Source: Bradyrhizobium diazoefficiens
GTDB taxonomy: Bacteria; Pseudomonadota; Alphaproteobacteria; Rhizobiales; Xanthobacteraceae
Length of the DNA: 64,000 nucleotides
Direction of reading: 5' to 3'
Assembly (NCBI RefSeq): GCF_016612535.1
Contig: NZ_JAENXS010000002.1
Coordinates: 2,976,001-3,040,000 of the forward strand
The notes below the pieces were generated by a model. It saw only the letters and a program-made list of their open reading frames with translations, made no database searches and was not told the origin of the DNA. Shown here in pieces: positions 1 through 64,000 of this stretch. Both the position numbers and the translations under genes were made by a program. Within the stretch, counting starts at the first letter, position 1. Each line of letters starts with the position of its first letter.

Positions 1-1
1 C

Positions 2-1504
2 AGCGGCGGCCTGCCCGATTTTCAGCAGCTCAGGCGCGAGCTCGGCCCTAAGCGCAGCGCGCGCGTGCGCTACCACGCCTTCGATCTCCTGTACCTCGAC
101 GGGTACAATCTGCGCGATGCGGCGTATGAGGACCGCAAGCGATTGCTGCAGCAGCTTCTGAAAGGCGCACCGGAGACTTTCATCTACGTCGAAGCGCTCA
201 AGGCCGACGGCAACGTGATCTTCGAGAAGGGCTGCAAGCTTGGCCTGGAAGGACTCGTCGCCAAGCGGCTCGGCCGGCCGTACCGCTCGGGTCCGCAGGA
301 GAGCTGGATCAAGCTCAAGTGCAAGAAGAGCGAGACGTTTCCGATCGTCGCCTTCGTCGAAAAACTGGGAGCCCATCCGCGCAGGGTCGCCTCGCTCTAC
401 GCGGGCCGTCGCGAGAACGGCAAGCTGATCTACGCAGGCAAGGTCCGCACCGGCTACACGGAGACGACCGCGCGCGAACTACGCGAAAAGCTGGATCCGC
501 TGATCCGGCGAACATCGCCGCTCGACGTCCCGGTCAAGAAGCCGAAAGCGACCTGGGTCGAGCCGACGGTCAATGCCGAGGTGGAGTATGGCGCGCTGAC
601 GGACGACGGGCTGCTGCGCGAAGCCGTGTTCAAAGGGCTCCGCGAAGATCTTGCTGTGCGGAAGGTCAAGGGGCCGCGGCTGGTGCCCGGCGCCGGAGGA
701 CAGCGGAAGCTCGGCGTGCCTGCGGAAAACATCCTCCAGCTTCTTCCCGATGCGGTGGCGCCTTCGAAGGAAGAGCTGGCGGACTATTGGAAGCGGGTCT
801 GGACGAAGGCGCTGCCGCATCTCGGCCAGCGGCCGCTCAAGCTGGTGCGGCACGTGCACGGCACCACGTTCTACCATAAGGGCCCGCTTCCCAAGGACAT
901 TCCCGAATCCGTGCACCAGCTCCGCATCCAGAAGCGCGAGGGCGGCCAGGGCACGCGCCTGTGGGTCGACAGCCTGGACGGCTTGCTGAGCCTCGTCGAA
1001 CTCGGAGCGATCGAGCTGCACCCGTGGAATTCGACCGTCGAGGATTTCGAACAGGCCGACCGCGTCGTCATCGACCTCGATCCCGGCGAGGAGGTGGAAT
1101 GGCAGGCGGTGGCCGAGACCGCGCTCGAGCTCCGCGCGCTCATGAAGCGGCAAGGCTTTGAGACCTGGCCCAAACTGACCGGCGGCAAGGGCGTCCATCT
1201 GATGGCGCCGCTCGACCAGCCGATGCTGCACGACCGGGCGCATCGCATCGCCCGCAGCCTCTGCTCCGAGTTCGCGGCGCGCGATCCGGACCGCTACATC
1301 CTCTCGGCGCAAGCGCGGCGCAGGGGACGGATCTTTCTCGACTACTTGCGCAACGGACGCGGGATGACCGCCATCGGCACCTATTCGCCGCGGGCGCGTG
1401 AACACTTTCCGATCGCCGCGCCGGTGACGTGGGCGCGCATCGAACGAGGGATCAGGCCGGACGCATTCACGATCGAGAACCCATTCCGGGTGAAGAGGAG
1501 GTGA
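2..1504 (+). CDS. ligD: ATP-dependent DNA ligase LigD, 3' part (ligase C-terminal region plus polymerase domain)
   Basis: The frame is open from the first bases, so the gene begins upstream of the window and about 500 C-terminal residues are seen. The first 150 or so carry the end of the ligase nucleotidyltransferase domain (LGLEGLVAKRL, then WIKLKCKK, which match motifs IV and V) and the OB-fold. From about residue 240 comes a LigD-type primase-polymerase domain with the metal motif VVIDLDPG, the GGKGVHLMAPL loop and the RIFLDYLRN motif. In the family this enzyme works with Ku to join broken DNA ends (NHEJ), filling and sealing them. The domain order ligase then polymerase is the one usual in rhizobia. 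A GTG inside the frame at 65 is not a likely start because homology continues upstream. The stop lies 2 nt before the next ATG. Confidence 0.93.
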   Translation, partial: SGGLPDFQQLRRELGPKRSARVRYHAFDLLYLDGYNLRDAAYEDRKRLLQQLLKGAPETFIYVEALKADGNVIFEKGCKLGLEGLVAKRLGRPYRSGPQESWIKLKCKKSETFPIVAFVEKLGAHPRRVASLYAGRRENGKLIYAGKVRTGYTETTARELREKLDPLIRRTSPLDVPVKKPKATWVEPTVNAEVEYGALTDDGLLREAVFKGLREDLAVRKVKGPRLVPGAGGQRKLGVPAENILQLLPDAVAPSKEELADYWKRVWTKALPHLGQRPLKLVRHVHGTTFYHKGPLPKDIPESVHQLRIQKREGGQGTRLWVDSLDGLLSLVELGAIELHPWNSTVEDFEQADRVVIDLDPGEEVEWQAVAETALELRALMKRQGFETWPKLTGGKGVHLMAPLDQPMLHDRAHRIARSLCSEFAARDPDRYILSAQARRRGRIFLDYLRNGRGMTAIGTYSPRAREHFPIAAPVTWARIERGIRPDAFTIENPFRVKRR

Positions 1505-1506
1505 CC

Positions 1507-2004
1507 ATGGCGGACGCGTTCGACCGCTGGATCGCGTGGGCCAACAACCCGCCCGGCCAAAGACCTGGGCTTCCGTCCGATGTCCACGCAAGCGTGATGT
1601 CTCTGGATGAAGAGGATCGGACCGACCGACAAAAGGTCAATGCCGCCGTCGAGCATCGAGCCGAGTTGCGGCGAACGGGACGGACCGCGTGGCTCTATCT
1701 CAACGACTTCGACCGCGGAACACAGCGGACTATCGGCGATCCCGAATGGGTCAAGGTGTTCGCGTCCGCCGAAGCCGCCGACAGATGGTTCGACCAGCAC
1801 GATCCGGAGGGCGTTGCGTGGGAGTACGAGATCGAAGGCGGGCCTCGGCAAGCGTCCGTCTGGATCTTCCTCGCCGATGAGGTCTCCAGAGCCGTCGGAG
1901 ATCTCGCCTGGGCCAAACTATTCGCCTCCAGGCAAGCTGCCGAAAAGTGGCTTGAGCAGAACGCTCCCGGCGGTAAGATTTGGGAATACCCGCTTGAGGA
2001 GTGA
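1507..2004 (+). CDS. Uncharacterised protein built from two copies of a short domain
   Basis: A 165-residue protein starting at ATG 1507, directly after the GAAGAGGAGG ribosome site inside the end of ligD. The same frame stays open upstream, but that part is the ligD shadow. Residues about 60-110 and 115-165 are two copies of one unit: W-L-Y-L-N-D... GDPEWVKVFAS..AADRWFDQ..PEG.AWEYEIE and W-I-F-L-A-D... GDLAWAKLFAS..AAEKWLEQ..PGGKIWEYPLE. Each unit has an aromatic strand, an acidic GD.xWxK.FAS core and a WEY end. No enzyme motif, signal peptide or membrane span is seen. Its stop is 3 nt before the PIN-nuclease gene, so the two are almost surely co-translated. It could be the antitoxin-like or accessory partner of that nuclease; this is inference from position only. 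Confidence 0.75.
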   Translation: MADAFDRWIAWANNPPGQRPGLPSDVHASVMSLDEEDRTDRQKVNAAVEHRAELRRTGRTAWLYLNDFDRGTQRTIGDPEWVKVFASAEAADRWFDQHDPEGVAWEYEIEGGPRQASVWIFLADEVSRAVGDLAWAKLFASRQAAEKWLEQNAPGGKIWEYPLEE

Positions 2005-2007
2005 GAC

Positions 2008-2727
2008 GTGAGCACGTTCGTCGACAGTTCGGTCTGGTTCGTCGCAGCCTCTGCGCGCGATCCCAACAACGAACTCGCCAAGTCCATTCTGCTCGGCCTG
2101 GAGGGATGGACCCTGACGGACCACGTGCTCGCCGAGACCTGGCAACTGCTGTCGGCAAGGTACGGCAGTGAGGTTGCGAACACGTTTTGGGACCGTCTGC
2201 GTGAGTCCGGCGCCGTCGTCGAGCCGGTCACGGCCAGCGATCTCGACGCGGCTTCGCAGATCCCGGCCGCGTACCCCGACGACGAGTTTTCTTTCGTCGA
2301 CTGCACCAGCTTCGCGGTGATGGAGCGGCACGGAATTACTCGGGCCGCAACCTTCAACGCATCGTTCGAGAAGTACCGGTACGGGCGCCGCAAACAGCGC
2401 TTCCAAATCATTCGCTCAGGTCACAGCGCCGCCTTCGCGGCCCTGAGGCAAGCCATGCTTCACCGCAAACCCGTTCGGTTGAACTATTCGGGTAAAGAAC
2501 TGGAGGTCTGCCCATACATCCTCGGCCACGCTGTCGGGGAAGAGCGGGCATTCGTCTTGGTCGTGGATGAGACTGGCGAGCGGAAGAAACTGGGAGATTG
2601 GATGTGCCTGCGGCTTGCGAACATCCAGACCATCGAGACTCTCGACCGCCCCTGGGTCGACCGGCCATATCCTGGGCCGGTTCAGCGATGTGTCGATCAG
2701 GTGCATCTGGACGTGCGCCAGCTGTAG
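2008..2727 (+). CDS. PIN-domain nuclease with C-terminal WYL-like domain
   Basis: A 239-residue protein with a GTG start at 2008, 3 nt after the previous stop. Residues 1-130 are a VapC-like PIN fold: Asp6 (FVDSSVW), Glu43 (LAETW) and Asp98 (FSFVDCTSFAVM) fit the catalytic acidic residues, but the fourth position is Asn117 (TFNASF) where most relatives have Asp. Residues about 145-218 look like a small WYL-type module (RKPVRLNYSGKELEVCPYILG... W.CLRLANI), a ligand- or nucleic-acid-sensing fold common in defence regulators. PIN proteins of this kind cut RNA and are usually paired with an antitoxin; the upstream two-repeat protein is the only candidate partner here. The WYL assignment rests on pattern alone. 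Confidence 0.8.
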   Translation: MSTFVDSSVWFVAASARDPNNELAKSILLGLEGWTLTDHVLAETWQLLSARYGSEVANTFWDRLRESGAVVEPVTASDLDAASQIPAAYPDDEFSFVDCTSFAVMERHGITRAATFNASFEKYRYGRRKQRFQIIRSGHSAAFAALRQAMLHRKPVRLNYSGKELEVCPYILGHAVGEERAFVLVVDETGERKKLGDWMCLRLANIQTIETLDRPWVDRPYPGPVQRCVDQVHLDVRQL

Positions 2728-3318
2728 GGCAAGGACGCGGGCGCGCCTGGGCTCGCTGAGGAAAGCTGCGATACAGGTGAAGTTGGATTGAGCGCCAGCA
2801 GGCCTGCGCGGCGACTCGTCCGCCCAGGCAGCGTCCAGGCCGCGATGCTCGCCGAGCCGCGAGGTGGCGGAGCGGCAGAGCCTACCGGCTTCCTCGCTGC
2901 CGCATCAGGTGCATCTGAAGGTCACCTCGCGCGCGCCGAGGCGAAGCAGTTGAAGGCCCCGGCGGGAGCGGAAAAACTGGAGCGGGGGCTGATTTGCGTC
3001 GTCCTCGCCATCGGAACAGCCACCCTCAGGTCCTGCTCTTGTTGCTGGCCGTGGGGCCAGCTTCCGATTGGCGGTCTCGATCATGGCGATCGGACGTGCT
3101 CGTTATTGAATCGCAAGTTCAAATCGCATTCTGTAACGGCTCGCCGTGCGGACCGCCGTTGCGCGGCATCTCTCAAGAAACGAGGAGTTACTCGCTCGTC
3201 GCGGGGCGACGCTTGAGCGCTACCGCGTTTTCCCCACACCAGCCGAACCTCAATACTCGCTCTGATCCTCCGCTTGTCGAAGCCCCGATAATGATCGGGT
3301 GCTGGTAATCAATCTGTC
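2728..3318. other. Intergenic stretch, no supported gene
   Basis: About 590 bases between the end of the PIN gene and the end of the convergent SMP-30 gene. Open frames here show no recognisable domain and no good ribosome site. A piece near 2860 resembles the start of a tRNA-Leu (GAGGTGGCGGAGCGGCAG) and one near 3116 a T-loop (GTTCAAATC), but no complete cloverleaf can be drawn. Confidence 0.5.
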
Positions 3319-4212
3319 TTAGAGACCACTAGTGTCGGCGATCAATATTGAGCCGGTAGATGATTCTGTGGTGAACAGAGCGCCATTTGGACCCAATGCG
3401 ACATTCGTGCAGGTTGGGCCAGCGCAGGATTTGACGCGCGCGATACATTCACCGTTGGGCGCCAGCACGAAGACATGACCGAGCGAGGCATGCGCAACGA
3501 ATAGTCGCCCGTTCGCGTCCATGCTCAGCCCGTCTGGACCGCTTATCCCGAAGAACACGCTGAACCTGCCGACCTTGGCGACTCCTCCATCGCGCACGAG
3601 CGGCACCCGCCAGACGCTGTTGTCACGCGTCATTGCCACGAACAGCGCGGTTTCGTGGGGGTCGAGCACGAGACCATTCGGGCTTGGCCCATTCGAGATC
3701 AGGCAATCCAGCTGTCCATTGGGACGTAGGCGAAATACGCGGCCGGTTGGATCGTGTAACCCGGTCTGGCCTTGGTCGGTAAAGTAGATGTCGCCGGTCG
3801 ACGAGACATGCAGGTCGTTGCAGCCCTTGAAGGACTCGGAAATGCGGTGACCGAGCAGGGTCCGGACCGTGCCGCGCCGCGCATCCAGCTCCATCAGGCC
3901 ATTCATGTAGTCGGCGACCAGAATGCGGCCGTCCGGCGCGATCTTCAGTCCGTTTGGCCAACCGTCATACTCGATAATCAGGGACCAGGCGCCATCCGGT
4001 GCGATCCGGAAGATGCGGCCGAAGGGAATGTCGACGAGATAGAGGTTTCCGGACGCGTCGAACGACGGCCCTTCGATGAAGCAATCGACCGGCTTGCCGC
4101 CGCGGTTGGCGTCTGCCCAATCTGAGCGGACACCGGGCCTGCGAAATTCAGCCGGCATGGTCGCCCAGACGCGCGTTTCGATGACCTGTGGTGGCCTGTC
4201 GAGATACATCAT
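3319..4212 (-). CDS. SMP-30/gluconolactonase family protein
   Basis: A 297-residue beta-propeller protein of the SMP-30/gluconolactonase/LRE type. Repeated blades show as ...SFDASGNLYLVDI, IAPDGRILVADY, VSSTGDIYFTDQG, LDPHETALFVAMT, DANGRLFVAHA and LGPNGALFTTES; these supply the divalent-metal site and lactonase pocket in the family. It has no signal peptide, so it is probably cytoplasmic. It is the last gene of a minus-strand operon: its start overlaps the stop of the citryl-CoA-lyase-like gene by 4 nt (ATGA). Family members open sugar-acid or aldonic lactones; the substrate here is unknown, though linkage to a CoA transferase and a citrate-synthase-type lyase suggests a carboxylic-acid catabolic pathway. 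Confidence 0.88.
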   Translation of the reverse strand: MMYLDRPPQVIETRVWATMPAEFRRPGVRSDWADANRGGKPVDCFIEGPSFDASGNLYLVDIPFGRIFRIAPDGAWSLIIEYDGWPNGLKIAPDGRILVADYMNGLMELDARRGTVRTLLGHRISESFKGCNDLHVSSTGDIYFTDQGQTGLHDPTGRVFRLRPNGQLDCLISNGPSPNGLVLDPHETALFVAMTRDNSVWRVPLVRDGGVAKVGRFSVFFGISGPDGLSMDANGRLFVAHASLGHVFVLAPNGECIARVKSCAGPTCTNVALGPNGALFTTESSTGSILIADTSGL

Positions 4213-5036
4213 GGCGCGCCCGCCAACCTTCGCTTCGGCTGCCCCTCATATTTGTAGGCGAACTGCTTGGGCATGGGTCCCTTGTTGCGGTCCTTGCGTC
4301 CGGTCTGCTCCCAGGCATGTGCCAGGATGCCGACCGCGCGCGACAGGCAGAAGATGCCACGCGCGAGCGGCGGGGCAAATCCCAGCTCACCATAGATCAC
4401 CGCGGTCGCGCCATCGATGTTCATCGGGATGAGCTTGCCCTTGCGCCGCTGCATGACGCGCTCGATCGCGCGCGCGGCGCTGGCGTAGCGGCCACTGAGA
4501 ACGCCTTCGCCCACGGCAGCATCGACGAGGACCAGCAGCGGTGCGGCACGTGGATCAACGGGATGGAAGCGATGACCGAAGCCAGGCAGATATTTGCTGC
4601 GTATGGCGATGAACTGGTCGATGGCATCATTGGCGGCTCGGTCGGTTTCCGCGGTCTCGCTGCGTCGCAGGACGTCCTCGTATAGCTCGATCGCCTGCTC
4701 TCCGGCTCCGCCATGCACGTCGTCGAGCGTGTTAATAGCAGACGCCATCGCACCATTGAGCGGCAGCCCGCAACTGACCGCCATCTGGGCGATTGCAATC
4801 GATGGCGCGTGCGGACCGTGATCGACGGAGGCAACCAGCGCAGCTTGCAACAGTTTCTCCTGCGCAGGTAGAGGCAATTCGCCCCGCAGCATCAGCCAGA
4901 TCATGGCGGCGAACGAAATCTGCCCGATCAAGTCCTCGATCGGGTATCCGCGATAAGCGATCCGCCCTGGGGCGATATCGCATATGGAGGTTCGCCACCA
5001 ATGGGCAGCCTGTTCTCGCAGCTCTGTTTCGCTCAT
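4209..5036 (-). CDS. Citryl-CoA lyase / citrate synthase-like protein
   Basis: A 275-residue short form of the citrate synthase fold. The three catalytic positions are visible: His108 in DDVHGGAG, His155 in PGFGHRFHP and Asp208 in NIDGATA. The large N-terminal part of true citrate synthases is missing, as in the group annotated citryl-CoA lyase or CitA-like. I place the start at ATG 5036 (MSETELRE); the longer frame to 5174 would overlap the CoA transferase and lacks homology-like sequence. It lies 61 nt behind a family III CoA transferase, an arrangement suggesting that a tricarboxylic or hydroxy acid is activated as a CoA thioester and then cleaved to acetyl-CoA plus an oxo acid. That pathway is inference. 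Confidence 0.85.
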   Translation of the reverse strand: MSETELREQAAHWWRTSICDIAPGRIAYRGYPIEDLIGQISFAAMIWLMLRGELPLPAQEKLLQAALVASVDHGPHAPSIAIAQMAVSCGLPLNGAMASAINTLDDVHGGAGEQAIELYEDVLRRSETAETDRAANDAIDQFIAIRSKYLPGFGHRFHPVDPRAAPLLVLVDAAVGEGVLSGRYASAARAIERVMQRRKGKLIPMNIDGATAVIYGELGFAPPLARGIFCLSRAVGILAHAWEQTGRKDRNKGPMPKQFAYKYEGQPKRRLAGAP

Positions 5037-5097
5037 TCTGCTTTTCCAATCCAAATTGGCTGGTTGCCGATCTGGCCACCACTTGCATGCAACTGCT

Positions 5098-6360
5098 TCA
5101 CGCAGCGCCATCGGTTGCGGCGCGAACCTGCGGAAAGTGTGCCTCGCCCTGGCGTGGCGTCCCGACCACGCCACTGGAGATCAACTGCTCAGCCTCCTGA
5201 GCGGTGTAGCCAAGCCGCGCCAACCATCGTTCAGTGTCGGCACCGAGGGTCGGCGGACGCGATGGGACGGGAAACCCTTCGTCCAGCAGAAAACCTGGGC
5301 GCGTGACCCGCAAGGACGGCTCACCTGCCCTTTCAGCAGGTAACCTCTCCACGAAGTTACGATCCAACACATGCGGCTGCTGCAGAATTTGGGGAACGGT
5401 CAGCACACAGCCGGCAGGAACACCCGCGGCGTTCAGCAGCGCCTCCCATTCCTCTGCCGGCCTGGAGTTCAAGGCCGCGTTGAGCTCCTCGGTCAGCGAC
5501 GCGCGGTTCAACTTGCGCGCCTCGCGCTTTGCAAAACGCGGGTTCGATTTCAGATCCTGCCGCCCGATCAGGTCGCAAAGGGTCTGGTACTGCTTTTGCT
5601 CGTTGGCGGCGATATTGAGGGGACCCGTAGCGGTCCGAAAAATGCCTGACGGCGCAGCGGTGAAATTCTCATTGCCCATCGGCTGCGGCTCGACGCCGGC
5701 GTTCAGATGATTGGATACTACCCATCCCATCGCCGCGATGGTCGCCTCGAGCAGCGAGACGTCGATGAAACGGCCGCGCTTCGTATGCCGCTGCTCGACG
5801 AGCGCGGCGGCGATGGCAAAGGCGGCCGTCAATCCGGCGATCGTGTCGGAGATCGGGAAGCCGGTCCGCAGCGGCGCCGTGGCCGCATCGCCCGTCACAC
5901 TCATCGCACCTGAAAGGCCCTGGACGATCTGATCGTAGGCCGGCCGGCCGGACCACGGGCCGCTCTGCCCAAAGCCCGAGATCGCGCAATAGACGAGGCG
6001 TGGATTACGCTTGCTCAAGATGTCGAAGTCGAGACCAAGCCGCTTCATCACCTTTGGTCGGAAGTTTTCGAGAACCACATCGGCCTCGGAGACGAGGCGT
6101 AGAAACACCTCCTTACCCGGTTGCGACTTCAGGTCGAGCGCGATGGATTGCTTGCCGGCATTGACGGCCACGAAAGAGAGGCCTTGCAGACGCTCTGCCC
6201 TTTCCGGATCGGCGCCGAGCCGGCGGGCAAGATCACCGCCGTTCGGGTTTTCAATCTTGATGACCTCCGCGCCGAGGCGCGCAAGATGGTAGCCGCAGAA
6301 CGGACCTGCCAAGACATTAGACAGGTCGAGGACGCGGAGGCCGGAGAGCGGCAGAGACAT
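5098..6360 (-). CDS. Family III CoA transferase (CaiB/BaiF type)
   Basis: A 420-residue protein matching formyl-CoA transferase/CaiB throughout. The N-terminal LDLSNVLAGPFCGYHLARLGAEVIKIE block, the ENFRPKVMKRLGLDF segment and the GQSGPW.GRPAYDQIVQGLSG block are all present. The catalytic Asp is expected at Asp172 (FPISDTIAG). It moves CoA from a donor thioester to a carboxylate by a covalent mixed-anhydride route. It sits between an ABC importer and a citryl-CoA-lyase-like gene in one minus-strand operon, so it probably activates the imported acid. Length is normal for the family. Confidence 0.92.
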   Translation of the reverse strand: MSLPLSGLRVLDLSNVLAGPFCGYHLARLGAEVIKIENPNGGDLARRLGADPERAERLQGLSFVAVNAGKQSIALDLKSQPGKEVFLRLVSEADVVLENFRPKVMKRLGLDFDILSKRNPRLVYCAISGFGQSGPWSGRPAYDQIVQGLSGAMSVTGDAATAPLRTGFPISDTIAGLTAAFAIAAALVEQRHTKRGRFIDVSLLEATIAAMGWVVSNHLNAGVEPQPMGNENFTAAPSGIFRTATGPLNIAANEQKQYQTLCDLIGRQDLKSNPRFAKREARKLNRASLTEELNAALNSRPAEEWEALLNAAGVPAGCVLTVPQILQQPHVLDRNFVERLPAERAGEPSLRVTRPGFLLDEGFPVPSRPPTLGADTERWLARLGYTAQEAEQLISSGVVGTPRQGEAHFPQVRAATDGAA

Positions 6361-6401
6361 CTGACAAAGCCTTCCTTGAGATGCGCGGCCGGGACCCGGA
6401 G

Positions 6402-7418
6402 CTATTTCAGCAACTTGGCTGCATGTTCGGCAAAACGATTGGTGAAGGTCTTGCCGAGATCGATGTTGGCCGCCGCAATCTTCGGGTCGAAATCACTCAG
6501 TACCGCCAGCGGAACCTTGGCCGCTTCGGGGTCCATGAGGCCGGTCTGGGAAAACAGCGCCTTCGAGGCCTTCAGAATCTCGATGTTCACCTCGCGGTTG
6601 TCCGTCTTGTACCCAGCCGGAACTGCATCGACGAGTTGTTCGGTCGACGCCGAGTTGATCCAACGGTGGGTCTTTAGCAACGCATTGACCAGGCGCTGCA
6701 CGGTCTCCGGATTCTTCTCGATGAACGATTGCTGCAGGTAAAGGCACGCCGTCGGATAGACGCCTCCAAAGGCGACCTGGGAACCTTCGACCGTGCGCGC
6801 ATCGAACAGGGGCTTGGCCGCATTCTTCCGCGCCAGCAGCGTGGCGATGGGGTCGAAATAGACCAGAGCGTCGATGTTCTTTGCCTCGAGCGCGACCATG
6901 CCAGGCGCGCCGCTCCCGACCGCGATGATATTGACGTCGCGTGGTCCGAGGCCTGACTTCTTGATGTAATAGCGTGCCATCGTATCGGTCGACGAGCCGG
7001 GCGCGGTGATACCGAGCTTCAGTCCCTTGAGGCCAGCGCCGGTCTTCACTTTGTCGGCGAGCTCACTGCGTACGCCCAGGAGAACTCCCGGGATGTCGTT
7101 GAGCAGGAACACGCAGGAGATCGCCTTGCCCTGCGCTTGCATCTGGATGGTGTGATCGTAGAAGCCGACCGTGCCATCGACCGAACCGCCGATCAGTGCC
7201 TGAAGTGCCTTGGAGCCGCCGGCCTGAAAATTCTCGACAGTGACGTTGAGGCCTTCTTCCTTGAAGTTGCCAAGCTTCACCCCGAGTTCGAGCGGCATGT
7301 AGTTGAGTATCTGGGAGCCGACAGCGATCTTCAGTGTCGCCTTCTCCGGTTCGGCGGCATAACCCGACGAGAGGCCGATAGCTGCCACACTCAGGATGAC
7401 TCGCATCAACGCGCGCAT
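6402..7418 (-). CDS. ABC transporter substrate-binding protein (SsuA/NMT1-like)
   Basis: About 338 residues with a cleavable signal peptide (MRALMRVILSVAAIGLSSGYAAE). The mature part is a periplasmic two-lobe binder of the nitrate/sulfonate/taurine type: LKIAVGSQ at the start, YMPLELGVKLGNFKEEGLNV, and GGSKALQALIGGSVDGTVG. I choose ATG 7418 because a GGAG lies 6 nt before it; an in-frame ATG at 7430 contains that GGAG. It is followed by the CoA transferase and preceded by the permease (30 nt away). Ligand unknown; the fold serves aliphatic sulfonates, thiamine precursors and various aromatic or aliphatic acids. Confidence 0.9.
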   Translation of the reverse strand: MRALMRVILSVAAIGLSSGYAAEPEKATLKIAVGSQILNYMPLELGVKLGNFKEEGLNVTVENFQAGGSKALQALIGGSVDGTVGFYDHTIQMQAQGKAISCVFLLNDIPGVLLGVRSELADKVKTGAGLKGLKLGITAPGSSTDTMARYYIKKSGLGPRDVNIIAVGSGAPGMVALEAKNIDALVYFDPIATLLARKNAAKPLFDARTVEGSQVAFGGVYPTACLYLQQSFIEKNPETVQRLVNALLKTHRWINSASTEQLVDAVPAGYKTDNREVNIEILKASKALFSQTGLMDPEAAKVPLAVLSDFDPKIAAANIDLGKTFTNRFAEHAAKLLK

Positions 7419-7448
7419 GTGGATCTCCATGGTTGACGATGCATCAGT

Positions 7449-8222
7449 TCAGGTTTCGTGAGCGGGCGCCGGCCGCCAGACCAGGAGCCGTTTCTCCGCA
7501 CGGTCGACGACGGCGTCGAGAGCAATGACGAATGCAGACAAGACGATGATTCCGGCGAACACGCCGGTTGCGTCGAGCACGCCTTCGGCCTGCGCGATCA
7601 GATGGCCAAGACCTGCGGACGAGCCGAGGTACTCGGCCACGACAGCCCCCATGACCGCCATGCCGACGGACACTCGCAGGCTCGACAGGATCCAAGTCGT
7701 AGCGGACGGCAGATAGACGTGGCGCAACAACGAGGATTTCGAGGCCCGCAAAAGCCGCGCATTTGCGAGCACGACCGGATTGACTTCGCGCACGCCCTGG
7801 AAGGTATTGAAGAAGGCGACGAACAGCACCAGGGTTACGCCGAGCGCGACCTTGGACGTCAGTCCCAGGCCAAACCAGATGACGAAGATCGGTCCCAGCA
7901 GAATGCGGGGGATCGCATTGAACATCTTGATAAAGGGCTGAACGACGTCGGCCGCGAACGGGCTCAGGCCGAGCCAAATCCCGAGCGCTGTGCCGATCGC
8001 TATCCCGATGACGAAGGATAGGATCGTCTCGACCAACGTAATGCCGACATCGGTCCAGAAATCGCCGGTGGACATCCATTCTTTTATGCGCTCGATCAGA
8101 GCGGACGGCGCCGGAAAGAAGAACGCATCGATAATCCCAGACCGTACGCCGAATTCCCAGATCAGAAGCAGCACAAGGATGATGGCAACCTGCGTGGCGA
8201 CGACCTTAGTTCTGCGCGGCAT
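7449..8222 (-). CDS. ABC transporter permease (SsuC/TauC type)
   Basis: A 257-residue inner-membrane protein with about six hydrophobic helices and the cytoplasmic EAA-like loop (VVLANARLLRASKSSLLRHVYLPSATTWILSSLRVSVG) that contacts the ATPase. The start is taken at ATG 8222 (MPRRTKVVATQ); this overlaps the ATPase stop by 17 nt, as often in such operons. A longer frame to 8309 has no membrane or homology signal. It works with the neighbouring ATPase and binding protein in import. Confidence 0.9.
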   Translation of the reverse strand: MPRRTKVVATQVAIILVLLLIWEFGVRSGIIDAFFFPAPSALIERIKEWMSTGDFWTDVGITLVETILSFVIGIAIGTALGIWLGLSPFAADVVQPFIKMFNAIPRILLGPIFVIWFGLGLTSKVALGVTLVLFVAFFNTFQGVREVNPVVLANARLLRASKSSLLRHVYLPSATTWILSSLRVSVGMAVMGAVVAEYLGSSAGLGHLIAQAEGVLDATGVFAGIIVLSAFVIALDAVVDRAEKRLLVWRPAPAHET

Positions 8223-8997
8223 AGCTCTTCTCCACCTCAGTGCCGAGCAGGGACCAGATCTCGCGATAGATGGCGACGAACTCATCGGTGGTCTGGAGCG
8301 CAGAGACATCGCGCGGACGCGGCAGGGTGATCTTCACGTCACCGACCATCCGGCTCCCAGGGCCCGACGACATGACGACCACGCGGTCAGCCAGCGTGAT
8401 TGCCTCATCGAGATCGTGGGTGATGAAGATCAGGGAGCGTCGCTCCGCCTGCCAGAGGTCGAGCAGGATGCGGTGCATCAGCCGGCGGGTGTGGACGTCA
8501 AGCGCCGAGAACGGCTCGTCCATCAGGACGATTCTCGGCTCCATGATCAGCGTCTGCGCCATCGCGACCCGCTTGCGCTGGCCGCCAGAGAGTTGATGCG
8601 GATAGCGCTCTTCGAATCCTTTGAGGCCGACCTTCGCGAGCCAGGGTCGCGCTTCCGCGCGCGCAGCTTGGATAGACTTGCCCTGGAATACCAGACCGAG
8701 GCCGACATTGTCCTGCGCGGTCTTCCAGGGCAGCAGCCCTTCCTGCTGCAGCATGTAGCCGGACTGGTCATTCAGCCCGGCGAGCGGCATGCCGAAGATG
8801 CGGACCTCCCCCGAAGCGGGCTTCAAAAGCCCCGTGACGGTATTCAGGATGGTGGACTTGCCGCACCCGGTTGGCCCCACGACCGCGACGAATTCGGTGT
8901 CGCCGACTTGGAGGTTCATACTCTCGACGGCCGTGAAGGCGCCGAAGCGGATCATCACGTCACGCAAGTCAACGGCGAGCGCCGGCTGCCCTTCCAT
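8206..8997 (-). CDS. ABC transporter ATP-binding protein (SsuB/TauB type)
   Basis: A 263-residue ATPase with Walker A GPTGCGKST, the signature LSGGQRKR, Walker B RIVLMDEPFSALD and the switch His (IFITHDLDEA). It is the first gene of the minus-strand operon that runs to the SMP-30 gene at 3319, and it faces the IclR regulator across 159 bp containing operator-like repeats. Gene order ATPase, permease, binding protein, CoA transferase, lyase, lactonase suggests a complete uptake and catabolic unit. Confidence 0.93.
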   Translation of the reverse strand: MEGQPALAVDLRDVMIRFGAFTAVESMNLQVGDTEFVAVVGPTGCGKSTILNTVTGLLKPASGEVRIFGMPLAGLNDQSGYMLQQEGLLPWKTAQDNVGLGLVFQGKSIQAARAEARPWLAKVGLKGFEERYPHQLSGGQRKRVAMAQTLIMEPRIVLMDEPFSALDVHTRRLMHRILLDLWQAERRSLIFITHDLDEAITLADRVVVMSSGPGSRMVGDVKITLPRPRDVSALQTTDEFVAIYREIWSLLGTEVEKSYAAQN

Positions 8998-9067
8998 AGT
9001 TTCGCTCCGTAGAACTTATTCTGTGGTGTGAAATCAGTACCTGCATGAGGCGAACTGGTCAACCACA

Positions 9068-9082
9068 TTCTGTGGGTCAGAA
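9068..9082. promoter_or_regulatory. Candidate IclR operator 1
   Basis: Inverted repeat TTCTG-TGGGT-CAGAA between the divergent ATPase and IclR genes. It shares the pattern TTCT-N7-AGAA with the second site at 9131-9145. A nearby reversed pair AGAAC-TTA-TTCT lies at 9011-9022, close to the ATPase start. Confidence 0.55.
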
Positions 9083-9128
9083 CTACTCCGCTCGATAAAG
9101 ATGGATTTCACCTTGCATCAACGATATG

Positions 9129-9147
9129 AGTTCTATTGCATAGAACT
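9129..9147. promoter_or_regulatory. Candidate IclR operator 2
   Basis: Perfect 8-bp inverted repeat AGTTCTAT-TGC-ATAGAACT, ending 9 nt before the IclR start codon and containing the same TTCT-N7-AGAA core as the site 63 bp away. Its position over the ribosome-site/promoter region suits autoregulation. Confidence 0.65.
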
Positions 9148-9156
9148 GGAGCAGAT

Positions 9157-9846
9157 ATGGGCAAGACTGGCGTTGACGCCGTTGGCAGGGCTCTCGCGAT
9201 CCTGAAAGCCTTCGGCGCGGAACGCACCGCGATGACGCTCACCGAAATTGCTGACGCAACCGACCTCTATAAGAGCACGGTGCTGCGGCTGGCCGCTTCG
9301 CTGGAAGCCGACGGTTTCCTGGTTCGGGGCCCGGACCGGTTGTTTCGGCCGGGACCGGAGCTGTGGCGGCTCGGCGCGCTCTATCAACGCGGCCTGGACC
9401 TCGGTGAAGTGATCCGGCCGGCGCTCCGCCGACTGGTCGAAGCAACCGGGGAAACCGCGTCCTTCTATGTCGCGGATGGCGATGAACGCATCTGTCTTTA
9501 CCGCGTCAATTCTCCACGTTCGGTTCGACACCACCTTGAAGAGGGTCAGCGGTTGCCTATCGATCGCGGCGCCGCTGGCCGGGTTCTCACCGCCTACCGC
9601 GACTCATCTGATCCGGCGGAGAAGAAGATCCGCGATCGCGGCTTTTACGTTTCGATCGGCGAGCGGGATCCGGAGGTTGCTGCTGCAGCCGTGCCCCTGG
9701 TCGACGTGCATGGCAAACTGAGGGGAGCCCTCTCACTGTCAGCGATCAGAACGCGGTTCGATGCTGACGCGCGCAAGACCGCAGTCAATGCTCTGAAGTC
9801 AGAAGCGAAGGCCTTGGCGGGTTTGCTGCCTGCGAGCGAAGAATGA
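9157..9846 (+). CDS. IclR family transcriptional regulator
   Basis: A 229-residue regulator: N-terminal winged helix-turn-helix (VDAVGRALAILKAFG, then LTEIADATDLYKSTVLRLAASLEADGFL) and a C-terminal effector-binding GAF-like domain (LRRLVEATGETASFYVADGDERICLYRVNSPRSVRH, ending in the DVHGKLRGALSLSAIRTRF strand). ATG 9157 has GGAG 6 nt before it; a TTG at 9136 lies within the operator palindrome and is unlikely. It is divergent from the ABC/CoA-transferase operon and most likely controls it in response to the substrate or an intermediate. Confidence 0.9.
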   Translation: MGKTGVDAVGRALAILKAFGAERTAMTLTEIADATDLYKSTVLRLAASLEADGFLVRGPDRLFRPGPELWRLGALYQRGLDLGEVIRPALRRLVEATGETASFYVADGDERICLYRVNSPRSVRHHLEEGQRLPIDRGAAGRVLTAYRDSSDPAEKKIRDRGFYVSIGERDPEVAAAAVPLVDVHGKLRGALSLSAIRTRFDADARKTAVNALKSEAKALAGLLPASEE

Positions 9847-10159
9847 CGACCGAAGCGCCCGCCTGCGCCATCTGCCCCGAGCGAGGTGGATTCTAATCCC
9901 GGAAACCGAATGCGAGTGAGGCTCGCTCTTCCAAAGCAGGCGTCAAGCGGGTTCTATTTGGAAAAGACTGATCCGCGGCAGGCACGTTCTAAAACCAAAT
10001 TTTTGGGAACGACGACGGTCGGGAGCTTCGTCGTTATCATCGTGCAGCATCGTGGAGGCCTCATGCGGCCCATGTAAGCCCTAGCATGCTGTTGAAAAAG
10101 CTGCTCGCCGCCGACCTGCGACCGTGATTCATTGTCTCCGACGAGATTCGGAGACGGGC

Positions 10160-11145
10160 GTGCGTGGCGGCGACTATCGAACCGGCGAGCTGTTCAGCTA
10201 CGTTGAGCTCGGGGCGCGGGTACGGCGCGATCATCCGCTGCGAGCGATCCGGACCATTGTGAACGAGGTGCTGTCGACGCTGGAACGCGAGTTTTCCGCG
10301 CTCCATTCGCCGATTGGACGGCCGTCGGTCCCGCCGGAGAGGCTGGTGCGGGCGATGCTGTTGCAGGTGTTTTATTCGATCTGCTCGGAGCGGCTTCTGA
10401 TGGAGCGGCTGGAATACGATTTGCTGTTCCGCTGGTTCGTCGGGATCGGCGTCGACGACGCCGTCTGGGGCCATTCGGTGTTCTCGAAGAACCGCGACCG
10501 GCTGCTGGAAGGCGACATCGGGGCCAAGTTCCTGGTGGCCGTGCTGGCGCAGCCCAAGGTGAAGAAGCTTCTATCGAGCGATCACTTCTCGCTCGACGGC
10601 ACGCTGATCGAGGCCTGGGGCCTCGACGAAGAGCATCAAGCCGAAGGACGGTTCTGGCGAGCCGCCGGCTCAGCGCGGCGGTCGCAATGCGGAAGCGAAC
10701 CTCCATGGCCAGAAACGCTCGAACGACACCCATGCCTCGACCTCTGATCCGGATGCCAGGCTCTACCGCAGGGATAAAGGCAAGGAGACGAAGCTGTGCT
10801 TCATCGGGCCGACCGGCCGACAGCGATCACGCTTGGTGCCGACAAAGTCTATGACGCAGAACGCTTCATCAACGAGCTGCGCTCGATGAACGTGACACCG
10901 CACGTTCCACAGAAGATCAGGGGCCGCAGCTCTGCGATCAATGGGCGAACAACCCGGCACGGCCGCTATGCCGTCAACCAACGAATCCGCAAGCGCATCG
11001 AGGAGGCATTCGGCTGGATGAACACGATCGCCGGGCAAGAGAAGACGAGCTTCCGTGGCCGTGATCGCATGGGATGGGCTTTACCTTCGCTGCCGCCGCC
11101 TACAATCTGGTGCGGCTGCCGAAGCTGATAGCGGAGGCCGGCTGA
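10160..11145 (+). pseudogene. IS5-family transposase, frameshifted and internally deleted
   Basis: The N-terminal part reads GELFSYVELGARVRRDHPLRAIR, then GRPSVPPERLVRAMLLQ, LLMERLEYDLLFRWFVGIG and FSLDGTLIEAW (first catalytic Asp). The frame is lost just after this, near 10620, and recovers as NDTHASTTDPDARLYRKG-like sequence. A block between about 10798 and 10812 is missing roughly 40 codons compared with the family. The C-terminus continues as TAITLGADKVYDAERFINELRSMNVTPH and the end RIRKRIEEAFGWMNTIAGQEKT...NLVRLPKLIAEAG. GTG 10160 is the likely old start. Not functional in this form. Confidence 0.85.
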
Positions 11146-11201
11146 TGGCCAAGGTTCCCGGCTTCGCCAAGGCCTTTGCGGGCCGCTGACGCATCGTCGA
11201 A

Positions 11202-11489
11202 ATGGACAAGTGGGACAGCGACTTCCTCGATCTCGTCGAAGAGGCGCATCTCACCTTCAAGGGCAAGTCCGATGGTGAAATCGCCTTCGGCGCGCTAAAA
11301 GGCTTTCTCGACGTTCGCTACAGCACGCGGGACGGATCGGCCTGCGCGGAGTTCTCGTGGGAAGGACACGACGAGAGTGATCCTGCCTGCGGTCGCGGAT
11401 GGGCTATGATCGGCACCGCGGGCAGGCTCGTCGGCCAGTTCTACATGCACAATGGCGACGATTCAGGCTTCGTTTGCGAACGCGGCTGA
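11202..11489 (+). CDS. IS5 passenger protein, uncharacterised
   Basis: A 95-residue intact ORF inside the IS5 element, between the transposase end and the right inverted repeat. It begins MDKWDSDFLDLVEEAHLTF and ends in a YMHNGDDSGF segment; acidic and aromatic, with no signal or membrane span. Its frame is undamaged although the transposase next to it is broken. Function unknown. The composition looks like a small SH3/beta-barrel or binding domain, but no family is recognised with certainty. Confidence 0.6.
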   Translation: MDKWDSDFLDLVEEAHLTFKGKSDGEIAFGALKGFLDVRYSTRDGSACAEFSWEGHDESDPACGRGWAMIGTAGRLVGQFYMHNGDDSGFVCERG

Positions 11490-11779
11490 GTTCTTCAACA
11501 GCCTGCTAGATCATAGCGGTACGCATCATTTGCCAGCAACGTGATGATGCGAAGTTTGCCGTTGGAAACTGCACGTACTCGCTAGGTAAAATTCCATCTT
11601 CCGCCTGTAGGTCAGACGGTCAGTTTTGCTTTAAGCAGGTGCGAGAATTGCGTTATCTTCAACGCGGTTGTGACACTCTCTCCGCGCTGCAGATCGAAGA
11701 AACGACGGGAGCCATTTCCCGAGTGCCGGGTGTGAATCCACGGAAAAAGAGAGTTTAGTACCCAATCATCGGCGCTACA

Positions 11780-12157
11780 TCATTCATTGCCCATGGCCTG
11801 CACCAGATCGTCCACCGAGCGGGTCAAGACGCCTTGCACATTGGATTCCTGCACTGCGGCGGTGAGCGCCTTCTCGGCCATGCGGCGCGGCTCCAGGAAG
11901 CCGGGGAAGTAGGACCCTTTGCGCAGGTTGGGAATGCGAAGTTCGACGGCGCCGATGCGGGTCTCCCAGATCCGGTCGCGGCAGCCGTTGCGTTGGGCCA
12001 GGCGCTGGGCGCTGCTCTCGCCGTGGGCAGCCTCGCTCTGGCCGTGGATTTCCAGTTCGATCAGACGCTGGCCCGCAAAGCCGATCATCTCACGCAACAG
12101 ATCGGCATTGGGGGACTTCTCCACGAACGTGCGCAGGTTCGGCATATCGTCGCTCAT
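11780..12157 (-). pseudogene. IS256-family transposase, N-terminal fragment
   Basis: About 125 residues of an IS256/Mutator-type transposase: MSDDMPNLRTFVEKSPNADLL at the N-terminus, RNGCRDRIWETRIGAVELRIPNLRKGSYFPGFLEPR, and TRSVDDLVQAMG before a stop. The catalytic DDE part is absent. Upstream, 12158-12330 resembles the element's left end (GGACACGACCCTCC near 12296), so the insertion end lies next to the effector gene's 3' end. This is the debris of an insertion that lost its right part. Confidence 0.8.
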
Positions 12158-12341
12158 CGATGGTTCCTCGGTTGCGTTGGCATGTCGCAAGTCGATCCTG
12201 CCGGCGAACCGCCGGTGACCACCGCAAAGCCACCCGCGCGCTACGGCGCACGCGTACCGGGCGGCATTGATTTGCTGAGCTACACCATCACTGGGGACAC
12301 GACCCTCCTTTGTCACCACCATAGGCATCTATTACTCGCTC

Positions 12342-15071
12342 CTATTGCTGGAAAACGTGGATGTCGTTCTGCTTGCCTGATGGCCCCAAAGTGGCCGTGT
12401 ATAGCACACCATGGATTGTGAAGTTGGTCTGGGGGCGGCCCGCGCTCGGCAGCACATTGTACCAGTGCATCCCGCGCATGAGGTTTTCCGGCGCGCGTTG
12501 ATTGCGGTGCTGCCAGGTTGAAGGGACGAACCCTCCTAAGTCTTGCACGGGCGGCGGCATGTACTGTCTCGCGCCGAAAATCGATTCCCCGACGCTTTGT
12601 TCCCATGATGGGCTTGGCTGATCGACGCTTTGTACGGGCGAATGGTCGGGTATCGGCACATCCCGCCAGAAGCTCGCAGTATTCCAGCTATCGGAGGGAG
12701 GCTGGCCGGCTTGGTCCACTCCATGCCAAAACTCTGCCGAATCGACGCTTCGTATCGAGGGCCCCGGTCGATCGGCTGCAGCTGCCGCTCGCGGTTCGCT
12801 GGGAGCGGCGCTCAGACGTCGTCGGAGTTGCTCTCGATCGATGACAAGGCTGTCGAGGGGGACCGCGGCTGGCCACAACCCTTCTGCTAATCGTGAGACC
12901 AGCGCCCGTGTGCCATCCAAGACGTATACGCCGCAATCCCGACCGTTTCGCTGCTGGGCCATGAGGGCGGACTCAAAGTGAGCGCCGAGCCTAGCTGCGA
13001 GCTGATTTGCAAGCGATTCGTTGTGCCTCCCCGCGGAATCATAGTGATAGGCAAGGGGCCCTGAGCGGTCCCGACGATCAACGAATAGCAGTGACCAATG
13101 GTTACCGCGGCGATTGAGATCCGCCGGGCTGGCGTCGTTCACAGGCAAGAACAGGAAATCGGCTGTATCGTAACCAGTCGTCCGATCATTAACGATGCGA
13201 TGGAACGCGCGTAGCGCATCGCTCGCTTCGAAGTGGAGCAACTGAGTGGCTATGAGGGGATCCACGAACCGCGTGCGGATGGCAAGATCCGGATTGCTCT
13301 GCAGCAATTCCTGCGCCAGGAGCCCGTAGTCCCGGTGAATATGCTCGTCTCCCAGCCACTGCGTCGCACCAAGTGAGGCTCCGCTGCGGTCTTGGATAGG
13401 TTGATCAACATGCTGCGGCGGCCGGGTTGGCTCGGACCCGGCGGGTTGATCCGACCGCGAGGGGGTGTCGGGATCGGCCGGTCCCGCCCCACTTGCTTGT
13501 TCCCTGGCTTCCCCAAAAGCGGCGTTCGCCTGAACGACTTGTAGGTACTGCCCAAGCCGCTTGAGTGCCACGGAGCGTTTTCCCACGGCTTCGCTGAAGT
13601 CCTGGTAGTCTTTTTTCAACGACCATTTCTGCTCGTCATCGCCGTTAAGTCGGCTTGCTATGCTCTCCCTACCCCTTGTCTGAAGCCAATCACTGAACCT
13701 TCGTTGATGGCGGGCTGTATTTGTGGCAACTCTCCTTTGGGTAGCCGAGCCTGCTCCGAGCTTGCTCAGCTCTTCGTTGACCAGACCATCGATGATGAGG
13801 GCGTCGTCGGGATAAGGATGAAGCTCCTTCACTTCGGACTCGGTGCCTAGGTACTGCCGAAGCCGATCTAGATTCATGTCTGCTTTTCCCACAGTCTTGG
13901 TAAAGTCCCTGTAATCGTTCTTCAACGAGCGTTGCTGCTGATCACTGCCGTTGAGCCGGCTGGCTATGCTCCCTCTACCCTCCCTTCGCAGCCAGTCACT
14001 GAACCGGCGTCGCGCGCTGGCATTCCACGTGACACGACGACGGTTCTGGTAAGTCGAGTCGGGTCCGAGCGTGCTCAACTCTTCGTTGGCCAGACCATCG
14101 ATAATGCGGGCGTCGTCGGGATAAGGATGGTGGATTCCTAGCCCCATCAGGCGGGGGCCGGGGCCGACGGCTTGGAGTTCTCGCCCTTCAGGCGCGATCC
14201 TCCGGAGATGAGACAGAGCCGACTTGAGACGGTCGTCATCGTCCCCACCGCTTGCCCTGTAGTCCTCTATGTCAGCGGCTAGTGACTCTGGATCGTTAAA
14301 GAGCCGAGAAGCCAGCGGATTCCTGTCCTCTGCTCGGAGCCAACGAGCAAACCTTCTAATATGCGCTAAATTGGGCCTGATCGTACCCTCGGGAACCCTT
14401 CCGTCCCCTCGGCCAATGCTACCGTCGGGTAAAATTTCGTAGTCTCGGACTGCCTCGCCGAACTGCGAAATGCATTGCTCGTCTTCGGGATATATCTCGC
14501 CAGGCGGACGACCACGTTTTACGAAATCCATGCGAAGCTCTTTATGGACCTCGTCGGGCGCCGCGGTGCCGGACGACTTGTTGCGACGGTTTCCCCCGAA
14601 GGCATTTCCGACCCCAGACTTGACACGCGACCACAAACCGCGGCTTTTGCGGTCCTTCGTCTGGGCCGCGGGCTCCGGTTCGGACGGTGCTGTATAGCGC
14701 GTGCTTTTGAACGGCCTGTCGCGCAAATCAAGGTAGGATTCACCCGCCGCCGAACCGCCAGGGTAAGCGCGAGGCACGTCTACGCTACGGCGCATGCTGC
14801 CGAAGGCATCGTCGCGGAGGTTGAATCGAGGCGGCGTTCGCATCCATTCAGTACGCGTGACAATTTCATGCGGCTCGGTGGGTCGAATATCGGGCGAACT
14901 CCGGTCAGATGAACTCTCCTCGGGCGAACTGAGCTGCAGATTTGTCAGCTGTTGCTCAAAGCCAGTTTGATTCGCTGGCATGTCGTCCGATTCTTCCCTC
15001 GCACGCTGCAGCTCATGCTGCTCAGCGTACCAGCGGGTCCAATAGTTCGGATCGTTATAGTTCGGCTCCAC
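12342..15071 (-). CDS. Type III effector with ULP1-like (C48) SUMO-protease domain, NopD/Bel2-5-like
   Basis: A 909-residue protein. Residues 1-190 are polar, Ser/Pro/Arg-rich and disordered, suited to a type III secretion signal and host targeting. Residues about 195-292 (divergent), 314-408 and 418-510 are three copies of a unit with HPYPDDA.IIDGL.NEELS.LG, RRFSDWL and SIASRLNG. Residues about 575-735 form a ULP1-type cysteine protease with His658 (GNHWSLLFVD), Asp678 (YHYDSAG), a Gln near 707 and Cys713 (GRDCGVYVLDGTRAL), so the triad is complete. The C-terminal 60 residues form a conserved tail (STWQHRNQRAPENLMRGMHW). Related Bradyrhizobium effectors remove SUMO from host proteins and alter nodulation; that role here is inferred. 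The gene is flanked by IS remnants and has no clear tts-box of its own. Confidence 0.88.
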   Translation of the reverse strand: MEPNYNDPNYWTRWYAEQHELQRAREESDDMPANQTGFEQQLTNLQLSSPEESSSDRSSPDIRPTEPHEIVTRTEWMRTPPRFNLRDDAFGSMRRSVDVPRAYPGGSAAGESYLDLRDRPFKSTRYTAPSEPEPAAQTKDRKSRGLWSRVKSGVGNAFGGNRRNKSSGTAAPDEVHKELRMDFVKRGRPPGEIYPEDEQCISQFGEAVRDYEILPDGSIGRGDGRVPEGTIRPNLAHIRRFARWLRAEDRNPLASRLFNDPESLAADIEDYRASGGDDDDRLKSALSHLRRIAPEGRELQAVGPGPRLMGLGIHHPYPDDARIIDGLANEELSTLGPDSTYQNRRRVTWNASARRRFSDWLRREGRGSIASRLNGSDQQQRSLKNDYRDFTKTVGKADMNLDRLRQYLGTESEVKELHPYPDDALIIDGLVNEELSKLGAGSATQRRVATNTARHQRRFSDWLQTRGRESIASRLNGDDEQKWSLKKDYQDFSEAVGKRSVALKRLGQYLQVVQANAAFGEAREQASGAGPADPDTPSRSDQPAGSEPTRPPQHVDQPIQDRSGASLGATQWLGDEHIHRDYGLLAQELLQSNPDLAIRTRFVDPLIATQLLHFEASDALRAFHRIVNDRTTGYDTADFLFLPVNDASPADLNRRGNHWSLLFVDRRDRSGPLAYHYDSAGRHNESLANQLAARLGAHFESALMAQQRNGRDCGVYVLDGTRALVSRLAEGLWPAAVPLDSLVIDREQLRRRLSAAPSEPRAAAAADRPGPSIRSVDSAEFWHGVDQAGQPPSDSWNTASFWRDVPIPDHSPVQSVDQPSPSWEQSVGESIFGARQYMPPPVQDLGGFVPSTWQHRNQRAPENLMRGMHWYNVLPSAGRPQTNFTIHGVLYTATLGPSGKQNDIHVFQQ

Positions 15072-15351
15072 ATCGCTCTCCTTAGATGAGCAAGATTTGA
15101 TAGCTGCCCCTGAGCTAACTCGACGCCCCTGGCTACAAGGGCTCTAACCGTAAGCCGAGGGCGAACAGAACACGAGTGCGGTCGTGGCGCGCACCACGAG
15201 CTCGAGCATTTCTCACATACGCCGTCTGGCGACAGCAGATCTCAGCGCGGAGTCTCGGACTTAAGCGACCGCGCACTTTTCAGTGACCTAGCACGACATC
15301 GCCACCATCGGCACGCAACTCGTTAGTATGCCTAACCAGCCGACCGTGATG
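15072..15351. other. Spacer between effector and truncated effector gene
   Basis: About 280 bases with no gene and no convincing tts-box on the minus strand. Transcription of the large effector may therefore depend on read-through from the tts-box at 15668-15697, or on an unrecognised promoter. Confidence 0.4.
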
Positions 15352-15630
15352 CTAAGGCTTGATCAAATCAGAGAACTGAACGAGCGCGGCAATATAGCTC
15401 GAAACCGTTCTCTTCGACGGGCCGCTAGCGAGAGCTTCTTCACGGACGGCGCGAACGAGGTCAGCCTCTGCATCGGAGGGATTCTGGTTTGCCATGCTGG
15501 GAGGCTTCGCGCCATCGGATTGCGGATCCTCGTTTAGTTTCTGCTCACACTCCGCTTGCCACGCTTGCTGCTCGTGCAGCATGGAATTGTACATCGGGAC
15601 ATTTCGGTCCAGATCGTGAAACGGGTCCAT
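15352..15630 (-). CDS. Short or truncated type III effector-like protein
   Basis: A 92-residue ORF beginning MDPFHDLDRNVPMYNSM, located 37 bp downstream of a tts-box. The acidic/polar N-terminus is like rhizobial effectors, and the end (SKRTVSSYIAALVQFSDLI) resembles the start of a repeat unit of the NopD-type family (compare RRFSDWL in the neighbouring protein). It then stops at a TAG. The simplest reading is an effector cut short by mutation; alternatively it is a small secreted protein in its own right. It precedes the large effector on the same strand. Confidence 0.6.
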   Translation of the reverse strand: MDPFHDLDRNVPMYNSMLHEQQAWQAECEQKLNEDPQSDGAKPPSMANQNPSDAEADLVRAVREEALASGPSKRTVSSYIAALVQFSDLIKP

Positions 15631-15667
15631 GTCAGCGCTCCGCGGGTTCGCCTAGATGTTCTTATGC

Positions 15668-15697
15668 TAGGAGGCATAGCTTTCAAGAAGCTGACGA
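15668..15697 (-). promoter_or_regulatory. tts-box (TtsI binding site)
   Basis: Read on the minus strand the element is TCGTCAGCTT...GAAAGCT...CTCCTA, which fits the rhizobial tts-box pattern (TCGTCAGNTT-N2-CGAAAGCT-N3-CNCCTA) with about one or two mismatches. TtsI is activated by flavonoid-NodD signalling and turns on type III secretion genes. It points at the 92-residue ORF starting at 15630 and, beyond it, at the ULP1-like effector. Confidence 0.85.
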
Positions 15698-15739
15698 GTC
15701 AGTTTCACAATGAGCTGTGATTTGGCAATCGTGGGAATG

Positions 15740-16330
15740 CCTTGCAGCCCTATCGGCGCATGGCGATGTCGTTGAGACGCGCCGCCATGATGTTCGACCT
15801 TGATACGCCGCTGTTGATACCTTTTCTCGGCAGAGCAGAGCAGATCCAACATATGCCTCTGTATTTGGCCGTCAGTCCGCCCGCATAGCGCGGCAGGAAA
15901 GTGAACTGCATCCCATTATCAGCGAGACCCTTGAGCATCTTTGTAGGACGGTTCCAGAGCTTCCAGGAAGGCCGAAGGTCCTGCCCGTCCTCTTGGACGT
16001 TGCACGAAGACGAACTTACCGGTGCGATCTACCGCGAATTAGCGGTGGCCTTGCCTTCGGCGGTCTGAAGCTCGGCGATGCCGATATTGAAAATGCCGAT
16101 CGGCCTTGAACTTCTTCATCGGCTTTTTTGGGGCCTTGGTCCCCTGCAATCGCCCAATGCCGCGGTCTTGCAAGCCGCGATGCAAGGATGACTGTGTCGG
16201 ATGCGGGCTGGTCGACTGCAGCACATAGGGGCAGCGGTCGAGCGGCATCCAATTGCACGGCATCAGTTGATGGATTTGGGAGTCTACCACCTGTTTGGCG
16301 ATGCGCCCGGGCGTCCCCAAGTCGCTGACG
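15740..16330 (-). pseudogene. IS481-type transposase remnant
   Basis: Read on the minus strand through several frameshifts and stops, the sequence gives CPYVLQST..HPTQSSLHRGLQDRGIGRL, then KKPMKKFKA, IGIAELQTAEGK (first catalytic Asp region degraded), a degraded FVFVQ strand, LADNGMQFTFLPR (second Asp, DNG motif) and GLTAKYRG. This order is that of IS481-family DDE transposases. No intact frame remains. Confidence 0.7.
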
Positions 16331-16516
16331 AAGGAATTCCTGCTGGTCGATCTCGTCAACAACGTCGATCAGCTTGCCGAGGAAAGAACGAGGTTCTCAA
16401 GCGCGTGGCCGAGCACGCCGCCGTGACTGATCAGAAGCGCTTAGTCGTGTGGTGCGAGCGTACGGCAGCGAGCGCGCCAAGAAGTTCTTCGAGCGCGCTG
16501 CGAACAAGCGAATTGC

Positions 16517-16811
16517 ATGCCGCGTGACTTCCTCCACAATCACCCGCAGTTTGCGGATCTGATCCGGATTGTGGCGTAAGAGAAGGGCATTGATCCGGCC
16601 TTGGTCGAACAAGACTACTGGATCATGCACTGCCTCTATTGGGCTTGATGAGCTCGGCTTTATCTTCCAACTCAAAGGCGGCACGCTCCTCTCCAAGGGG
16701 CACCAGGTCATCAACCGGTTCTGGGAAGATATCGATATTCTGATCGAACCGTTTCCCGGCCAGGACGTAAAAGCCGGCAAGAACCATAATAGCGCCGAGG
16801 GCAAGTACTAA
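16517..16811 (+). pseudogene. AbiEii/AbiGii-type nucleotidyltransferase toxin, broken N-terminal fragment
   Basis: From ATG 16517 the frame gives MPRDFLHNHPQFADLIRIVA, an in-frame TAA at 16577, then GIDPALVEQDYWIMHCLYW. A frameshift near 16640 leads to LDELGFIFQLKGGTLLSKGH, QVINRFWEDIDILIEP and a premature stop. KGGT..SKG and ED-I-D-I are the nucleotidyltransferase active-site motifs of AbiEii-like type IV toxins. The rest of the protein is missing. The bases just before it (about 16450-16516) can be read as SERAKKFFERAANKRIA, possibly the end of the cognate upstream gene. Confidence 0.7.
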
Positions 16812-17175
16812 AATCCCGGAGAGGCTGCGCGATGGTCGCCCACTGCGGTTGGCATCAACGGCTCCAACTCCGCGACGATCGGGCCGTCCAGCCCGTGGAG
16901 ACTGAGCCGCTTCACAATATTTTCGACCAAAGACCCCTGGCCCGAGCGGTCAGATGTTGCTGCATGCTCCAGGATTGGAAATCATCGTAGGCAATCGGGA
17001 AAGGCGAGTCATGCTGCTTCTTAATGGAGCCTCCCGATCGTTGTCGCGCTAGGACGCGGCAGACTAGATCCGCGAACGCATCGCAGGATGGGCGTCCGAC
17101 CGGGCGTCCACCAACTCTTGACTCGCGTGACGGGTCAATCCGAAGGAAGCCTGGATCACGCTTGACGATCACGCG
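16812..17175. other. Intergenic stretch, no supported gene
   Basis: No recognisable gene; short open frames lack ribosome sites and domain-like sequence. Lies between the toxin remnant and the end of a small secreted-protein gene. Confidence 0.45.
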
Positions 17176-17436
17176 TCAGTGCACCTGTCCTTCGTGCCGG
17201 TGAAAGGCGTAGATGGGGTTTATACCGCAATAAGCGTAAGTGCCGGATGCAGTGGCCATGCACTGGTCATAGGTCGAGAACTGGCAATTGCCCGGATATC
17301 CCCAGGTACGTCCCTGCAGACAATAAATGTCCTGCCGAGCCGGGGGAATGTGCCCCCGCGGAGCGGCGATCGAAGGGTATCCCAAGTCGACGAGAATGGT
17401 AAGTGCAAGCACACCAATGGTCGGAAGATTGGGCAT
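17176..17436 (-). CDS. Small secreted DUF3551-like protein
   Basis: An 86-residue protein with a signal peptide (MPNLPTIGVLALTILVDLG, then a PSIAAP cleavage region). The mature part carries the Cys pattern typical of DUF3551 proteins, abundant in Bradyrhizobium: YCLQGRTWGYPGNCQFSTYDQCMATASG.YAYCGINP. Four Cys probably form two disulphides in the periplasm. Function unknown. It stands alone among IS remnants. Confidence 0.75.
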   Translation of the reverse strand: MPNLPTIGVLALTILVDLGYPSIAAPRGHIPPARQDIYCLQGRTWGYPGNCQFSTYDQCMATASGTYAYCGINPIYAFHRHEGQVH

Positions 17437-17844
17437 GAGACCTCTAGCCTCATTTTAGTCTTGGTGAAGATATAAGATTCTCACTTGGTGTTTTGATCCT
17501 AGTCAATGGCAACGACCCGATCGCAGTGCGTCCCGCGATCGCCTCCAAAGAAGCTCGACCGTAGTGGCACCCCGAGCTCGGAGCAGAACTCGTGCTGTTC
17601 GTAGAAAAAAGGCACTTTTCCAGCGCGATGGGGTAGATGTCCGGTGGAAACCTGCAACCGAACAATCGATCAGGCTTGAGAACTTCGCGGTCCCGAATAG
17701 TTCGGTCGACCGCGAAGCATACGGTGAGCTTACCGGCGACCGAAATGGGCGGAAAGTTCGCCCCTCGTCAGGTTTGAGAGTCCGCGTCGCGTGACCTGTA
17801 TGGCTTAACGGCTCTATGGGGCTCCTGAACTTCCAACGAGTTCT
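17437..17844. other. Intergenic stretch, no supported gene
   Basis: About 400 bases with no recognisable coding sequence, RNA or repeat. Confidence 0.4.
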
Positions 17845-18111
17845 CTAGCGTTTCGTGATCGGCTTGATCCGTCGCATCAAGGAATCGGCATATTCCTCGC
17901 GCTCGCGCATGAAGCGCTCTTGATGCGCTTTGAAACTCTCGACCCGCTTCTTGATCTCATCGCGTTCGCTGCCGCCATAGTCAGGCCCGCTGGAGGTACC
18001 CTGCTCGACGGCTTCGTTCGGCTGAGGCCGCGAGATATCCACCTTCAGCGATCTAGCGAATGCCGCGGTTTCAGCGACCAGCGCATCGAGCTCGCTCTTC
18101 CAATCATGCAT
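17845..18111 (-). CDS. Small uncharacterised charged protein
   Basis: An 88-residue protein from ATG 18111 (MHDWKSELDALVAETAAFA). The N-terminus predicts an amphipathic helix; the C-terminal half (SERDEIKKRVESFKAHQERF, then MREREEYADSLMRRI) is rich in Lys/Glu/Arg and likely coiled-coil. No signal peptide or membrane span. Codon use looks like a real gene. Function unknown; small proteins of this shape are frequent in Bradyrhizobium. Confidence 0.6.
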   Translation of the reverse strand: MHDWKSELDALVAETAAFARSLKVDISRPQPNEAVEQGTSSGPDYGGSERDEIKKRVESFKAHQERFMREREEYADSLMRRIKPITKR

Positions 18112-18794
18112 TGACGCCCCCATGCAATACGGCTTGCTAGATGAAGCAGTTCGTCACAAGCTAGGCTGCGACCGTGACGCAGACGCCAATTGCCAGATAG
18201 GCCACCCCAACCAGCATCTGCTTCTCGTTAAAAGGCCAACCGGCAATAATGATCGACGATGGCCTTCCGCGCTCAAAATGCTCATCGCCAAAAGCGCAGT
18301 CAAAAGCCTGAGGCAACAATTCTAGAGCCGAAACATCTGGCTTCCTAGTTATACCGTTCAGCACGCTTAATGCAGGCCGATGCTGTTTCCGTCGGGGAAG
18401 GGCTCGCAGAGATTTCTCCCTGTCATATAACCCTGCAATCGGCGCCAACTGCTCCGAGCGGCCTGTATCAAGGGTCACAACGGTCTTGTGGCGGCCGATC
18501 AGCTATGTCACGCGCCGCAAGATGCCGGGATGAACGTCCGGTGATGATACATGAAACCCGGTTTCCGAGCCGGTGGCATCTTGAAACGACGAATTGTGTG
18601 ATTGTACAGGCGCATCGAGGACAATTACATCATCTGTGCGGTGGGGCATTCCGCAGCGCACGCGACGGCAAAATAGATTGGTGGTTTGAGCGGGGCGTCG
18701 AAAGGGTGCGTTTTTCAGGCGCGGTTCGCATGACTGGGAGGATTCGACTCGAACAGAGACCTGCACCCAAAGGCCAGCGCGAGCGGCGGTGGTC
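18112..18794. other. Intergenic stretch, probably decayed sequence
   Basis: No supported gene in about 680 bases. A minus-strand frame ending at 18161 finishes with a hydrophobic MLVGVAYLAIGVCVTVAA segment that could be the tail of a lost membrane protein, but nothing upstream of it looks coding. Confidence 0.4.
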
Positions 18795-19241
18795 TCACAA
18801 GCCTTTGGCGACTGCGTCCGAGAAGGAGCGGTCGACGAGATCCTCGGCATCAAGCTTTCGCTTGATGAGGCCCCAGCGGAAGTAGAGGTCGATCGTGCTC
18901 TGTTCATCCCTGGTCACACTGTCGTCGATAGGCGCAATGCGCACCTTTGCGCGCGCGAGCCAATGCAGCGGGACCCTGGCCGGGATATTCATCAACCTGC
19001 CCCACGTATCGGCATAGCTGCGGGTATTGTTGAGCGACCAGGCCCCTGCAGCCGCGAGCCGGCCGATGAAGTCGGTCAATTCGAGTCGAATATCACGAAT
19101 GGAAATCGCAGTTGCGACTTGGAAGCCAAGACCTGGTGTCAATCCTTCCGCGGTGATCACGCGGCGCGATTTGAATAGGGCTTCCTCCTGGCTGACATAG
19201 GGTCGCTCGGCCGTGAATTCACCGTGGCTACGCCGGTCCAC
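18795..19241 (-). pseudogene. ABC sulfonate-type substrate-binding protein, 5'-truncated remnant
   Basis: The sequence reads as the middle and C-terminal part of an SsuA-like binding protein: SQEEALFKSRRVITAEG, AWSLNNTRSYADTWGRLMNIP, then VRIAPIDDSVTRDEQSTIDL and RKLDAEDLVDRSFSDAVAKG at the end. There is no signal peptide or N-terminal lobe, and the frame begins abruptly at the junction with the reductase gene's 3' end. A deletion probably removed the 5' part. Its original role was likely to feed the Rieske oxygenase pathway next to it. Confidence 0.6.
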
Positions 19242-19259
19242 AGCATGACTACACGTTGC

Positions 19260-20273
19260 TCAACCTCTGCACGATAGGGACGCCGAGGAATGACGCTGGG
19301 TCGGCAGACGATCGGGCGTATCGATGGTAATGCAACCGCTGACCGCGCGCGACACGCAGGTGCACAGCTTCTCGTTCGTCGCCTGCTCCTCGCTGCTGAA
19401 GAACACGTCGCGATGATCGACCGGGGCCGACGCCTCCAGAATCGGCAGGACGCACAGCCCACATTCCCCGCGTCGGCAACCGAAGATCATGTCGACGCCT
19501 GCATCTTCAAGCGCATCCAGCATGGAGCGGTTGGCGGGGACCTCGACTTCGAGACCCAGCCGGGGAATCCTAATCTTGAACGGCACGTCCGCAAAGTTGC
19601 CAGCATTGCCAAAGGTCTCGTAGCGGAGGTGCGCCAGGGGCCTGCCTGCTTCGCACCACAGGCGCCTGGTCGCCTCCAACATGCCGAACGGGCCACACAC
19701 ATAAAGCTCGCCGCGCCGATCGAGTTGGGCGATCTCGCCGGCGATGTCGATGCGCTGTCCCTCTTCACCGACGAAGATCTGGAGCCGTTCGCCGATGTCA
19801 CGGGCTAGCTCGTCTGCGAGAGCCAAGTCGCCGCGGCTGCGTGCGGCATAGAGCAGGCGAAAATTCGCGCCCGCTTGCTTCAGCGCCAGTGCCATTGTGT
19901 AGATCGGCGTGATGCCGATGCCGCCGGCGAGCAGCAGATATTCCGGCCGGCCGTAGCTCAATTCGAAGCTGTTGCTCGGCGCGGAGATCGTAAGCCGTTC
20001 GCCCACCTTGAGGCGCCACATGCCGATAGACCCGCCCCGGCTGGACGCGAGCCGCTTGACGGCGATGCGATAGAGTCCGTCCGGACAAGGTCCTATCAGT
20101 GAATAGCTGCGAAGCTGCGGCCGGCCGTCAATAGGCACAACGACGTCGATGTGACTGCCGGGCGTTGCGGTGACGAATGCGCGGTCCGGCTCGATCTCGA
20201 AGAGACGGACGTCAGGCGTAAGCTCGCGCGTGGCGCGAAGGCGCGCGGCTGCCCATTCGATCGGCTTGGTCAT
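19260..20273 (-). CDS. Ferredoxin-NAD(P)H oxidoreductase component of a Rieske oxygenase (VanB/PDR type)
   Basis: About 337 residues: FMN/FAD-binding beta-barrel (RSYSLIGP), NAD-binding fold (LLAGGIGITPIYTMA, YVCGPFGML) and a C-terminal plant-type 2Fe-2S domain with CRRGECGLC and a last Cys in LCTCVSRA. It passes electrons from NAD(P)H to the terminal oxygenase encoded just upstream, whose stop is 10 nt before this start (ATG 20273). The last 20 or so residues after ITIDTPDR are atypical, ending at the junction with a truncated binding-protein gene, so the natural C-terminus may have been altered by the same rearrangement. Confidence 0.87.
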   Translation of the reverse strand: MTKPIEWAAARLRATRELTPDVRLFEIEPDRAFVTATPGSHIDVVVPIDGRPQLRSYSLIGPCPDGLYRIAVKRLASSRGGSIGMWRLKVGERLTISAPSNSFELSYGRPEYLLLAGGIGITPIYTMALALKQAGANFRLLYAARSRGDLALADELARDIGERLQIFVGEEGQRIDIAGEIAQLDRRGELYVCGPFGMLEATRRLWCEAGRPLAHLRYETFGNAGNFADVPFKIRIPRLGLEVEVPANRSMLDALEDAGVDMIFGCRRGECGLCVLPILEASAPVDHRDVFFSSEEQATNEKLCTCVSRAVSGCITIDTPDRLPTQRHSSASLSCRG

Positions 20274-20283
20274 GACCTTTCGC

Positions 20284-21357
20284 TCACTCGGCCGCAACAT
20301 TTGCGATCACGCGGGCTTGTTCGTCGGCCAGCATCCGGTCGATCAGCCGCCGCGCCCAGAGCGAGCCCGCATCGATGTTGAGATCGTAGAAGGGCGAACG
20401 CGGGTTCTTGTCAATCGCGGCCTGCTGCGCCTCCAGTATCCTGTGATCCTGATCGTAGACGCCCGCTCCGCCATTGACGTGGGCGAGCTGGAGCTCTTTC
20501 GTCAATTGCGCATCATCCCTGCGATAATTTCGGACGAAGTTCCAGAAATAGTGGCATGTCATCTCGGTCTCGGGGGTGATCGCCGCCAAGAACGCGCCGT
20601 TGGCGCCGTGCGAGCGGTCGCCTTGCGGCGCGCCCGTACCTGTCAGCGCCACGCCGACGTCGCCGACGACGACCGATGGTGCCTGGAACGTCACGATTTG
20701 CCAGCGATCGACACGGCCCGGCCGTCCGAGCTGGCGCGCCCAGAACGGGGGCGGCTCGATGTCGATCATCCAGCGCGTCATCGTCGCCGTGTCGTCGGTA
20801 TGGGTCACATCGAAGGGCGCGGCCGTGATCGCCTCGTCGCCGATGCTGCCGGCGTGAACATACGTCTCGTGTGTGAGGTCCATGAGATTGTCGATCACAA
20901 GGCGATAGTCGCATTTCAACCGATAGAACGTGCCCCCCTCGCCGACCCATTGCGTGCCGTCGTTCCGGTGAAAATCCGGAATTGTGGCAGGGTCCGCCAG
21001 CGCGGGGTCACCGGGCCACAGCCAGACCAGGCGATGCCGCTCGACGACCGGATAGGCGCGCACGCAGGCTGACGGATTGATCGTCTTCTGCGCGGGCATG
21101 TAGGTGCAGCGGCCGGCCGAATTGAAGACCAGCCCGTGATAGCCACACATGACCTCATCGCCCTTGAGATGTCCGAGCGACAGCGGCAGCAGCCGGTGCC
21201 AGCAGGCATCCTCCAGCGCGGCGATCACCCCGTCGGTGAGCCGGTAGAGCACGACGTTCTTGCCGCAGATGATGCGGGCGGAAAGCTCGCGGCCGATTTC
21301 GTGGCACCATGCAGCAGCGTACCAGGCGTTGAGCGGAAAAGGCTTTGATGCGTTCAT
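20284..21357 (-). CDS. Rieske non-heme iron oxygenase, alpha subunit (VanA-like)
   Basis: A 357-residue oxygenase. Rieske cluster ligands are Cys52/His54 (ACWHR) and Cys71/His74 (CGYHG). The catalytic iron site follows in NLMDLTHETYVHAG with His163 and His168. Members such as vanillate O-demethylase carry out O-demethylation or hydroxylation of aromatic acids with the paired reductase. Start ATG 21357 (MNASKPFPLNAWYAAAW). It forms a two-gene unit with the reductase; no regulator is adjacent. A second oxygenase of the same class is at 54299. Confidence 0.9.
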   Translation of the reverse strand: MNASKPFPLNAWYAAAWCHEIGRELSARIICGKNVVLYRLTDGVIAALEDACWHRLLPLSLGHLKGDEVMCGYHGLVFNSAGRCTYMPAQKTINPSACVRAYPVVERHRLVWLWPGDPALADPATIPDFHRNDGTQWVGEGGTFYRLKCDYRLVIDNLMDLTHETYVHAGSIGDEAITAAPFDVTHTDDTATMTRWMIDIEPPPFWARQLGRPGRVDRWQIVTFQAPSVVVGDVGVALTGTGAPQGDRSHGANGAFLAAITPETEMTCHYFWNFVRNYRRDDAQLTKELQLAHVNGGAGVYDQDHRILEAQQAAIDKNPRSPFYDLNIDAGSLWARRLIDRMLADEQARVIANVAAE

Positions 21358-22379
21358 GGTAACGTCTCTCCCTGGTCGGGTCGATGGTCGCGAGCTTATC
21401 TAAGCCCACTCCAATAGCCTGCGCCTTGCCACCCTGGCATGAGATGTTCCTCGGCGATCACTCATCACCCTCAAATGACAAGCGCTGACAATAGCCACGC
21501 CGCTCGAATTGGTTTCTCAATGAGCTGCAGGCGACGCCAAGGCTACAACCTGATGCTACGTCAGGTTCAAGTTATTTCGTGCTCATCTTAAAGGCACGGC
21601 GATGTAGAGCAGAGCGCCAGAGGCCGCGTCCTTTTCGAACTGCTCGATCTCAATTAGAACCGCAGCAGGGCGGCGCATCGTTCGACTAAGGTCACATGAT
21701 GTGCTTTCGCCTCATTTTTCAATTCGATCAGAAGCCAATTTCGGATCATATTTGGGCAGCCCGATATTCGGTTATCAACCTATCGCGTAAGGGAAAGCCA
21801 TCGATCCGTCTGCACTCGCCCGTGGTTGTACGGCGCAGCCAAGACAGGAAATTTGCAGCGAGCCGCTAGGGGTTCCATTTCGCAGGGTCCGAGAAGCAGG
21901 TGTCTCTAATTGCGATGTCTGTCAGCGGACCAAGTTGCTTTCTCCACTTCCTTTGGAAGTTGCCGTTCTGATCGATCAATTCCGCCGCGAGATAGTGAGC
22001 ACAGATGCGCAGCAAAGGGGTACAAGGGACACGTCCTCAGGCTTTCATCCTGCGGCGCGTGTTCTAAACTCGTTGTTGTTGACGACATCGCCGCGATTGT
22101 TTGCCAAGCCACGCCTCCCTTGAGATAGGCCAGCGTGTGGCCCTGCGGGCCAAACGTGCTCGTTCTTGAGCACGAGAGCTGTCTTCGATGCGTGCGGCCG
22201 CCACGTCTTGATTATGACGGCGAGCGCGCTGCGGGTCAGCCGCACCCTTGCACGGTCAAGCCAATGAATTGGACCGGCCGAGGGCGTGGTGACCGGCATG
22301 CCGACGGCCGGGGCTCTCTTTATCGCCGCCATCGCTTCCGACCGGAAGCGATCAGCGATGCGTTGGGGGTATTCCGGTT
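21358..22379. other. Long intergenic stretch with duplicated fragment
   Basis: About 1 kb without an intact gene. The only structure recognised is the 87-bp copy of the beta-barrel gene at 22067-22153. The rest appears to be decayed accessory DNA before the IS6-type remnant. Confidence 0.5.
22067..22153 (-). repeat. Orphan copy of a segment of the beta-barrel gene at 26208-26295
   Basis: About 87 bp nearly identical to an internal part of the outer-membrane gene 4 kb away. Both contain AACTCGTTGTTGTTGACGAC and ACGCCTCCCTTGAGATAGG. The copy has a few substitutions and a 1-nt deletion that would break the frame (TTGTTTGCC against TTGTTTTGCC). It encodes YLKGGVAWQ-NNRGDVVNNNE in the parent. It is the remnant of a lost paralogue or of a partial duplication. 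Confidence 0.8.
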
Positions 22380-22735
22380 TAACTTAGCTGCGCATGGTCG
22401 AGCAGGCGGCGCGTGGCCTTCGCCTGACTCATGAAACCGAGCGCCAGTGGGGACGGCAATTCGGCAAGGCCTCTCCGATCGGATCCGCCAGCGCGCTCCC
22501 GCTCGCGGCGACAAATGGCACCTGGACCAAGCCCCTATCTCGATCGTGGGCAAACGATGGCTCTTGGCGCGCTGTCGACCAGGGGCTTTGTTCTCGCCGT
22601 CCTGATCCAGCGCCGAAGAGACTCGCGCGCGGAGCAGCGGCTCATGAAGAAGCCCTTGAAATCCGCCGGCACGCCGCCGCGCGTCATGATCACGGACAGC
22701 TCCCTTCATATGGCGCTACGATGTCCGCGGCAGCT
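22380..22735 (+). pseudogene. IS6-family transposase remnant
   Basis: Plus-strand pieces in shifting frames read LRLTHETERQWGRQFGK, DRIRQRAPARGDKWHLDQ (the DKWHLDE motif with the first catalytic Asp), ISIVGKRW, FVLAVLIQRRRDSRAEQRLMKK and PPRVMITDS. These match the order in IS6/IS240 transposases (HETVRQWG, DKWHLDE, VLDVLVQ.RR, VMITDK). At least two frameshifts are present. It ends right beside the S10 carboxypeptidase stop. Confidence 0.75.
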
Positions 22736-22742
22736 AGGTATG

Positions 22743-24347
22743 TTAGTACTTCATGATCGCTTCGATCTCTGCGCGAAAGGCACGGCGCGAGGAGTCGCGT
22801 GAATAGAACATGTGTCCGCCCGGATAGACCACGAGTTTGACTCGCGGTGCCGAGGCAAAGCGCGGCAACTGATCGAGCGCCATCTTCGAGCCGAAATAGG
22901 GCGTCGCAATATCGAAAAGGCCATGTCCAACCAGCACATTCACTGTCGCGTCCGTCGCAAGGATCTGGCGCAGGTCCGAGAGCGATTCTGGAGAGCTGCC
23001 GTGGCCGAAATCCCGCGCCCCAATTGCCGCGCTGTTGGCCAGTTCATATGAGCCGTCCGGCCGCCAGTTGAGCTTGCGGATCAGGACGTCGACTGCGGCG
23101 CTCGTCAGCGGCGCCCGCAGCCCATCTGCCGAGGGGTCGCCGAAGCGGTGGACATCGGAATCCGGATAGGGATCAAGGCCGCGCAGGGATGCGTCATAAC
23201 GGCCGGTCACGTTGCCCCTCTCGCGATCGAACTCGCGGCAGAATTCGCTGACGTCAAGGCGCCCGGCAAGCCGTCGGCTGACGGCCCGGTCTATGCCGAT
23301 CAAGGCGGCAACCTTGTCGGCGAGACGGCTTGTGGCCTCCTTGTCGGCCTTGCCCTTGACGAGGTCGGCTAGGAATTCGCCACGTGCGTAATCTTCCACG
23401 TCGGCGATGTCGGCTCGACTGACCTCTCCCTTGCCCTCGCCCTTGGCTTCACGGGCCACCGCGACATAGCTTGGCAGCGTCGCAACATATTTCAGAAGGC
23501 TCCTGCCTGTGAACTCGCTGTAGTCGAACAGCGGCGAGATCAAGATCAGACCCTTCACCCCGACGCCCTGCCGCATCTGCAGATTGCGCACGACCTTCGG
23601 TCCGCGAATGCCGCCATAGCTTTCGCCCGCGACATATTTCGGCGAGGAGAGCCGCTCGTGCCTCTCGAGCCAGCGGCGGATCACCAGCGCGATTGAACAG
23701 GCATCGCCATCGACTGAATAGAATTGCTTGCTCACATCGTCGTCCGTCGCTACGAAACGGCTATAGCCGGTGCCGACGGGATCAATGAAGACGAGGTCGG
23801 TAAAATCCAGCCAGGTCTCGGCGTTGGGCCTGATCTCCGGCGACACCGACGGCGTGACGAACTCCGCATCGATCGGCAACCGCCATGGCCCGGCGCTGCC
23901 ATATCGCAGCCAAGCCGAGGCGGCGCCCGGGCCGCCATTGAAGAGGAATGTGACTGGACGCTTGGCACGATCTGTGCCGCCGAGCTGATAGGAGGTGTAG
24001 GCGATGTCCGCCTGCGGCTCGCCCTTGTCGCCGAACACGCGGATCGAGCCCGCAGTCGCGATGAAACCAAGCGTTCGCCCGGGCAGCTCGAGCGTCTGAG
24101 GGGTGGTAGAATTTGGCGGCAGGCGATGCTCGATGGACGATAGGGGACTTGGCGTGCCAGCGCTGCGCGCGTCCGTGCCACTGGCCTTCGCCGTGGTGTC
24201 GTGGCACGAGGCGGGATCGTCGCCCCCGGCGCTTCCCGTCACGGGCAGCCAACCAGGGCCAGTGCAACAGAGATGCGGCGCAGCGGGGTCAAAACCCAAC
24301 TGGATCGAGATTCTGCTATCCCGGCCGTACTTCGCGTTATCGCGCAA
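22743..24347 (-). CDS. Serine carboxypeptidase (S10 family), signal-peptide region frameshifted
   Basis: The open frame encodes 534 residues; the catalytic part begins near residue 85. Visible motifs are FLFNGGPGAASAW (oxyanion region), DPVGTGYSRF, GESYGG with Ser243, VLVGHGLFDIATPY with the Asp, and YPGGHMFYSRDS with the His, so the enzyme core is complete. It should cut C-terminal residues from peptides outside the cytoplasm. The N-terminal 35 residues of this frame do not look like a signal, but another frame, from TTG 24292, reads LRRISVALALVGC, a good lipoprotein signal with lipobox. A single missing base near 24243-24250 separates the two. The gene therefore lost its export signal, unless this is a sequencing error. 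Confidence 0.8.
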   Translation of the reverse strand: MRDNAKYGRDSRISIQLGFDPAAPHLCCTGPGWLPVTGSAGGDDPASCHDTTAKASGTDARSAGTPSPLSSIEHRLPPNSTTPQTLELPGRTLGFIATAGSIRVFGDKGEPQADIAYTSYQLGGTDRAKRPVTFLFNGGPGAASAWLRYGSAGPWRLPIDAEFVTPSVSPEIRPNAETWLDFTDLVFIDPVGTGYSRFVATDDDVSKQFYSVDGDACSIALVIRRWLERHERLSSPKYVAGESYGGIRGPKVVRNLQMRQGVGVKGLILISPLFDYSEFTGRSLLKYVATLPSYVAVAREAKGEGKGEVSRADIADVEDYARGEFLADLVKGKADKEATSRLADKVAALIGIDRAVSRRLAGRLDVSEFCREFDRERGNVTGRYDASLRGLDPYPDSDVHRFGDPSADGLRAPLTSAAVDVLIRKLNWRPDGSYELANSAAIGARDFGHGSSPESLSDLRQILATDATVNVLVGHGLFDIATPYFGSKMALDQLPRFASAPRVKLVVYPGGHMFYSRDSSRRAFRAEIEAIMKY

Positions 24348-24501
24348 AAGCAGTGGGCCGGCCTAGTGGCCAGTTTGGGTTCGCGTTCAGGGACAGGCCG
24401 AACTAACAAGCATTTATTTACGTGGGTCTGGCCTTGTTGCACGACGCGTGTCTCGCAAAATGGCTCTACTCACTTCGCTAAGAGCGGGGAACCTACTAAT
24501 T

Positions 24502-24830
24502 CTAGCAGGCATCGAGGGTGCTCGCCGCAGATCGGCGGCGTATTCATTGGCTTCGACAAGATTCGGAGACGCGTGCGCGCCGGCAACAAGAGAACGATCG
24601 ATCTGCTCAGCTCCGTTGATTTTGAGGTGCAGGTGCGGCGAGATCATCTGGCGCGAGCGATCCGCACGATTGAGAAAGGCCCTTCCACGCCAGAACTCGA
24701 TTGGGCGCGCACTATTCGGCGATGCGGGCGTCGATCCGCCGGGGCCCTGCCAGGTGCAGCGCACAGCCAGCGAGGCGAACAAACTCCAATGCCATGCTGC
24801 AGCTTCATAAATCAGCCCTGCCTTCGATCG
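24502..24830 (+). pseudogene. Second IS5-family remnant (left end and transposase N-terminus)
   Basis: It begins with CTAGCAGGC, like the left end of the IS5 element at 10081, followed by GCTCGCCGC and AGATTCGGAGACG in the same order as there. The coding part reads RAGNKRTIDLLSSVDFEVQVRRDH, the start of the same transposase, and then decays. The right end is not found. A diverged, truncated sister of the element at 10 kb. Confidence 0.65.
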
Positions 24831-24988
24831 GACTTGGAGCAGTGACTTGGGCCTGACACTGCTTAAAGCCTGCCGGACAAGTTGCGCGATGATGACAGAC
24901 GGCTTGTTCGGAGCTCATCCGGTTTCCAGGGGCGTTGTTGCAGGCCCGGAGTTCAACCAAGCCGCGTTCCGTTTGGAGCTGTGACCTT

Positions 24989-26710
24989 TCAATCGAGCCT
25001 ATAAGAGGCTTGAAAGAACGTGCCCCAGCGCTCTGCGCTGAACTTCGAAAACACAGTCTCAGTGGTTCCCGGGCCATCACAGCCTGTGCATATCACTTCG
25101 CTGTCTTTTTTGGTCCACATGGCCCAATAGCGCGCGCCGACGCCGACGCTGAAGTTCTTGGTAATGAAGTAGGACAACACGCCTTCGAGTTGGACACCCC
25201 CGCCTCCGCTCCCGCGTTGATCAAGGAATGTGGTCGGCGGTCGCGCAAGGTGATGGTCACGTCCGTTGAAATCGGTCCAAGGCAGGTAAGCGACGTCGGC
25301 GCTCAAACGCCAACGCTCGGTGAGCCTGGTTTCGGCGCTTAGGCCGACACGAGGTGCATTCCACTGGGAATTCTGGCTTCCAGCGACCGTGTCGTCACCA
25401 TCTGAATCCGGCCGCGAGCATGGACCCATCGGGTTAGCAATCTGTACACATCCGATGTAGTCGGAGCTCTGTTCGTAGTAGGTCCAGCCGATAAAGCCGC
25501 CGACCTTGTAGTCGACGCCGCGCAGGAGATCGTAACCTACGTCGGCGGTGTAATAGCTGAACCTCCCGTTTGCCTGGCCTGCTTTCGTGTTAATGTAGGA
25601 GAGGCTGGGATGGTTTCCTTGGGTGCCCCAATCTTCATCGTTGGTGCTTCCTTTGTCGAAACGACCGATGCCAACGTTGCTCTTCAGAAACACTCCCCAC
25701 GGGCTGTCAAGACGGCCAAACAATTCCCCGGAAAGTCCGTTGAGACCGTGGTGGGTGATCCTCGATACAAGAATGTCAGGATCTCCAGCAGGGATTTGAT
25801 TAGGCAAATTCCATTGGAATCGTCCGCGGCTGAGCCAGAGCCGGGAGCCGCCTTCGAACGACCAACCGGCTGTGTCAGTCGTCGGCGGCACGCTGCCCGT
25901 TGCTTTCGTGAACAACGGCGCATCGGACCGATGCGCACCCCAAGGGTCGGCCTCAAAATGGTAATTTAGACCGATCGTTCCGATGTGATAGCTGCTAGAC
26001 AGGCTCGTTGTATTCGCCGGAAGGATTGCGAACGGCGGAAACTGCACCGTCGGAGGCGTTACGATACTCGGCCCACCGAAATGCAGGTAGTCATATTCGA
26101 CCTTGAGCGACCATGCAGACGTCAGCGCTTGCTCGACGCCCAGCCCGATGATGCCACCGACCCGACCATAGTCGAAACTGGTGTTCTCTTGACTCCCGCG
26201 GCCATTGAACTCGTTGTTGTTGACGACATCGCCACGATTGTTTTGCCAAGCCACGCCTCCCTTGAGATAGGCCAGCGTGCGGCCATGCGGGCCAAAGGTG
26301 TAACCGACCCGGCCGGTCCCGGTCGCAAAGACGTTGGGACCTGCCTTGCAGTTTGCGCTCACAACAAAGCCGGAGGCGGCGAGGCAGGTATTTGTGCCCT
26401 CGGAGACAACACCGCTGGCATCGAGCTCGACGCCAAAAACCCAGCTGTTCTTCTGCCAATTAAAGCCTATCTGACCACCTGCGAGGAACACTGGGGTGTC
26501 AACCACGCCGCCATAGATTGAGGGACCGTAGGGATTGCTGAATGAGGTTCGTCCGTACCCACCGCCGACGTGCCCGCCAATATAGCCTCCGGACCAGCTC
26601 CACACTGCCGCTGGCAATTTCACGTCTGGCCAAAGATCTACCGCATTGGCTGCACCGCTTGCGACGAGCGCAAATGTTGCGATTCCCGAAAGAAGAACTC
26701 CAGATCGCAT
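24989..26710 (-). CDS. Composite outer-membrane beta-barrel protein
   Basis: A 573-residue protein from ATG 26710 with a signal peptide (MRSGVLLSGIATFALVASGA, cut after ANA). Residues about 25-290 form an Omp25/Omp31-like porin-family barrel: WSGGYIGGHVGGGYG, VFGVELDASG, GRVGYTFGPHGRTLAYLKGG and SLKVEYDYLHFG, ending in GTIGLNYHF. Residues about 330-573 look like a second, omptin-like barrel (GGSRLWLSRGRFQWN, LSGELFGRLDSPWGVFLK, DVGYDLLRG, FIGWTYYEQSSDY, VGLSAETRLTERWRLSADVAYLPW), ending with an aromatic-rich strand. The frame upstream to 26905 is not needed. Two barrels in one chain is unusual; length and signal suggest it is intact. A fragment of it is duplicated at 22067. Confidence 0.8.
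   Translation of the reverse strand: MRSGVLLSGIATFALVASGAANAVDLWPDVKLPAAVWSWSGGYIGGHVGGGYGRTSFSNPYGPSIYGGVVDTPVFLAGGQIGFNWQKNSWVFGVELDASGVVSEGTNTCLAASGFVVSANCKAGPNVFATGTGRVGYTFGPHGRTLAYLKGGVAWQNNRGDVVNNNEFNGRGSQENTSFDYGRVGGIIGLGVEQALTSAWSLKVEYDYLHFGGPSIVTPPTVQFPPFAILPANTTSLSSSYHIGTIGLNYHFEADPWGAHRSDAPLFTKATGSVPPTTDTAGWSFEGGSRLWLSRGRFQWNLPNQIPAGDPDILVSRITHHGLNGLSGELFGRLDSPWGVFLKSNVGIGRFDKGSTNDEDWGTQGNHPSLSYINTKAGQANGRFSYYTADVGYDLLRGVDYKVGGFIGWTYYEQSSDYIGCVQIANPMGPCSRPDSDGDDTVAGSQNSQWNAPRVGLSAETRLTERWRLSADVAYLPWTDFNGRDHHLARPPTTFLDQRGSGGGGVQLEGVLSYFITKNFSVGVGARYWAMWTKKDSEVICTGCDGPGTTETVFSKFSAERWGTFFQASYRLD
26208..26295 (-). repeat. Parent segment of the orphan copy at 22067-22153
   Basis: Internal part of the beta-barrel gene that is nearly identical to the short orphan segment about 4.1 kb to the left. 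Confidence 0.8.
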
Positions 26711-27476
26711 TCCAAACACTTCCCTGCATTTTGCGCCGTCCACAACCAAGCGCTTTAACTTGTCGCCACAGCAAACCGACGGGGCCAGACCACAGGCTTG
26801 CGACGCGCGCCGTAGTACGCCCGGAAAATCACCGCTTGCGATTGGCAATGATGGCGTAAGCAAAGCAAACCGCGAGCCAATTGAATTCGGCTGTGCGGCA
26901 GGCACTTCGTAATGGTGTGTAGCGTCAAGTTGCTGACATTTGTCTCAAGACTCACAATCTAAGTTGCCATCGCCGACCGCTTGATCGTGAGGCGCATCTG
27001 AAGCAGGCCAATAGAGCATTCACCGCAACTCTGCCGATGCCCGCGGAATAAGGAACGGGGCCGGCTGGCAAGACCAGCGTCTTCACTCCAGGGACCCACG
27101 TGTGGATCGGCACTGAGGCATATCCTTCCATGGTCGCATGGATCACTGATTTATGGCGGCGATCGGGATCGGGACCCCGCACCGATACACAGACAAGGCT
27201 TAGGTCAGCGTTGCTCAAGCCTTTGCGTCGGGCGTCGCGAAGAGTCGTCCGGCCTCGCGATCAACCGGATGGGATCCGGTGCGCACGTCGCATCATGACG
27301 AAAAACCTGTATTGCCGCCAGCATGCGTCAGGAACGGCGCTGCCGTTTGTCAGATTTCCGACATCGCCGTTTTCAACCCGACGTGGCTCTGATTTCACCG
27401 CATCGAACGCGTTTCGCGGATGATTTCGCTCGAGGCGCACGGATCACGCGCTTCAAAGCGACGTGATGACGACCTT
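26711..27476. other. Intergenic stretch, no supported gene
   Basis: About 770 bases. A minus-strand frame at 26952-27218 contains a fairly hydrophobic HTWVPGVKTLVLPAGPVPYS segment but has no clear start, ribosome site or family; it could be the remains of a gene. Confidence 0.4.
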
Positions 27477-28709
27477 CTAATCGAATCTTCGCGCAGGAAG
27501 CATGTGGAGCGCCGCGAGCAGCAGCGAACCGTCGTCGGCGAACAGGTCCCAGATCATGATCCCGGCGAGTCCATGGGCGCATGCGTACATCGTCTTGCGT
27601 GCGATGGAGAGCGGATCGTCGTAGCTGATCCATATCCGCCGTTCGGCGTCATAGAGCCACGGCACCTGCGCCTCATCACTCCAATAGCGGCGAAAGCCCC
27701 GCTCTTCCGGTCGCCTGGCAACGAGATCGCGATAATCGATGCCATCGCTCCCTCCCCACTGCTCGCTCGCCCTCGTCCCTGCTTGCAACAGTCCCGCATT
27801 CTCCTGCGGAACGCCTGCCACAGCTCGGCCATAGAAGGCGACGCCGAGTGTGACCTTGCCCGGCGGCATCCCGGCCCGGATCAAGGCATTCACACTTGCA
27901 TCGACATTGAGATCGGGATTTGGATCGCCGGCACAGGCGAACAGCGGGGCATTGAAGCCGGCAAAAGCCGAGCCCGCATGATAGTCGTAAGCCATCAGAT
28001 GGATCCGGTCGACCAGCGGGGCCAGAGCGGCCGCATCCAGATTGACAATCTTATTGGGGGCGGCAGATACGGCAATGGTGAGCTCGAGCTCCCTGCGCTC
28101 CAATGCGGAAAACTCAATGAGTCTTCGGCGAAGCTCCGCAATCAGGAGCGTGAAATTCGTACGGTCCTCGAGGCGCGCCAGATTTCCTGGACGTCCTCCT
28201 GAGACGGGAAACTCCCAATCCACATCCACACCATCGAACAAACCAGAATACGGGCGAAAGAACGCCTCGATAACGGATTGTGCGAACCGCGCGCGCGACA
28301 TCGGCGTGGCAGCGGCGGCCGAGAAATATTTCGACCCGCTCCAACCGCCCAACGAAATCAGGATGCGAAGCTCTGGACTGCTCCGCTTCAATTCGGCGAG
28401 TTGGGCGAAATTTCCGCCGAACGGGGGCGAGGGCGCGGTTCCGTCGCAGGCTCCTGCGTCGAGGCAACGATCCGCAAGTGCAGCCCGTCCTTCTGCCGAA
28501 ACGGTGCCGAACGCGTACATCAAGTGGGTCAGCGCGCGCGTCGGGATCGTCTTGATGTTTGGACCGCCCGTCCGGGCTTTCCACGGGGCGACATAGCCGG
28601 CGACCACTGGCCTCCTGGACGGCGTGGTCCGCCCCTGCTGCATCATTGCGTATCCGCACACGAGCGTAGAAAACCCGGCTGCAGCAAAGGTTCGACGATT
28701 AATTGCCAC
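27477..28709 (-). CDS. Glycoside hydrolase family 18 chitinase-like protein
   Basis: A 410-residue protein with a Tat-like export signal (MAINRRTFAAAGFSTLVCG, twin Arg followed by a short hydrophobic run). The GH18 barrel shows GYVAPW, LTHLMYAFGTV, ILISLGGWSGSKYF and the catalytic motif FDGVDVDWEFP with Glu166 as acid/base, then IHLMAYDYH and the final IMIWDLFADD. The family cuts beta-1,4-linked N-acetylglucosamine chains by substrate-assisted catalysis. Possible substrates in a rhizobium are fungal or insect chitin and, speculatively, chitin-oligosaccharide signals. No carbohydrate-binding module is seen. It stands alone. Confidence 0.9.
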   Translation of the reverse strand: MAINRRTFAAAGFSTLVCGYAMMQQGRTTPSRRPVVAGYVAPWKARTGGPNIKTIPTRALTHLMYAFGTVSAEGRAALADRCLDAGACDGTAPSPPFGGNFAQLAELKRSSPELRILISLGGWSGSKYFSAAAATPMSRARFAQSVIEAFFRPYSGLFDGVDVDWEFPVSGGRPGNLARLEDRTNFTLLIAELRRRLIEFSALERRELELTIAVSAAPNKIVNLDAAALAPLVDRIHLMAYDYHAGSAFAGFNAPLFACAGDPNPDLNVDASVNALIRAGMPPGKVTLGVAFYGRAVAGVPQENAGLLQAGTRASEQWGGSDGIDYRDLVARRPEERGFRRYWSDEAQVPWLYDAERRIWISYDDPLSIARKTMYACAHGLAGIMIWDLFADDGSLLLAALHMLPARRFD

Positions 28710-29311
28710 GGCCTACGACCTTATACTCTCTGTCTGATTGTATCCTGTGCCAACCGCTGACGCGATCATCTCAGCGAGCCTTCGATATGCGTGGCACTGC
28801 CGGCTTTCGTTTCACCAACGTTGCGACTTTATTGCGGCAACCTTCATCGAGAGCCGTGTTCGCTGCGCGAAGGATTCGGCCCGCGAAATGGCGAAGGTAC
28901 GACGAAGTTGAATGCTTTGGAGCAAGGCGATACATCTTAGACGAGGTATGGAAGCTGTAACAGCTCTTCTGTGGCTGGCTTCTGGCCGTTTCTTGGCTGA
29001 CATCGGCCGCGTTATCCGATCCGAATTTGTCGAAAGCCGCACAACCGGAATCGTTGGAACGTATGGACAGCAGCGACGGCTGCTCTAGTCGCTGAATTGC
29101 GCTTCGCTTCACCGTCTCTGCGACAGGATGGAATGCTATGAAGGGGAAAACGGTGGCGCGCATCTTGCCCGCACCGGCTCCGGACAGTGTGAACTTGCTT
29201 TCAGGTCTGAGCGGAATCCCTCGGTAGGATTCATGTTTCAACCAAAGCGAGATGAGGAGCATTCTTACAGTTGTAACTAGGACCACCTACAGAAAGCTAG
29301 GGAGCTCGAAA
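28710..29311. other. Intergenic stretch, no supported gene
   Basis: About 600 bases. A 171-codon minus-strand frame (28771-29286) has low-complexity, non-family sequence and no ribosome site, so I do not call it a gene. Confidence 0.4.
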
Positions 29312-29515
29312 ATGAACGACGACGCGTCTCCAACGCAAAGTGATCTGCAGGGACTTCGGCTGATCCGCGCTTTTCTCCGGTTACGCGATCAACGCACCCG
29401 GTCCGAGCTCGTCGAACAAGTCGAAAGGCTCGCCGCGGAGGCACCTGCGGGATCGGATTCGAGCTTGCCCGGTTCACCTGGTTTCGCCGAGCGTCCGGCG
29501 GATCCTCTCAATTGA
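29312..29515 (+). CDS. Small protein resembling the C-terminal tail of XRE-type regulators
   Basis: A 67-residue protein from ATG 29312 with GGGAGCTCGAAA as its ribosome region. The core GLRLIRAFLRLRDQRTRSEL, followed by VEQVERLAAE, matches the helical segment often found after the helix-turn-helix of XRE regulators in alphaproteobacteria (L..L.R.F..I.D...R..L...V..LA). The DNA-binding part itself is absent. It may be a dimerisation-only modulator or a conserved stand-alone module; no function is known. The end of the protein is low-complexity (APAGSDSSLPGSPG). Confidence 0.6.
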   Translation: MNDDASPTQSDLQGLRLIRAFLRLRDQRTRSELVEQVERLAAEAPAGSDSSLPGSPGFAERPADPLN

Positions 29516-29519
29516 TCTC

Positions 29520-30130
29520 TCGCCTTCTTCGTGTCGCCCAACGACACATTCCAGTACCGCTCCCGTCTGCCGTGTTGCAGGAAGCCGCTGACCTGGCCGC
29601 AATCGTCATAGCAGCGAGCCACGGCGGTCGTCGTCAGGATCACCGCCTTTGCCTTCGCAGAGACGCGGCCGACCTCGGCGTTCGGCTCGCAGGTTAGAAG
29701 CGCGAAGATGTGGCGGGGATGATCTCGCCTTGCTTGGCCTTGCACACGCCGGTCCAGTTGGTCCAAAGATCTCGCGAAGGCGAGAACAGAGCAGCTCTCC
29801 TTGGTAGCGAACCGGACGCGGCAGCTTCTTGCCGTCGGTAGTGTCCGGAGAACGACGTGAACGGCACCAGGCAGCGGCTCTCGAGATCGAGCCAGCGCCT
29901 CCGGTGCGCGCTCTCACATTGCGGACATTGGTAGTGCCGCTGGGTTCTCAGCAGCTCCTCGAAGTCGACTGGCCTGCCCTTTGCAAGCTTCTCGGTGGCG
30001 TCATCAGAACCCGGCGCGAGCTCGGCGTGCTCCAGGGCGCCATCACGAGTCCGAGTCCGCGCAGAATAGTGAGGAAAAATCCTGGGGAGCAAGGGCAGGT
30101 CGCCGGTCTGGTTCTTCGGCGGCATCACCC
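29520..30130 (-). pseudogene. SOS-response-associated peptidase (SRAP/YedK) remnant
   Basis: Minus-strand pieces in different frames read LPLLPRIFPHYSAR..., RRRWLDLESRCLVPFTSFS, a degraded LWTNWTGVCKAKQGEI segment, then FALLTCEPNAEVGRVSAKA and AVILTT. This order (a RWL...RCLVP.. FSE segment, the LW..W.G block, the T..AN..V...H.RMPVIL block) is that of SRAP proteins, which cap abasic sites in single-stranded DNA. The N-terminal MCGR with the catalytic Cys is not found and several frameshifts are present. Confidence 0.5.
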
Positions 30131-30217
30131 CGAAGAGCCGAATATTCCGGGCGTCTATTTTTCTGCCAGAAACCCTTGCTTCCGGAAAGGACCAGCCCCA
30201 TTTGAGCCCCGCCCGCG

Positions 30218-30244
30218 TTAGCACTCGCTGGCATCGACTGCTAA
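30218..30244 (+). promoter_or_regulatory. CIRCE element (HrcA operator)
   Basis: TTAGCACTC-N9-GACTGCTAA; the classic inverted repeat TTAGCACTC-N9-GAGTGCTAA with one mismatch in the right arm. It lies 43 bp before groES, indicating HrcA repression released by heat shock. Confidence 0.9.
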
Positions 30245-30287
30245 CAACTCTGAAATCCAAACCCGAGCAACTACTTAGGAGGACTGC

Positions 30288-30602
30288 ATGAACTTCCGTC
30301 CGCTTCACGACCGCGTCGTGGTCAAGCGCATCGACGCAGAAGAGAAGACCGCCGGCGGCATCATCATTCCCGATACGGCCAAGGAAAAGCCCTCGCAGGG
30401 CGAAGTGATCGCCGTCGGCCCCGGCGGCCGCGACGAGAGCGGCAAGCTGATCCCGATCGACGTCCAAGGCGGCGACCGCGTGCTGTTCGGCAAGTGGTCC
30501 GGCACCGAGGTCAAGATCGACGGCCAGGAGCTGCTGATCATGAAGGAGAGCGACATCATGGGCGTTCTCACCGACGCGTCGGCCAAGAAGAAGGCCGCCT
30601 AA
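30288..30602 (+). CDS. groES: Co-chaperonin GroES
   Basis: A 104-residue Cpn10 beginning [20 protein letters not shown], with the mobile loop [17 protein letters not shown] and the end [13 protein letters not shown]. It forms the heptameric lid of the GroEL chamber in the cytoplasm. An AGGAGG ribosome site lies 6 nt before ATG 30288 and a CIRCE element upstream. It is the first gene of a two-gene operon with groEL, 89 nt apart. Bradyrhizobium genomes carry several groESL copies; this is a CIRCE-type (heat-regulated) one rather than a clearly NifA-dependent one. Confidence 0.98.
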
Positions 30603-30661
30603 TCCAAGCGCTCGCACCGCTCACCCCTGAGGAGCGCCTGCGGGCGCCTCGCCAAGGGTGA

Positions 30662-32341
<1,680 letters not shown>

Positions 32342-32372
32342 TCCAGCCGTTAAGGCCAACCGCGCAAATGCG

Positions 32373-32401
32373 AAACCCCGGCAGCGATGCCGGGGTTTTT
32401 G
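32373..32401 (+). terminator. groESL terminator
   Basis: Stem CCCCGGCA-GCGA-TGCCGGGG (32376-32395) followed by a run of T, with AAA before the stem extending the pairing. 32 bp after the groEL stop. Confidence 0.92.
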
Positions 32402-32722
32402 GTGTGTGCCGAGCATGTTCGACAGCTCTGCGGAGATCAACCTGTTTAGCGGACTCGAACATCTGCCGAGTCGATGGGGCCGCCGGCTGCCTGCGACGAA
32501 TACTTTCATCGCGTGCTAACATATGAAGGACGCCAGTGGCTCAGCGAAAAAGAGATCGATTGAGATGATACGGTGTGGCGAGTTGGAACATATGATCGGC
32601 ATCCTACGTCAGCGATCGAGCGAGATGGGCAATAGCCCTCTCTGAGGCCGGCGGAACTGTAATCCGTCGGCGAAAAGCAAGGATACGCCTTGCGTGGAGC
32701 TCGCGATACCGAGAACTGACGG
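32402..32722. other. Intergenic stretch, no supported gene
   Basis: About 320 bases between the groESL terminator and the convergent oxidoreductase; nothing recognised. Confidence 0.5.
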
Positions 32723-34006
32723 TCAGAGCCGGGCTTCGGTGAAATGAACGAGTTGCGCCCCGATCCGATAGAGCGCCTCCCGCGTGGCGCGGAAGCGCGG
32801 CTCCTCCACCGGCGCGATCGGAAGCGGAAGATCTTTGTCCGCAAGCTGCCCTAGCACATGGGACGCGAGCACGCCTCCGAACACAGTGCCCGGCGCAATT
32901 CCGCGGCCGTTGTATCCATTGAACCCAATTACGTTGCGGTCCAACTTGTGAAAGCGGGGTAGGTTGTCCGAGGTCATACCGATCGTCCCGAACCAACCGG
33001 CCTCGAATTCGATGTCGGAGAGCTGAGGAAACAGCTTGCCAAGCGAACGGATGGCCCACGCCCTGTGCACTGCTGCACTGCTCCGCTCAAGAGCACCGAC
33101 GCTGCCATAAACGAGCCGACCTGCACCGTCGAATCGAAATGAACTGAGCACCTGTTTCGTATCCCAGGCTCCCTGGCGTTCGGGCAGGATCGATGCCCTC
33201 AAATGATCCGGGAGAGGTCGGGTCGCAAAGTTGAAGTAAGGCAGTTGGATCTGCTCCTGCCGGACCTGCGACCAGGGTCCTCGCGCGTAGGCATCGGTGG
33301 CAACAATCACCCAATCTGCACGCACAGATCCGGCTGTCGTATTGACCTTCCAGCGCGAGCCGCCGTCGTTGGCGTTGAGAGCAGCACTGTGAGTGAATAT
33401 TTTCGCGCCCGCAGCAAGCGCCGCACGAGCCAAACCACGAACATAGGCTAGCGGCTGAATTGTCCCAGCGCGCCTATCCAGCAGCGCACCGGCGTAGTTG
33501 CCACCGCCAATGCTCCGACGCGTCTCCTCGGCACCGAGAATCTCGACCGGCGCACCACGTCGCTGCCATTGTTCAGCACGAGCCTTGATGTCCTCCAATC
33601 CCCTGCGTCCGACTGCACAGTGCAGCGTGCCCGTGGGCTCCTGCTCGCAATCAATGTCATGTTGCGCAATAAGATCGAACACCTTCCGCGGCCCATGGCC
33701 GAGCAGATCGATCAGGCGCTCCCCAAGGGTTCGTCCCAGCGTCGCTGCGAGAGTGTCCGGCATGACCCACATACCGGCATTCACGAGACCGACATTGCGT
33801 CCGGAGCCGCCGAAACCGAGTTCAGACGCCTCGAGGACAGCGACGCGTGCTCCTCCTTCCGCAAGGTGGAGAGCGGACGAAAGTCCGGTATATCCGCCAC
33901 CGATGACGAGGACATCGACGTCCATCTCGCCAGCCAGACGAGCGGTCTGAGGTTCATGCGGAGCCGTCAGTTCCCAGAGCCCGTGCGATCTCGGATCCCC
34001 TTGCAT
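32723..34006 (-). CDS. FAD-dependent oxidoreductase of the DAO family (PuuB/OrdL-like)
   Basis: A 427-residue flavoprotein from ATG 34006 (MQGDPRSHGLWELTA), which has GGGAG upstream. The dinucleotide-binding motif is VLVIGGGYTGLSSALHLAE with Glu in VAVLEAS ending the second strand. GSGRNVGLVNAGMWV and the C-terminal GFNGYNGRGIAPGTVFGGVLA are typical of amine or N-methyl amino acid oxidases such as gamma-glutamylputrescine oxidase. It probably deaminates a secondary or primary amine, producing an aldehyde or oxo acid. It stands alone; the frame upstream to 34123 is not supported. Confidence 0.85.
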   Translation of the reverse strand: MQGDPRSHGLWELTAPHEPQTARLAGEMDVDVLVIGGGYTGLSSALHLAEGGARVAVLEASELGFGGSGRNVGLVNAGMWVMPDTLAATLGRTLGERLIDLLGHGPRKVFDLIAQHDIDCEQEPTGTLHCAVGRRGLEDIKARAEQWQRRGAPVEILGAEETRRSIGGGNYAGALLDRRAGTIQPLAYVRGLARAALAAGAKIFTHSAALNANDGGSRWKVNTTAGSVRADWVIVATDAYARGPWSQVRQEQIQLPYFNFATRPLPDHLRASILPERQGAWDTKQVLSSFRFDGAGRLVYGSVGALERSSAAVHRAWAIRSLGKLFPQLSDIEFEAGWFGTIGMTSDNLPRFHKLDRNVIGFNGYNGRGIAPGTVFGGVLASHVLGQLADKDLPLPIAPVEEPRFRATREALYRIGAQLVHFTEARL

Positions 34007-34658
34007 CAGGCAAACTCCCTCGGCTGCAATTGTCCGTCGCGTCAGCAACGCGCCGACAAGCCGTCCCGAGCTCCGCGGCCGTAGCGTAGGAACTCCGGGA
34101 GTATCGCGCAAGCCTGCGAACAATTCGTGGGGAGGTCAAAATTGAATGCCGATTGACAAGCCTTCGCATAAAGCTCGCAAAGCGGATTGGCATGAGAAGG
34201 CAAAAGTGCTCATGGCACGAAACACCGGGATGGCTTCTTCACTGTATCCGGCTCGAGCACGCTGTTAACCGGAATCAGGCGAAGAAAGCCTGATCCTGGT
34301 TGTCAGCTCCCGATCCAGGCAGCCGGGCTAGCGATGTCCTGCCGGAACGCGCTGTGACGACCTCATTCATGGGTAGCAGCTCCGCACCCCGCTGCAGAGC
34401 CTGACGCGTCCGCGCCGAGCATCACCATTCGGCGCTGCGCGACCTCGATAAGCGATAGGAAGAGCAGGTTGGGGGGCGCACCTAACGCTTGGCTGAATCA
34501 TCCGCACTCGCCGAGACCGAGGGCAAAAGCTTCCGCCCTATACCGACCAGCAACTCACTTTCGTGGACCAGCCGGAGGGGGCGCTGACGGCCTTGACGCA
34601 GTAATCAACTTGATCGCTTGCTGCTGGACCATTCGCGCCGAGATCGAACTGAACACGG
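34007..34658. other. Intergenic stretch with one small hairpin
   Basis: About 650 bases with no supported gene. A perfect stem ATCAGGC-GAAGAAA-GCCTGAT lies at 34274-34294 but has no T-run, so it is not clearly a terminator. Confidence 0.4.
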
Positions 34659-34694
34659 AAAAAACCTCCGGCGCCTGTGCGCGACCGGAGGTTT
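34659..34694 (-). terminator. Terminator of the small secreted protein gene
   Basis: On the minus strand AAACCTCCGG-N13-CCGGAGGTTT followed by three more T. It lies 20 bp after the stop of the gene at 34715-35023. Confidence 0.85.
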
Positions 34695-34714
34695 GCCGAT
34701 AAGAATCGCCTGCG

Positions 34715-35023
34715 TTAGTGGCGCTTGCCGGCGGTCGGCGTGCCGCCGACTGAAGAATCGTCAGCTGCCCCCTTGTTCGGAGCGATTCCGGTAGTGCCGG
34801 CTGCGCCCTTTGTGCTCTTGACCGACTTCATACCTGCCTTTCGGTCCGCAGCGCCGAGCTGAGTGGTCGAATCCTCGTCATCATCGCTCATACCCCCCTG
34901 TATGCTCTTGCCTTGCATGCCGCCGCGACTCTTGGAATCGGTCGAAAGGTCTTGCGCAAGCACTTGGCCTCCAAGCAAAGCCGAAAGGACACATGCGACT
35001 ACAGAGGTCTTCACCAACTTCAT
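34715..35023 (-). CDS. Small secreted low-complexity protein
   Basis: A 102-residue protein with a clear signal peptide (MKLVKTSVVACVLSALLGG, then QVLAQ). The mature part is Ser/Gly/Asp/Lys-rich with no fold motif (MQGKSIQGGMSDDDEDSTTQ, GAAGTTGIAPNKGAADDSS). Likely periplasmic or secreted and disordered. It has its own terminator, and AGGAGAGATG just before the start supplies a ribosome site, so it appears to be a real single-gene unit. Function unknown. Confidence 0.75.
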   Translation of the reverse strand: MKLVKTSVVACVLSALLGGQVLAQDLSTDSKSRGGMQGKSIQGGMSDDDEDSTTQLGAADRKAGMKSVKSTKGAAGTTGIAPNKGAADDSSVGGTPTAGKRH

Positions 35024-35376
35024 CATCTCTCCTGGACTTATTCGCGATTGAACGATTCCATCACTCTACGCCATTCGCTTTCACCGGATCGTTCAACGCG
35101 TCAATACTGCGAACAGCGCCGTCGCAAGGAACGTGATTCTTGTGGTCATCGTTTAGAGATTTTGAGGCGATTTCGCGGAGTTGCTTTACAGTGCGTTGCG
35201 GCTAGGGGACGCGCCCGACGACTAGGCGCGTCCCAAGTCGGCGATGCCGTCTTGCATCTGCGCAAGCAATTCAACTGCCGGACCGCGATGCAGGCTTAAT
35301 ATCGCCTGACCTAGCCTGGATATCGCCTGACCTAGCCGTCGCACCACAGTCGGACCCGCATGCAATCTCTGGCCAG
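35024..35376. other. Intergenic stretch with a tandem 18-bp repeat
   Basis: No gene. It contains the two-copy direct repeat at 35299-35337, described separately. Confidence 0.5.
35299..35337. repeat. Tandem direct repeat
   Basis: Two exact copies of ATATCGCCTGACCTAGCC, 21 bp apart start to start (about two helical turns), just downstream of the binding-protein gene's stop. Could be protein-binding sites or a chance small duplication. Confidence 0.8.
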
Positions 35377-36378
35377 TCAGTTGGCAAGGAGTTCATTGGT
35401 AAATAATGACGCCGCGGGTCTTGGATGATCGACCGCTTGTTCGGTCGCGAGCAATTCGATCGTCTGTTCGATGAGCTTCGCGTCGATCCAGCCGATGGGC
35501 TTCCCCTCCTCGGGCACCATCGCGTCAATCGTTGCCCTGACTTGTGCTTCGATCACATCAACTGGCGGGCCGACTTGCCACACCTTGGCGACGGCATTCG
35601 CAGCGGCCCTCGGATCCCTTCGTGTGGCGTCGATGCCCTCGCCAACAGCAGCGAGATAGCGCTTGAGGACATCCGGATTCCTGGCAATAGCGGCATCGCT
35701 CGTGACTGCGGCCAGCCCCGGAACGACGAGCCCATATTGCGCGAGATCGAGAATCGGAAACTTGATTCCGGTCCGCTGCTCAAGAACGGGCAGGTCACTG
35801 GTGCGATAGATGCTCACAGCATCCACCTGGTTCTGCAGGAAGTGGGCGATGCGCGATTGCGCATCCATCTGAACCATCTTGATCCTGGTGCAGTCGATCT
35901 TGTTCACCGCGCAGAACGTTCCGAGATAGGATGTCCCCGTCTCGCCGACGGCATGCGCCACGATCTTGCCCTCGAGATCCTGCGGCTTGAGGATGGCCTT
36001 GTCCGGATGCGAGATCATGACGACGGGCGTCTTTGGATGACAGAGCGCGATGATCTTGATCGGCATGCGCTTCTGGATCGCGGACGCAGCGAAGATTCCA
36101 GGCATGATGACAATATCTTCCTGGCCCTGAACGACGGCTACCAAGGCGGCCTGCGCACCTGCGCCTTCCCCCATGCGTACGGCGAGGTCTCTGGCAGCAT
36201 AAAAACGCCTGTCTTGCGCCAGATAGAGGTGTCCATACTCGCCCTTGAGTTTCCAGCTGAAGCGCACCCGCAGTTCGTCGGCCGCCGAGGCAGAGAATGA
36301 GCAGGCGAGACCAGCGAGCAGTGTCAACAGTGCCATCGCGGTGCTGCTCGGCGTCGTCTTGCGGTATCTTGCAGTCAT
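35377..36378 (-). CDS. ABC transporter substrate-binding protein (NMT1/THI5-like)
   Basis: A 333-residue periplasmic binder with signal peptide (TAMALLTLLAGLACSFSASAA). The mature N-terminus LRVRFSWKLKGEYGHLYLAQ, the MGEGAGAQAALVAVVQGQ loop and the end block resemble the orphan binder at 58743, which shares RFSWKLKGEYG and GEGAGAQAAL; the two are paralogues. Start taken at ATG 36378; a GTG at 36387 is also possible. It is the last gene of the minus-strand importer set permease, ATPase, outer-membrane channel, binding protein. Confidence 0.88.
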   Translation of the reverse strand: MTARYRKTTPSSTAMALLTLLAGLACSFSASAADELRVRFSWKLKGEYGHLYLAQDRRFYAARDLAVRMGEGAGAQAALVAVVQGQEDIVIMPGIFAASAIQKRMPIKIIALCHPKTPVVMISHPDKAILKPQDLEGKIVAHAVGETGTSYLGTFCAVNKIDCTRIKMVQMDAQSRIAHFLQNQVDAVSIYRTSDLPVLEQRTGIKFPILDLAQYGLVVPGLAAVTSDAAIARNPDVLKRYLAAVGEGIDATRRDPRAAANAVAKVWQVGPPVDVIEAQVRATIDAMVPEEGKPIGWIDAKLIEQTIELLATEQAVDHPRPAASLFTNELLAN

Positions 36379-36387
36379 AAACTTCAC

Positions 36388-36695
36388 TTCTTTCCACCAT
36401 CACTCACTGGGCCCTCCACTTTAAACCAAGCTGAGCGTCACACCATCCATGCGCACACCTGCTTGCGCATCAGATGATCGACGATGTCGCAAGCAGGCAA
36501 TGCTTGCGGGCCGGCGTCGTTTGTCGTGGCCAACGCTGGCCGAATTGATTCGCGGGTGACGGCGCGGGTGATTTGAATACAGCTCAGCATCTTCAGCGAT
36601 GAGCCGGCTGATGTCATGTCGGCTCACTCAGGAGCTTTGATGGCGCTTCGTGTTCGATCGCCGCGCCATCTTGCTGTGCGAACCAGACCAGGTGC
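36388..36695. other. Intergenic stretch, no supported gene
   Basis: About 310 bases between the outer-membrane channel gene and the binding-protein gene; no gene or clear promoter recognised. Confidence 0.4.
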
Positions 36696-37808
36696 TCAGA
36701 ATTTCACTGAGACGCCTGCGCTTGCCGACTTTTCAGTGCAGCTGTTGGTGCTGACGCCTGTTGCCGCAATGGTGCAAGTGCCGGGCGTGGCGTTACTGTC
36801 GAGACCAAACTTGTTCTTCCAGTATCGATAGGCAACCCATACGTCGACGAAGTGACTGTATTTGGGGCCCATGAAGGCCTTACTGGCATCGAACGTCAGG
36901 CGAATCGGTTCGCTGTTCACTTCGATCTTGCTGGCGGTGCTGAAACGTCCGACGCCGGACAGCGCAGGGAGGGTATTGATGTCGCCCTTCTGTCCGGTGA
37001 CGGAAACGCGGCCACTGATCGCGAAATACCGCATGCTTTCAGGGAGGAAGCCGAGATCCATGTAGTAATTGGTCTCGATCTTCCAGGTGGGCGGAAACAC
37101 CCTGTTGCCGTCCGCAAGACAGGTCACCCCAGGAGTGCCAGGATTGAAGAGACCGCACTGAAGAAACGATTTGTGGCTTGCAATGTTGTAGACGACCAGC
37201 GGCGCCACGTTGAAATAGCCTTTGTACGGAAGATCAAAGGCGAATTGCAGACCAGCGACGACGTTGTTTGTCGCGGGTGCGTAATAATTGTTTGCCGTAC
37301 CGAGATCGGCGCCGACCTCGAACGAGATATTTCGCAGCGGTCCTATTTTGAACGCCTTCGTGTCGAATATCTCATTCCAGCCGAACGTGCTGCGCTCTAA
37401 GCCGTAGAATTCCGTCGTGCCGGCGCAGGCTCCTGTTTGGCCAAAAGGCAGGGTACCGGTAGGCTGGCAGGGCGAGGCAGGATCGTTGTGAGTCGATTTC
37501 AACATATCGATGTTGAAGAAGTTTGTGCCGTAAGCCCACACATCGAAATGGGTGAACGAATACACCTGTTTTGCGGTCGTGCCGTTGACGGCCCCATTTG
37601 GCTGGAAGCTATAGGCACCGGGGTCCGTGGCCGTAAATTGGTACGAGAAGGTCAGCCTGTTATCGTTCACGAGAAAAAATGGAACATCCGCGATCGGCTT
37701 TGCCTTGACCGGTGCCGGACTCGGTTCGTCGGCAGCTCTCACGATGGATGAGCAAGCGATCAAACTGACCGCAAGTGCGATTGGAGTCAAAAGTCTGGAA
37801 GCATGCAT
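36696..37808 (-). CDS. Outer-membrane channel protein (Tsx-like beta-barrel)
   Basis: A 370-residue protein with a signal peptide (MHASRLLTPIALAVSLIACS). The mature part has alternating aromatic beta-strands (LTFSYQFTATDPG, YSFTHFDVWAYGTNFFNID, ISFEVGADLGTANNYY, HFVDVWVAYRYWKNKFG) and ends in Phe (ASAGVSVKF), the outer-membrane sorting signature. Its place between an ABC ATPase gene and a binding-protein gene suggests it lets the same solute through the outer membrane. Four Cys are present, unusual for such a barrel. Confidence 0.8.
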   Translation of the reverse strand: MHASRLLTPIALAVSLIACSSIVRAADEPSPAPVKAKPIADVPFFLVNDNRLTFSYQFTATDPGAYSFQPNGAVNGTTAKQVYSFTHFDVWAYGTNFFNIDMLKSTHNDPASPCQPTGTLPFGQTGACAGTTEFYGLERSTFGWNEIFDTKAFKIGPLRNISFEVGADLGTANNYYAPATNNVVAGLQFAFDLPYKGYFNVAPLVVYNIASHKSFLQCGLFNPGTPGVTCLADGNRVFPPTWKIETNYYMDLGFLPESMRYFAISGRVSVTGQKGDINTLPALSGVGRFSTASKIEVNSEPIRLTFDASKAFMGPKYSHFVDVWVAYRYWKNKFGLDSNATPGTCTIAATGVSTNSCTEKSASAGVSVKF

Positions 37809-38040
37809 GTTTAGTCCCCCTCTTCAAAAGCGAGCTGCCCGTCAGGCATGCTCAGGCCGATAGACGAAATGCGACGCGGCCTTGGAGACGGCAGCGACCA
37901 TCTCAATGCCGATCGATTCCAACCCCGCACAAGGCGGGCTCACGCCCACCCGATTTCGGACACAGGTCATCTCCCGCAGAAAATCATCCTGCGGCACTCA
38001 TGCCTGGCTCTCTCGAAAACTGACGCCCCTAACCCTACCC

Positions 38041-38844
38041 TCAGTGGGCGACGAGCACGCCTTTAGCCTCGAAAATATCGCGGATCTGACGCACGTAGCC
38101 AAAATAGGCCTTGTCCTCGTGGACCTTGCTCCACTGCCGTGGACGCGGCATGTCGATCGTGAGGTCGAGGTCGATCCGACCCGGCCGCGGCGACATCACA
38201 AGCACGCGGTCAGCGAGGAAAACGGCTTCATCGATGCCATGGGTGATGAACAGAACGGTGTTTCGCACCCTCAGCCACATGGACTGCAAGTCCATGATCA
38301 TCTGCTCGCGAGTCAGCGCGTCGAGCGCGCCGAAGGGCTCGTCCATCAACAGCAGACCCGGTTCCTGGATCAGCGCGCGGCAGATCGCCACGCGCTGCCG
38401 CATGCCGCCCGAAAGCTCCGATGGATATTTGTTGCCGAAGCCCTCGAGCCCGACCTGGGCGAGAAGGTCCTCGGCGTGCAGCCGGTATTTGGCCAGATCG
38501 AGCTTCTTGATCTCGATCGGCAGCAGGATGTTGTCGAGCACGGTCCGCCAGTAGAGCAGGAGATCCGACTGGAACACGACGCCGATCTTGGGGTGCGGCT
38601 TGCTGATCGCCTGTCCGTCGATGGCGATCTTGCCAGTCGAGGCGGGGGTCAGGCCAGCGAGCAGCGATAGCAAGGTGCTCTTGCCGCATCCGCTCGGCCC
38701 CACCACTGCAACGAAACTACCCGGCTCGAACCGAAGGTCTATCTTTTCAAGCGCGATGACGTCGGTATCCTCGCGAGTTTCATAGATCTTCGAAAGCCGG
38801 GAAATCTCTATCGCTGCACCGGTAGATTGGATAGGAGTGTTCAT
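38041..38844 (-). CDS. ABC transporter ATP-binding protein
   Basis: A 267-residue ATPase of the nitrate/sulfonate/taurine type. Walker A GPSGCGKST, signature LSGGMRQR, Walker B GLLLMDEPFGALD and switch FITHGIDEA are all present. Its start lies 49 nt downstream of the permease stop. Part of the importer under candidate operator A. Confidence 0.93.
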   Translation of the reverse strand: MNTPIQSTGAAIEISRLSKIYETREDTDVIALEKIDLRFEPGSFVAVVGPSGCGKSTLLSLLAGLTPASTGKIAIDGQAISKPHPKIGVVFQSDLLLYWRTVLDNILLPIEIKKLDLAKYRLHAEDLLAQVGLEGFGNKYPSELSGGMRQRVAICRALIQEPGLLLMDEPFGALDALTREQMIMDLQSMWLRVRNTVLFITHGIDEAVFLADRVLVMSPRPGRIDLDLTIDMPRPRQWSKVHEDKAYFGYVRQIRDIFEAKGVLVAH

Positions 38845-38893
38845 TGCGCTGCCTCGCTGGAGCTATGCCTCGTCCATACCTGTTGCACGCGGT

Positions 38894-39727
38894 TCATTTG
38901 GCGGCATCGCGCTTATGGGAAACGCGCGTCTCGATGATATCGATGACGAAGTAGAGCATCACACCGAGTGCCGAGATCGTCACCACGGTCGCAAAGTTGA
39001 GCGTGGTGTCGAATTGTGAATTCGCCTGGAGCTGAAGATATCCGAGCCCTCGCTCAGCCGCGACGTATTCGCCGATAACCGCGCCGATGACCGCGAGAGA
39101 AATCGCGACCTTGAAGCCAGCGAATATATTGGGCAGCGCTGCCGGCAGGCGCAGCTTGAAGAAGGTCTGCCATTCGTTCGCGCCCATGGATCGGACGAGA
39201 TTGACGAGATTCTTGTCGAGCGACTGCAGGCCGACGACGGTCGAGATCACGATCGGAAAGAACGAGATCATGAAGGCAAGCACGATCTTCGGTGCCCATC
39301 CGTATCCGAGATACAGCACTAGGATCGGCGCCAGCGACACTTTGGGGACGGTCTGCAGGCCGACGAGGATCGGATAAATGGCTCGTTCGAAGGCCCTGGA
39401 ATAGAAGATCGACAGAGCCAGAGGAATCCCGATCAGCGCTCCGAGAGTGAAGCCGAAGATCACTTCGAGCAGTGTCACATAGGTATGGGCCGAGAGCAGC
39501 GGCAAGTCGTGGACGATGCGCTTCGCGATGGCGAGCGGCGTCGGCAGGACAAACTCTGAAAGCCCTGACAACGGCACGAGAATTTGCCAAGCACCGATCA
39601 GCACGGCAGCGACGAGGAGCGCCGAATAGCGATCCTGCCAGCTGACGCGGGCCCGCTTCTTGCCGCTCATCCGCTTATCCTGCTTCCGCTGCGCCTTACC
39701 GGCGCTGACAATATCCGTACTCGCCAC
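38894..39727 (-). CDS. ABC transporter permease
   Basis: A 277-residue inner-membrane permease with about six helices and the EAA-type loop (LVRSMGANEWQTFFKLRLPAALPNIFAGFKVAISLAVIG). The N-terminus is basic (MASTDIVSAGKAQRKQDKRM). It is the first large gene behind the operator/promoter at 40088-40125, with a possible small leader ORF in between. Confidence 0.92.
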   Translation of the reverse strand: MASTDIVSAGKAQRKQDKRMSGKKRARVSWQDRYSALLVAAVLIGAWQILVPLSGLSEFVLPTPLAIAKRIVHDLPLLSAHTYVTLLEVIFGFTLGALIGIPLALSIFYSRAFERAIYPILVGLQTVPKVSLAPILVLYLGYGWAPKIVLAFMISFFPIVISTVVGLQSLDKNLVNLVRSMGANEWQTFFKLRLPAALPNIFAGFKVAISLAVIGAVIGEYVAAERGLGYLQLQANSQFDTTLNFATVVTISALGVMLYFVIDIIETRVSHKRDAAK

Positions 39728-39750
39728 CGTAGCCTCACCGCGTTAGAAGA

Positions 39751-39978
39751 TTACAGTTGTCTTGGAGCAGAACCATCCATCGGCGCCTTCGACGGCCTGG
39801 CGACATCAACGAACACTTCGCCGACAAGTGCACTCTCGAGGGACAATCGACCTTCCCGAACGAGCCAATCGAGGAGAGGTCGCCAGGATCTGACAACCGC
39901 CCGATGCTGTCGTCGAAAAGGCCCGGCGCATCGCCCCCTCAGCGTCGACATTGCTGCTGCGAGATTCACCCGAAACAT
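39751..39978 (-). CDS. Possible small leader protein
   Basis: A 75-codon frame from ATG 39978 with AGGGAG 8 nt before it, ending 23 nt before the permease start. It lies between the operator-containing promoter and the permease. The sequence (MFRVNLAAAMSTLRGRCAGP...) shows no family. It may be chance. Confidence 0.3.
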   Translation of the reverse strand: MFRVNLAAAMSTLRGRCAGPFRRQHRAVVRSWRPLLDWLVREGRLSLESALVGEVFVDVARPSKAPMDGSAPRQL

Positions 39979-40087
39979 CCCGTTCACTCCCTGTCGAGCT
40001 GGAGCTGGATTGCACCACCCGGGCATCACGGTTCGTGTGGCCCTTGCCTGCGGTCCGACGGCGCTCCATTCCCAAATCGATCTTTAT

Positions 40088-40125
40088 TTGATCTCATGAT
40101 GTGATCACAGTTTGATGTTGTCAAG
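40088..40125 (-). promoter_or_regulatory. Promoter with TGATC-N8-TGATC operator A
   Basis: Two TGATC elements begin at 40089 and 40102 (13 bp apart). On the minus strand a TTGACA (-35-like) lies immediately before them, with a weak -10 (CATCAT) 17 bp further on. It points to the permease/ATPase/channel/binding-protein genes. The same arrangement recurs at 48039, 53692 and 59787. Confidence 0.7.
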
Positions 40126-40304
40126 CACGTAATGCGGGCGGCGTGCGATCGTTTTTCGTGCATTGGATCCATTTCGGCGGCGCAACGATGGCACTCGCGC
40201 GGTGCGACGGATTGCCCGCGCATCTTCGACGAGCGGCTCGATCTCGCGGGTGATGGACAAGAATTGCGATCGATGTCGTATCGGCGCGTCTGCGCTTTCG
40301 ACCG

Positions 40305-41303
40305 TCAGTGCCTGCAGGCGAAGATACTTGGCAGGGAATTTTCGATCGCGGTGCGCGTCAAGTTGCGGGCGATGAACACAAGCCAGCCGCGCGGCGAACC
40401 TTCCGGCCATCGTGGCAGGTATTCTGGCGGATAGACGACGTGTTGCACGCCGTGGACGACAACCGGTCGCTCGTCGCCTTCGAGCGGCAACAAACCCTTT
40501 ACACGGAGAATGGATTGACCGCGTGCGGCCAGCAACAGTTCAAGCCAGCCGACAAAGGCCGGCCATTCGACTTCTCGCGTCACCTCGACCGTGAAGGTCT
40601 CGATGCCGTGGCTATGCATTCCCCGCGCAGCCCTGTCGTGCACGCCGAGAGAGCGGGGCTTCCAATCCTCGCCATGGGCCAGAACGTCGGCCGCCGAGGG
40701 CATCGCATGCTTGCTCGAAGTCAGCGTGCGCACTGAAGGATTGACCTTGGCGACATCGAGCTCCAGCGTGTCCAATTGCCAACGCTCGACGAGATCCGAC
40801 TTGGTGATGACAACGCAATCCGCTAGCGCCACCTGCTGGGCCGCTTCCGCGAAGTTTCGAATGCTGTTGAGGCCACTGACGCCGTCTACGGTCGTAATGA
40901 TGCTGCCGGCGCGGTAGCCATGCAGCAATTCGGGAGCGCTCATCACTGCCTGGATGATGGGCGCTGGATCGGCGAGGCCGGTGGTTTCGACCACGACCTG
41001 GCGGAAAGGCGTCACTGCGCCGCAGCGGGCCATCGCCAGAAGCTCGGCCAAGGTTGACACGAGATCGTCGCGCACAGCGCAGCACAAACATCCGGACGAC
41101 AGCAGGACCACGTCTTCCGTGACCTCCCGCACCAGCAGGTGGTCGAGTCCTATTTCGCCGAATTCATTGATGATCACCGCAGTCTCGGCGAGACCCGGCT
41201 CCCCGAGCAGGTGTCGAAGAAACGTCGTCTTGCCGCTCCCGAGAAAGCCGGTCAGCACATGAACCGGAATCCGCGCGTCGAGGGAGGGAGCGGCAGGCTG
41301 CAT
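40305..41303 (-). CDS. G3E-family GTPase (CobW/COG0523-like metallochaperone)
   Basis: A 332-residue GTPase with P-loop GFLGSGKTT (Lys25), the CxCC metal-binding motif SSGCLCCAVRDD (Cys72, 74, 75), the ETTGLADPAP switch region, ITKSDL for guanine recognition, and a C-terminal CobW_C domain (HSHGIETFTVEVTREVEWPAF). Such proteins deliver metals, often zinc or cobalt, to enzymes. It is 3 nt behind RidA and in the same unit as the GntR regulator. Several enzymes in the cluster belong to metal-dependent families (amidohydrolases, VOC domain, enolase superfamily), which it might load; that is inference. Confidence 0.9.
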   Translation of the reverse strand: MQPAAPSLDARIPVHVLTGFLGSGKTTFLRHLLGEPGLAETAVIINEFGEIGLDHLLVREVTEDVVLLSSGCLCCAVRDDLVSTLAELLAMARCGAVTPFRQVVVETTGLADPAPIIQAVMSAPELLHGYRAGSIITTVDGVSGLNSIRNFAEAAQQVALADCVVITKSDLVERWQLDTLELDVAKVNPSVRTLTSSKHAMPSAADVLAHGEDWKPRSLGVHDRAARGMHSHGIETFTVEVTREVEWPAFVGWLELLLAARGQSILRVKGLLPLEGDERPVVVHGVQHVVYPPEYLPRWPEGSPRGWLVFIARNLTRTAIENSLPSIFACRH

Positions 41304-41306
41304 GGT

Positions 41307-41774
41307 TCAGTTGACCTCGAATATCGCGTCGACCTCGACCGGAACGTTGCGGGGCAAGGAACTGCAGCCGACCGCCGCGCGCGCGTGGCGCCCGGCCTCG
41401 CCAAACACCTCCACCATCAGGTCAGACGCTCCATTGATGACCTTGGGATGATCCTTGAAGTCCGGCTCAGCATTGACAAAGCCGCCCAGCCGAACGACCC
41501 CAACCACCCTGTCGAGATTGCCGTCCAGTGCCTGCTTGAGCTGAGCGAGGATATTGATTGCACAGAGACGCGCAGCTTTTTGACCTTGCTCCACGGAGAA
41601 TTCCGAGCCGAGCTTACCCGTGTACTTGTCCTTGCCGCCCTCGCTGGGGACCTGGCCGGAGATGTAGATCTGGCTGCCTAGTCTTCGCGCGGGAACGTAG
41701 TTGGCGCTTGGAGACGCCGTTGCGGGCAGGCTGATTCCCAGTTGGGCCAGTTTTTGATCGATCTTTGCTTCCAT
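41307..41774 (-). CDS. RidA family protein (enamine/imine deaminase-like)
   Basis: A 155-residue YjgF/YER057c/UK114-type protein. It shows NYVPARRLGSQIYISGQVPSE, then ARLCAINILAQLKQAL.GNLDRVVGVVRLGGFVNA, and a C-terminal ARAAVGCSSLPRNVPVEVDAIF that carries the usual Arg and Glu. Family members hydrolyse reactive 2-aminoacrylate or other imines made by PLP enzymes and amine oxidases. In this district, with D-amino acid dehydrogenase and opine-dehydrogenase-type enzymes, it could deal with imine intermediates. 25 nt behind the GntR gene. Confidence 0.9.
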   Translation of the reverse strand: MEAKIDQKLAQLGISLPATASPSANYVPARRLGSQIYISGQVPSEGGKDKYTGKLGSEFSVEQGQKAARLCAINILAQLKQALDGNLDRVVGVVRLGGFVNAEPDFKDHPKVINGASDLMVEVFGEAGRHARAAVGCSSLPRNVPVEVDAIFEVN

Positions 41775-41799
41775 GGCGCGATACTCCGGATCTCTGTTC

Positions 41800-42540
41800 T
41801 CAATCGTCGAATTGCAGTTCCATTCCTTGTGCGAAGGGCAGCTCGGCCCCCTGCGAGTCGGCGATGCTGAGCAAGGCTCGGCAAGTCGTCCGGATGTCCT
41901 GGATCGTCCCGCGTTTGACCGCGGTTGGATTGCCCTCCTTCAGCCCCGCCAGAATGTCCTCGTGGTGAGACGCACTCCAGGGCTTCGAGGGGATCAGCAG
42001 CGACATGTACATGGTCGGTCCGAACTGCAACCAAAGCGACTCGATCAAGAGCGTGAGCGTCTCGGATTCGCTCGCCTGGTAGAGTGTGAAATGAAATTTT
42101 TGGTTGAAGGAAAGGCAGTTCAGGATGTCGCGCTTGGCGATCGCCTGAAGCAATTGCTTGTTGATGGACGTCAGTCCGTTCAACAACGCAGGCGAAGCCT
42201 TCTTGGCGGCGAGCTCGGCGGCCGTACCTTCGAGCAGTTCACGCACCGAAAAGATATCGCTCAGCTTCTCGGCGCTCAGCCTCGGCACGCGCACCGAGCC
42301 CCCCTTGGTCTCTTCCAAGGCATTCGCGGCGACGAGCTGGCTCAGCACTTCGCGAACCGGCATGGGGCTGGTTCCGAGCCCTGCCGCCAGCTTGCGCAAG
42401 CTCATGACCTGGCCGGGCACAAAGGCTCCGACCATAAGTCCTCTCCGCATATAGCCCAGCACACGCTCGTAGATGTGGCCCCGCTGCCGCTTGACTTCTT
42501 CGTTGCCGCTTCCGGCAATTTCCGCTTTCTCGGTCCGCAT
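41800..42540 (-). CDS. GntR family regulator, FCD subfamily
   Basis: A 246-residue regulator. N-terminal winged helix: IYERVLGYMRRGLMVGAFVPGQ...SLRKLAAGLGTSPMPVREVLSQLVAANALEETKGG. The rest is an all-helical FCD effector domain (VRELLEGTAAELAA, NQKFHFTLYQASESETLTLLIESLW, SHHEDILAGLKEGN with metal-binding His residues). It heads the unit gntR-ridA-cobW and is preceded by a copy of the TGATC-N8-TGATC element, so it is the best candidate to bind all five copies and control the surrounding genes. Confidence 0.9.
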   Translation of the reverse strand: MRTEKAEIAGSGNEEVKRQRGHIYERVLGYMRRGLMVGAFVPGQVMSLRKLAAGLGTSPMPVREVLSQLVAANALEETKGGSVRVPRLSAEKLSDIFSVRELLEGTAAELAAKKASPALLNGLTSINKQLLQAIAKRDILNCLSFNQKFHFTLYQASESETLTLLIESLWLQFGPTMYMSLLIPSKPWSASHHEDILAGLKEGNPTAVKRGTIQDIRTTCRALLSIADSQGAELPFAQGMELQFDD

Positions 42541-42637
42541 CTCCCGACTCTCTTTCTCTTAGGACGTCGCTGGGCGCCATCCGATATGCCTGAGGACATC
42601 GAGACCATCCCTGAAGAGTTGGACGGCGTGAGTCCTG

Positions 42638-42656
42638 TGATCTCATATCGTGATCA
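42638..42656 (-). promoter_or_regulatory. TGATC-N8-TGATC operator B (gntR autoregulation)
   Basis: TGATCTCATATCG-TGATCA, half-sites 13 bp apart, 98 bp before the gntR start. The -35-like TTGACA seen at the other sites is not evident here. Confidence 0.65.
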
Positions 42657-42799
42657 GTAGTAGATTTGAGAGCGGGCGGCAACCGCAGCGTGGAGCAGTG
42701 ATGCCGCTAATCGGCACGCCAAGGTTGGCTCGGCCTGCCGATTTGGCACAGGGAACGTGGCCCGGATCAGCTGCGTGAGCATGCACGCCGGGCCCCAGA

Positions 42800-43789
42800 T
42801 TAAGCGCTTGCTCCGACCTGATAGAGCTCGACCTTGGTTCCGTCGGGATCGGCGATGTAGATCGTCAAGCCATACGGCCCGTCGTGCAGATCATTGTAGT
42901 AGTGAACGCCGGCCTTTTTCAACTTGGCATCGAGCGCGCGCACATCATTGACCTCGAAGGCGATGTGGTCGAGCTGGCGATGGTCTGCAGCCTTGCCGTT
43001 GATGAGGGCGATGCCTTGGTGGAAAGCAACGAAGGGCCGCCCGTCAGCCAGCGGCTTGGCCGGCCTGATCGTGAATCCCAGTTGACGGGTATAGAAGTCG
43101 ACCGACCTGTCGATGTCATTGACCATGATCAACTGGTGACCGTAGTTGGTAACCCTCGGCTTCGCCTGCTCGGCGATCCAGTCGAGAACGTCCGACGACG
43201 ACGCTATCTCGCAGAAGTACTGCTTCCAGACCTGCTTGGCGGTTGCCTCCCAATCCGCATTGACGCCTGATACGCAATCCTCGACGGCAACCACATCGAG
43301 ATCCCGGAGATAGGCTTCGCGGATGCTCGTCTCGACGCAAGCGTTGGTGGTTGCTCCGGTGATGAAGAGATGCTGCGTCCCCAGCATCTTCAGCATCATC
43401 TCGAGCCTGGTCTCGTAGAACGCACCGAAGCGGTGCTTGCGGATCACGAAGGAAGGATTGAACTCGGCCAGCGGCTTGAGCTCGTCGATGATCTCCTCGT
43501 CCCAGCTGCCGGCGAGCGCAGATACCTGCTTGCGCCGGGCGGTGTGGCCGAGCAGCTTCTTCTTGGCGCGATTCCTGTCGATGGCAAAATGCTCTTGCAT
43601 TGTCCAAATGACGGGAATGTCGACGTCCTGGCACCGCTTGATCAGCCTTGCCAGCGGCGAGACGATCGAGGACAGGCGCTTTGTATCCACTCCGGAAATG
43701 CCCAGCGTTCCCTTCTCGTGGATGAAGGCGTTCTGGAGATCGATGACCAGCAGGGCCGACTTGCGATAATCGAGGGCTTCCAGGCTCAT
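42800..43789 (-). CDS. Isochorismatase-like hydrolase fused to a VOC (glyoxalase-fold) domain
   Basis: A 329-residue fusion. Residues 1-205 are a cysteine hydrolase of the isochorismatase/nicotinamidase type with triad Asp17 (VIDLQNAF), Lys118 (VIRKHRF) and Cys151 (ATTNACVETSIREA). Residues 216-329 are a vicinal-oxygen-chelate domain with metal ligands His218 (YGHQLIMV), His275 (LDHIAFEV) and Glu321 (GTKVELYQ). The first domain hydrolyses amides, carbamoyl compounds or enol ethers; the second is a metal enzyme of glyoxalase, dioxygenase or isomerase type. The fusion suggests two successive steps in one pathway. It is the last gene of a six-gene coupled operon; its ATG overlaps the preceding stop by 4 nt. 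Confidence 0.88.
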   Translation of the reverse strand: MSLEALDYRKSALLVIDLQNAFIHEKGTLGISGVDTKRLSSIVSPLARLIKRCQDVDIPVIWTMQEHFAIDRNRAKKKLLGHTARRKQVSALAGSWDEEIIDELKPLAEFNPSFVIRKHRFGAFYETRLEMMLKMLGTQHLFITGATTNACVETSIREAYLRDLDVVAVEDCVSGVNADWEATAKQVWKQYFCEIASSSDVLDWIAEQAKPRVTNYGHQLIMVNDIDRSVDFYTRQLGFTIRPAKPLADGRPFVAFHQGIALINGKAADHRQLDHIAFEVNDVRALDAKLKKAGVHYYNDLHDGPYGLTIYIADPDGTKVELYQVGASA

Positions 43790-43986
43790 TTCTTGTCCTC
43801 CACCATGTCGATGCCGAGCACGCCAGCGCGGCCCCAGCTGTCTTTTGGCGTTTCATGAATCACCACATGTAGATGATCCGGCTTGCAGGCGGCCTCCTCA
43901 ACCATTGCATTGGTGATAGCCTTTACGAGTCGGCGCTTCTGCTCGACTGTACGGCCCTCCCACATTTCGACGACGACGAACGGCAT
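43786..43986 (-). CDS. 4-Oxalocrotonate tautomerase-like protein
   Basis: A 66-residue protein starting MPFVVVEMWEGRTVEQKRRL, then VKAITNAMVEEA. Pro2 is the catalytic base in this family, which moves double bonds in oxo acids and enols. It is linked by a TGATG overlap to the gene before and by ATGA to the isochorismatase-VOC gene after. A tautomerase next to ring-opening-type hydrolases points to an unsaturated oxo-acid intermediate. Confidence 0.9.
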   Translation of the reverse strand: MPFVVVEMWEGRTVEQKRRLVKAITNAMVEEAACKPDHLHVVIHETPKDSWGRAGVLGIDMVEDKK

Positions 43987-44672
43987 CAGAAATCTCCTCC
44001 TCTTTGGATGGGTAGAGCGCCGGATGCCCAGGTGGGCACAGCGGCCGCGAAGCCCGTAACCAGATCGTTCCTTGCCCGATCGACACCGCTGAGCAGCCAC
44101 AGCGCGCGGTTGGCATAGTTGATCAAGACCTGCTCCTCCATGCACGCGCGATGGGCGGGATGCTGCGGGTCTCGATCGAAATGACTGGTGCTCGGCATCA
44201 GCCGGATGACATAAATCGGTTCCGACGGATCGAGCATCTCGGGCACATTGGTTCCGATCTCGTTGAGTCCGATCGCCAGCGGTCGCGGGTCGGCCTGGCC
44301 AACGGGCAAAAAGACCACCGCCCCCGCCAATGGCGTAACCGGCCAATAACGACCTTCCCGCCCTTCACGCAGAAAGTCGGCATAGCTGCTCATTTCCGCG
44401 AATAGCTCGCTGTCCCACAGGATGATGTCCGGCCCCAAGATCTCGCGCGCTGCATCGACGACGCCCTGACTCTCGCAGAGGCCCAGAAAGATCCAGGGAT
44501 CGGTCAAGCCGATCGCATGTCCCCATGGATTGTGGATTCCGGACAATCTCTCCTGACGGATCGTGGTCTTGCGCGCCACGATGGCGGCGACGGCTTCACG
44601 CACCGACATTTGGGCGGGCATCAGCGACTCTCGGCCTGCCAACTCCAGTCGGTGGAGGTCCGTGCCACTCAT
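43986..44672 (-). CDS. Uncharacterised protein, weakly phytanoyl-CoA-dioxygenase-like
   Basis: A 228-residue protein from ATG 44672, whose ATGA overlaps the stop of the amidohydrolase. The segment LCESQGVVDAAREILGPDII, followed by LWDSELF, resembles the PhyH core, and YWPVTPLAGAVVFLPVG resembles the following strand, but a standard HxD...H iron triad is not clear. A His/Asp-rich SHFDRDPQHPAHRA segment lies near residue 170. It may be a divergent or inactive Fe(II)/oxoglutarate-type protein, or another fold. Its place in a tightly coupled operon argues that it is part of the pathway. Confidence 0.65.
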   Translation of the reverse strand: MSGTDLHRLELAGRESLMPAQMSVREAVAAIVARKTTIRQERLSGIHNPWGHAIGLTDPWIFLGLCESQGVVDAAREILGPDIILWDSELFAEMSSYADFLREGREGRYWPVTPLAGAVVFLPVGQADPRPLAIGLNEIGTNVPEMLDPSEPIYVIRLMPSTSHFDRDPQHPAHRACMEEQVLINYANRALWLLSGVDRARNDLVTGFAAAVPTWASGALPIQRGGDF

Positions 44673-46015
44673 GACGGCAGGGTCACGCATCGACCGCGAC
44701 CGAAGTGGTGGTCGGCGACGGAACCGTTTTCATAGACGACGTCACCGCGAGCGACGGTCAGCACCGGCCAGCCCTTGAGCGTCCACCCTTCATAGATGCA
44801 CGTGCCCTTCCCGGCATGTTTGACCGTGCGCTGCTCATCAAGATCGACCAGCACGAGGTCGGCGTCGAATCCAACGTCGATATGGCCCTTGCGCGGCCAG
44901 AGCCCGAAGCGTCGCGCAGGATTGAAAGAGTTGAGCTCGACAAGCCGGGACAGCGACAAACCGCGCTGATGAACGCCGAAATGAAGCATCAGCGACAGCT
45001 CCCAGGGAAAGCTCACCACACCTGGGAATTCGGTCCAAAGATCTTCCAGCTTCTTGGGCAGGAATGGCACGTGGTCCGTCCCGAGGCTGTAGACTGAGCC
45101 GTTCATGACGCCGTGCCAAAGACCTTCGAGTTCGTTCCGGTCGCGCAACGGCGGCGATATCTTCGCACGCATGTCGAGATCTTCGTCGTAGCACGTGCGG
45201 GTGAGGTAGTGAGGACAGGTCTCGACCGTCACGCGCACGCCACGCGCCTGGGCCTCGGCAGCGAGCACTGGACCCATGCCGACGGAGGTGTGGACCAGAT
45301 GAAGCGAACAGCCGGTCTTCTCGGCAAGGAAGAGCATGCGCCGGATGGTTTCCACCTCGCAGAAGGCCGGACGCGATTCCGTGTATGCGCCGAGATCCTG
45401 ACGCCCGGTGGCCGCGATCTCCTTTTTGATCCAGGAGGCGATCTGGGTGTTCTCGCAATGAACGTTGATCACCCCGCCGGGAACCTTCGACAAGATGCGC
45501 ATCGCGGCATAGACCCAGCCGTCCGTCGCCGGCACGATGCCGATCGGATTGTCCGGCTCGTAGCCGAAATAGCATTTGAAGGATTTGACGCCGGTCTTGG
45601 CGATGACTTCCGGGATCTCGGCGATATGTTCCTCGCGCTGGATGCCAAAATGAAAGCCGAAGTCGATGACCGAGTTTTCCTCACCGATCGCCTTGCGCTC
45701 CGCGTAGAACGGCAGATAGGACTCCTTGAGATTGCGGATATAGAGAAGCGCCGTCGTCACTCCGCCGGAGGCCGCGGCGGCCGTCTCGGTGCGCATATCC
45801 TCAGCGAAGGGAAACTTCACGCCCAGATGGCAGTGCGGGTCGATCAAGCCCGGCATCAACACCCGCCCCTCGGCGTCGATGGTGCGCTTGGCTTCCGGGA
45901 GGACTTCGTCAGCCCCAGTCAGGACGATCTTGCCGTCCTTCACCGCAACACCGCCGTGGAATTCCCCGTCGTGGCGAATCACTCGCGCGTTCTTGATGAC
46001 CAGATCCGCTCTCAT
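44669..46015 (-). CDS. Cyclic amidohydrolase (dihydroorotase/dihydropyrimidinase family)
   Basis: A 448-residue enzyme from ATG 46015 (MRADLVIKNARVIRHDGEFH). Metal ligands His61 and His63 (GLIDPHCHLG), the probable carbamylated Lys in VKSFKCYFGYEPD, further His in VINVHCEN and HLVHTSVG, and the catalytic Asp region SLGTDHVPF are present. The family opens cyclic amides and imides such as dihydropyrimidines, hydantoins and allantoin. It overlaps the DpaA-like gene by 4 nt, so a cyclic amide or lactam is the likely substrate of this pathway. Confidence 0.9.
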   Translation of the reverse strand: MRADLVIKNARVIRHDGEFHGGVAVKDGKIVLTGADEVLPEAKRTIDAEGRVLMPGLIDPHCHLGVKFPFAEDMRTETAAAASGGVTTALLYIRNLKESYLPFYAERKAIGEENSVIDFGFHFGIQREEHIAEIPEVIAKTGVKSFKCYFGYEPDNPIGIVPATDGWVYAAMRILSKVPGGVINVHCENTQIASWIKKEIAATGRQDLGAYTESRPAFCEVETIRRMLFLAEKTGCSLHLVHTSVGMGPVLAAEAQARGVRVTVETCPHYLTRTCYDEDLDMRAKISPPLRDRNELEGLWHGVMNGSVYSLGTDHVPFLPKKLEDLWTEFPGVVSFPWELSLMLHFGVHQRGLSLSRLVELNSFNPARRFGLWPRKGHIDVGFDADLVLVDLDEQRTVKHAGKGTCIYEGWTLKGWPVLTVARGDVVYENGSVADHHFGRGRCVTLPS

Positions 46016-46902
46016 TGTTCTTGCTCCAGTATTGCCTCGATACGCCGGCTGATGCCGGTCCACTGGCTGCGGCCGACAGTGATCGGTGCACGGGCGCCCA
46101 TGCCGCGGGCCCAGATAGCCTTCAGCCCAAGTTCGGCGGCAGCGTCCCGGTCGATCGTTCCGGGAGGCGCTGCGACGTCGACCAGCAATGCGTGTTTGGG
46201 CAGCAGAGCCAGTTGATCGCGCTCAAGCAATCGCTTTGGAACGCTGCCGATAACGATGTCCATGCGGTTCAGAATCGCAGGCAATTGTTCGAGCGTCAGC
46301 GCCTCGGCGCCTATCGCGTGGGCGGCTGCGCGCTGAACCGGGTTGCGCGCAGCAACATGAACATGAGCCCCGAGCCCGACCAGCGTCCTCGTCAGAAGCG
46401 AGCCGATGGTGCCTTGGCCAACCAGGCAAACGTTGGACTTGTGGATGGTGATCTCTGTGTTTTCGATGATTACCTTCAATACGCCCTCGACGATCGCCGG
46501 CCCGCGCAACAGCATGAGGTCGACGTCCCATTCGTATTCGTGAAGCGCGATGCCGAGCGCCTTGCAATGGGCCTTCAGATTGTCGTCGGCCCAACCGAGG
46601 ATGATGTTGCCGGGCCGCCTCATGCCGGCCAGCATCTCGCGCGTCGGAACGATCTTTTGCGGACACTTGGGCGCGAACAGCGCGCCCTCCGCGCTGATGC
46701 CCGGAATCGGAAACAGCGCTATGTCGGCCCCCTTCAATGCATCAGCCGCGTCCGCAGCATGATAGACGCCTTCGATGCCCCCATCAGGCCAGGGAAAGCC
46801 GTAGGCTCGAACGGCAGCTCCAGCCCGCACGGCACAGCGAGCGATCTCCTGTTCGCGCGCATCACCGGCTACGATCGCGACGACTGTATTCTGCCAACTC
46901 AT
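46012..46902 (-). CDS. Dipicolinate synthase subunit A-like NAD(P)-binding protein
   Basis: A 296-residue protein resembling spore dipicolinate synthase A (SpoVFA/DpaA) along its length. The N-terminal half has VAIVAGDAREQEIARCAVRAGA, an IALFPIPG strand, PTREMLAGMRRPGNIILGWAD and RGPAIVEGVLKVIIENTEITIH. The C-terminal Rossmann domain has VCLVGQGTIGSLLTRTLVGLGAHV, then LLVDVAAPPGTIDRDAA and WARGMGARAPITVGRSQW. In spore formers this protein makes pyridine-2,6-dicarboxylate from dihydrodipicolinate together with subunit B; no DpaB flavoprotein is seen here. In a non-spore-former its role is unknown, and the pairing with an opine-dehydrogenase gene (4-nt overlap) is notable. Confidence 0.82.
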   Translation of the reverse strand: MSWQNTVVAIVAGDAREQEIARCAVRAGAAVRAYGFPWPDGGIEGVYHAADAADALKGADIALFPIPGISAEGALFAPKCPQKIVPTREMLAGMRRPGNIILGWADDNLKAHCKALGIALHEYEWDVDLMLLRGPAIVEGVLKVIIENTEITIHKSNVCLVGQGTIGSLLTRTLVGLGAHVHVAARNPVQRAAAHAIGAEALTLEQLPAILNRMDIVIGSVPKRLLERDQLALLPKHALLVDVAAPPGTIDRDAAAELGLKAIWARGMGARAPITVGRSQWTGISRRIEAILEQEQ

Positions 46903-47987
46903 GGGGCCCTTACCTTCTCAATGAGCTGATCCCTGGACATGCCGGCGACGCCCATTGCATCTGCAGTCCGCCCGCCGATCCGATAGTCGGTTCCGACCGC
47001 GGCCTGCGCAAGGCGAAAGAGCGACGTCGCGACGGGCACGTTGACATCGGCGATCCGCGCAAACTCCAGGAAGGGGAGCAGGCCGTGACCGAAATCCTCT
47101 TTGTAGTAGCGATACTCGAGCGAATCCGGTCCCTTGATACGGCGATTGGCCTCGCCGCCCGCGATTGCCGCACGGTAGTCGGTAACGTCAACCACGTCGG
47201 CTTCCACCGTGCCGAGCAGCTTCATCTCTTCAATCAAGTTCGGCAATTCATGCCCGAACGCCCGAGCGACCGCCACGCGCTCATCGTCCAATTGCCGCAT
47301 GACGCGAGCGACCCCGGGCGTCATGGCATCGACGTAGAAGGTAAAGTTGCCGCCGGTCGCCTCGACCCAGGCGGCTCCCAGCACCGCGCCGGGCGGATGC
47401 AGGACCATGTTCACGTTGGAGAGGTCGGAGGCGATGACGTCCCGAACGGGCGTGACACCCGGATACAATTTCGCAGCAACCTCCAGCGCCTCCGCTCCTC
47501 CCTTGAGAGCGGCAGCCTTCAGTTGCTTGGCCCGGCCGCTGATCGTGACACCGTCCGGACGATATTTGCGCGCGACGTATGTCAGCGTCGAGAACTCAAC
47601 CACCGGAGGCACGGCCCGCCCGGAGCGCGAATAGGCCTCGGCGAATTCCAGCGCTCCTCCGGTGTGACCGGGGTTAAGAACGACCGGTTTGCTCCACGGC
47701 CAGCCGGCCGCGGCAAGTGCACTGGCTATGGCCGAGTGCGAAAAAGTCGGCAGCACGACGACCGCGACGTCGACTCCGAAGATCGCCGACTTGAGATCTG
47801 TCGTGATCAGCGTAGGCTTCGCCACTCCTTCGCCGAGCTTACCATCGAATGCAACGCCGCCGAGCTTGATGTGCGGCTCGAGCGTTTCCGCCGAACGCGC
47901 CCAGAAATGAACGGAGTGACCCGCGAGAACCAATTCTGCGACCGAGGCCGCGCCCCCCGCTCCTCCTCCAAGTACTGCAACCTTCAT
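46899..47987 (-). CDS. NAD(P)-dependent octopine/opine dehydrogenase family protein
   Basis: A 362-residue dehydrogenase. N-terminal Rossmann motif VAVLGGGAGGAASVAELVLAGH, then VAVVVLPTFSHSAIA and VLNPGHTGGALEF. The C-terminal NAD/octopine-nopaline dehydrogenase domain shows SDLSNVNMVLHPPGAVLGAAW with the conserved His in MVLHPP, and YRYYKEDFGHGLLPF. The family reductively joins an amino acid and an oxo acid, or runs in reverse. It is the first gene of the six-gene coupled operon, behind operator C. Substrate unknown; it may oxidise an imported opine-like compound. Confidence 0.9.
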   Translation of the reverse strand: MKVAVLGGGAGGAASVAELVLAGHSVHFWARSAETLEPHIKLGGVAFDGKLGEGVAKPTLITTDLKSAIFGVDVAVVVLPTFSHSAIASALAAAGWPWSKPVVLNPGHTGGALEFAEAYSRSGRAVPPVVEFSTLTYVARKYRPDGVTISGRAKQLKAAALKGGAEALEVAAKLYPGVTPVRDVIASDLSNVNMVLHPPGAVLGAAWVEATGGNFTFYVDAMTPGVARVMRQLDDERVAVARAFGHELPNLIEEMKLLGTVEADVVDVTDYRAAIAGGEANRRIKGPDSLEYRYYKEDFGHGLLPFLEFARIADVNVPVATSLFRLAQAAVGTDYRIGGRTADAMGVAGMSRDQLIEKVRAP

Positions 47988-48038
47988 TCTGCTCTCCGCA
48001 GATCGAAGCGCAAATCGCGCCCGACGAGACCCCTATAT

Positions 48039-48076
48039 TTGATCACAGCTTATGATCACAACTGTGATTGTCAAGC
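48039..48076 (-). promoter_or_regulatory. Promoter with TGATC-N8-TGATC operator C
   Basis: TGATC elements start at 48040 and 48053. On the minus strand TTGACA (-35-like) precedes, with TAAGCT as a weak -10 after a 16-bp spacer. It lies about 50 bp before the opine-dehydrogenase start. Confidence 0.75.
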
Positions 48077-48123
48077 GAGAGAATTGCTGACGGCGCATGC
48101 AAACCACTCCATAGTTCGACGGG

Positions 48124-49389
48124 CTACGTTGCCAGTCGGAGCCACTCCGCGATGCTGGGCCCAAATTCGCCGGCAAGGCATTCAGCAACCGTCTCCGCTG
48201 TTGCGGCCGACAGGGTCCAGCCCAGGTGGCCATGACCGGTGTTGTAGAAGACGCCCGGAATCCTGCCCTTGCCGACCCGCGGCATCATGTTCGGCATCAT
48301 CGGGCGCAGCCCGGCCCAGGGCACGACGCGGTTGGTGTCGACAGAGGGGAACAGCGCTCGCGTCCAGTCAACCAGCGGCTTGATGCGGTCCTGGCGTATG
48401 TCGCGGTTTACGCCGTTGAACTCTGCCGTTCCGGCGACGCGAAAGCGCGCAGCACCCAACCGGCTGGTAACGATCTTGGCGCCATCATCGAGCAGGCTGA
48501 CCCAGGGCGCCCCTTTCTGGCTCCGCTCGTCGTCGAGGTGCACGGTGATCGAATAGCCCTTTACAGGGTAGATGTTCAACCGATCGCCCAGCATCGCCGC
48601 GAGATCGCGGCTTGCGGAACCGGCGCATATCACGACACTGTCTGCATCAATCTCGTCGACATGCGCACCGCCTGTAGGCGCATCACGCAAATATTGGATG
48701 CGGAGAATGTCGTCGCGAGCGATCCGCCTCACGGTGGCGTCAAAGACGAAGCGCACGCCACGCCGCTCGCATGCCTTGGCGAGACCGCAAACGAACTTGT
48801 GGATGTCGCCGGTGGAATCCGACGGGGTATAGAAGCCTCCGAAGAAATCGCCATGCAGCGTCGGCTCGATCGACTTCACCTCTGTGGCCGTCACTGGACG
48901 ACGGTCCAGCCCCCCTTCCACGAGCATGGCATTGACCTTCAGCGCGTGTTGGAAACTCTGCTTGTCCCGATAGAAGTGAAGGATGCCGCGACGCTCGTGG
49001 TCGAATTCGATGCCTTCGCGCTCGGCAATGGCGAAGAGATGCTTGCGCGCGGCGATGGCGAGCCGTGTGGTCTCAATTGTGTTGTCGCGATAGTTCTTGA
49101 TGTTGAAGATGAATTCGCCAAGCCAGGCATATTTGTGCCAGCTCGGCGCCGGATTCATGAGGAGCGGTGCATCGCGCCTCAACATCCACTTCACCCCCTT
49201 GATGATGGTCGACCAGCTATTCCAGACCTCCGCATTGCTTGCGGAAAGCTGGCCGCCATTGGCGAACGAAGTCTCCATGGCCGCATAACGCTGACGCTCG
49301 ATCACCGTGACGGAATAGCCGCGGTTGAGAAGGGCATAGGCGGTGGTGACGCCGGTGATACCGGCGCCGACGACGACAACATGTGGCAT
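48124..49389 (-). CDS. dadA: D-amino acid dehydrogenase / glycine oxidase-like flavoprotein
   Basis: A 421-residue FAD enzyme of the DadA type: MPHVVVVGAGITGVTTAYAL for FAD binding, VIERQRYAAMETSFANGGQL, WEHTL-equivalent regions, and the C-terminal YNTGHGHLGWTLSAATAETV. It deaminates D-amino acids (or glycine/sarcosine) to oxo acids at the membrane, passing electrons to quinones. Start ATG 49389; the frame continues upstream only through the riboswitch. A tandem glycine riboswitch in the leader indicates induction by glycine and suggests that glycine, or a product in equilibrium with it, is a substrate. Confidence 0.87.
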   Translation of the reverse strand: MPHVVVVGAGITGVTTAYALLNRGYSVTVIERQRYAAMETSFANGGQLSASNAEVWNSWSTIIKGVKWMLRRDAPLLMNPAPSWHKYAWLGEFIFNIKNYRDNTIETTRLAIAARKHLFAIAEREGIEFDHERRGILHFYRDKQSFQHALKVNAMLVEGGLDRRPVTATEVKSIEPTLHGDFFGGFYTPSDSTGDIHKFVCGLAKACERRGVRFVFDATVRRIARDDILRIQYLRDAPTGGAHVDEIDADSVVICAGSASRDLAAMLGDRLNIYPVKGYSITVHLDDERSQKGAPWVSLLDDGAKIVTSRLGAARFRVAGTAEFNGVNRDIRQDRIKPLVDWTRALFPSVDTNRVVPWAGLRPMMPNMMPRVGKGRIPGVFYNTGHGHLGWTLSAATAETVAECLAGEFGPSIAEWLRLAT

Positions 49390-49435
49390 TTCGTTCTCCG
49401 CGATCAAAGTTGGGAAGCGGGCCGAGGCCCGCGGC

Positions 49436-49628
49436 TGTCCCCAATCTGTCGCTGTACCTGAGAGATTGACCGCGACGGCTCGGCCGGCACGGCGGTCCCC
49501 TTCGGTGGGCACTCGAAGTGCCACTCTCCAGATCGTTCAGCTGCATGGTCACTTTTGCCTGAGAGTTTCCTGGGGGTTGCTCCTTCGGCGCCGGCCAACA
49601 CCGTCACGACGGCGACCGATCTCTCCCA
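49436..49628 (-). promoter_or_regulatory. Tandem glycine riboswitch
   Basis: Read on the minus strand: first aptamer GGGAGAGAT...GCGCCGAAGGAGCAA...ACTCTCAGGCAAAA (49628 to about 49555), linker, second aptamer GGAGAGTGGC...CACCGAAGGGG...ATCTCTCAGGTACA with GACAGATTGGGGAC at the end (about 49533 to 49436). These are the conserved core bases of the gcvT-type glycine aptamer pair. It ends about 47 nt before the DadA-like start codon. Confidence 0.93.
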
Positions 49629-49689
49629 TGCAGCCTGTTGAACGCGATAGGTTCTTCTCTCTTGTGCCTCCGCAACTGGAGCCGGCCGG

Positions 49690-51129
49690 TCAATTGCCGA
49701 CGTCGTAAAGCGTCGTGGTCGTCTCGACGGCTTCGTCATGCAAACCAGCGCGCTCGACCGCCGCCGCGGCGAGTTGCCGGGCTTTGCGCCGAATCTGCGC
49801 CTCGTCGACTCCCTGCACCTTGCCGTCGACATATGACGGCTTCCCGTCGACCCAGGTCTGCACGATCGAAGCGGTCGATGCGGAGAATACCAGAGCCTGC
49901 AGGGGGTCGTAGAACGGCGTCCATTCGACGTGGTCCAGGTCGAAGAGGACGAAATCGGCCTTCTTGCCGATTTCCAGCGAACCGATCTCGTCGTCCCACA
50001 TCAACGCCTTTGCACCTTCGATGGTCGCGGCGCGCAGTGCTTGTCGTGCGGTGAAGATGTCCGGTTGCAGGCGGGCGTCCTTGAACATGCCGGCGACGAG
50101 CAGCATTTGCCGCATGAGGTTCATGTTGCCGGCGGCTGACACGCCATCGGTGCCGAGGCCGACCTTGACGCCGGCCTTCACCATCTCCGGGTATTTTCCG
50201 ATCGCGGTTGCTCCCTTCCCCAGCTTGAATGACGAGCATGGGCAGAAGGCGACGCTGGCGCCACGCTCGGCGAGCAGACGGACCTCTGCGTCGGAAACGG
50301 CCGCGCCGTGGGCGATCACCAGGTTCTTTCCGATGCCCCCGGCCCGATCGATGCGGGTGATGGGCCAGCAGCCATATTTCCTCTCGCAAACCTTTGCCTC
50401 TTCGATCGAGGTCGCGAGATGATAGGTGGTGCCGACGCCCAGCTTCTCAGCCAGTTTGACCGCTCCAACGTGGAGTTCCAGGCTGCACGGTTCCTTGCCT
50501 TCGATATTGACCCAGCAACGCGCACGGCCGTCGAGGGCGCCGTTGTAGCGGAGGACACAATCCTCGAGCACCTTGAGTGCCGCCTCGGCATTCGGGAAGA
50601 AATGATGATCCACCATTTCCTTGGTCCAGCCGCGGGGGAGCTCGGGCGGAGGATTGTCGGCGGCGTGCCGCCCGGTGATGCCGCGAATGCCGACGTTTTC
50701 CATCGCGCGAATGACGATGCCGGGATCGTATTGCGAGCCCATGTCGAGAAAACACGTGGTGCCACACCGCAGCATCTCGGTGATGCCCAGCAGCGCGCCC
50801 CAATATTCGTCCTCTTCGGTGATGTGGGCGTAAAACGGCTTGGCCCAGTGGAACACCCAGGCGCGGGTATTGAGGTTGTCAGGAAATACCGCGCGCGACA
50901 GCGTCTCCGAAAGATGAACGTGGCTGTCAACGAAGCCCGGACAGATACCGAGCATCTTGCCATCGATCACCTTGTCGAAACCGACCTTCTTTTGCCGCGC
51001 GGCCACGTCATCGGCTGGACCGATATCCGCGATACGGTCGTCTTCGACGACGAGGCTCGCGTTGCGCACGACCGTGTCGTTCTCGTCGACCGTGAAAACA
51101 AAGTTCAAGTCCTTGATCAGCGTGCGCAT
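49690..51129 (-). CDS. Amidohydrolase family deaminase/chlorohydrolase-like protein (TrzN/SAH-deaminase type)
   Basis: A 479-residue enzyme with metal ligands in CPGFVDSHVHLSE (HxH), GTTYHLATSIEEA, LVIAHGAAVSDAEV (HG.. motif) and GLGTDGVSAAGNMN (Asp). This is the mononuclear subtype of the amidohydrolase superfamily that deaminates or dechlorinates ring compounds (5'-deoxyadenosine, SAH or triazine deaminases). Substrate here unknown. It follows the M24-fold gene (118 nt) in the minus-strand set that begins at operator D, and it precedes the glycine riboswitch. Confidence 0.88.
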   Translation of the reverse strand: MRTLIKDLNFVFTVDENDTVVRNASLVVEDDRIADIGPADDVAARQKKVGFDKVIDGKMLGICPGFVDSHVHLSETLSRAVFPDNLNTRAWVFHWAKPFYAHITEEDEYWGALLGITEMLRCGTTCFLDMGSQYDPGIVIRAMENVGIRGITGRHAADNPPPELPRGWTKEMVDHHFFPNAEAALKVLEDCVLRYNGALDGRARCWVNIEGKEPCSLELHVGAVKLAEKLGVGTTYHLATSIEEAKVCERKYGCWPITRIDRAGGIGKNLVIAHGAAVSDAEVRLLAERGASVAFCPCSSFKLGKGATAIGKYPEMVKAGVKVGLGTDGVSAAGNMNLMRQMLLVAGMFKDARLQPDIFTARQALRAATIEGAKALMWDDEIGSLEIGKKADFVLFDLDHVEWTPFYDPLQALVFSASTASIVQTWVDGKPSYVDGKVQGVDEAQIRRKARQLAAAAVERAGLHDEAVETTTTLYDVGN

Positions 51130-51247
51130 GCCTTTTCACCCACTACTCTGACATCACGATCGCCCCGCCGGCGCACCGCGCCGGGAGGCCGGGCGATGTC
51201 GAGCGATCTTCAAACGAGCGAAACAGCTCGTCCCCTTGGAGCCTCCG

Positions 51248-52426
51248 TCAGGCGACGGCAGCCCTGCGCACGGCCCCGCTCCTCTTGGCCGTACCCACGG
51301 GAATCAGCCGGTCGGTGTCGGCGTAGTCGGAAAGCAGTTCCGATCCATTGGCCGTCACCAGCAGCATATCCTTGTTCTGCATTCCGAAGCCATGGCCGGT
51401 GTCGTAGCAAAGCGGCTCGAAACCGAGCACCATGTTCTCCTCGAGCGGAGCGTCGGTGCCCGGCTTGCCCAGCACCGGCGTCAGTCCGAGATAGGGATCT
51501 TCGTGCAGGTGCAGGCCAATGCCGTGCCCCACGAACGAGATCGGCGGCAGATCGAGCTTGGCGAGCTTCGCAATGAACGCATCGTAGATATTACGACAGC
51601 TCGCACCCGGCTTCACTTTCTCCATGATCTCGTATTTGCATTCGACCAGATGCGCCCAGATCTTCTCGGCCATGGGCGGCGCCTCGCCGACGATCGCCGT
51701 ACGGCAGACGCCGGCCTGATACCCATCGATCACGGAAAAGATCTCCACCCGGCAGACGTCCCCACGCTTCAAGATGCGCTCCGACGGGCCGACGTTCGGC
51801 AAGACGCTGCGCTCGCCGGTCGCCACGATCATCAGCTTGAAGTGATCGGCGCCCAGAGTATAGACATTGCGCGTCAAGTGGCCGGCGATGTCCATTTCGG
51901 AATTGCCCTCGTCGACCACGGCGAGCGTGTCGGTGATGGCCTGGTCGGCAATGCGGGAAAGCCTGCGCAAGAGCGCAATCTCCTCCGAAGTCTTGATCTG
52001 ACGGAGCCGCGCCAGGATCGGCTCGGCGCGCTCGAACTTCGCGGCCGGCATGGCCGCGAGCAAACGGGCAAAATCACCCGCCGGCAGGTAATCCATTTCG
52101 AGTCCAATGCGACCGTGAGCAAGTCCGAGCCCCGCGAGCTGGTCGGCGAGCACAAGCATGGGATCGTCCGAGAATTCCGCCCAAATGCGCGTAGGCACGC
52201 CCGGCTGGCGACGTTTGATCGTCGATGCTTCCATATCGACGCCGAACAATGCCGTGCGGCCGTCGGCAGTGACGATGGTCATCGCATGGCGGTGACGGAT
52301 GAGCGGTTGCGAGGGGACCACGAACCCCGCAGTGTACGAGAAATTTTCGGGCGACGAGCAGATGATGGCATCCAGCTCATGCTGAGACATTGACTTGACT
52401 TGTTTCGCGACGATTTCCGCCCGCAT
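51248..52426 (-). CDS. M24-fold (creatinase/aminopeptidase P-like) hydrolase lacking standard metal ligands
   Basis: A 392-residue protein with a creatinase N-terminal domain and the pita-bread C-terminal domain. Aligned to aminopeptidase P, the first metal Asp is Glu (CRVEIFSVIDGY), the second is Gly (GYQAGVCRT), the His is kept (GHGIGLHLHEDP), one Glu is kept (VLGFEPL) and the last Glu is replaced (MQNKDML). So three of five ligands differ and it is unlikely to be a metallopeptidase. Creatinase and some ectoine-hydrolase-like members also use this fold without peptidase action. It probably hydrolyses a small C-N bond in this pathway. It begins 36 nt after the racemase-like gene. Confidence 0.85.
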   Translation of the reverse strand: MRAEIVAKQVKSMSQHELDAIICSSPENFSYTAGFVVPSQPLIRHRHAMTIVTADGRTALFGVDMEASTIKRRQPGVPTRIWAEFSDDPMLVLADQLAGLGLAHGRIGLEMDYLPAGDFARLLAAMPAAKFERAEPILARLRQIKTSEEIALLRRLSRIADQAITDTLAVVDEGNSEMDIAGHLTRNVYTLGADHFKLMIVATGERSVLPNVGPSERILKRGDVCRVEIFSVIDGYQAGVCRTAIVGEAPPMAEKIWAHLVECKYEIMEKVKPGASCRNIYDAFIAKLAKLDLPPISFVGHGIGLHLHEDPYLGLTPVLGKPGTDAPLEENMVLGFEPLCYDTGHGFGMQNKDMLLVTANGSELLSDYADTDRLIPVGTAKRSGAVRRAAVA

Positions 52427-52462
52427 GACTGCTCCCTCTTTATCAAATTGTTTGCTGCGTGC

Positions 52463-53623
52463 TTAGTCCCGCACGCGGTACTTTTCGATTTTCTTCTGAT
52501 CGACCTCGATACCCATGCCCGGTCCGGATGGAACGACGATTGCGCCATCCGCGACCTTCATCGGCTCGACTAGCAGGTCGTCCTTATAGTAGATGCCGGC
52601 GACCTGACCCTTCAGGAACTCCGCCGGCGTCGAAATCGGAATGACGCAAGACAGGGTCACCGCGGGTGAAGCTGCGGCGAGCTGGACGTTGGCGAGATTC
52701 CCGATTCCGGTCTCGATCGAGCCGTTGACGTTGCAGATGATGCCGGCTGCCCGGCACACCGCGCCGACCTCCATGGCCTTGTAGAGACCACCAGCCTTGG
52801 TCGTATAGATGGAGACGATCTGGATGCCGCCGGACCGAACGATCTGGATCGAATCGTGCGCATTCCAGGCTGACTCGTCGGCCATGACGGGCGCATCGAT
52901 GCGGCGGCCAACCTCAGCAATGCGCTCGATGCCCATGACTGGCTGCTCGACATATTTTAGCCGATCCTTCTCCATCCTGCGAACGACCTGAACGGCCTCG
53001 CCGGGCGTCTTGTAGCCTTCGTTGGCGTCAACGCAGATTTCGACGGCATTGCCGGCGACCTCGCGCACGGCACCGACCATCGCAACGTCGCGATCCGGAT
53101 CGACGCCGATCTTCACCTTGATGGTCCGCACCCCCTCCTGCACGAGCTTGGCAACCTCGAGGCGGGCCTCTTCGATCGAGATCAAGCCGATGGAATGCGT
53201 CACGGGCACGCGATCGCGCGCCCTGCCGCCGAGCAGGGTACTGACGGGGATATCGAGCCAACGACCGGCAAGGTCGTAGGCGGCGAATTCGACGGCGGCC
53301 TTGGAATAGGGGTAGCCCCTGATGACGGCGTCCATTCGCGCGTGCAGTTCGGCGATATTACCGAGCTCGACACCGACAATCGCAGGCGCCAGATAGGTGT
53401 CGATCACGACGCGCGTGATCACGGCGGATTCGCCGAAATACCGGCCGAACTCGCCACCCCAGTCCTTGAGTGCCGGCGCCTCGCCCCAACCCACGCGACC
53501 GTCGCTGTCGGTCATCTTAACGATGACATAGCGACCGATCACCTCGGTCAGACCTGCCCATTTGTGCTCTCGCCGGGTCGGCAGTTGGACAATCAATGTT
53601 TCGACGGATTTGATCGTGGGCAA
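52463..53623 (-). CDS. Mandelate racemase/muconate lactonizing enzyme family protein
   Basis: A 386-residue enolase-superfamily enzyme. Catalytic and metal residues are visible: Lys169 and Lys171 (TIKVKIGVD), metal ligands Asp199 (CVDANEG), Glu226 (YVEQPV) and Asp249 (MADESAW), and the second catalytic Lys276 (YTTKAGG). The K-x-K plus Lys pattern is that of muconate lactonizing, dipeptide epimerase and N-acylamino acid racemase groups rather than mandelate racemase proper. It is the first gene behind operator D and leads the set with the M24-fold and amidohydrolase genes. An epimerisation or lactonisation step on an amino-acid derivative is plausible. Confidence 0.9.
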   Translation of the reverse strand: MPTIKSVETLIVQLPTRREHKWAGLTEVIGRYVIVKMTDSDGRVGWGEAPALKDWGGEFGRYFGESAVITRVVIDTYLAPAIVGVELGNIAELHARMDAVIRGYPYSKAAVEFAAYDLAGRWLDIPVSTLLGGRARDRVPVTHSIGLISIEEARLEVAKLVQEGVRTIKVKIGVDPDRDVAMVGAVREVAGNAVEICVDANEGYKTPGEAVQVVRRMEKDRLKYVEQPVMGIERIAEVGRRIDAPVMADESAWNAHDSIQIVRSGGIQIVSIYTTKAGGLYKAMEVGAVCRAAGIICNVNGSIETGIGNLANVQLAAASPAVTLSCVIPISTPAEFLKGQVAGIYYKDDLLVEPMKVADGAIVVPSGPGMGIEVDQKKIEKYRVRD

Positions 53624-53691
53624 ATGGGCCTGCCTTATTCGTTTCAGTTTCGCACTCGGTTTGCTAGGTTAAAAGCCAAGATCATTTATCG

Positions 53692-53729
53692 TGATCACAC
53701 TTTATGATCATAATGCTGGCCGGTCAAGT
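53692..53729 (-). promoter_or_regulatory. Promoter with TGATC-N8-TGATC operator D
   Basis: TGATC elements start at 53692 and 53705; an imperfect third (AGATC) lies a further 13 bp away at 53679. On the minus strand TTGACC precedes and TAAAGT sits at a -10 position with 17-bp spacing. About 70 bp before the racemase-like start. Confidence 0.75.
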
Positions 53730-53787
53730 GGCGCGAGGCCGCGTGGCGGTGGGCGTCGAAGGCCCTACGGGGGCGGAGGAGAAAAGA

Positions 53788-54111
53788 TTGACGATCGTCG
53801 AAGCAACGAACTACTTTGCCAAGCAGGGCCAAGCGTCGGCAGTGCTCGAGCAGCGCCGCCAGGCAACCCGCATCCGGTGCGAGCTCGGGCTCGACCCCGG
53901 CGAAATCCTCGTCCTGCGCGAAGGAAATGGGCCTGACGTCAGGTGGGAGTGTCGATTTCCCACTCGCGCAGCATACGACGCCGACATGGCAGCTCGAGCC
54001 GGCTCCGAGACGTTTATCCAAGCACGCCGGGTGATGCACACGCTGGTGGACCGGTTCGAGCGGCACGTCTATGAAGTGGACGAGAGCCGCTCACAGCGCC
54101 ACGCATCTTAG
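53788..54111 (+). CDS. Small NIPSNAP/dimeric alpha-beta-barrel-like protein
   Basis: A 107-residue protein with a probable TTG start at 53788, chosen because GGAGGA lies 7 nt before it and the earlier part of the frame runs through operator D. The sequence (IVEATNYFAKQGQASAVLEQ, RRQATRIRCELGLDPGEILVL, RWECRFPTRAAYDADMAAR, SETFIQARRVMHTLVDRFER) fits a ferredoxin-like alpha/beta fold used by NIPSNAP and Dabb proteins, which often act as small monooxygenases or stabilising proteins. Divergent from the racemase-like operon and may share operator D. Confidence 0.65.
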   Translation: MTIVEATNYFAKQGQASAVLEQRRQATRIRCELGLDPGEILVLREGNGPDVRWECRFPTRAAYDADMAARAGSETFIQARRVMHTLVDRFERHVYEVDESRSQRHAS

Positions 54112-54187
54112 CGTTAGCAAGGATACAGAGCGCCAGTGGCGCATCGATCTCCCCTCTTGCGATCATGAAGGGCCCGCTCGATCGGCG

Positions 54188-54210
54188 AACTATCGGAGAT
54201 CCCGATAGTT
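54188..54210. promoter_or_regulatory. Operator-like perfect palindrome before Rieske oxygenase
   Basis: AACTATCGG-AGATC-CCGATAGTT, a perfect 9-bp inverted repeat 88 bp before the oxygenase start. Its core ACTATCG-N7-CGATAGT is identical in arms and spacing to the site at 56744. Confidence 0.8.
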
Positions 54211-54298
54211 TGCATTGAAAATGCCGATTTTTAAAACTGCTCTAATGGTGAGAGTTTCCTCCGACAGCCGTCCGACAGAACGGAGCAAAGAGGAGCCC

Positions 54299-55318
54299 AT
54301 GTCATTCATCCAGAACACTTGGTACGCCGCGGCATGGTCGCGTGAAATCACACGCAGCTTGCTGTCACGAACGATCGCCAATGAAGGCATCGTCTTCTAC
54401 CGCAAGGAAGCCGGCGATATCGCCGCCCTGACCGACCGGTGCCCGCATCGCTTCGTCCCGCTTCACCTCGGCAAGCTCAAAGGCGACATCGTCGAATGCG
54501 GCTATCACGGACTGTGCTTCGATCCGAGCGGCGCATGTACTCTCAATCCGCATGGCGATGGCGCGATCCCGAGGGCAGCCAAAGTCAAGAGCTACAAGGT
54601 CGTGGAGAAACACGATGTAGCCTGGATTTGGCTTGGAGACGCAAGCAAGGCGGACGAGTCTTTGATCGCGGACTTCAGTGTTTTGACCAACCCGAAGTTT
54701 CGGACGGTTAGCAGCTATCTTCACGTCCGGGCAAATTATCAGCTGGTGTCCGACAACCTGCTCGATTTGAGTCATGGGCAGTATCTTCACCCGATGTTCA
54801 AGAATGCGGAGGGGCCGCCCAAATTCGAGGCTGAAAAAGAACCGCAGCCCAACGAAGTTTGGGCAAGATTCTCGCGCCCTAATCAACTGCCGAACAAGTA
54901 TTTTCAGATGCTGGGGTTTCCAAAGGATCAGCGAGGCGACCATCGCAACTTCATGCGGTGGAACGCTCCGTCGCTGCTTCTGCTCGACGTCGGCATGACC
55001 GGCGTCAACAGACCGGTAGAAGACGGCCTCTCAATTCCAACGTCTCACCTGCTCACGCCGGAAACAGAAACATCGACACACTACTTCTGGGCTATGTCGC
55101 GCGATTTCCGCCAGGATGAGGATGACCTCAGCCAGGAATTGCTAAGGGCCGGCGTGGCTCTGTTCGACGATGAAGACAAGCCCGTGATCGAGGCTCAGCA
55201 GCGCATGGTGAACACCCAGGACCTGATGTCGCTCAAACCGGTTCTTCTACAGACCGACGGCCCGGCAGTCAGGGCACGGCGGATCGTGGAGGCTCAGCTC
55301 AAAGCCGAGCAGCCGTAA
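54299..55318 (+). CDS. Rieske non-heme iron oxygenase, alpha subunit (VanA-like)
   Basis: A 339-residue oxygenase from ATG 54299 with AGGAG 4 nt before it. Rieske ligands Cys48/His50 (RCPHR) and Cys67/His70 (CGYHG); catalytic iron region NLLDLSHGQYLHP. Start MSFIQNTWYAAAWSREI is like the oxygenase at 21357, its paralogue. It probably demethylates or hydroxylates an aromatic or N-methyl substrate, using the reductase encoded convergently at 55664-56629. A strong terminator follows. Confidence 0.92.
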   Translation: MSFIQNTWYAAAWSREITRSLLSRTIANEGIVFYRKEAGDIAALTDRCPHRFVPLHLGKLKGDIVECGYHGLCFDPSGACTLNPHGDGAIPRAAKVKSYKVVEKHDVAWIWLGDASKADESLIADFSVLTNPKFRTVSSYLHVRANYQLVSDNLLDLSHGQYLHPMFKNAEGPPKFEAEKEPQPNEVWARFSRPNQLPNKYFQMLGFPKDQRGDHRNFMRWNAPSLLLLDVGMTGVNRPVEDGLSIPTSHLLTPETETSTHYFWAMSRDFRQDEDDLSQELLRAGVALFDDEDKPVIEAQQRMVNTQDLMSLKPVLLQTDGPAVRARRIVEAQLKAEQP

Positions 55319-55438
55319 CGGCGCGCATTTGGCGGCCTGATCGCCAGACACCAGGCGACGCAGGGCTTCTCAGGCTACCCAGGTCGTAGGGTCGATCGTT
55401 TCCGCTGGCAGACCGGGCGTCTGCCCCTCCCTGACTTG

Positions 55439-55469
55439 GCCGCCGCATCAGAACGGCGGCTTTTTTTTT
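55439..55469 (+). terminator. Terminator after Rieske oxygenase
   Basis: GCCGCC-N10-GGCGGC followed by nine T, 120 bp after the oxygenase stop. Confidence 0.9.
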
Positions 55470-55663
55470 GCTCCCAGCGCGAAAACTCGCTGACCATGGC
55501 AATGGCAAGTCGTGGGAAGGTTCGTCAGACTCGATCTGACACCTCATTATCCGTGCCGATCGCGCCATACGCCTGGCAATGGCTCTCAGGCATCCTTTGC
55601 GAAGCACCTCAGCAGCGCGCCCCCTCGCCGGCGGATTGGCTCGAACTGGCTCCCTGGACGTCG

Positions 55664-56629
55664 CTAGACGTCGAGAACCAATTCCTCGGACAAAGACCGA
55701 GAACAACAGATCGCGATCCTATCGTTTCTTTGCTTCTCGGCGTCGGTCTGAAAGGAATCCCTGTGCTCAGGTCGGCCCGCGAGGACTCTCGTAAGGCACG
55801 TTCCGCATATTCCTTGCTCGCACGAAAGCTCGACGGAAACTCCATTCTCCTCGAGAACCGACGCGATCGATTTGTCACTGGGCACAACAAATCGTTGGCC
55901 GCTGCGTGAGGCCACAACCGTGAACGACGCTCCGCCCTTCACGTCGCCCGCGGAGAAGCTTTCGGTGTGAATTCTCTCCTCGAGGCAGCCGGCTTTTCTC
56001 GCGGCAGAGACGGCAAAGTCTATAAATCCTCTCGGTCCACATATGTAGATGCTCGTGCTGGAGCACACGCCATTAAGGTCCAACTCTGGCTGAAATCGCT
56101 GCTCAGCCGGCCCGTCGTCAACGTGGAGCCGAAATCGCGGTGCGAACGGCGAGGCCGAGATTTCATCGACGAAGGGCGCACGATCCTGGGTCCGAGAGCA
56201 CAGGTGAAAGTCAAAATCGTTGCCGATTGCCTGAAGCCGATAGGCCATCGAGAGAAGCGGAGTGATTCCGATTCCCCCCGCCAGAAGTATCGCGCGTCCG
56301 CCATCTTCAAGGAGCCTGAAGTTGTTGCGCGGCCGCCCAATCTTGACGATCATTCCCTCACGAAAGGTCTCGTGAATCGCCCTGGATCCTCCTCTCGAGC
56401 CGGGGTCATTGAGTATTGCAAGTCTGTAATAGCCTGACTGGGAGAGGTCATTGCACACCGAATACTGGCGAACGATCTTATCCGAGACATGGACATCAAC
56501 GTGCGATCCGGCAGAAGCACGCGGAAGTTCTCTTGAGGTCGCGGATTCGAGCTCGATGCTCATGATATCGCGGGCAACGTAATGCAGCCTGCGAATCCGC
56601 GCTTCCATCGTATGTTCTGGATCGATCAT
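55664..56629 (-). CDS. Ferredoxin reductase component of a Rieske oxygenase (VanB-like)
   Basis: About 321 residues from ATG 56629 (MIDPEHTMEARIRRL). FMN-binding RQYSVCNDLS, NAD-binding LLAGGIGITPLLSMAY and YICGPRGFIDF, then a C-terminal 2Fe-2S domain with CEQGICGTC and a final Cys in ICCSRS. Supplies electrons to the oxygenase at 54299; the two genes converge and are each preceded by the same palindromic operator, so they are probably co-induced though not in one operon. Confidence 0.88.
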   Translation of the reverse strand: MIDPEHTMEARIRRLHYVARDIMSIELESATSRELPRASAGSHVDVHVSDKIVRQYSVCNDLSQSGYYRLAILNDPGSRGGSRAIHETFREGMIVKIGRPRNNFRLLEDGGRAILLAGGIGITPLLSMAYRLQAIGNDFDFHLCSRTQDRAPFVDEISASPFAPRFRLHVDDGPAEQRFQPELDLNGVCSSTSIYICGPRGFIDFAVSAARKAGCLEERIHTESFSAGDVKGGASFTVVASRSGQRFVVPSDKSIASVLEENGVSVELSCEQGICGTCLTRVLAGRPEHRDSFQTDAEKQRNDRIAICCSRSLSEELVLDV

Positions 56630-56743
56630 CGTTCCAATCCGGCGCATGCCATGAGCGACTGCCCGCCATCGCCGCAATCACTGCCTAAGGGCTGAATGTT
56701 ATTCAATTCCAGAATGACCCGGAAATTGGTTTCTCGGAGCCCA

Positions 56744-56764
56744 ACTATCGGCCAGATCGATAGT
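56744..56764. promoter_or_regulatory. Operator-like palindrome before the reductase gene
   Basis: ACTATCG-GCCAGAT-CGATAGT, the same arms and 7-bp spacer as the site at 54189-54209. It lies 114 bp before the reductase start. Confidence 0.8.
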
Positions 56765-56814
56765 ACAGCCGAACTCCTGCGGACAAATTGCTGCCCGCTG
56801 CCTTGGCAGCGAGC

Positions 56815-58494
56815 CTATGCGCCTCGAATGTCGGCTACGAGGCGTTCAACATCGACAAGCAAGCCAGCAGACTGCTTGCTGAGTTCTTCGGCCGAACGAG
56901 ACACAAGTTGCGCCGCTGCGCCGGTTTCGCTTGCCATTCGATTGACGCGAACGATGTTATCCGAGACCTGGTTGGTGCCACGCGCCGCTTCCTGTATGTT
57001 ACGGGCGATTTGGCCGGTCGCTATACCCTGTTGCTGAATAGCAGACGCGATAGCCACCGTGATCTCGTTGATCGAGACGATCGTGCTACCGATGCCCTCG
57101 ATGGCCTCGACCGCCTCCGTGGTCGCCCCCTGCATGGCTTGTATCTGCGCGGAAATTGCCTCGGTTGCCTTCGCTGTTTGGCCGGCGAGCGACTTTACTT
57201 CATTTGCAACTACAGCAAAGCCGCTGCCAGCCTCTCCAGCGCGCGCGGCCTCTATGGTGGCGTTGAGGGCCAGAAGGTCGGTCTGACCGGCAATATTGGT
57301 GATCAATTTTACCACATCGCCGATCTTCTGGGCCGCGGCCGACAACCCATGCACAACCTCGTTGGTGCGTTTGGCTTCATCCATGGCCTGCGAAGCAATC
57401 GTTGTCGATTGATCCACCTGGCGACCGATCTCATGAACGGATGCGGAAAGCTGCTCTGTTGCGGCAGCGACTGTCTGCACATTGGCGGAGGTCTGCTCTG
57501 CGGCTACCGCGACAGTCGTCGCCTGTTTGGTCGCTTCCTCCGAGGAGGTCGACATGCGTTGGGAGGTCCTATGCATTTCGTGCGCAGCCTTGGCGAGCGT
57601 ATCGAGCGATCTCCTGACCTCACCTTCGAATTCATCGGCCATCTTGGTGATGAACTGCCTCTTCTCAGCTTCGCTCTGCTGCCTCAGCTCATCCTGAGCG
57701 TGACGCAAACGAATAGTCTCGCTCATGCTCTGCTTGAAGACTTGGACGGATCTGGCCATTGCGCCAATCTCGTCCTTTCTGTCCTGAGCCGGAATTGTTA
57801 CCTCGGTCGCTCCACTCGAGAGATCGCGCATCGCCGCCGTCATTGCGGCGATGGGGTTAGCCACGTTGCGACTGATCAGGAGGGATACTCCAGTCACGAG
57901 CACGAGAATGAAGAAGACGATCGCTCCCAGGCGGCGCGCTTCGGTCCAGAAGATTTGATCGATATCGTCGATATAGAGGGCGCTGGTCAGAACCCAGCCG
58001 TATATTGGCACTTCAGTGGCATAAGTCAGGGTTTGCACAGGGTCGCTGCCGCCAGGGCGTGGGAAGCTGAACGTGACGAAGCCGCCGCCGCGAGCAGCGG
58101 CTGCGACCGCTTCGCGAAAAAAATAGACGCCGTTTGAGTCCTTCGTTTGCGTCATATCTTTGCCCTCGACAGCTTGCTTGGGATGCACTTCGAGGATTCC
58201 TTGTTTGGTCGCGGCGTAGAAGGCGTTATCCTTGTCGTAACGCAGCATGCGAAGCAGCGCCCTCGATCGTTCACGCGCCTCCAGTTCTGACAGGCCGGCT
58301 TTACGCCCGGCTTGGTAGTCGGCTTCGATCGCGGTACGAGCGAGCAGAACCAACTCCTTCACCTTTGCCTTTCTATCCTCGAGTAAGCTGTCCTTCAGGC
58401 TGGACAGGCTGATGCCGGCCGTGCCGACCATCCCGAGAATAGACAACAAGACGACGATCAAAAGCTTGGTGGAGATGCGAAGAGATCCGAACAT
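56815..58494 (-). CDS. Methyl-accepting chemotaxis protein with periplasmic Cache domain
   Basis: A 559-residue receptor from ATG 58494. First membrane span [18 protein letters not shown], a periplasmic single-Cache-type domain (residues about 35-185, with [31 protein letters not shown] and a [13 protein letters not shown] end), second span [21 protein letters not shown], and the signalling hairpin with [20 protein letters not shown] and [15 protein letters not shown]. It reports a small-molecule ligand to CheA/CheW. Its position between the oxygenase/reductase pair and a binding-protein gene suggests chemotaxis toward the growth substrate. Confidence 0.93.
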
Positions 58495-58742
58495 GTAACC
58501 ATTCTTCCCGCTGGCAGAGCTGCGAGCCGGTGCGCAAGAGTTCGCAGTCGATGTGGCATACCGCACGTTCATTCGTGCCTGACTTGGGGGCTGGGCAACT
58601 ATCCAAGGAGGAAATGTACGACGTTCACAACGCTTCGCCTCGGCGACGAGGCGCCATGCCGGTCAGCGCGATGAGGCGGCGGGACCGCAGCAGATGGTCG
58701 GATAGCTGTATCTATCGACCGCGGCCAACGACGTTGCGCAAG

Positions 58743-59726
58743 CTATTTCTTCAGCAGATCGTTGGTGTAGAAGTCTGTAACCGGTTTGTTCGGGTCGATG
58801 CTCTCGGTTGAGGACATCAATTTCAGCGCGTCCGAAATCGTTTTGTCGCCGATCCAGCCGGCCGGCCGACCCTTCTCGAAATTCAGCGTGGCTGACGTTG
58901 CAACTATCTGGGCTTTTATCAGCTCGTCGGACGGGGCCGCGCTCCAGGCGCCCTTCAGCGCCGCCGTCGCTGCAGCCGGGTCTGACCTGGTCAGTTCGAT
59001 TGCCTCCTCGGTTGCAGAGAGGAAGCGCCTCAGCAAATCAGACTTTTCGGCAATTCCCTTGTCGCTGACCACGACAGCCAGCCCAGGTAGGCCGAGGCCG
59101 TACTTCGGCAAGTCCAGTACGGGAAATTTTGTCCCGGTGCGATCTTCGATAAGCGGCAGATCGACGTTTGTATATACGCTGACGAGATCAACGCGCCTTT
59201 GCATGAATTGCGGAAATCTCACCTGCGGGTCGACTTGAACCTTGTTGATCTTCTCGCAGCTTATTTTGTTGATCGTGCAGAATACGTCGAGATAGGTCGT
59301 GGCGGGGTCTCCGACCGAGATCGCAAGCGACTTGCCTTCCATCTGCGCAGGTGTCGTGATGGCTTTGTCCGGCCAGGAGATGAGGACGAATGGAGCTCGC
59401 TCCTGGTAGATCGCCGCGAGTTTGACCGGCATTCCTTTTTCGATCGCCGAAATGGCAAAGATCGCCGGAGCTATCACGACATCTTCGTTGCCGCGGACGA
59501 GGCCACCCAGCGCGGCTTGCGCACCTGCACCTTCGCCGAGAACGACGTCGATCCCCTTTTTTTGATAGAGGCCTCTCGCCTTGCCGAGATAGAGGAAGCC
59601 ATACTCACCCTTGAGCTTCCAGCTGAACCTGACATTCACAGTGTCCAAAGCCTGAGCTGTGGTTGTCCAGGACAAGGCGGCAATCGAGACCGCAACTATC
59701 CCAAGAATTTGGCGCAGCTTCGACAT
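58743..59726 (-). CDS. NMT1/THI5-like substrate-binding protein, orphan
   Basis: A 327-residue periplasmic binder with signal peptide (ILGIVAVSIAALSWTTTAQA). The mature protein begins VNVRFSWKLKGEYGFLYLGK and has GEGAGAQAALGGLVRGNEDV, closely parallel to the binder at 35377. No permease or ATPase genes adjoin it, so it may use the importer at 38-39.7 kb; both carry the same operator type upstream. Stop is followed by AT-poor spacer before the chemoreceptor. Confidence 0.9.
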   Translation of the reverse strand: MSKLRQILGIVAVSIAALSWTTTAQALDTVNVRFSWKLKGEYGFLYLGKARGLYQKKGIDVVLGEGAGAQAALGGLVRGNEDVVIAPAIFAISAIEKGMPVKLAAIYQERAPFVLISWPDKAITTPAQMEGKSLAISVGDPATTYLDVFCTINKISCEKINKVQVDPQVRFPQFMQRRVDLVSVYTNVDLPLIEDRTGTKFPVLDLPKYGLGLPGLAVVVSDKGIAEKSDLLRRFLSATEEAIELTRSDPAAATAALKGAWSAAPSDELIKAQIVATSATLNFEKGRPAGWIGDKTISDALKLMSSTESIDPNKPVTDFYTNDLLKK

Positions 59727-59786
59727 AAGTCCCTCCTCTTGTCTCTGGGCAAGTGCCCGTCGTAGAAACCGAGCCGCCCCGGTATT

Positions 59787-59825
59787 TGATCTCGCATTGT
59801 GATCACAATTTTGTTAATGTCAAGC
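59787..59825 (-). promoter_or_regulatory. Promoter with TGATC-N8-TGATC operator E
   Basis: TGATC elements start at 59787 and 59800. On the minus strand TTGACA precedes by 18 bp a CAATGC -10-like region. About 60 bp before the orphan binding-protein start. Confidence 0.75.
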
Positions 59826-59947
59826 TGCCTGCGGGCTCGGGGACAGGCACAAACATCGCAGCCGGCAAATGCGCGTCGGGTACACTCGCGCCAAGGAAGG
59901 GAGCGAGGAGCTTCCTAGGCACCATGGAAACCTCGAAGAGAACACCC

Positions 59948-60871
59948 ATGCGGTTCCGGCACCTCGACATGAATCTGCTCGTCGCCTTGGACGCGATCCT
60001 GACCCATCAAAACATATCGCGGGCGGCCGAGCGACTGCTGCTCAGCCAGTCGGCGACCAGCGGGATTCTATCAAGGTTGCGCCAGCACTTTGAAGACGAG
60101 TTGCTGGTTCGGAACGGCCGCCGAATGGCTCTCACCCCTCTCGCAGAGGAATTGGTGGCGCCGCTTCGCGCCATCCTGACCGAAACGGAAAAGCTCCTGG
60201 CCATGCGAAATTCGTTCGACCCGGCGACTTCCGACCGGCATTTTACAATCGCGTGCTCGGACTATGTCTGGGCAACCCTCATCGTCGATATCCTTGCCGA
60301 ATTGCGCGCTGTCGCCCCCTCGGTGAATATATTCTACCAAGGTCCAAGCACCCGGTTTTTTCGTACCGAAATCGATTTCCTGATCGTTCCGGATCGATTC
60401 ATGCTGGAAGATTGTCCGTTCGCCGCCCTTCCTTCGATCAGCTACGAATGTATCGTATGGAAGGATAACGAACGCGTCGGAGACAGCTTGACGCTCGAAC
60501 AGTTTCTGGAGACGCGTCATGCGCAGGCCTATAGCGAGCGAGCGACGTTCATAGAGGCATGGTTCTTCAAGCAATTCGGCCGCGCTCCGCAGGCTGGGAT
60601 AACAGCGCCAAGCTTCACCCTGCTTCCGCAAGCCCTTATCGGGACCCAGTTCCTCGCGCTCATCCCCGCCGACCTGGCGGATCGGGCAACGGCCACACTG
60701 CCAATAAGGAAAGTGGAAGCTCCCATATCTCTCCCCCTCATGACCGACGTTCTTCAGTGGCGCATCTCGCACGAACGGGATCCGGGGCTGCAGTGGCTGC
60801 GAACTCTTATCCTCGATGTCGCACATCGACGACGGAACTCTCGGCAGATCGGCTTTCCGGTTGCGGGGTGA
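59948..60871 (+). CDS. LysR family regulator, NodD-like subgroup
   Basis: A 307-residue regulator starting MRFRHLDMNLLVALDAILTH, very like the NodD start (MRF..LDLNLLVALDAL), with the helix-turn-helix NISRAAERLLLSQSATSGIL, SRLRQHFEDELLVRNGR. After this, FDPATSDRHFTIACSDYVWATLIVDIL matches the NodD-type effector domain opening. Length fits NodD (about 310). A longer start at ATG 59924 (METSKRTP) is possible. No nod-box is seen nearby, so it is probably a NodD-clade regulator of aromatic catabolism and may bind the palindromes at 54189 and 56744. It is divergent from the orphan binding-protein gene. Confidence 0.88.
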   Translation: MRFRHLDMNLLVALDAILTHQNISRAAERLLLSQSATSGILSRLRQHFEDELLVRNGRRMALTPLAEELVAPLRAILTETEKLLAMRNSFDPATSDRHFTIACSDYVWATLIVDILAELRAVAPSVNIFYQGPSTRFFRTEIDFLIVPDRFMLEDCPFAALPSISYECIVWKDNERVGDSLTLEQFLETRHAQAYSERATFIEAWFFKQFGRAPQAGITAPSFTLLPQALIGTQFLALIPADLADRATATLPIRKVEAPISLPLMTDVLQWRISHERDPGLQWLRTLILDVAHRRRNSRQIGFPVAG

Positions 60872-60983
60872 AGATGCACGTGGCTTTGACCAGCGACACC
60901 GTTACGCCGAAAGCGCCACGCGATCAGGAGCCCTGCCGGAAACAATCGTCCCTTGACGAATGAGTCCTCTGGCTAGCTTGCCT

Positions 60984-62408
60984 TCAGCAATCAACCACGT
61001 TCACGGCGAGGCCGCCGAGGCTCGTTTCCTTGTACTTGGTGCGCATGTCCTGCCCCGTCTGACGCATCGTCTCGACGACGGCATCGAGGGACACGTGATG
61101 TCGGCCATCCCCATGCAACGCGAGCATCGCCGCGTTGATCGCTTTGATCGCCCCCATTGTGTTGCGTTCAATGCACGGGATCTGCACAAGACCGCCGATC
61201 GGATCACAGGTGAGACCGAGATTATGCTCCATGCCGATCTCGGCGGCGTTCTCAATCTGCAGGTTGGTGCCACCGAGGACAGCCACAAGACCTGCTGCCG
61301 CCATCGAGCAGGCGACACCGACCTCGCCTTGGCACCCCATTTCGGCGGCGGATATTGAAGCGTTTCGCTTGTAGAGCATGCCGATCGCGGACGCCGTCAG
61401 GAGAAAAATGCGTGCCTTTGCCGGGTTCGGATCTGGAAAGAACATCTCGGAAAATTTCAGGACCGCAGGTATGACGCCGGCAGCTCCGTTCGTGGGCGCG
61501 GTGACGACGCGCCCCCCGGCCGCATTCTCTTCATTGACGGCGAGAGCAAAGAGGCTGACCCACTCCATCACGTGGAATGGATGTGCCGGCCCCTTCGAGG
61601 CTCCCGTCAGCTTGCTGAACAGACCTGGCGCACGGCGCGGTACATTCAGGCCACCAGGCAGAACGCCCTCGTTGACACATCCGAGATCAATGCAGCGCAT
61701 CATTGCATCGCGAACGCGTTCCAGGAATGCGTTGGTTTCAGTCTCTTCCCTGTGCGATAGCTCGTTGGCAGCAACGATTTCGGCAATCGTCGAGCCGGTG
61801 CTCTCACCGATCGCAAGAAGCTCGCGCGCTGTCGTGAATGGGTACGGCTCACATCCAACGTTTCGAACAGGGGGCCTGCTCGGTTGATCGCCTTCACACA
61901 CGATCGCGCCGCCGCCAACGGAATAGTAGGTTTGGCCAAGCAGGATTCCCGTATCCGAATGCGCGACGAATTTCATACCATTTGAGTGCCCCGGCAGGAA
62001 CTCGCCTTTGCAAAAGATCAGGTGCTTGGCCTCAGCGAAGCCAACCGCATGGCGACCGCCAAGCATGACTTCAGAACGCGATCGGATCAGCCCGGCGATG
62101 ATGGGTATGGCTTCAGGATCAACGGATTCTGGCAGCCAGCCCGACAGCCCCAGCAGAATGGCGATATCGGTGCGGTGACCTTTGCCGGTCAGTGCCAGTG
62201 AGCCGTAGAGCTCGACGACGACGGAGCGACAGCGCCACAGATCTTCGCCCAAGCATTCGATGAACCGCTGGGCCGCGCGCATCGGTCCAACGGTATGCGA
62301 ACTGGATGGGCCGATCCCGATTGTGAATAGATCGAGTACACTGATCGGACCGGTTAGACGCCTGGGCGACAAACTGGGCGTGGTGACTTGTTCGACTATC
62401 TTGGACAT
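60984..62408 (-). CDS. sdaA: L-serine ammonia-lyase (iron-sulfur type, single chain)
   Basis: A 474-residue enzyme from ATG 62408 (MSKIVEQVTTP), with GAGGTG as ribosome site. The beta-domain has ISVLDLFTIGIGPSSSHTVGPM; the alpha-domain has GRVVTAPTNGAAGVIPAVL, GCQGEVGVACSMAA and LTCDPIGGLVQIPCIERN with the Cys ligands of the 4Fe-4S cluster, and a C-terminal tail with a last Cys. It turns L-serine into pyruvate and ammonia. A tandem glycine riboswitch sits in the leader: glycine, made into serine by SHMT, would induce its breakdown. Confidence 0.95.
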   Translation of the reverse strand: MSKIVEQVTTPSLSPRRLTGPISVLDLFTIGIGPSSSHTVGPMRAAQRFIECLGEDLWRCRSVVVELYGSLALTGKGHRTDIAILLGLSGWLPESVDPEAIPIIAGLIRSRSEVMLGGRHAVGFAEAKHLIFCKGEFLPGHSNGMKFVAHSDTGILLGQTYYSVGGGAIVCEGDQPSRPPVRNVGCEPYPFTTARELLAIGESTGSTIAEIVAANELSHREETETNAFLERVRDAMMRCIDLGCVNEGVLPGGLNVPRRAPGLFSKLTGASKGPAHPFHVMEWVSLFALAVNEENAAGGRVVTAPTNGAAGVIPAVLKFSEMFFPDPNPAKARIFLLTASAIGMLYKRNASISAAEMGCQGEVGVACSMAAAGLVAVLGGTNLQIENAAEIGMEHNLGLTCDPIGGLVQIPCIERNTMGAIKAINAAMLALHGDGRHHVSLDAVVETMRQTGQDMRTKYKETSLGGLAVNVVDC

Positions 62409-62447
62409 GGGCGCGCACCTCAATCAAGTGATTGATTACAAATGCGC

Positions 62448-62597
62448 CCCATCTGTCTATTTGCCTGAGAGTATTATCCCGTCGGCGGGTGCCAAGGCAC
62501 CTCTTTCCAGATGTTGTTCCGTCACCCGCGGTCCTTGTTGCCTGAGAGTTTCCGGGGCGGTTGCTCCTTCGGCGTCGGCCGAAGCCGATCTCTTCCG
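62448..62597 (-). promoter_or_regulatory. Tandem glycine riboswitch
   Basis: On the minus strand: GGAAGAGATCGGC...GACGCCGAAGGAGCAA...ACTCTCAGGCAACA, then GGAAAGAGGTGCC...TACTCTCAGGCAAATAGACAGATGGGG. Both aptamer cores are present, so the switch is of the cooperative two-aptamer type. It ends about 40 nt before the L-serine dehydratase start. Confidence 0.93.
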
Positions 62598-62791
62598 CAA
62601 GCGAGTCTTTGGGACTCGACCTTCCAAGTCACGACATCAAATTCGTGGCTGCCTTTCTCCAGTATTCTACTATGCGGCTTGGGTCAACGATGAAGCGAAG
62701 ATGCGACGTCTTGCTGTTCTGTGGTCGTTTACGGGTTGGCTTGCCGGTGGACGGATTTCGGCCTGGGCGTTTTGCATTGAGCCGATTGGTC

Positions 62792-63027
62792 TTATCGATC
62801 AATCCGCAGTGCACAGCCGGCAACGGACGCTGCCCAGACATCCTCCGGGACCGCCCGCTTGAGGAACGGAGCGATGACGAGACCAGGCTGATGCAGCTTC
62901 ACGCTTTCGGGTGTGATGTCAGCATGGATGTTGAGCTCGACCGAAACCGTGTGACCGCGCTCGCGAACTCGACATGCAGCCGGTGCGTCAGGCTGTTGGA
63001 GGAATGCAACAGGAGCAGAATGCGCAT
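62792..63027 (-). pseudogene. hypX: Hydrogenase maturation protein HypX (HoxX), frameshifted N-terminal remnant
   Basis: ATG 63027, 8 nt after the hypE stop, begins MRILLLLHSSNSLTHRLHVE, the HypX start. The next frame continues GHTVSVELNIHADITPESVK, LHQPGLVIAPFLKRAVPEDVW and then runs into unrelated sequence and a stop. So one frameshift near 62965 and loss of about 500 codons of the formyl-CoA/enoyl-hydratase-like body. HypX makes the CO ligand of NiFe hydrogenase in oxic conditions. Confidence 0.8.
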
Positions 63028-63035
63028 CTTGGACC

Positions 63036-64000
63036 TCAACAGATCCGGGGCAGTTGTTCGCCCGAAAACCAGTCGACGATCCGGGCACCGCCAAGGCTCG
63101 TCGCCATCTGCACGAAGTGATGCTCATCGGGCACCGTTTCGCCGATATCGGCGGCATCGCGACCGAGCGGATGGGCTCTCATGGCGGCCAGCACGGCCCC
63201 GGCGAGATCAGGCGAGACGATCGCGAGCAGCTTCCCCTCATTGGCGACGTTGAGCGGATCGAGCCCGAGCAGCTCGCAGGCAGCCGCCACCCCCGGCTTG
63301 ACCGGGATCGCCTCTTGCTGGAGGCTGAAGCCTAGTTCGGACTGCTGGGCGCTTTCGTTCAGTGTCGCCGCGAGCCGGCCTCGCGTGGGATCTCGCATCA
63401 GACGGATGCCGCGGCCGCCCGCCGCCACCATCCTGGCGACCAAATCATGCAGGGCGACCGAATCCGAGACGATCTCCGTTTCCAAGGCGAGGTTCTGGCG
63501 CTTTGACATGATGGCGACGCCGTGATCGCCGAGTGTGCCGGAGATCAGCACCTGGTCTCCGACCCTCGCATTCTCAGTGGAGAAATCGAATCCCTCAGGC
63601 ACCAGGCCAACGCCCGCGGTCGAAATGAACAGGCCATCGGCCTTGCCGTGCTCGACCACCTTGGTGTCGCCGGTGATGATATGGACGCCGGCGGATTGCG
63701 CCGCCTGGCCCATCGAGTCCGCGATTATCTTGAGGTCTGAAAACCGAAAGCCTTCCTCGATAATGAAGCTCGCAGACAGATAAGGCGGCAGGGCACCGGC
63801 CATGGCGATGTCGTTGACGGTGCCGTGCACCGCAAGCGAGCCGATATTGCCTCCGGGAAAGAACAGCGGCGAGACCACATAGGCATCAGTCGTCATCACC
63901 ATGCGCCCGCCGCCGACGTCGAAGGCGGATTGATCGTTGCCGCGCGCCAGCCATTCGTTGCCGAATGATTCGTGGAACAGGCCCGAGATCAGCTGCGCCA
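63036..64000 (-). CDS. hypE: Hydrogenase maturation protein HypE, 5' end beyond window
   Basis: About 321 residues seen; the frame is open to the window edge. An internal run QLISGLFHESFGNEWLA shows the gene starts further upstream. AIR-synthase-type ATP-binding parts include FFPGGNIGSLAVHGTVNDIA, AGVHIITGDTKVVE and GTLGDHGVAIMSKR, and the end EQLPRIC carries the C-terminal Cys that is carbamoylated by HypF and dehydrated to thiocyanate to make the CN ligands of NiFe hydrogenase. The gene appears intact in the visible part. A normal order hypE-hypX follows, but hypX is broken. Confidence 0.95.
   Translation of the reverse strand, partial: AQLISGLFHESFGNEWLARGNDQSAFDVGGGRMVMTTDAYVVSPLFFPGGNIGSLAVHGTVNDIAMAGALPPYLSASFIIEEGFRFSDLKIIADSMGQAAQSAGVHIITGDTKVVEHGKADGLFISTAGVGLVPEGFDFSTENARVGDQVLISGTLGDHGVAIMSKRQNLALETEIVSDSVALHDLVARMVAAGGRGIRLMRDPTRGRLAATLNESAQQSELGFSLQQEAIPVKPGVAAACELLGLDPLNVANEGKLLAIVSPDLAGAVLAAMRAHPLGRDAADIGETVPDEHHFVQMATSLGGARIVDWFSGEQLPRIC

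What the first reader, a model, noticed from the sequence alone, without database searches (positions are those of the whole stretch)
42800..47987. Six-gene coupled operon joining opine-dehydrogenase-like, DpaA-like, cyclic amidohydrolase, tautomerase and isochorismatase-VOC genes
Every junction overlaps by 1 or 4 nt, so the proteins are made together. A dipicolinate-synthase-A homologue in a non-spore-former, directly coupled to an opine dehydrogenase, is unexpected, and I know no described pathway with this set. A working idea is import of an opine-like or lactam/imide compound, oxidation by the two dehydrogenases, ring opening by the amidohydrolase, then tautomerisation and amide hydrolysis. 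The reverse (synthesis of an opine-like metal chelator, with the CobW protein nearby) is also possible.
Basis: partly seen in the sequence, partly recalled or inferred. Interest (0 to 1): 0.88.

Follow-up and report, generated by a model that had tools for sequence, protein, structure and literature searches.

The report
Inducible gene cluster degrading unknown N-heterocycle
A soil bacterium carries a tightly packed six-gene operon that is one part of a larger, commonly controlled and sometimes plasmid-borne set of genes, most likely for importing and breaking down a nitrogen-rich ring compound whose identity is still unknown.

Summary
The operon is real and the junctions are as stated: overlaps of 4, 4, 4, 1 and 4 nt. 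It is the middle of a larger unit. A direct repeat, TGTGATCA-N5-TGTGATCA, occurs at five places between 40.1 and 59.8 kb (11 matches against 0.39 expected). It links the operon to mle-m24-trzA, gntR-rid-cobW, an NMT1-type ABC transporter and genes including a chemoreceptor. The repeat is in 36 of 36 related loci that carry the gntR orthologue. Relatives lie in Bradyrhizobium, Aminobacter, Shinella, Mesorhizobium, Variovorax and others.

The DpaA-like protein is not the sporulation enzyme: separate clade, below both NCBIfam cut-offs, no DpaB found, no shared neighbourhood. The cluster is modular: dpaA, tautomerase and VOC form the core. The hydrolase set (trzA, cah, gene 4, isochorismatase, CobW) comes and goes largely together; where it is missing a molybdenum hydroxylase is often present. 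CobW follows the amidohydrolases, which argues against a metallophore.

Best reading: a catabolic regulon for a cyclic ureide- or amidine-like N-heterocycle. Substrate and step order are inferred. Gene 4 has a predicted PhyH fold without its iron triad.

The parts
46899..47987 (-). odh: opine-dehydrogenase-like (CENDH type)
   Evidence: PF02317 122.2 bits, cut-off 30; N-(1-D-carboxylethyl)-L-norvaline dehydrogenase 1bg6 E=1.5e-51
46012..46902 (-). dpaA-like NAD(P)-binding oxidoreductase, a non-sporulation subfamily
   Evidence: PF16924; below NCBIfam cut-offs; separate clade
44669..46015 (-). cah: hydantoinase/dihydropyrimidinase-family cyclic amidohydrolase
   Evidence: best PDB hit 1gkr L-selective hydantoinase E=3.9e-63; H61, H63, K147, H186, H242, D314 in 43 of 43 aligned (metal-site roles recalled)
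43986..44672 (-). gene 4: predicted PhyH-fold protein without the canonical HxD...H iron site ('resolvase' in public annotation)
43786..43986 (-). tau: 4-oxalocrotonate-tautomerase-like
   Evidence: PF01361; N-terminal Pro and an Arg in 27 of 27
42800..43789 (-). isochorismatase-family hydrolase fused to a VOC domain
   Evidence: D17, K118, C151 and VOC H218, H275, E321 in 39 of 39 aligned (roles recalled)
48038..48060 (-). operator upstream of odh (0 mismatches)
41800..42540 (-). gntR: FCD-type regulator, proposed repressor of the unit
   Evidence: PF00392 + PF07729; operator-gntR co-occurrence
42636..42658 (+). operator upstream of gntR
41307..41774 (-). rid: RidA/YjgF family
   Evidence: PF14588
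40305..41303 (-). cobW: CobW-family GTPase, probably a metallochaperone
   Evidence: PF02492; tracks trzA
40087..40109 (-). operator between cobW and the ABC transporter genes
38894..39727 (-). ABC permease
   Evidence: PF00528
38041..38844 (-). ABC ATPase (NitT/TauT-like)
35377..36387 (-). NMT1/THI5-like substrate-binding protein (membership by position)
   Evidence: PF09084
48124..49398 (-). dadA: FAD-dependent D-amino-acid dehydrogenase
   Evidence: NF009074 725.2 bits, cut-off 494; in 14 of 41 loci
49690..51129 (-). trzA: TRZ/ATZ-family amidohydrolase with T240 where an aligned paralogue has Glu
   Evidence: H70, H72, H237, H274, D328 in 37 of 37, T240 in 36 of 37, the exception being the paralogue L028_10; alignment
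51248..52426 (-). m24: creatinase/prolidase-fold hydrolase with several metal-ligand positions changed
   Evidence: PF00557; alignment to 1pv9; N211, H301, E337, Q350 in 35 of 35, E228 and G239 in 34 of 35, the exception being the distant L052 protein
52463..53623 (-). mle: enolase-superfamily racemase/cycloisomerase
   Evidence: PF13378; K171 and K276 in 36 of 36
53679..53712 (-). operator between mle and the divergent + strand gene
53704..54111 (+). small conserved protein divergent from mle, no Pfam hit
54299..55318 (+). VanA-like Rieske oxygenase (accessory)
   Evidence: PF19112 and PF00355; L028 holds a copy about 63% identical
55664..56677 (-). Fer2-type reductase (accessory)
   Evidence: PF00111
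56815..58572 (-). sCache_2 chemoreceptor (accessory)
   Evidence: PF17200, PF00015
58743..59726 (-). second NMT1/THI5-like substrate-binding protein
   Evidence: PF09084
59785..59807 (-). operator upstream of the second substrate-binding protein

Best explanation
The six genes are the central operon of an inducible, patchily distributed and in some hosts plasmid-borne catabolic regulon, controlled by the linked FCD-type GntR repressor. An ABC transporter imports a nitrogen-rich heterocycle, most likely a cyclic ureide or amidine (hydantoin-, creatinine- or aminopyrimidine-like) carrying an amino-acid side. TrzA and Cah, supplied with metal by CobW, hydrolyse and open the ring. The isochorismatase domain removes a carbamoyl or amide group. 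The released N-substituted amino acid is oxidised by the opine-dehydrogenase-like and DpaA-like enzymes, RidA clears imines, and the tautomerase and VOC domain process the unsaturated keto or enol acid. In some hosts the carbon ends as glyoxylate, taken up by malate synthase G. Shown: the operon, the shared operator, conserved neighbourhood and module structure. Inferred: repression by GntR, direction (catabolism), substrate class, every individual reaction and the order of steps.
For: Shared operator at five places (11 matches against 0.39+-0.62; 0 of 100 shuffles as many); the four zero-mismatch hits to a degenerate form of it in the 8.0-Mb genome all lie here. 36 of 36 loci with a gntR of at least 50% identity have the operator. 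At odh it overlaps the stretch after a TTGACA box, as expected for a repressor. In L025 and L030, among others, the transporter genes directly precede odh-dpaA-cah-gene 4-tau-isoVOC. Modules (41 loci): isochorismatase in 30 of 30 loci with cah, 0 of 11 without; gene 4 in 28 of 30 against 0 of 11; cobW in 27 of 29 loci with trzA against 0 of 12; m24 in 35 of 35 loci with mle against 1 of 6. Expected catalytic residues kept in cah, isochorismatase, VOC, tautomerase and mle. Malate synthase G, a heme-binding protein, cytosine deaminase and transhydrogenase genes accompany the cluster on some annotated plasmids. D-amino-acid dehydrogenase, malate synthase G and the heme-binding protein also stand together on a Mesorhizobium plasmid stretch annotated without a dpaA-like gene.
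Against: No substrate is known and no enzyme here was assayed. trzA lacks the Glu of the aligned paralogue and M24 lacks several metal ligands, so their reactions cannot be read from the family. 11 of 41 loci keep most of the core without cah and isochorismatase, so the ring-opening steps are not universal. Three loci carry both cah and a Mo-hydroxylase (L030, L031, L046). dadA is in 14 of 41 loci and malate synthase G in 6 of 41. Fisher tests were not corrected for relatedness. The operator was also found in 6 of 21 loci without a detected gntR orthologue, and in 15 of 21 neither was found. At up to 2 mismatches the degenerate pattern has 59 forward and 56 reverse matches in the genome, so weak matches mean little.
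Confidence: 0.5

Rival explanations
1. The substrate is a pyridine- or piperidine-type dicarboxylate related to dipicolinate (or a similar N-heteroaromatic acid). A Mo-hydroxylase or Rieske oxygenase hydroxylates it, and DpaA-like, tautomerase and VOC form the common lower pathway; the amidohydrolase module is an adaptation to ureido-substituted variants.
For: dpaA, tau and VOC are the near-universal core (40, 40 and 40 of 41). A Mo-hydroxylase is present in 7 of 11 loci without cah and 3 of 30 with it. DpaA ancestry. A Rieske oxygenase stands next to the window cluster.
Against: No pyridine-ring-cleaving dioxygenase was among the neighbours named here, though none was searched for systematically; hydantoinase plus carbamoylase-like enzymes are not expected for pyridines; in 4 of the 11 loci without cah (L041, L048, L110, L113) no Mo-hydroxylase was detected either.
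Confidence: 0.2
2. Biosynthesis of an opine-like metal chelator or other secreted metabolite, with CobW in metal handling.
For: Opine dehydrogenases usually work in the reductive direction (general knowledge); CobW nearby.
Against: No nicotianamine synthase family match in the genome; CobW tracks trzA; NMT1-type binding proteins, FCD-GntR with operators, chemoreceptor and malate synthase G point to uptake and catabolism.
Confidence: 0.08
3. Degradation of a man-made compound (pesticide or pharmaceutical) by recently assembled genes.
For: Plasmid-borne in Aminobacter, Shinella and Phyllobacterium, next to transposition genes in pAA03; rare and patchy: the own genome alone among 398 of the phylum, and 9 of 397 in the order (own included, 4 of them only 31-35% identical) at E<=1e-15.
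Against: Divergence is deep: DpaA-like 49% identical in L117, which still has the operator, and 56% in the Actinomycetota MAG L052, where no operator was found. That fits an old system.
Confidence: 0.1
4. A true dipicolinate synthase pathway in a non-spore-former.
For: DpaA_N domain and near full-length similarity to DpaA 3d4o, E=2e-26.
Against: Below both NCBIfam DpaA cut-offs; separate clade; no DpaB match; in 9 of 9 Firmicutes/Clostridia loci none of the other query genes was found in the flanks held.
Confidence: 0.02

Closest known systems
Sporulation dipicolinate synthase subunit A (DpaA/SpoVFA)
   Same: Same protein family, 24-33% identical to the Firmicutes/Clostridia copies fetched
   Different: Separate clade, many family-invariant residues differ, no DpaB found, catabolic-type neighbourhood
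CENDH opine dehydrogenase (1bg6)
   Same: Homologous over residues 3-351
   Different: Substrate unknown; operon partner of a DpaA-like enzyme
Creatinine/hydantoin degradation by deiminase, hydantoinase and N-carbamoylsarcosine amidase (recalled)
   Same: Similar enzyme classes: deaminase-type amidohydrolase, hydantoinase family, isochorismatase-family amidase, FAD amino-acid oxidoreductase
   Different: Adds opine-DH, DpaA-like, tautomerase, VOC, MLE and M24 genes; among the hits shown for the unit's proteins only dadA and the tautomerase (59.7 against 55 bits) pass an equivalog cut-off
Rut pyrimidine pathway (RutB isochorismatase, RutC RidA; recalled)
   Same: Isochorismatase domain closest to RutB and biuret hydrolase in NCBIfam, to RutB in PDB, plus a RidA
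   Different: RutB at 79.8 bits against a cut-off of 377.95; no RutA was searched for
PhyH/SyrB2/EctD Fe(II)/2-oxoglutarate oxygenases
   Same: Predicted fold of gene 4
   Different: Only one invariant His, so the HxD...H iron site cannot be conserved

Membership tests
Dipicolinate synthase subunit A (sporulation) | Score above NCBIfam equivalog cut-offs | tested here: not met
   194.6 against 261 (NF006162) and 176.9 against 319.65 (TIGR02853)
Dipicolinate synthase subunit A (sporulation) | DpaB partner in the genome | tested here: not met
   TIGR02852: 0 matches in the own genome at E<=0.001; the control rings in 8 of 14 genomes, over the cut-off in 1
Dipicolinate synthase subunit A (sporulation) | Groups with sporulation DpaA in a tree | tested here: not met
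   40 of 40 cluster sequences form one clade (support 0.90) without the 8 Firmicutes/Clostridia sequences; the tree is small and its root is uncertain
Dipicolinate synthase subunit A (sporulation) | Makes dipicolinate | not testable with these tools
   needs an assay
Opine dehydrogenase | Octopine_DH domain above gathering score | tested here: met
   122.2 against 30 bits
Opine dehydrogenase | Joins or splits an amino acid and a 2-oxo acid | not testable with these tools
   needs an assay
Opine metallophore biosynthesis (staphylopine type) | Nicotianamine-synthase-like partner | tested here: not met
   PF03059: 0 matches in the own genome; the control rings in 1 of 14
Hydantoinase/dihydropyrimidinase | HxH, Lys, His, His, Asp metal-site residues | tested here: met
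   43 of 43; residue roles recalled
Hydantoinase/dihydropyrimidinase/allantoinase | Score above a curated equivalog cut-off | tested here: not met
   none of the 25 best of 67 hits shown; best 291.5 against 631, AllB 274.3 against 357.85, D-hydantoinase 271.9 against 393.25
4-oxalocrotonate tautomerase | N-terminal catalytic Pro | tested here: met
   27 of 27
4-oxalocrotonate/2-hydroxymuconate tautomerase | Score above a curated equivalog cut-off | tested here: inconclusive
   NF002571 59.7 against 55 passed, NF001966 67.4 against 80 not
Isochorismatase-family cysteine hydrolase | Asp-Lys-Cys triad | tested here: met
   39 of 39; triad recalled
PhyH-type Fe(II)/2OG oxygenase (gene 4) | HxD...H iron-binding triad | tested here: not met
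   single invariant His in 30 sequences
PhyH-type fold (gene 4) | Fold similarity | tested here: met
M24 metallopeptidase | D, D, H, E, E metal ligands | tested here: not met
   alignment to 1pv9: E228, G239, H301, E337, Q350; ligand positions recalled
FCD-type GntR regulon | Conserved operator at the regulated promoters | tested here: met
   binding itself not tested

The most novel reading that the evidence does not exclude
DpaA-like, tautomerase and VOC form a previously undescribed three-enzyme core of a catabolic route that is joined to interchangeable upper modules (amidohydrolases with gene 4 and CobW, or a molybdenum hydroxylase) for different N-heterocycles. In it the sporulation dipicolinate-synthase fold, a PhyH fold without its iron site and an M24 hydrolase without its usual metal ligands have all been given new chemistry.
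Probability: 0.35. Interest if true: 0.78.

Novelty: new variant of a known kind. Interest (0 to 1): 0.6.

Why it matters
A conserved regulon of about 20 genes in soil and plant-associated bacteria points to a compound common enough to merit a dedicated importer, and in this genome probably a chemoreceptor, yet no matching pathway was found in the searches made. It shows a DpaA homologue outside sporulation, gives enzyme families with altered active sites to assay, and the operator offers a direct reporter-based way to find the inducer.

Tried and rejected
Papers (10 searches): only listings were seen, apart from one passage of PMC10061817, which concerned dapA and is irrelevant. Searches returned nothing; one search listed 15 of 631. 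No listed title described this gene set; most subscription papers are not held. A scan for shared evolution of the genes had only three complete loci and is uninformative. The automatic count of dpaA next to tau mixes loci with and without cah and was not used. Specific substrates considered and not adopted for lack of evidence: creatinine, hydroimidazolone glycation products, lathyrine-type amino acids, betalamic acid, dipicolinate. A Pfam scan of the small divergent ORF and of the outer-membrane-like ORF at 36696-37808 gave nothing. A profile search of gene 4 against PDB sequences gave only two weak hits, the better one to the ThoJ oxygenase at E=0.12. Gene maps of relatives come from a crude ORF picker, and some ORFs in them are artefacts; presence counts use tblastn. 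57 loci were used; 41 of them have at least 5 kb on both sides and were counted, the other 16 were left out of that count. Residue counts use the window protein plus copies under 95% identity.
Full report
Observation. The six ORFs lie on the minus strand without internal stops, and successive genes overlap by 4, 4, 4, 1 and 4 nt. Pfam gives Octopine_DH, DpaA_N, amidohydrolase, nothing, tautomerase, and isochorismatase plus glyoxalase/VOC.

Larger unit. Upstream lie dadA, trzA, m24 and mle; downstream lie gntR, rid, cobW and an NMT1-type ABC transporter. A scan for related DpaA proteins in named genomes gave 63 loci. 54 of them (L001-L054, 56-94% identical) are of the cluster type, by their titles mostly alpha- and betaproteobacteria, with one Actinomycetota MAG and one MAG labelled Klebsiella. 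The other 9 are Firmicutes/Clostridia (24-33% identical), in which none of the other query genes was found in the flanks held. Annotated plasmids of Aminobacter, Shinella and Phyllobacterium carry the same core order, some with cytosine deaminase, malate synthase G, a heme-binding protein and transhydrogenase added. The cluster is rare: among 398 genomes drawn from the phylum only the own genome matches at E<=1e-15, and in the order 9 of 397, own included, 4 of these only 31-35% identical. In the family, 49 of 149 match at E<=0.001, but most are weak matches to the nucleotide-binding part; 7, own included, are 57% identical or more, two of these as broken or partial copies.

Regulation. Upstream of odh a TTGACA box is followed by TGTGATCATAAGCTGTGATCA. 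The pattern TGTGATCA-N5-TGTGATCA with up to 3 mismatches gives 11 matches at five places, all between 40.1 and 59.8 kb, against 0.39 expected; none of 100 shuffles reached 11. Over the whole genome the four zero-mismatch hits to a degenerate form all lie in this region; at up to 2 mismatches there are 59 forward and 56 reverse matches, so weak hits mean little, and the backward-pattern control of that call is not a fair one because the core is palindromic. In relatives, sites lie before mle, odh, gntR and the transporter. With at most 2 mismatches, 36 of 36 cluster loci that carry a gntR of 50% identity or more have a site; of 21 without it, 6 have a site and 15 do not, several of the 15 being short contigs. 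I infer that the linked FCD-type GntR binds the repeat as a repressor; binding is not shown.

Modules. In 41 loci with 5 kb on both sides: dpaA 40, tautomerase 40, VOC 40, odh 38, m24 36, mle 35. cah and the isochorismatase domain are together in 30 and both absent in 11; gene 4 is in 28 of the 30 and 0 of the 11. cobW is in 27 of 29 loci with trzA and 0 of 12 without. A Mo-hydroxylase large subunit was detected in 7 of 11 loci without cah and 3 of 30 with it; in L041, L048, L110 and L113 neither was detected. The VOC is a separate protein in 13 loci, none with cah, and fused to the isochorismatase in 39 loci; cah was called in 38 of these and found by tblastn in the other, L025. The loci are related, so the Fisher values are descriptive only.

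DpaA-like protein. It scores below both DpaA equivalog cut-offs. It groups with the other cluster copies (40 of 40, support 0.90) without the 8 Firmicutes/Clostridia sequences. It differs from them at many cluster-invariant positions. The genome has one DpaA_N match and no DpaB match. It is best called a DpaA-like oxidoreductase of unknown substrate.

Other active sites (residue roles recalled). cah, isochorismatase, VOC, tautomerase and mle keep their expected catalytic residues. M24 has E228, G239 and Q350 where the aligned prolidase 1pv9 has metal-binding residues; the single exception among 35 is the distant L052 protein. trzA has T240 where the paralogue L028_10 has Glu. These two families therefore do not fix the reactions.

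Mechanism. Shown: operons with importer, hydrolases and oxidoreductases that share an operator. Inferred: import, metal-dependent ring hydrolysis, amide or carbamoyl removal, oxidation of an N-substituted amino acid, tautomerisation and VOC step, with glyoxylate as one end product in hosts that carry malate synthase G (6 of 41 loci). Dipicolinate synthesis is opposed by the sequence tests made, and a metallophore is made unlikely (and the cobW-trzA link). A pyridine-type substrate remains open.

Novelty. Ten searches of open-licence papers listed no description of this set. It is a catabolic cluster, a known kind, with a combination and a modular core for which I found no description.

Noticed in passing
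window 56815-58572 and 58743-59726: A chemoreceptor with a single-Cache domain and a second NMT1-type binding protein follow an operator at 59785, so the cell may swim towards the inducer.
   Followed up: partly
window 54299-55318 and 55664-56677: A VanA-like Rieske oxygenase and a Fer2 reductase stand beside the cluster; an oxygenase about 63% identical is in the distant locus L028.
   Followed up: partly
window 53704-54111 (+): A small conserved protein without Pfam hit is divergent from mle; tblastn finds it in 17 of 41 loci.
   Followed up: partly
L110 and L113: In two genomes of the same family the dpaA-like gene is split between frames or partial, while neighbouring odh, mle and m24 are present.
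   Followed up: no
L111, L112: Another DpaA-like subfamily (33-34% identical) lies next to ABC transporter genes in family relatives.
   Followed up: no
L102-L105, L118, L119: A further DpaA-like subfamily (31-35% identical) in four genomes of the order, with other neighbours.
   Followed up: no
L097 (pAA03): The cluster is flanked on both sides by TniQ/TniB/Mu-type transposition genes on a plasmid typed as conjugative.
   Followed up: no
L117: A distant version of the cluster has a cystathionine-beta-lyase-like gene, a putative hydro-lyase and a TAXI TRAP transporter upstream.
   Followed up: no
window 36696-37808: Outer-membrane-like protein without Pfam hit between the ABC ATPase and the substrate-binding protein.
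   Followed up: no
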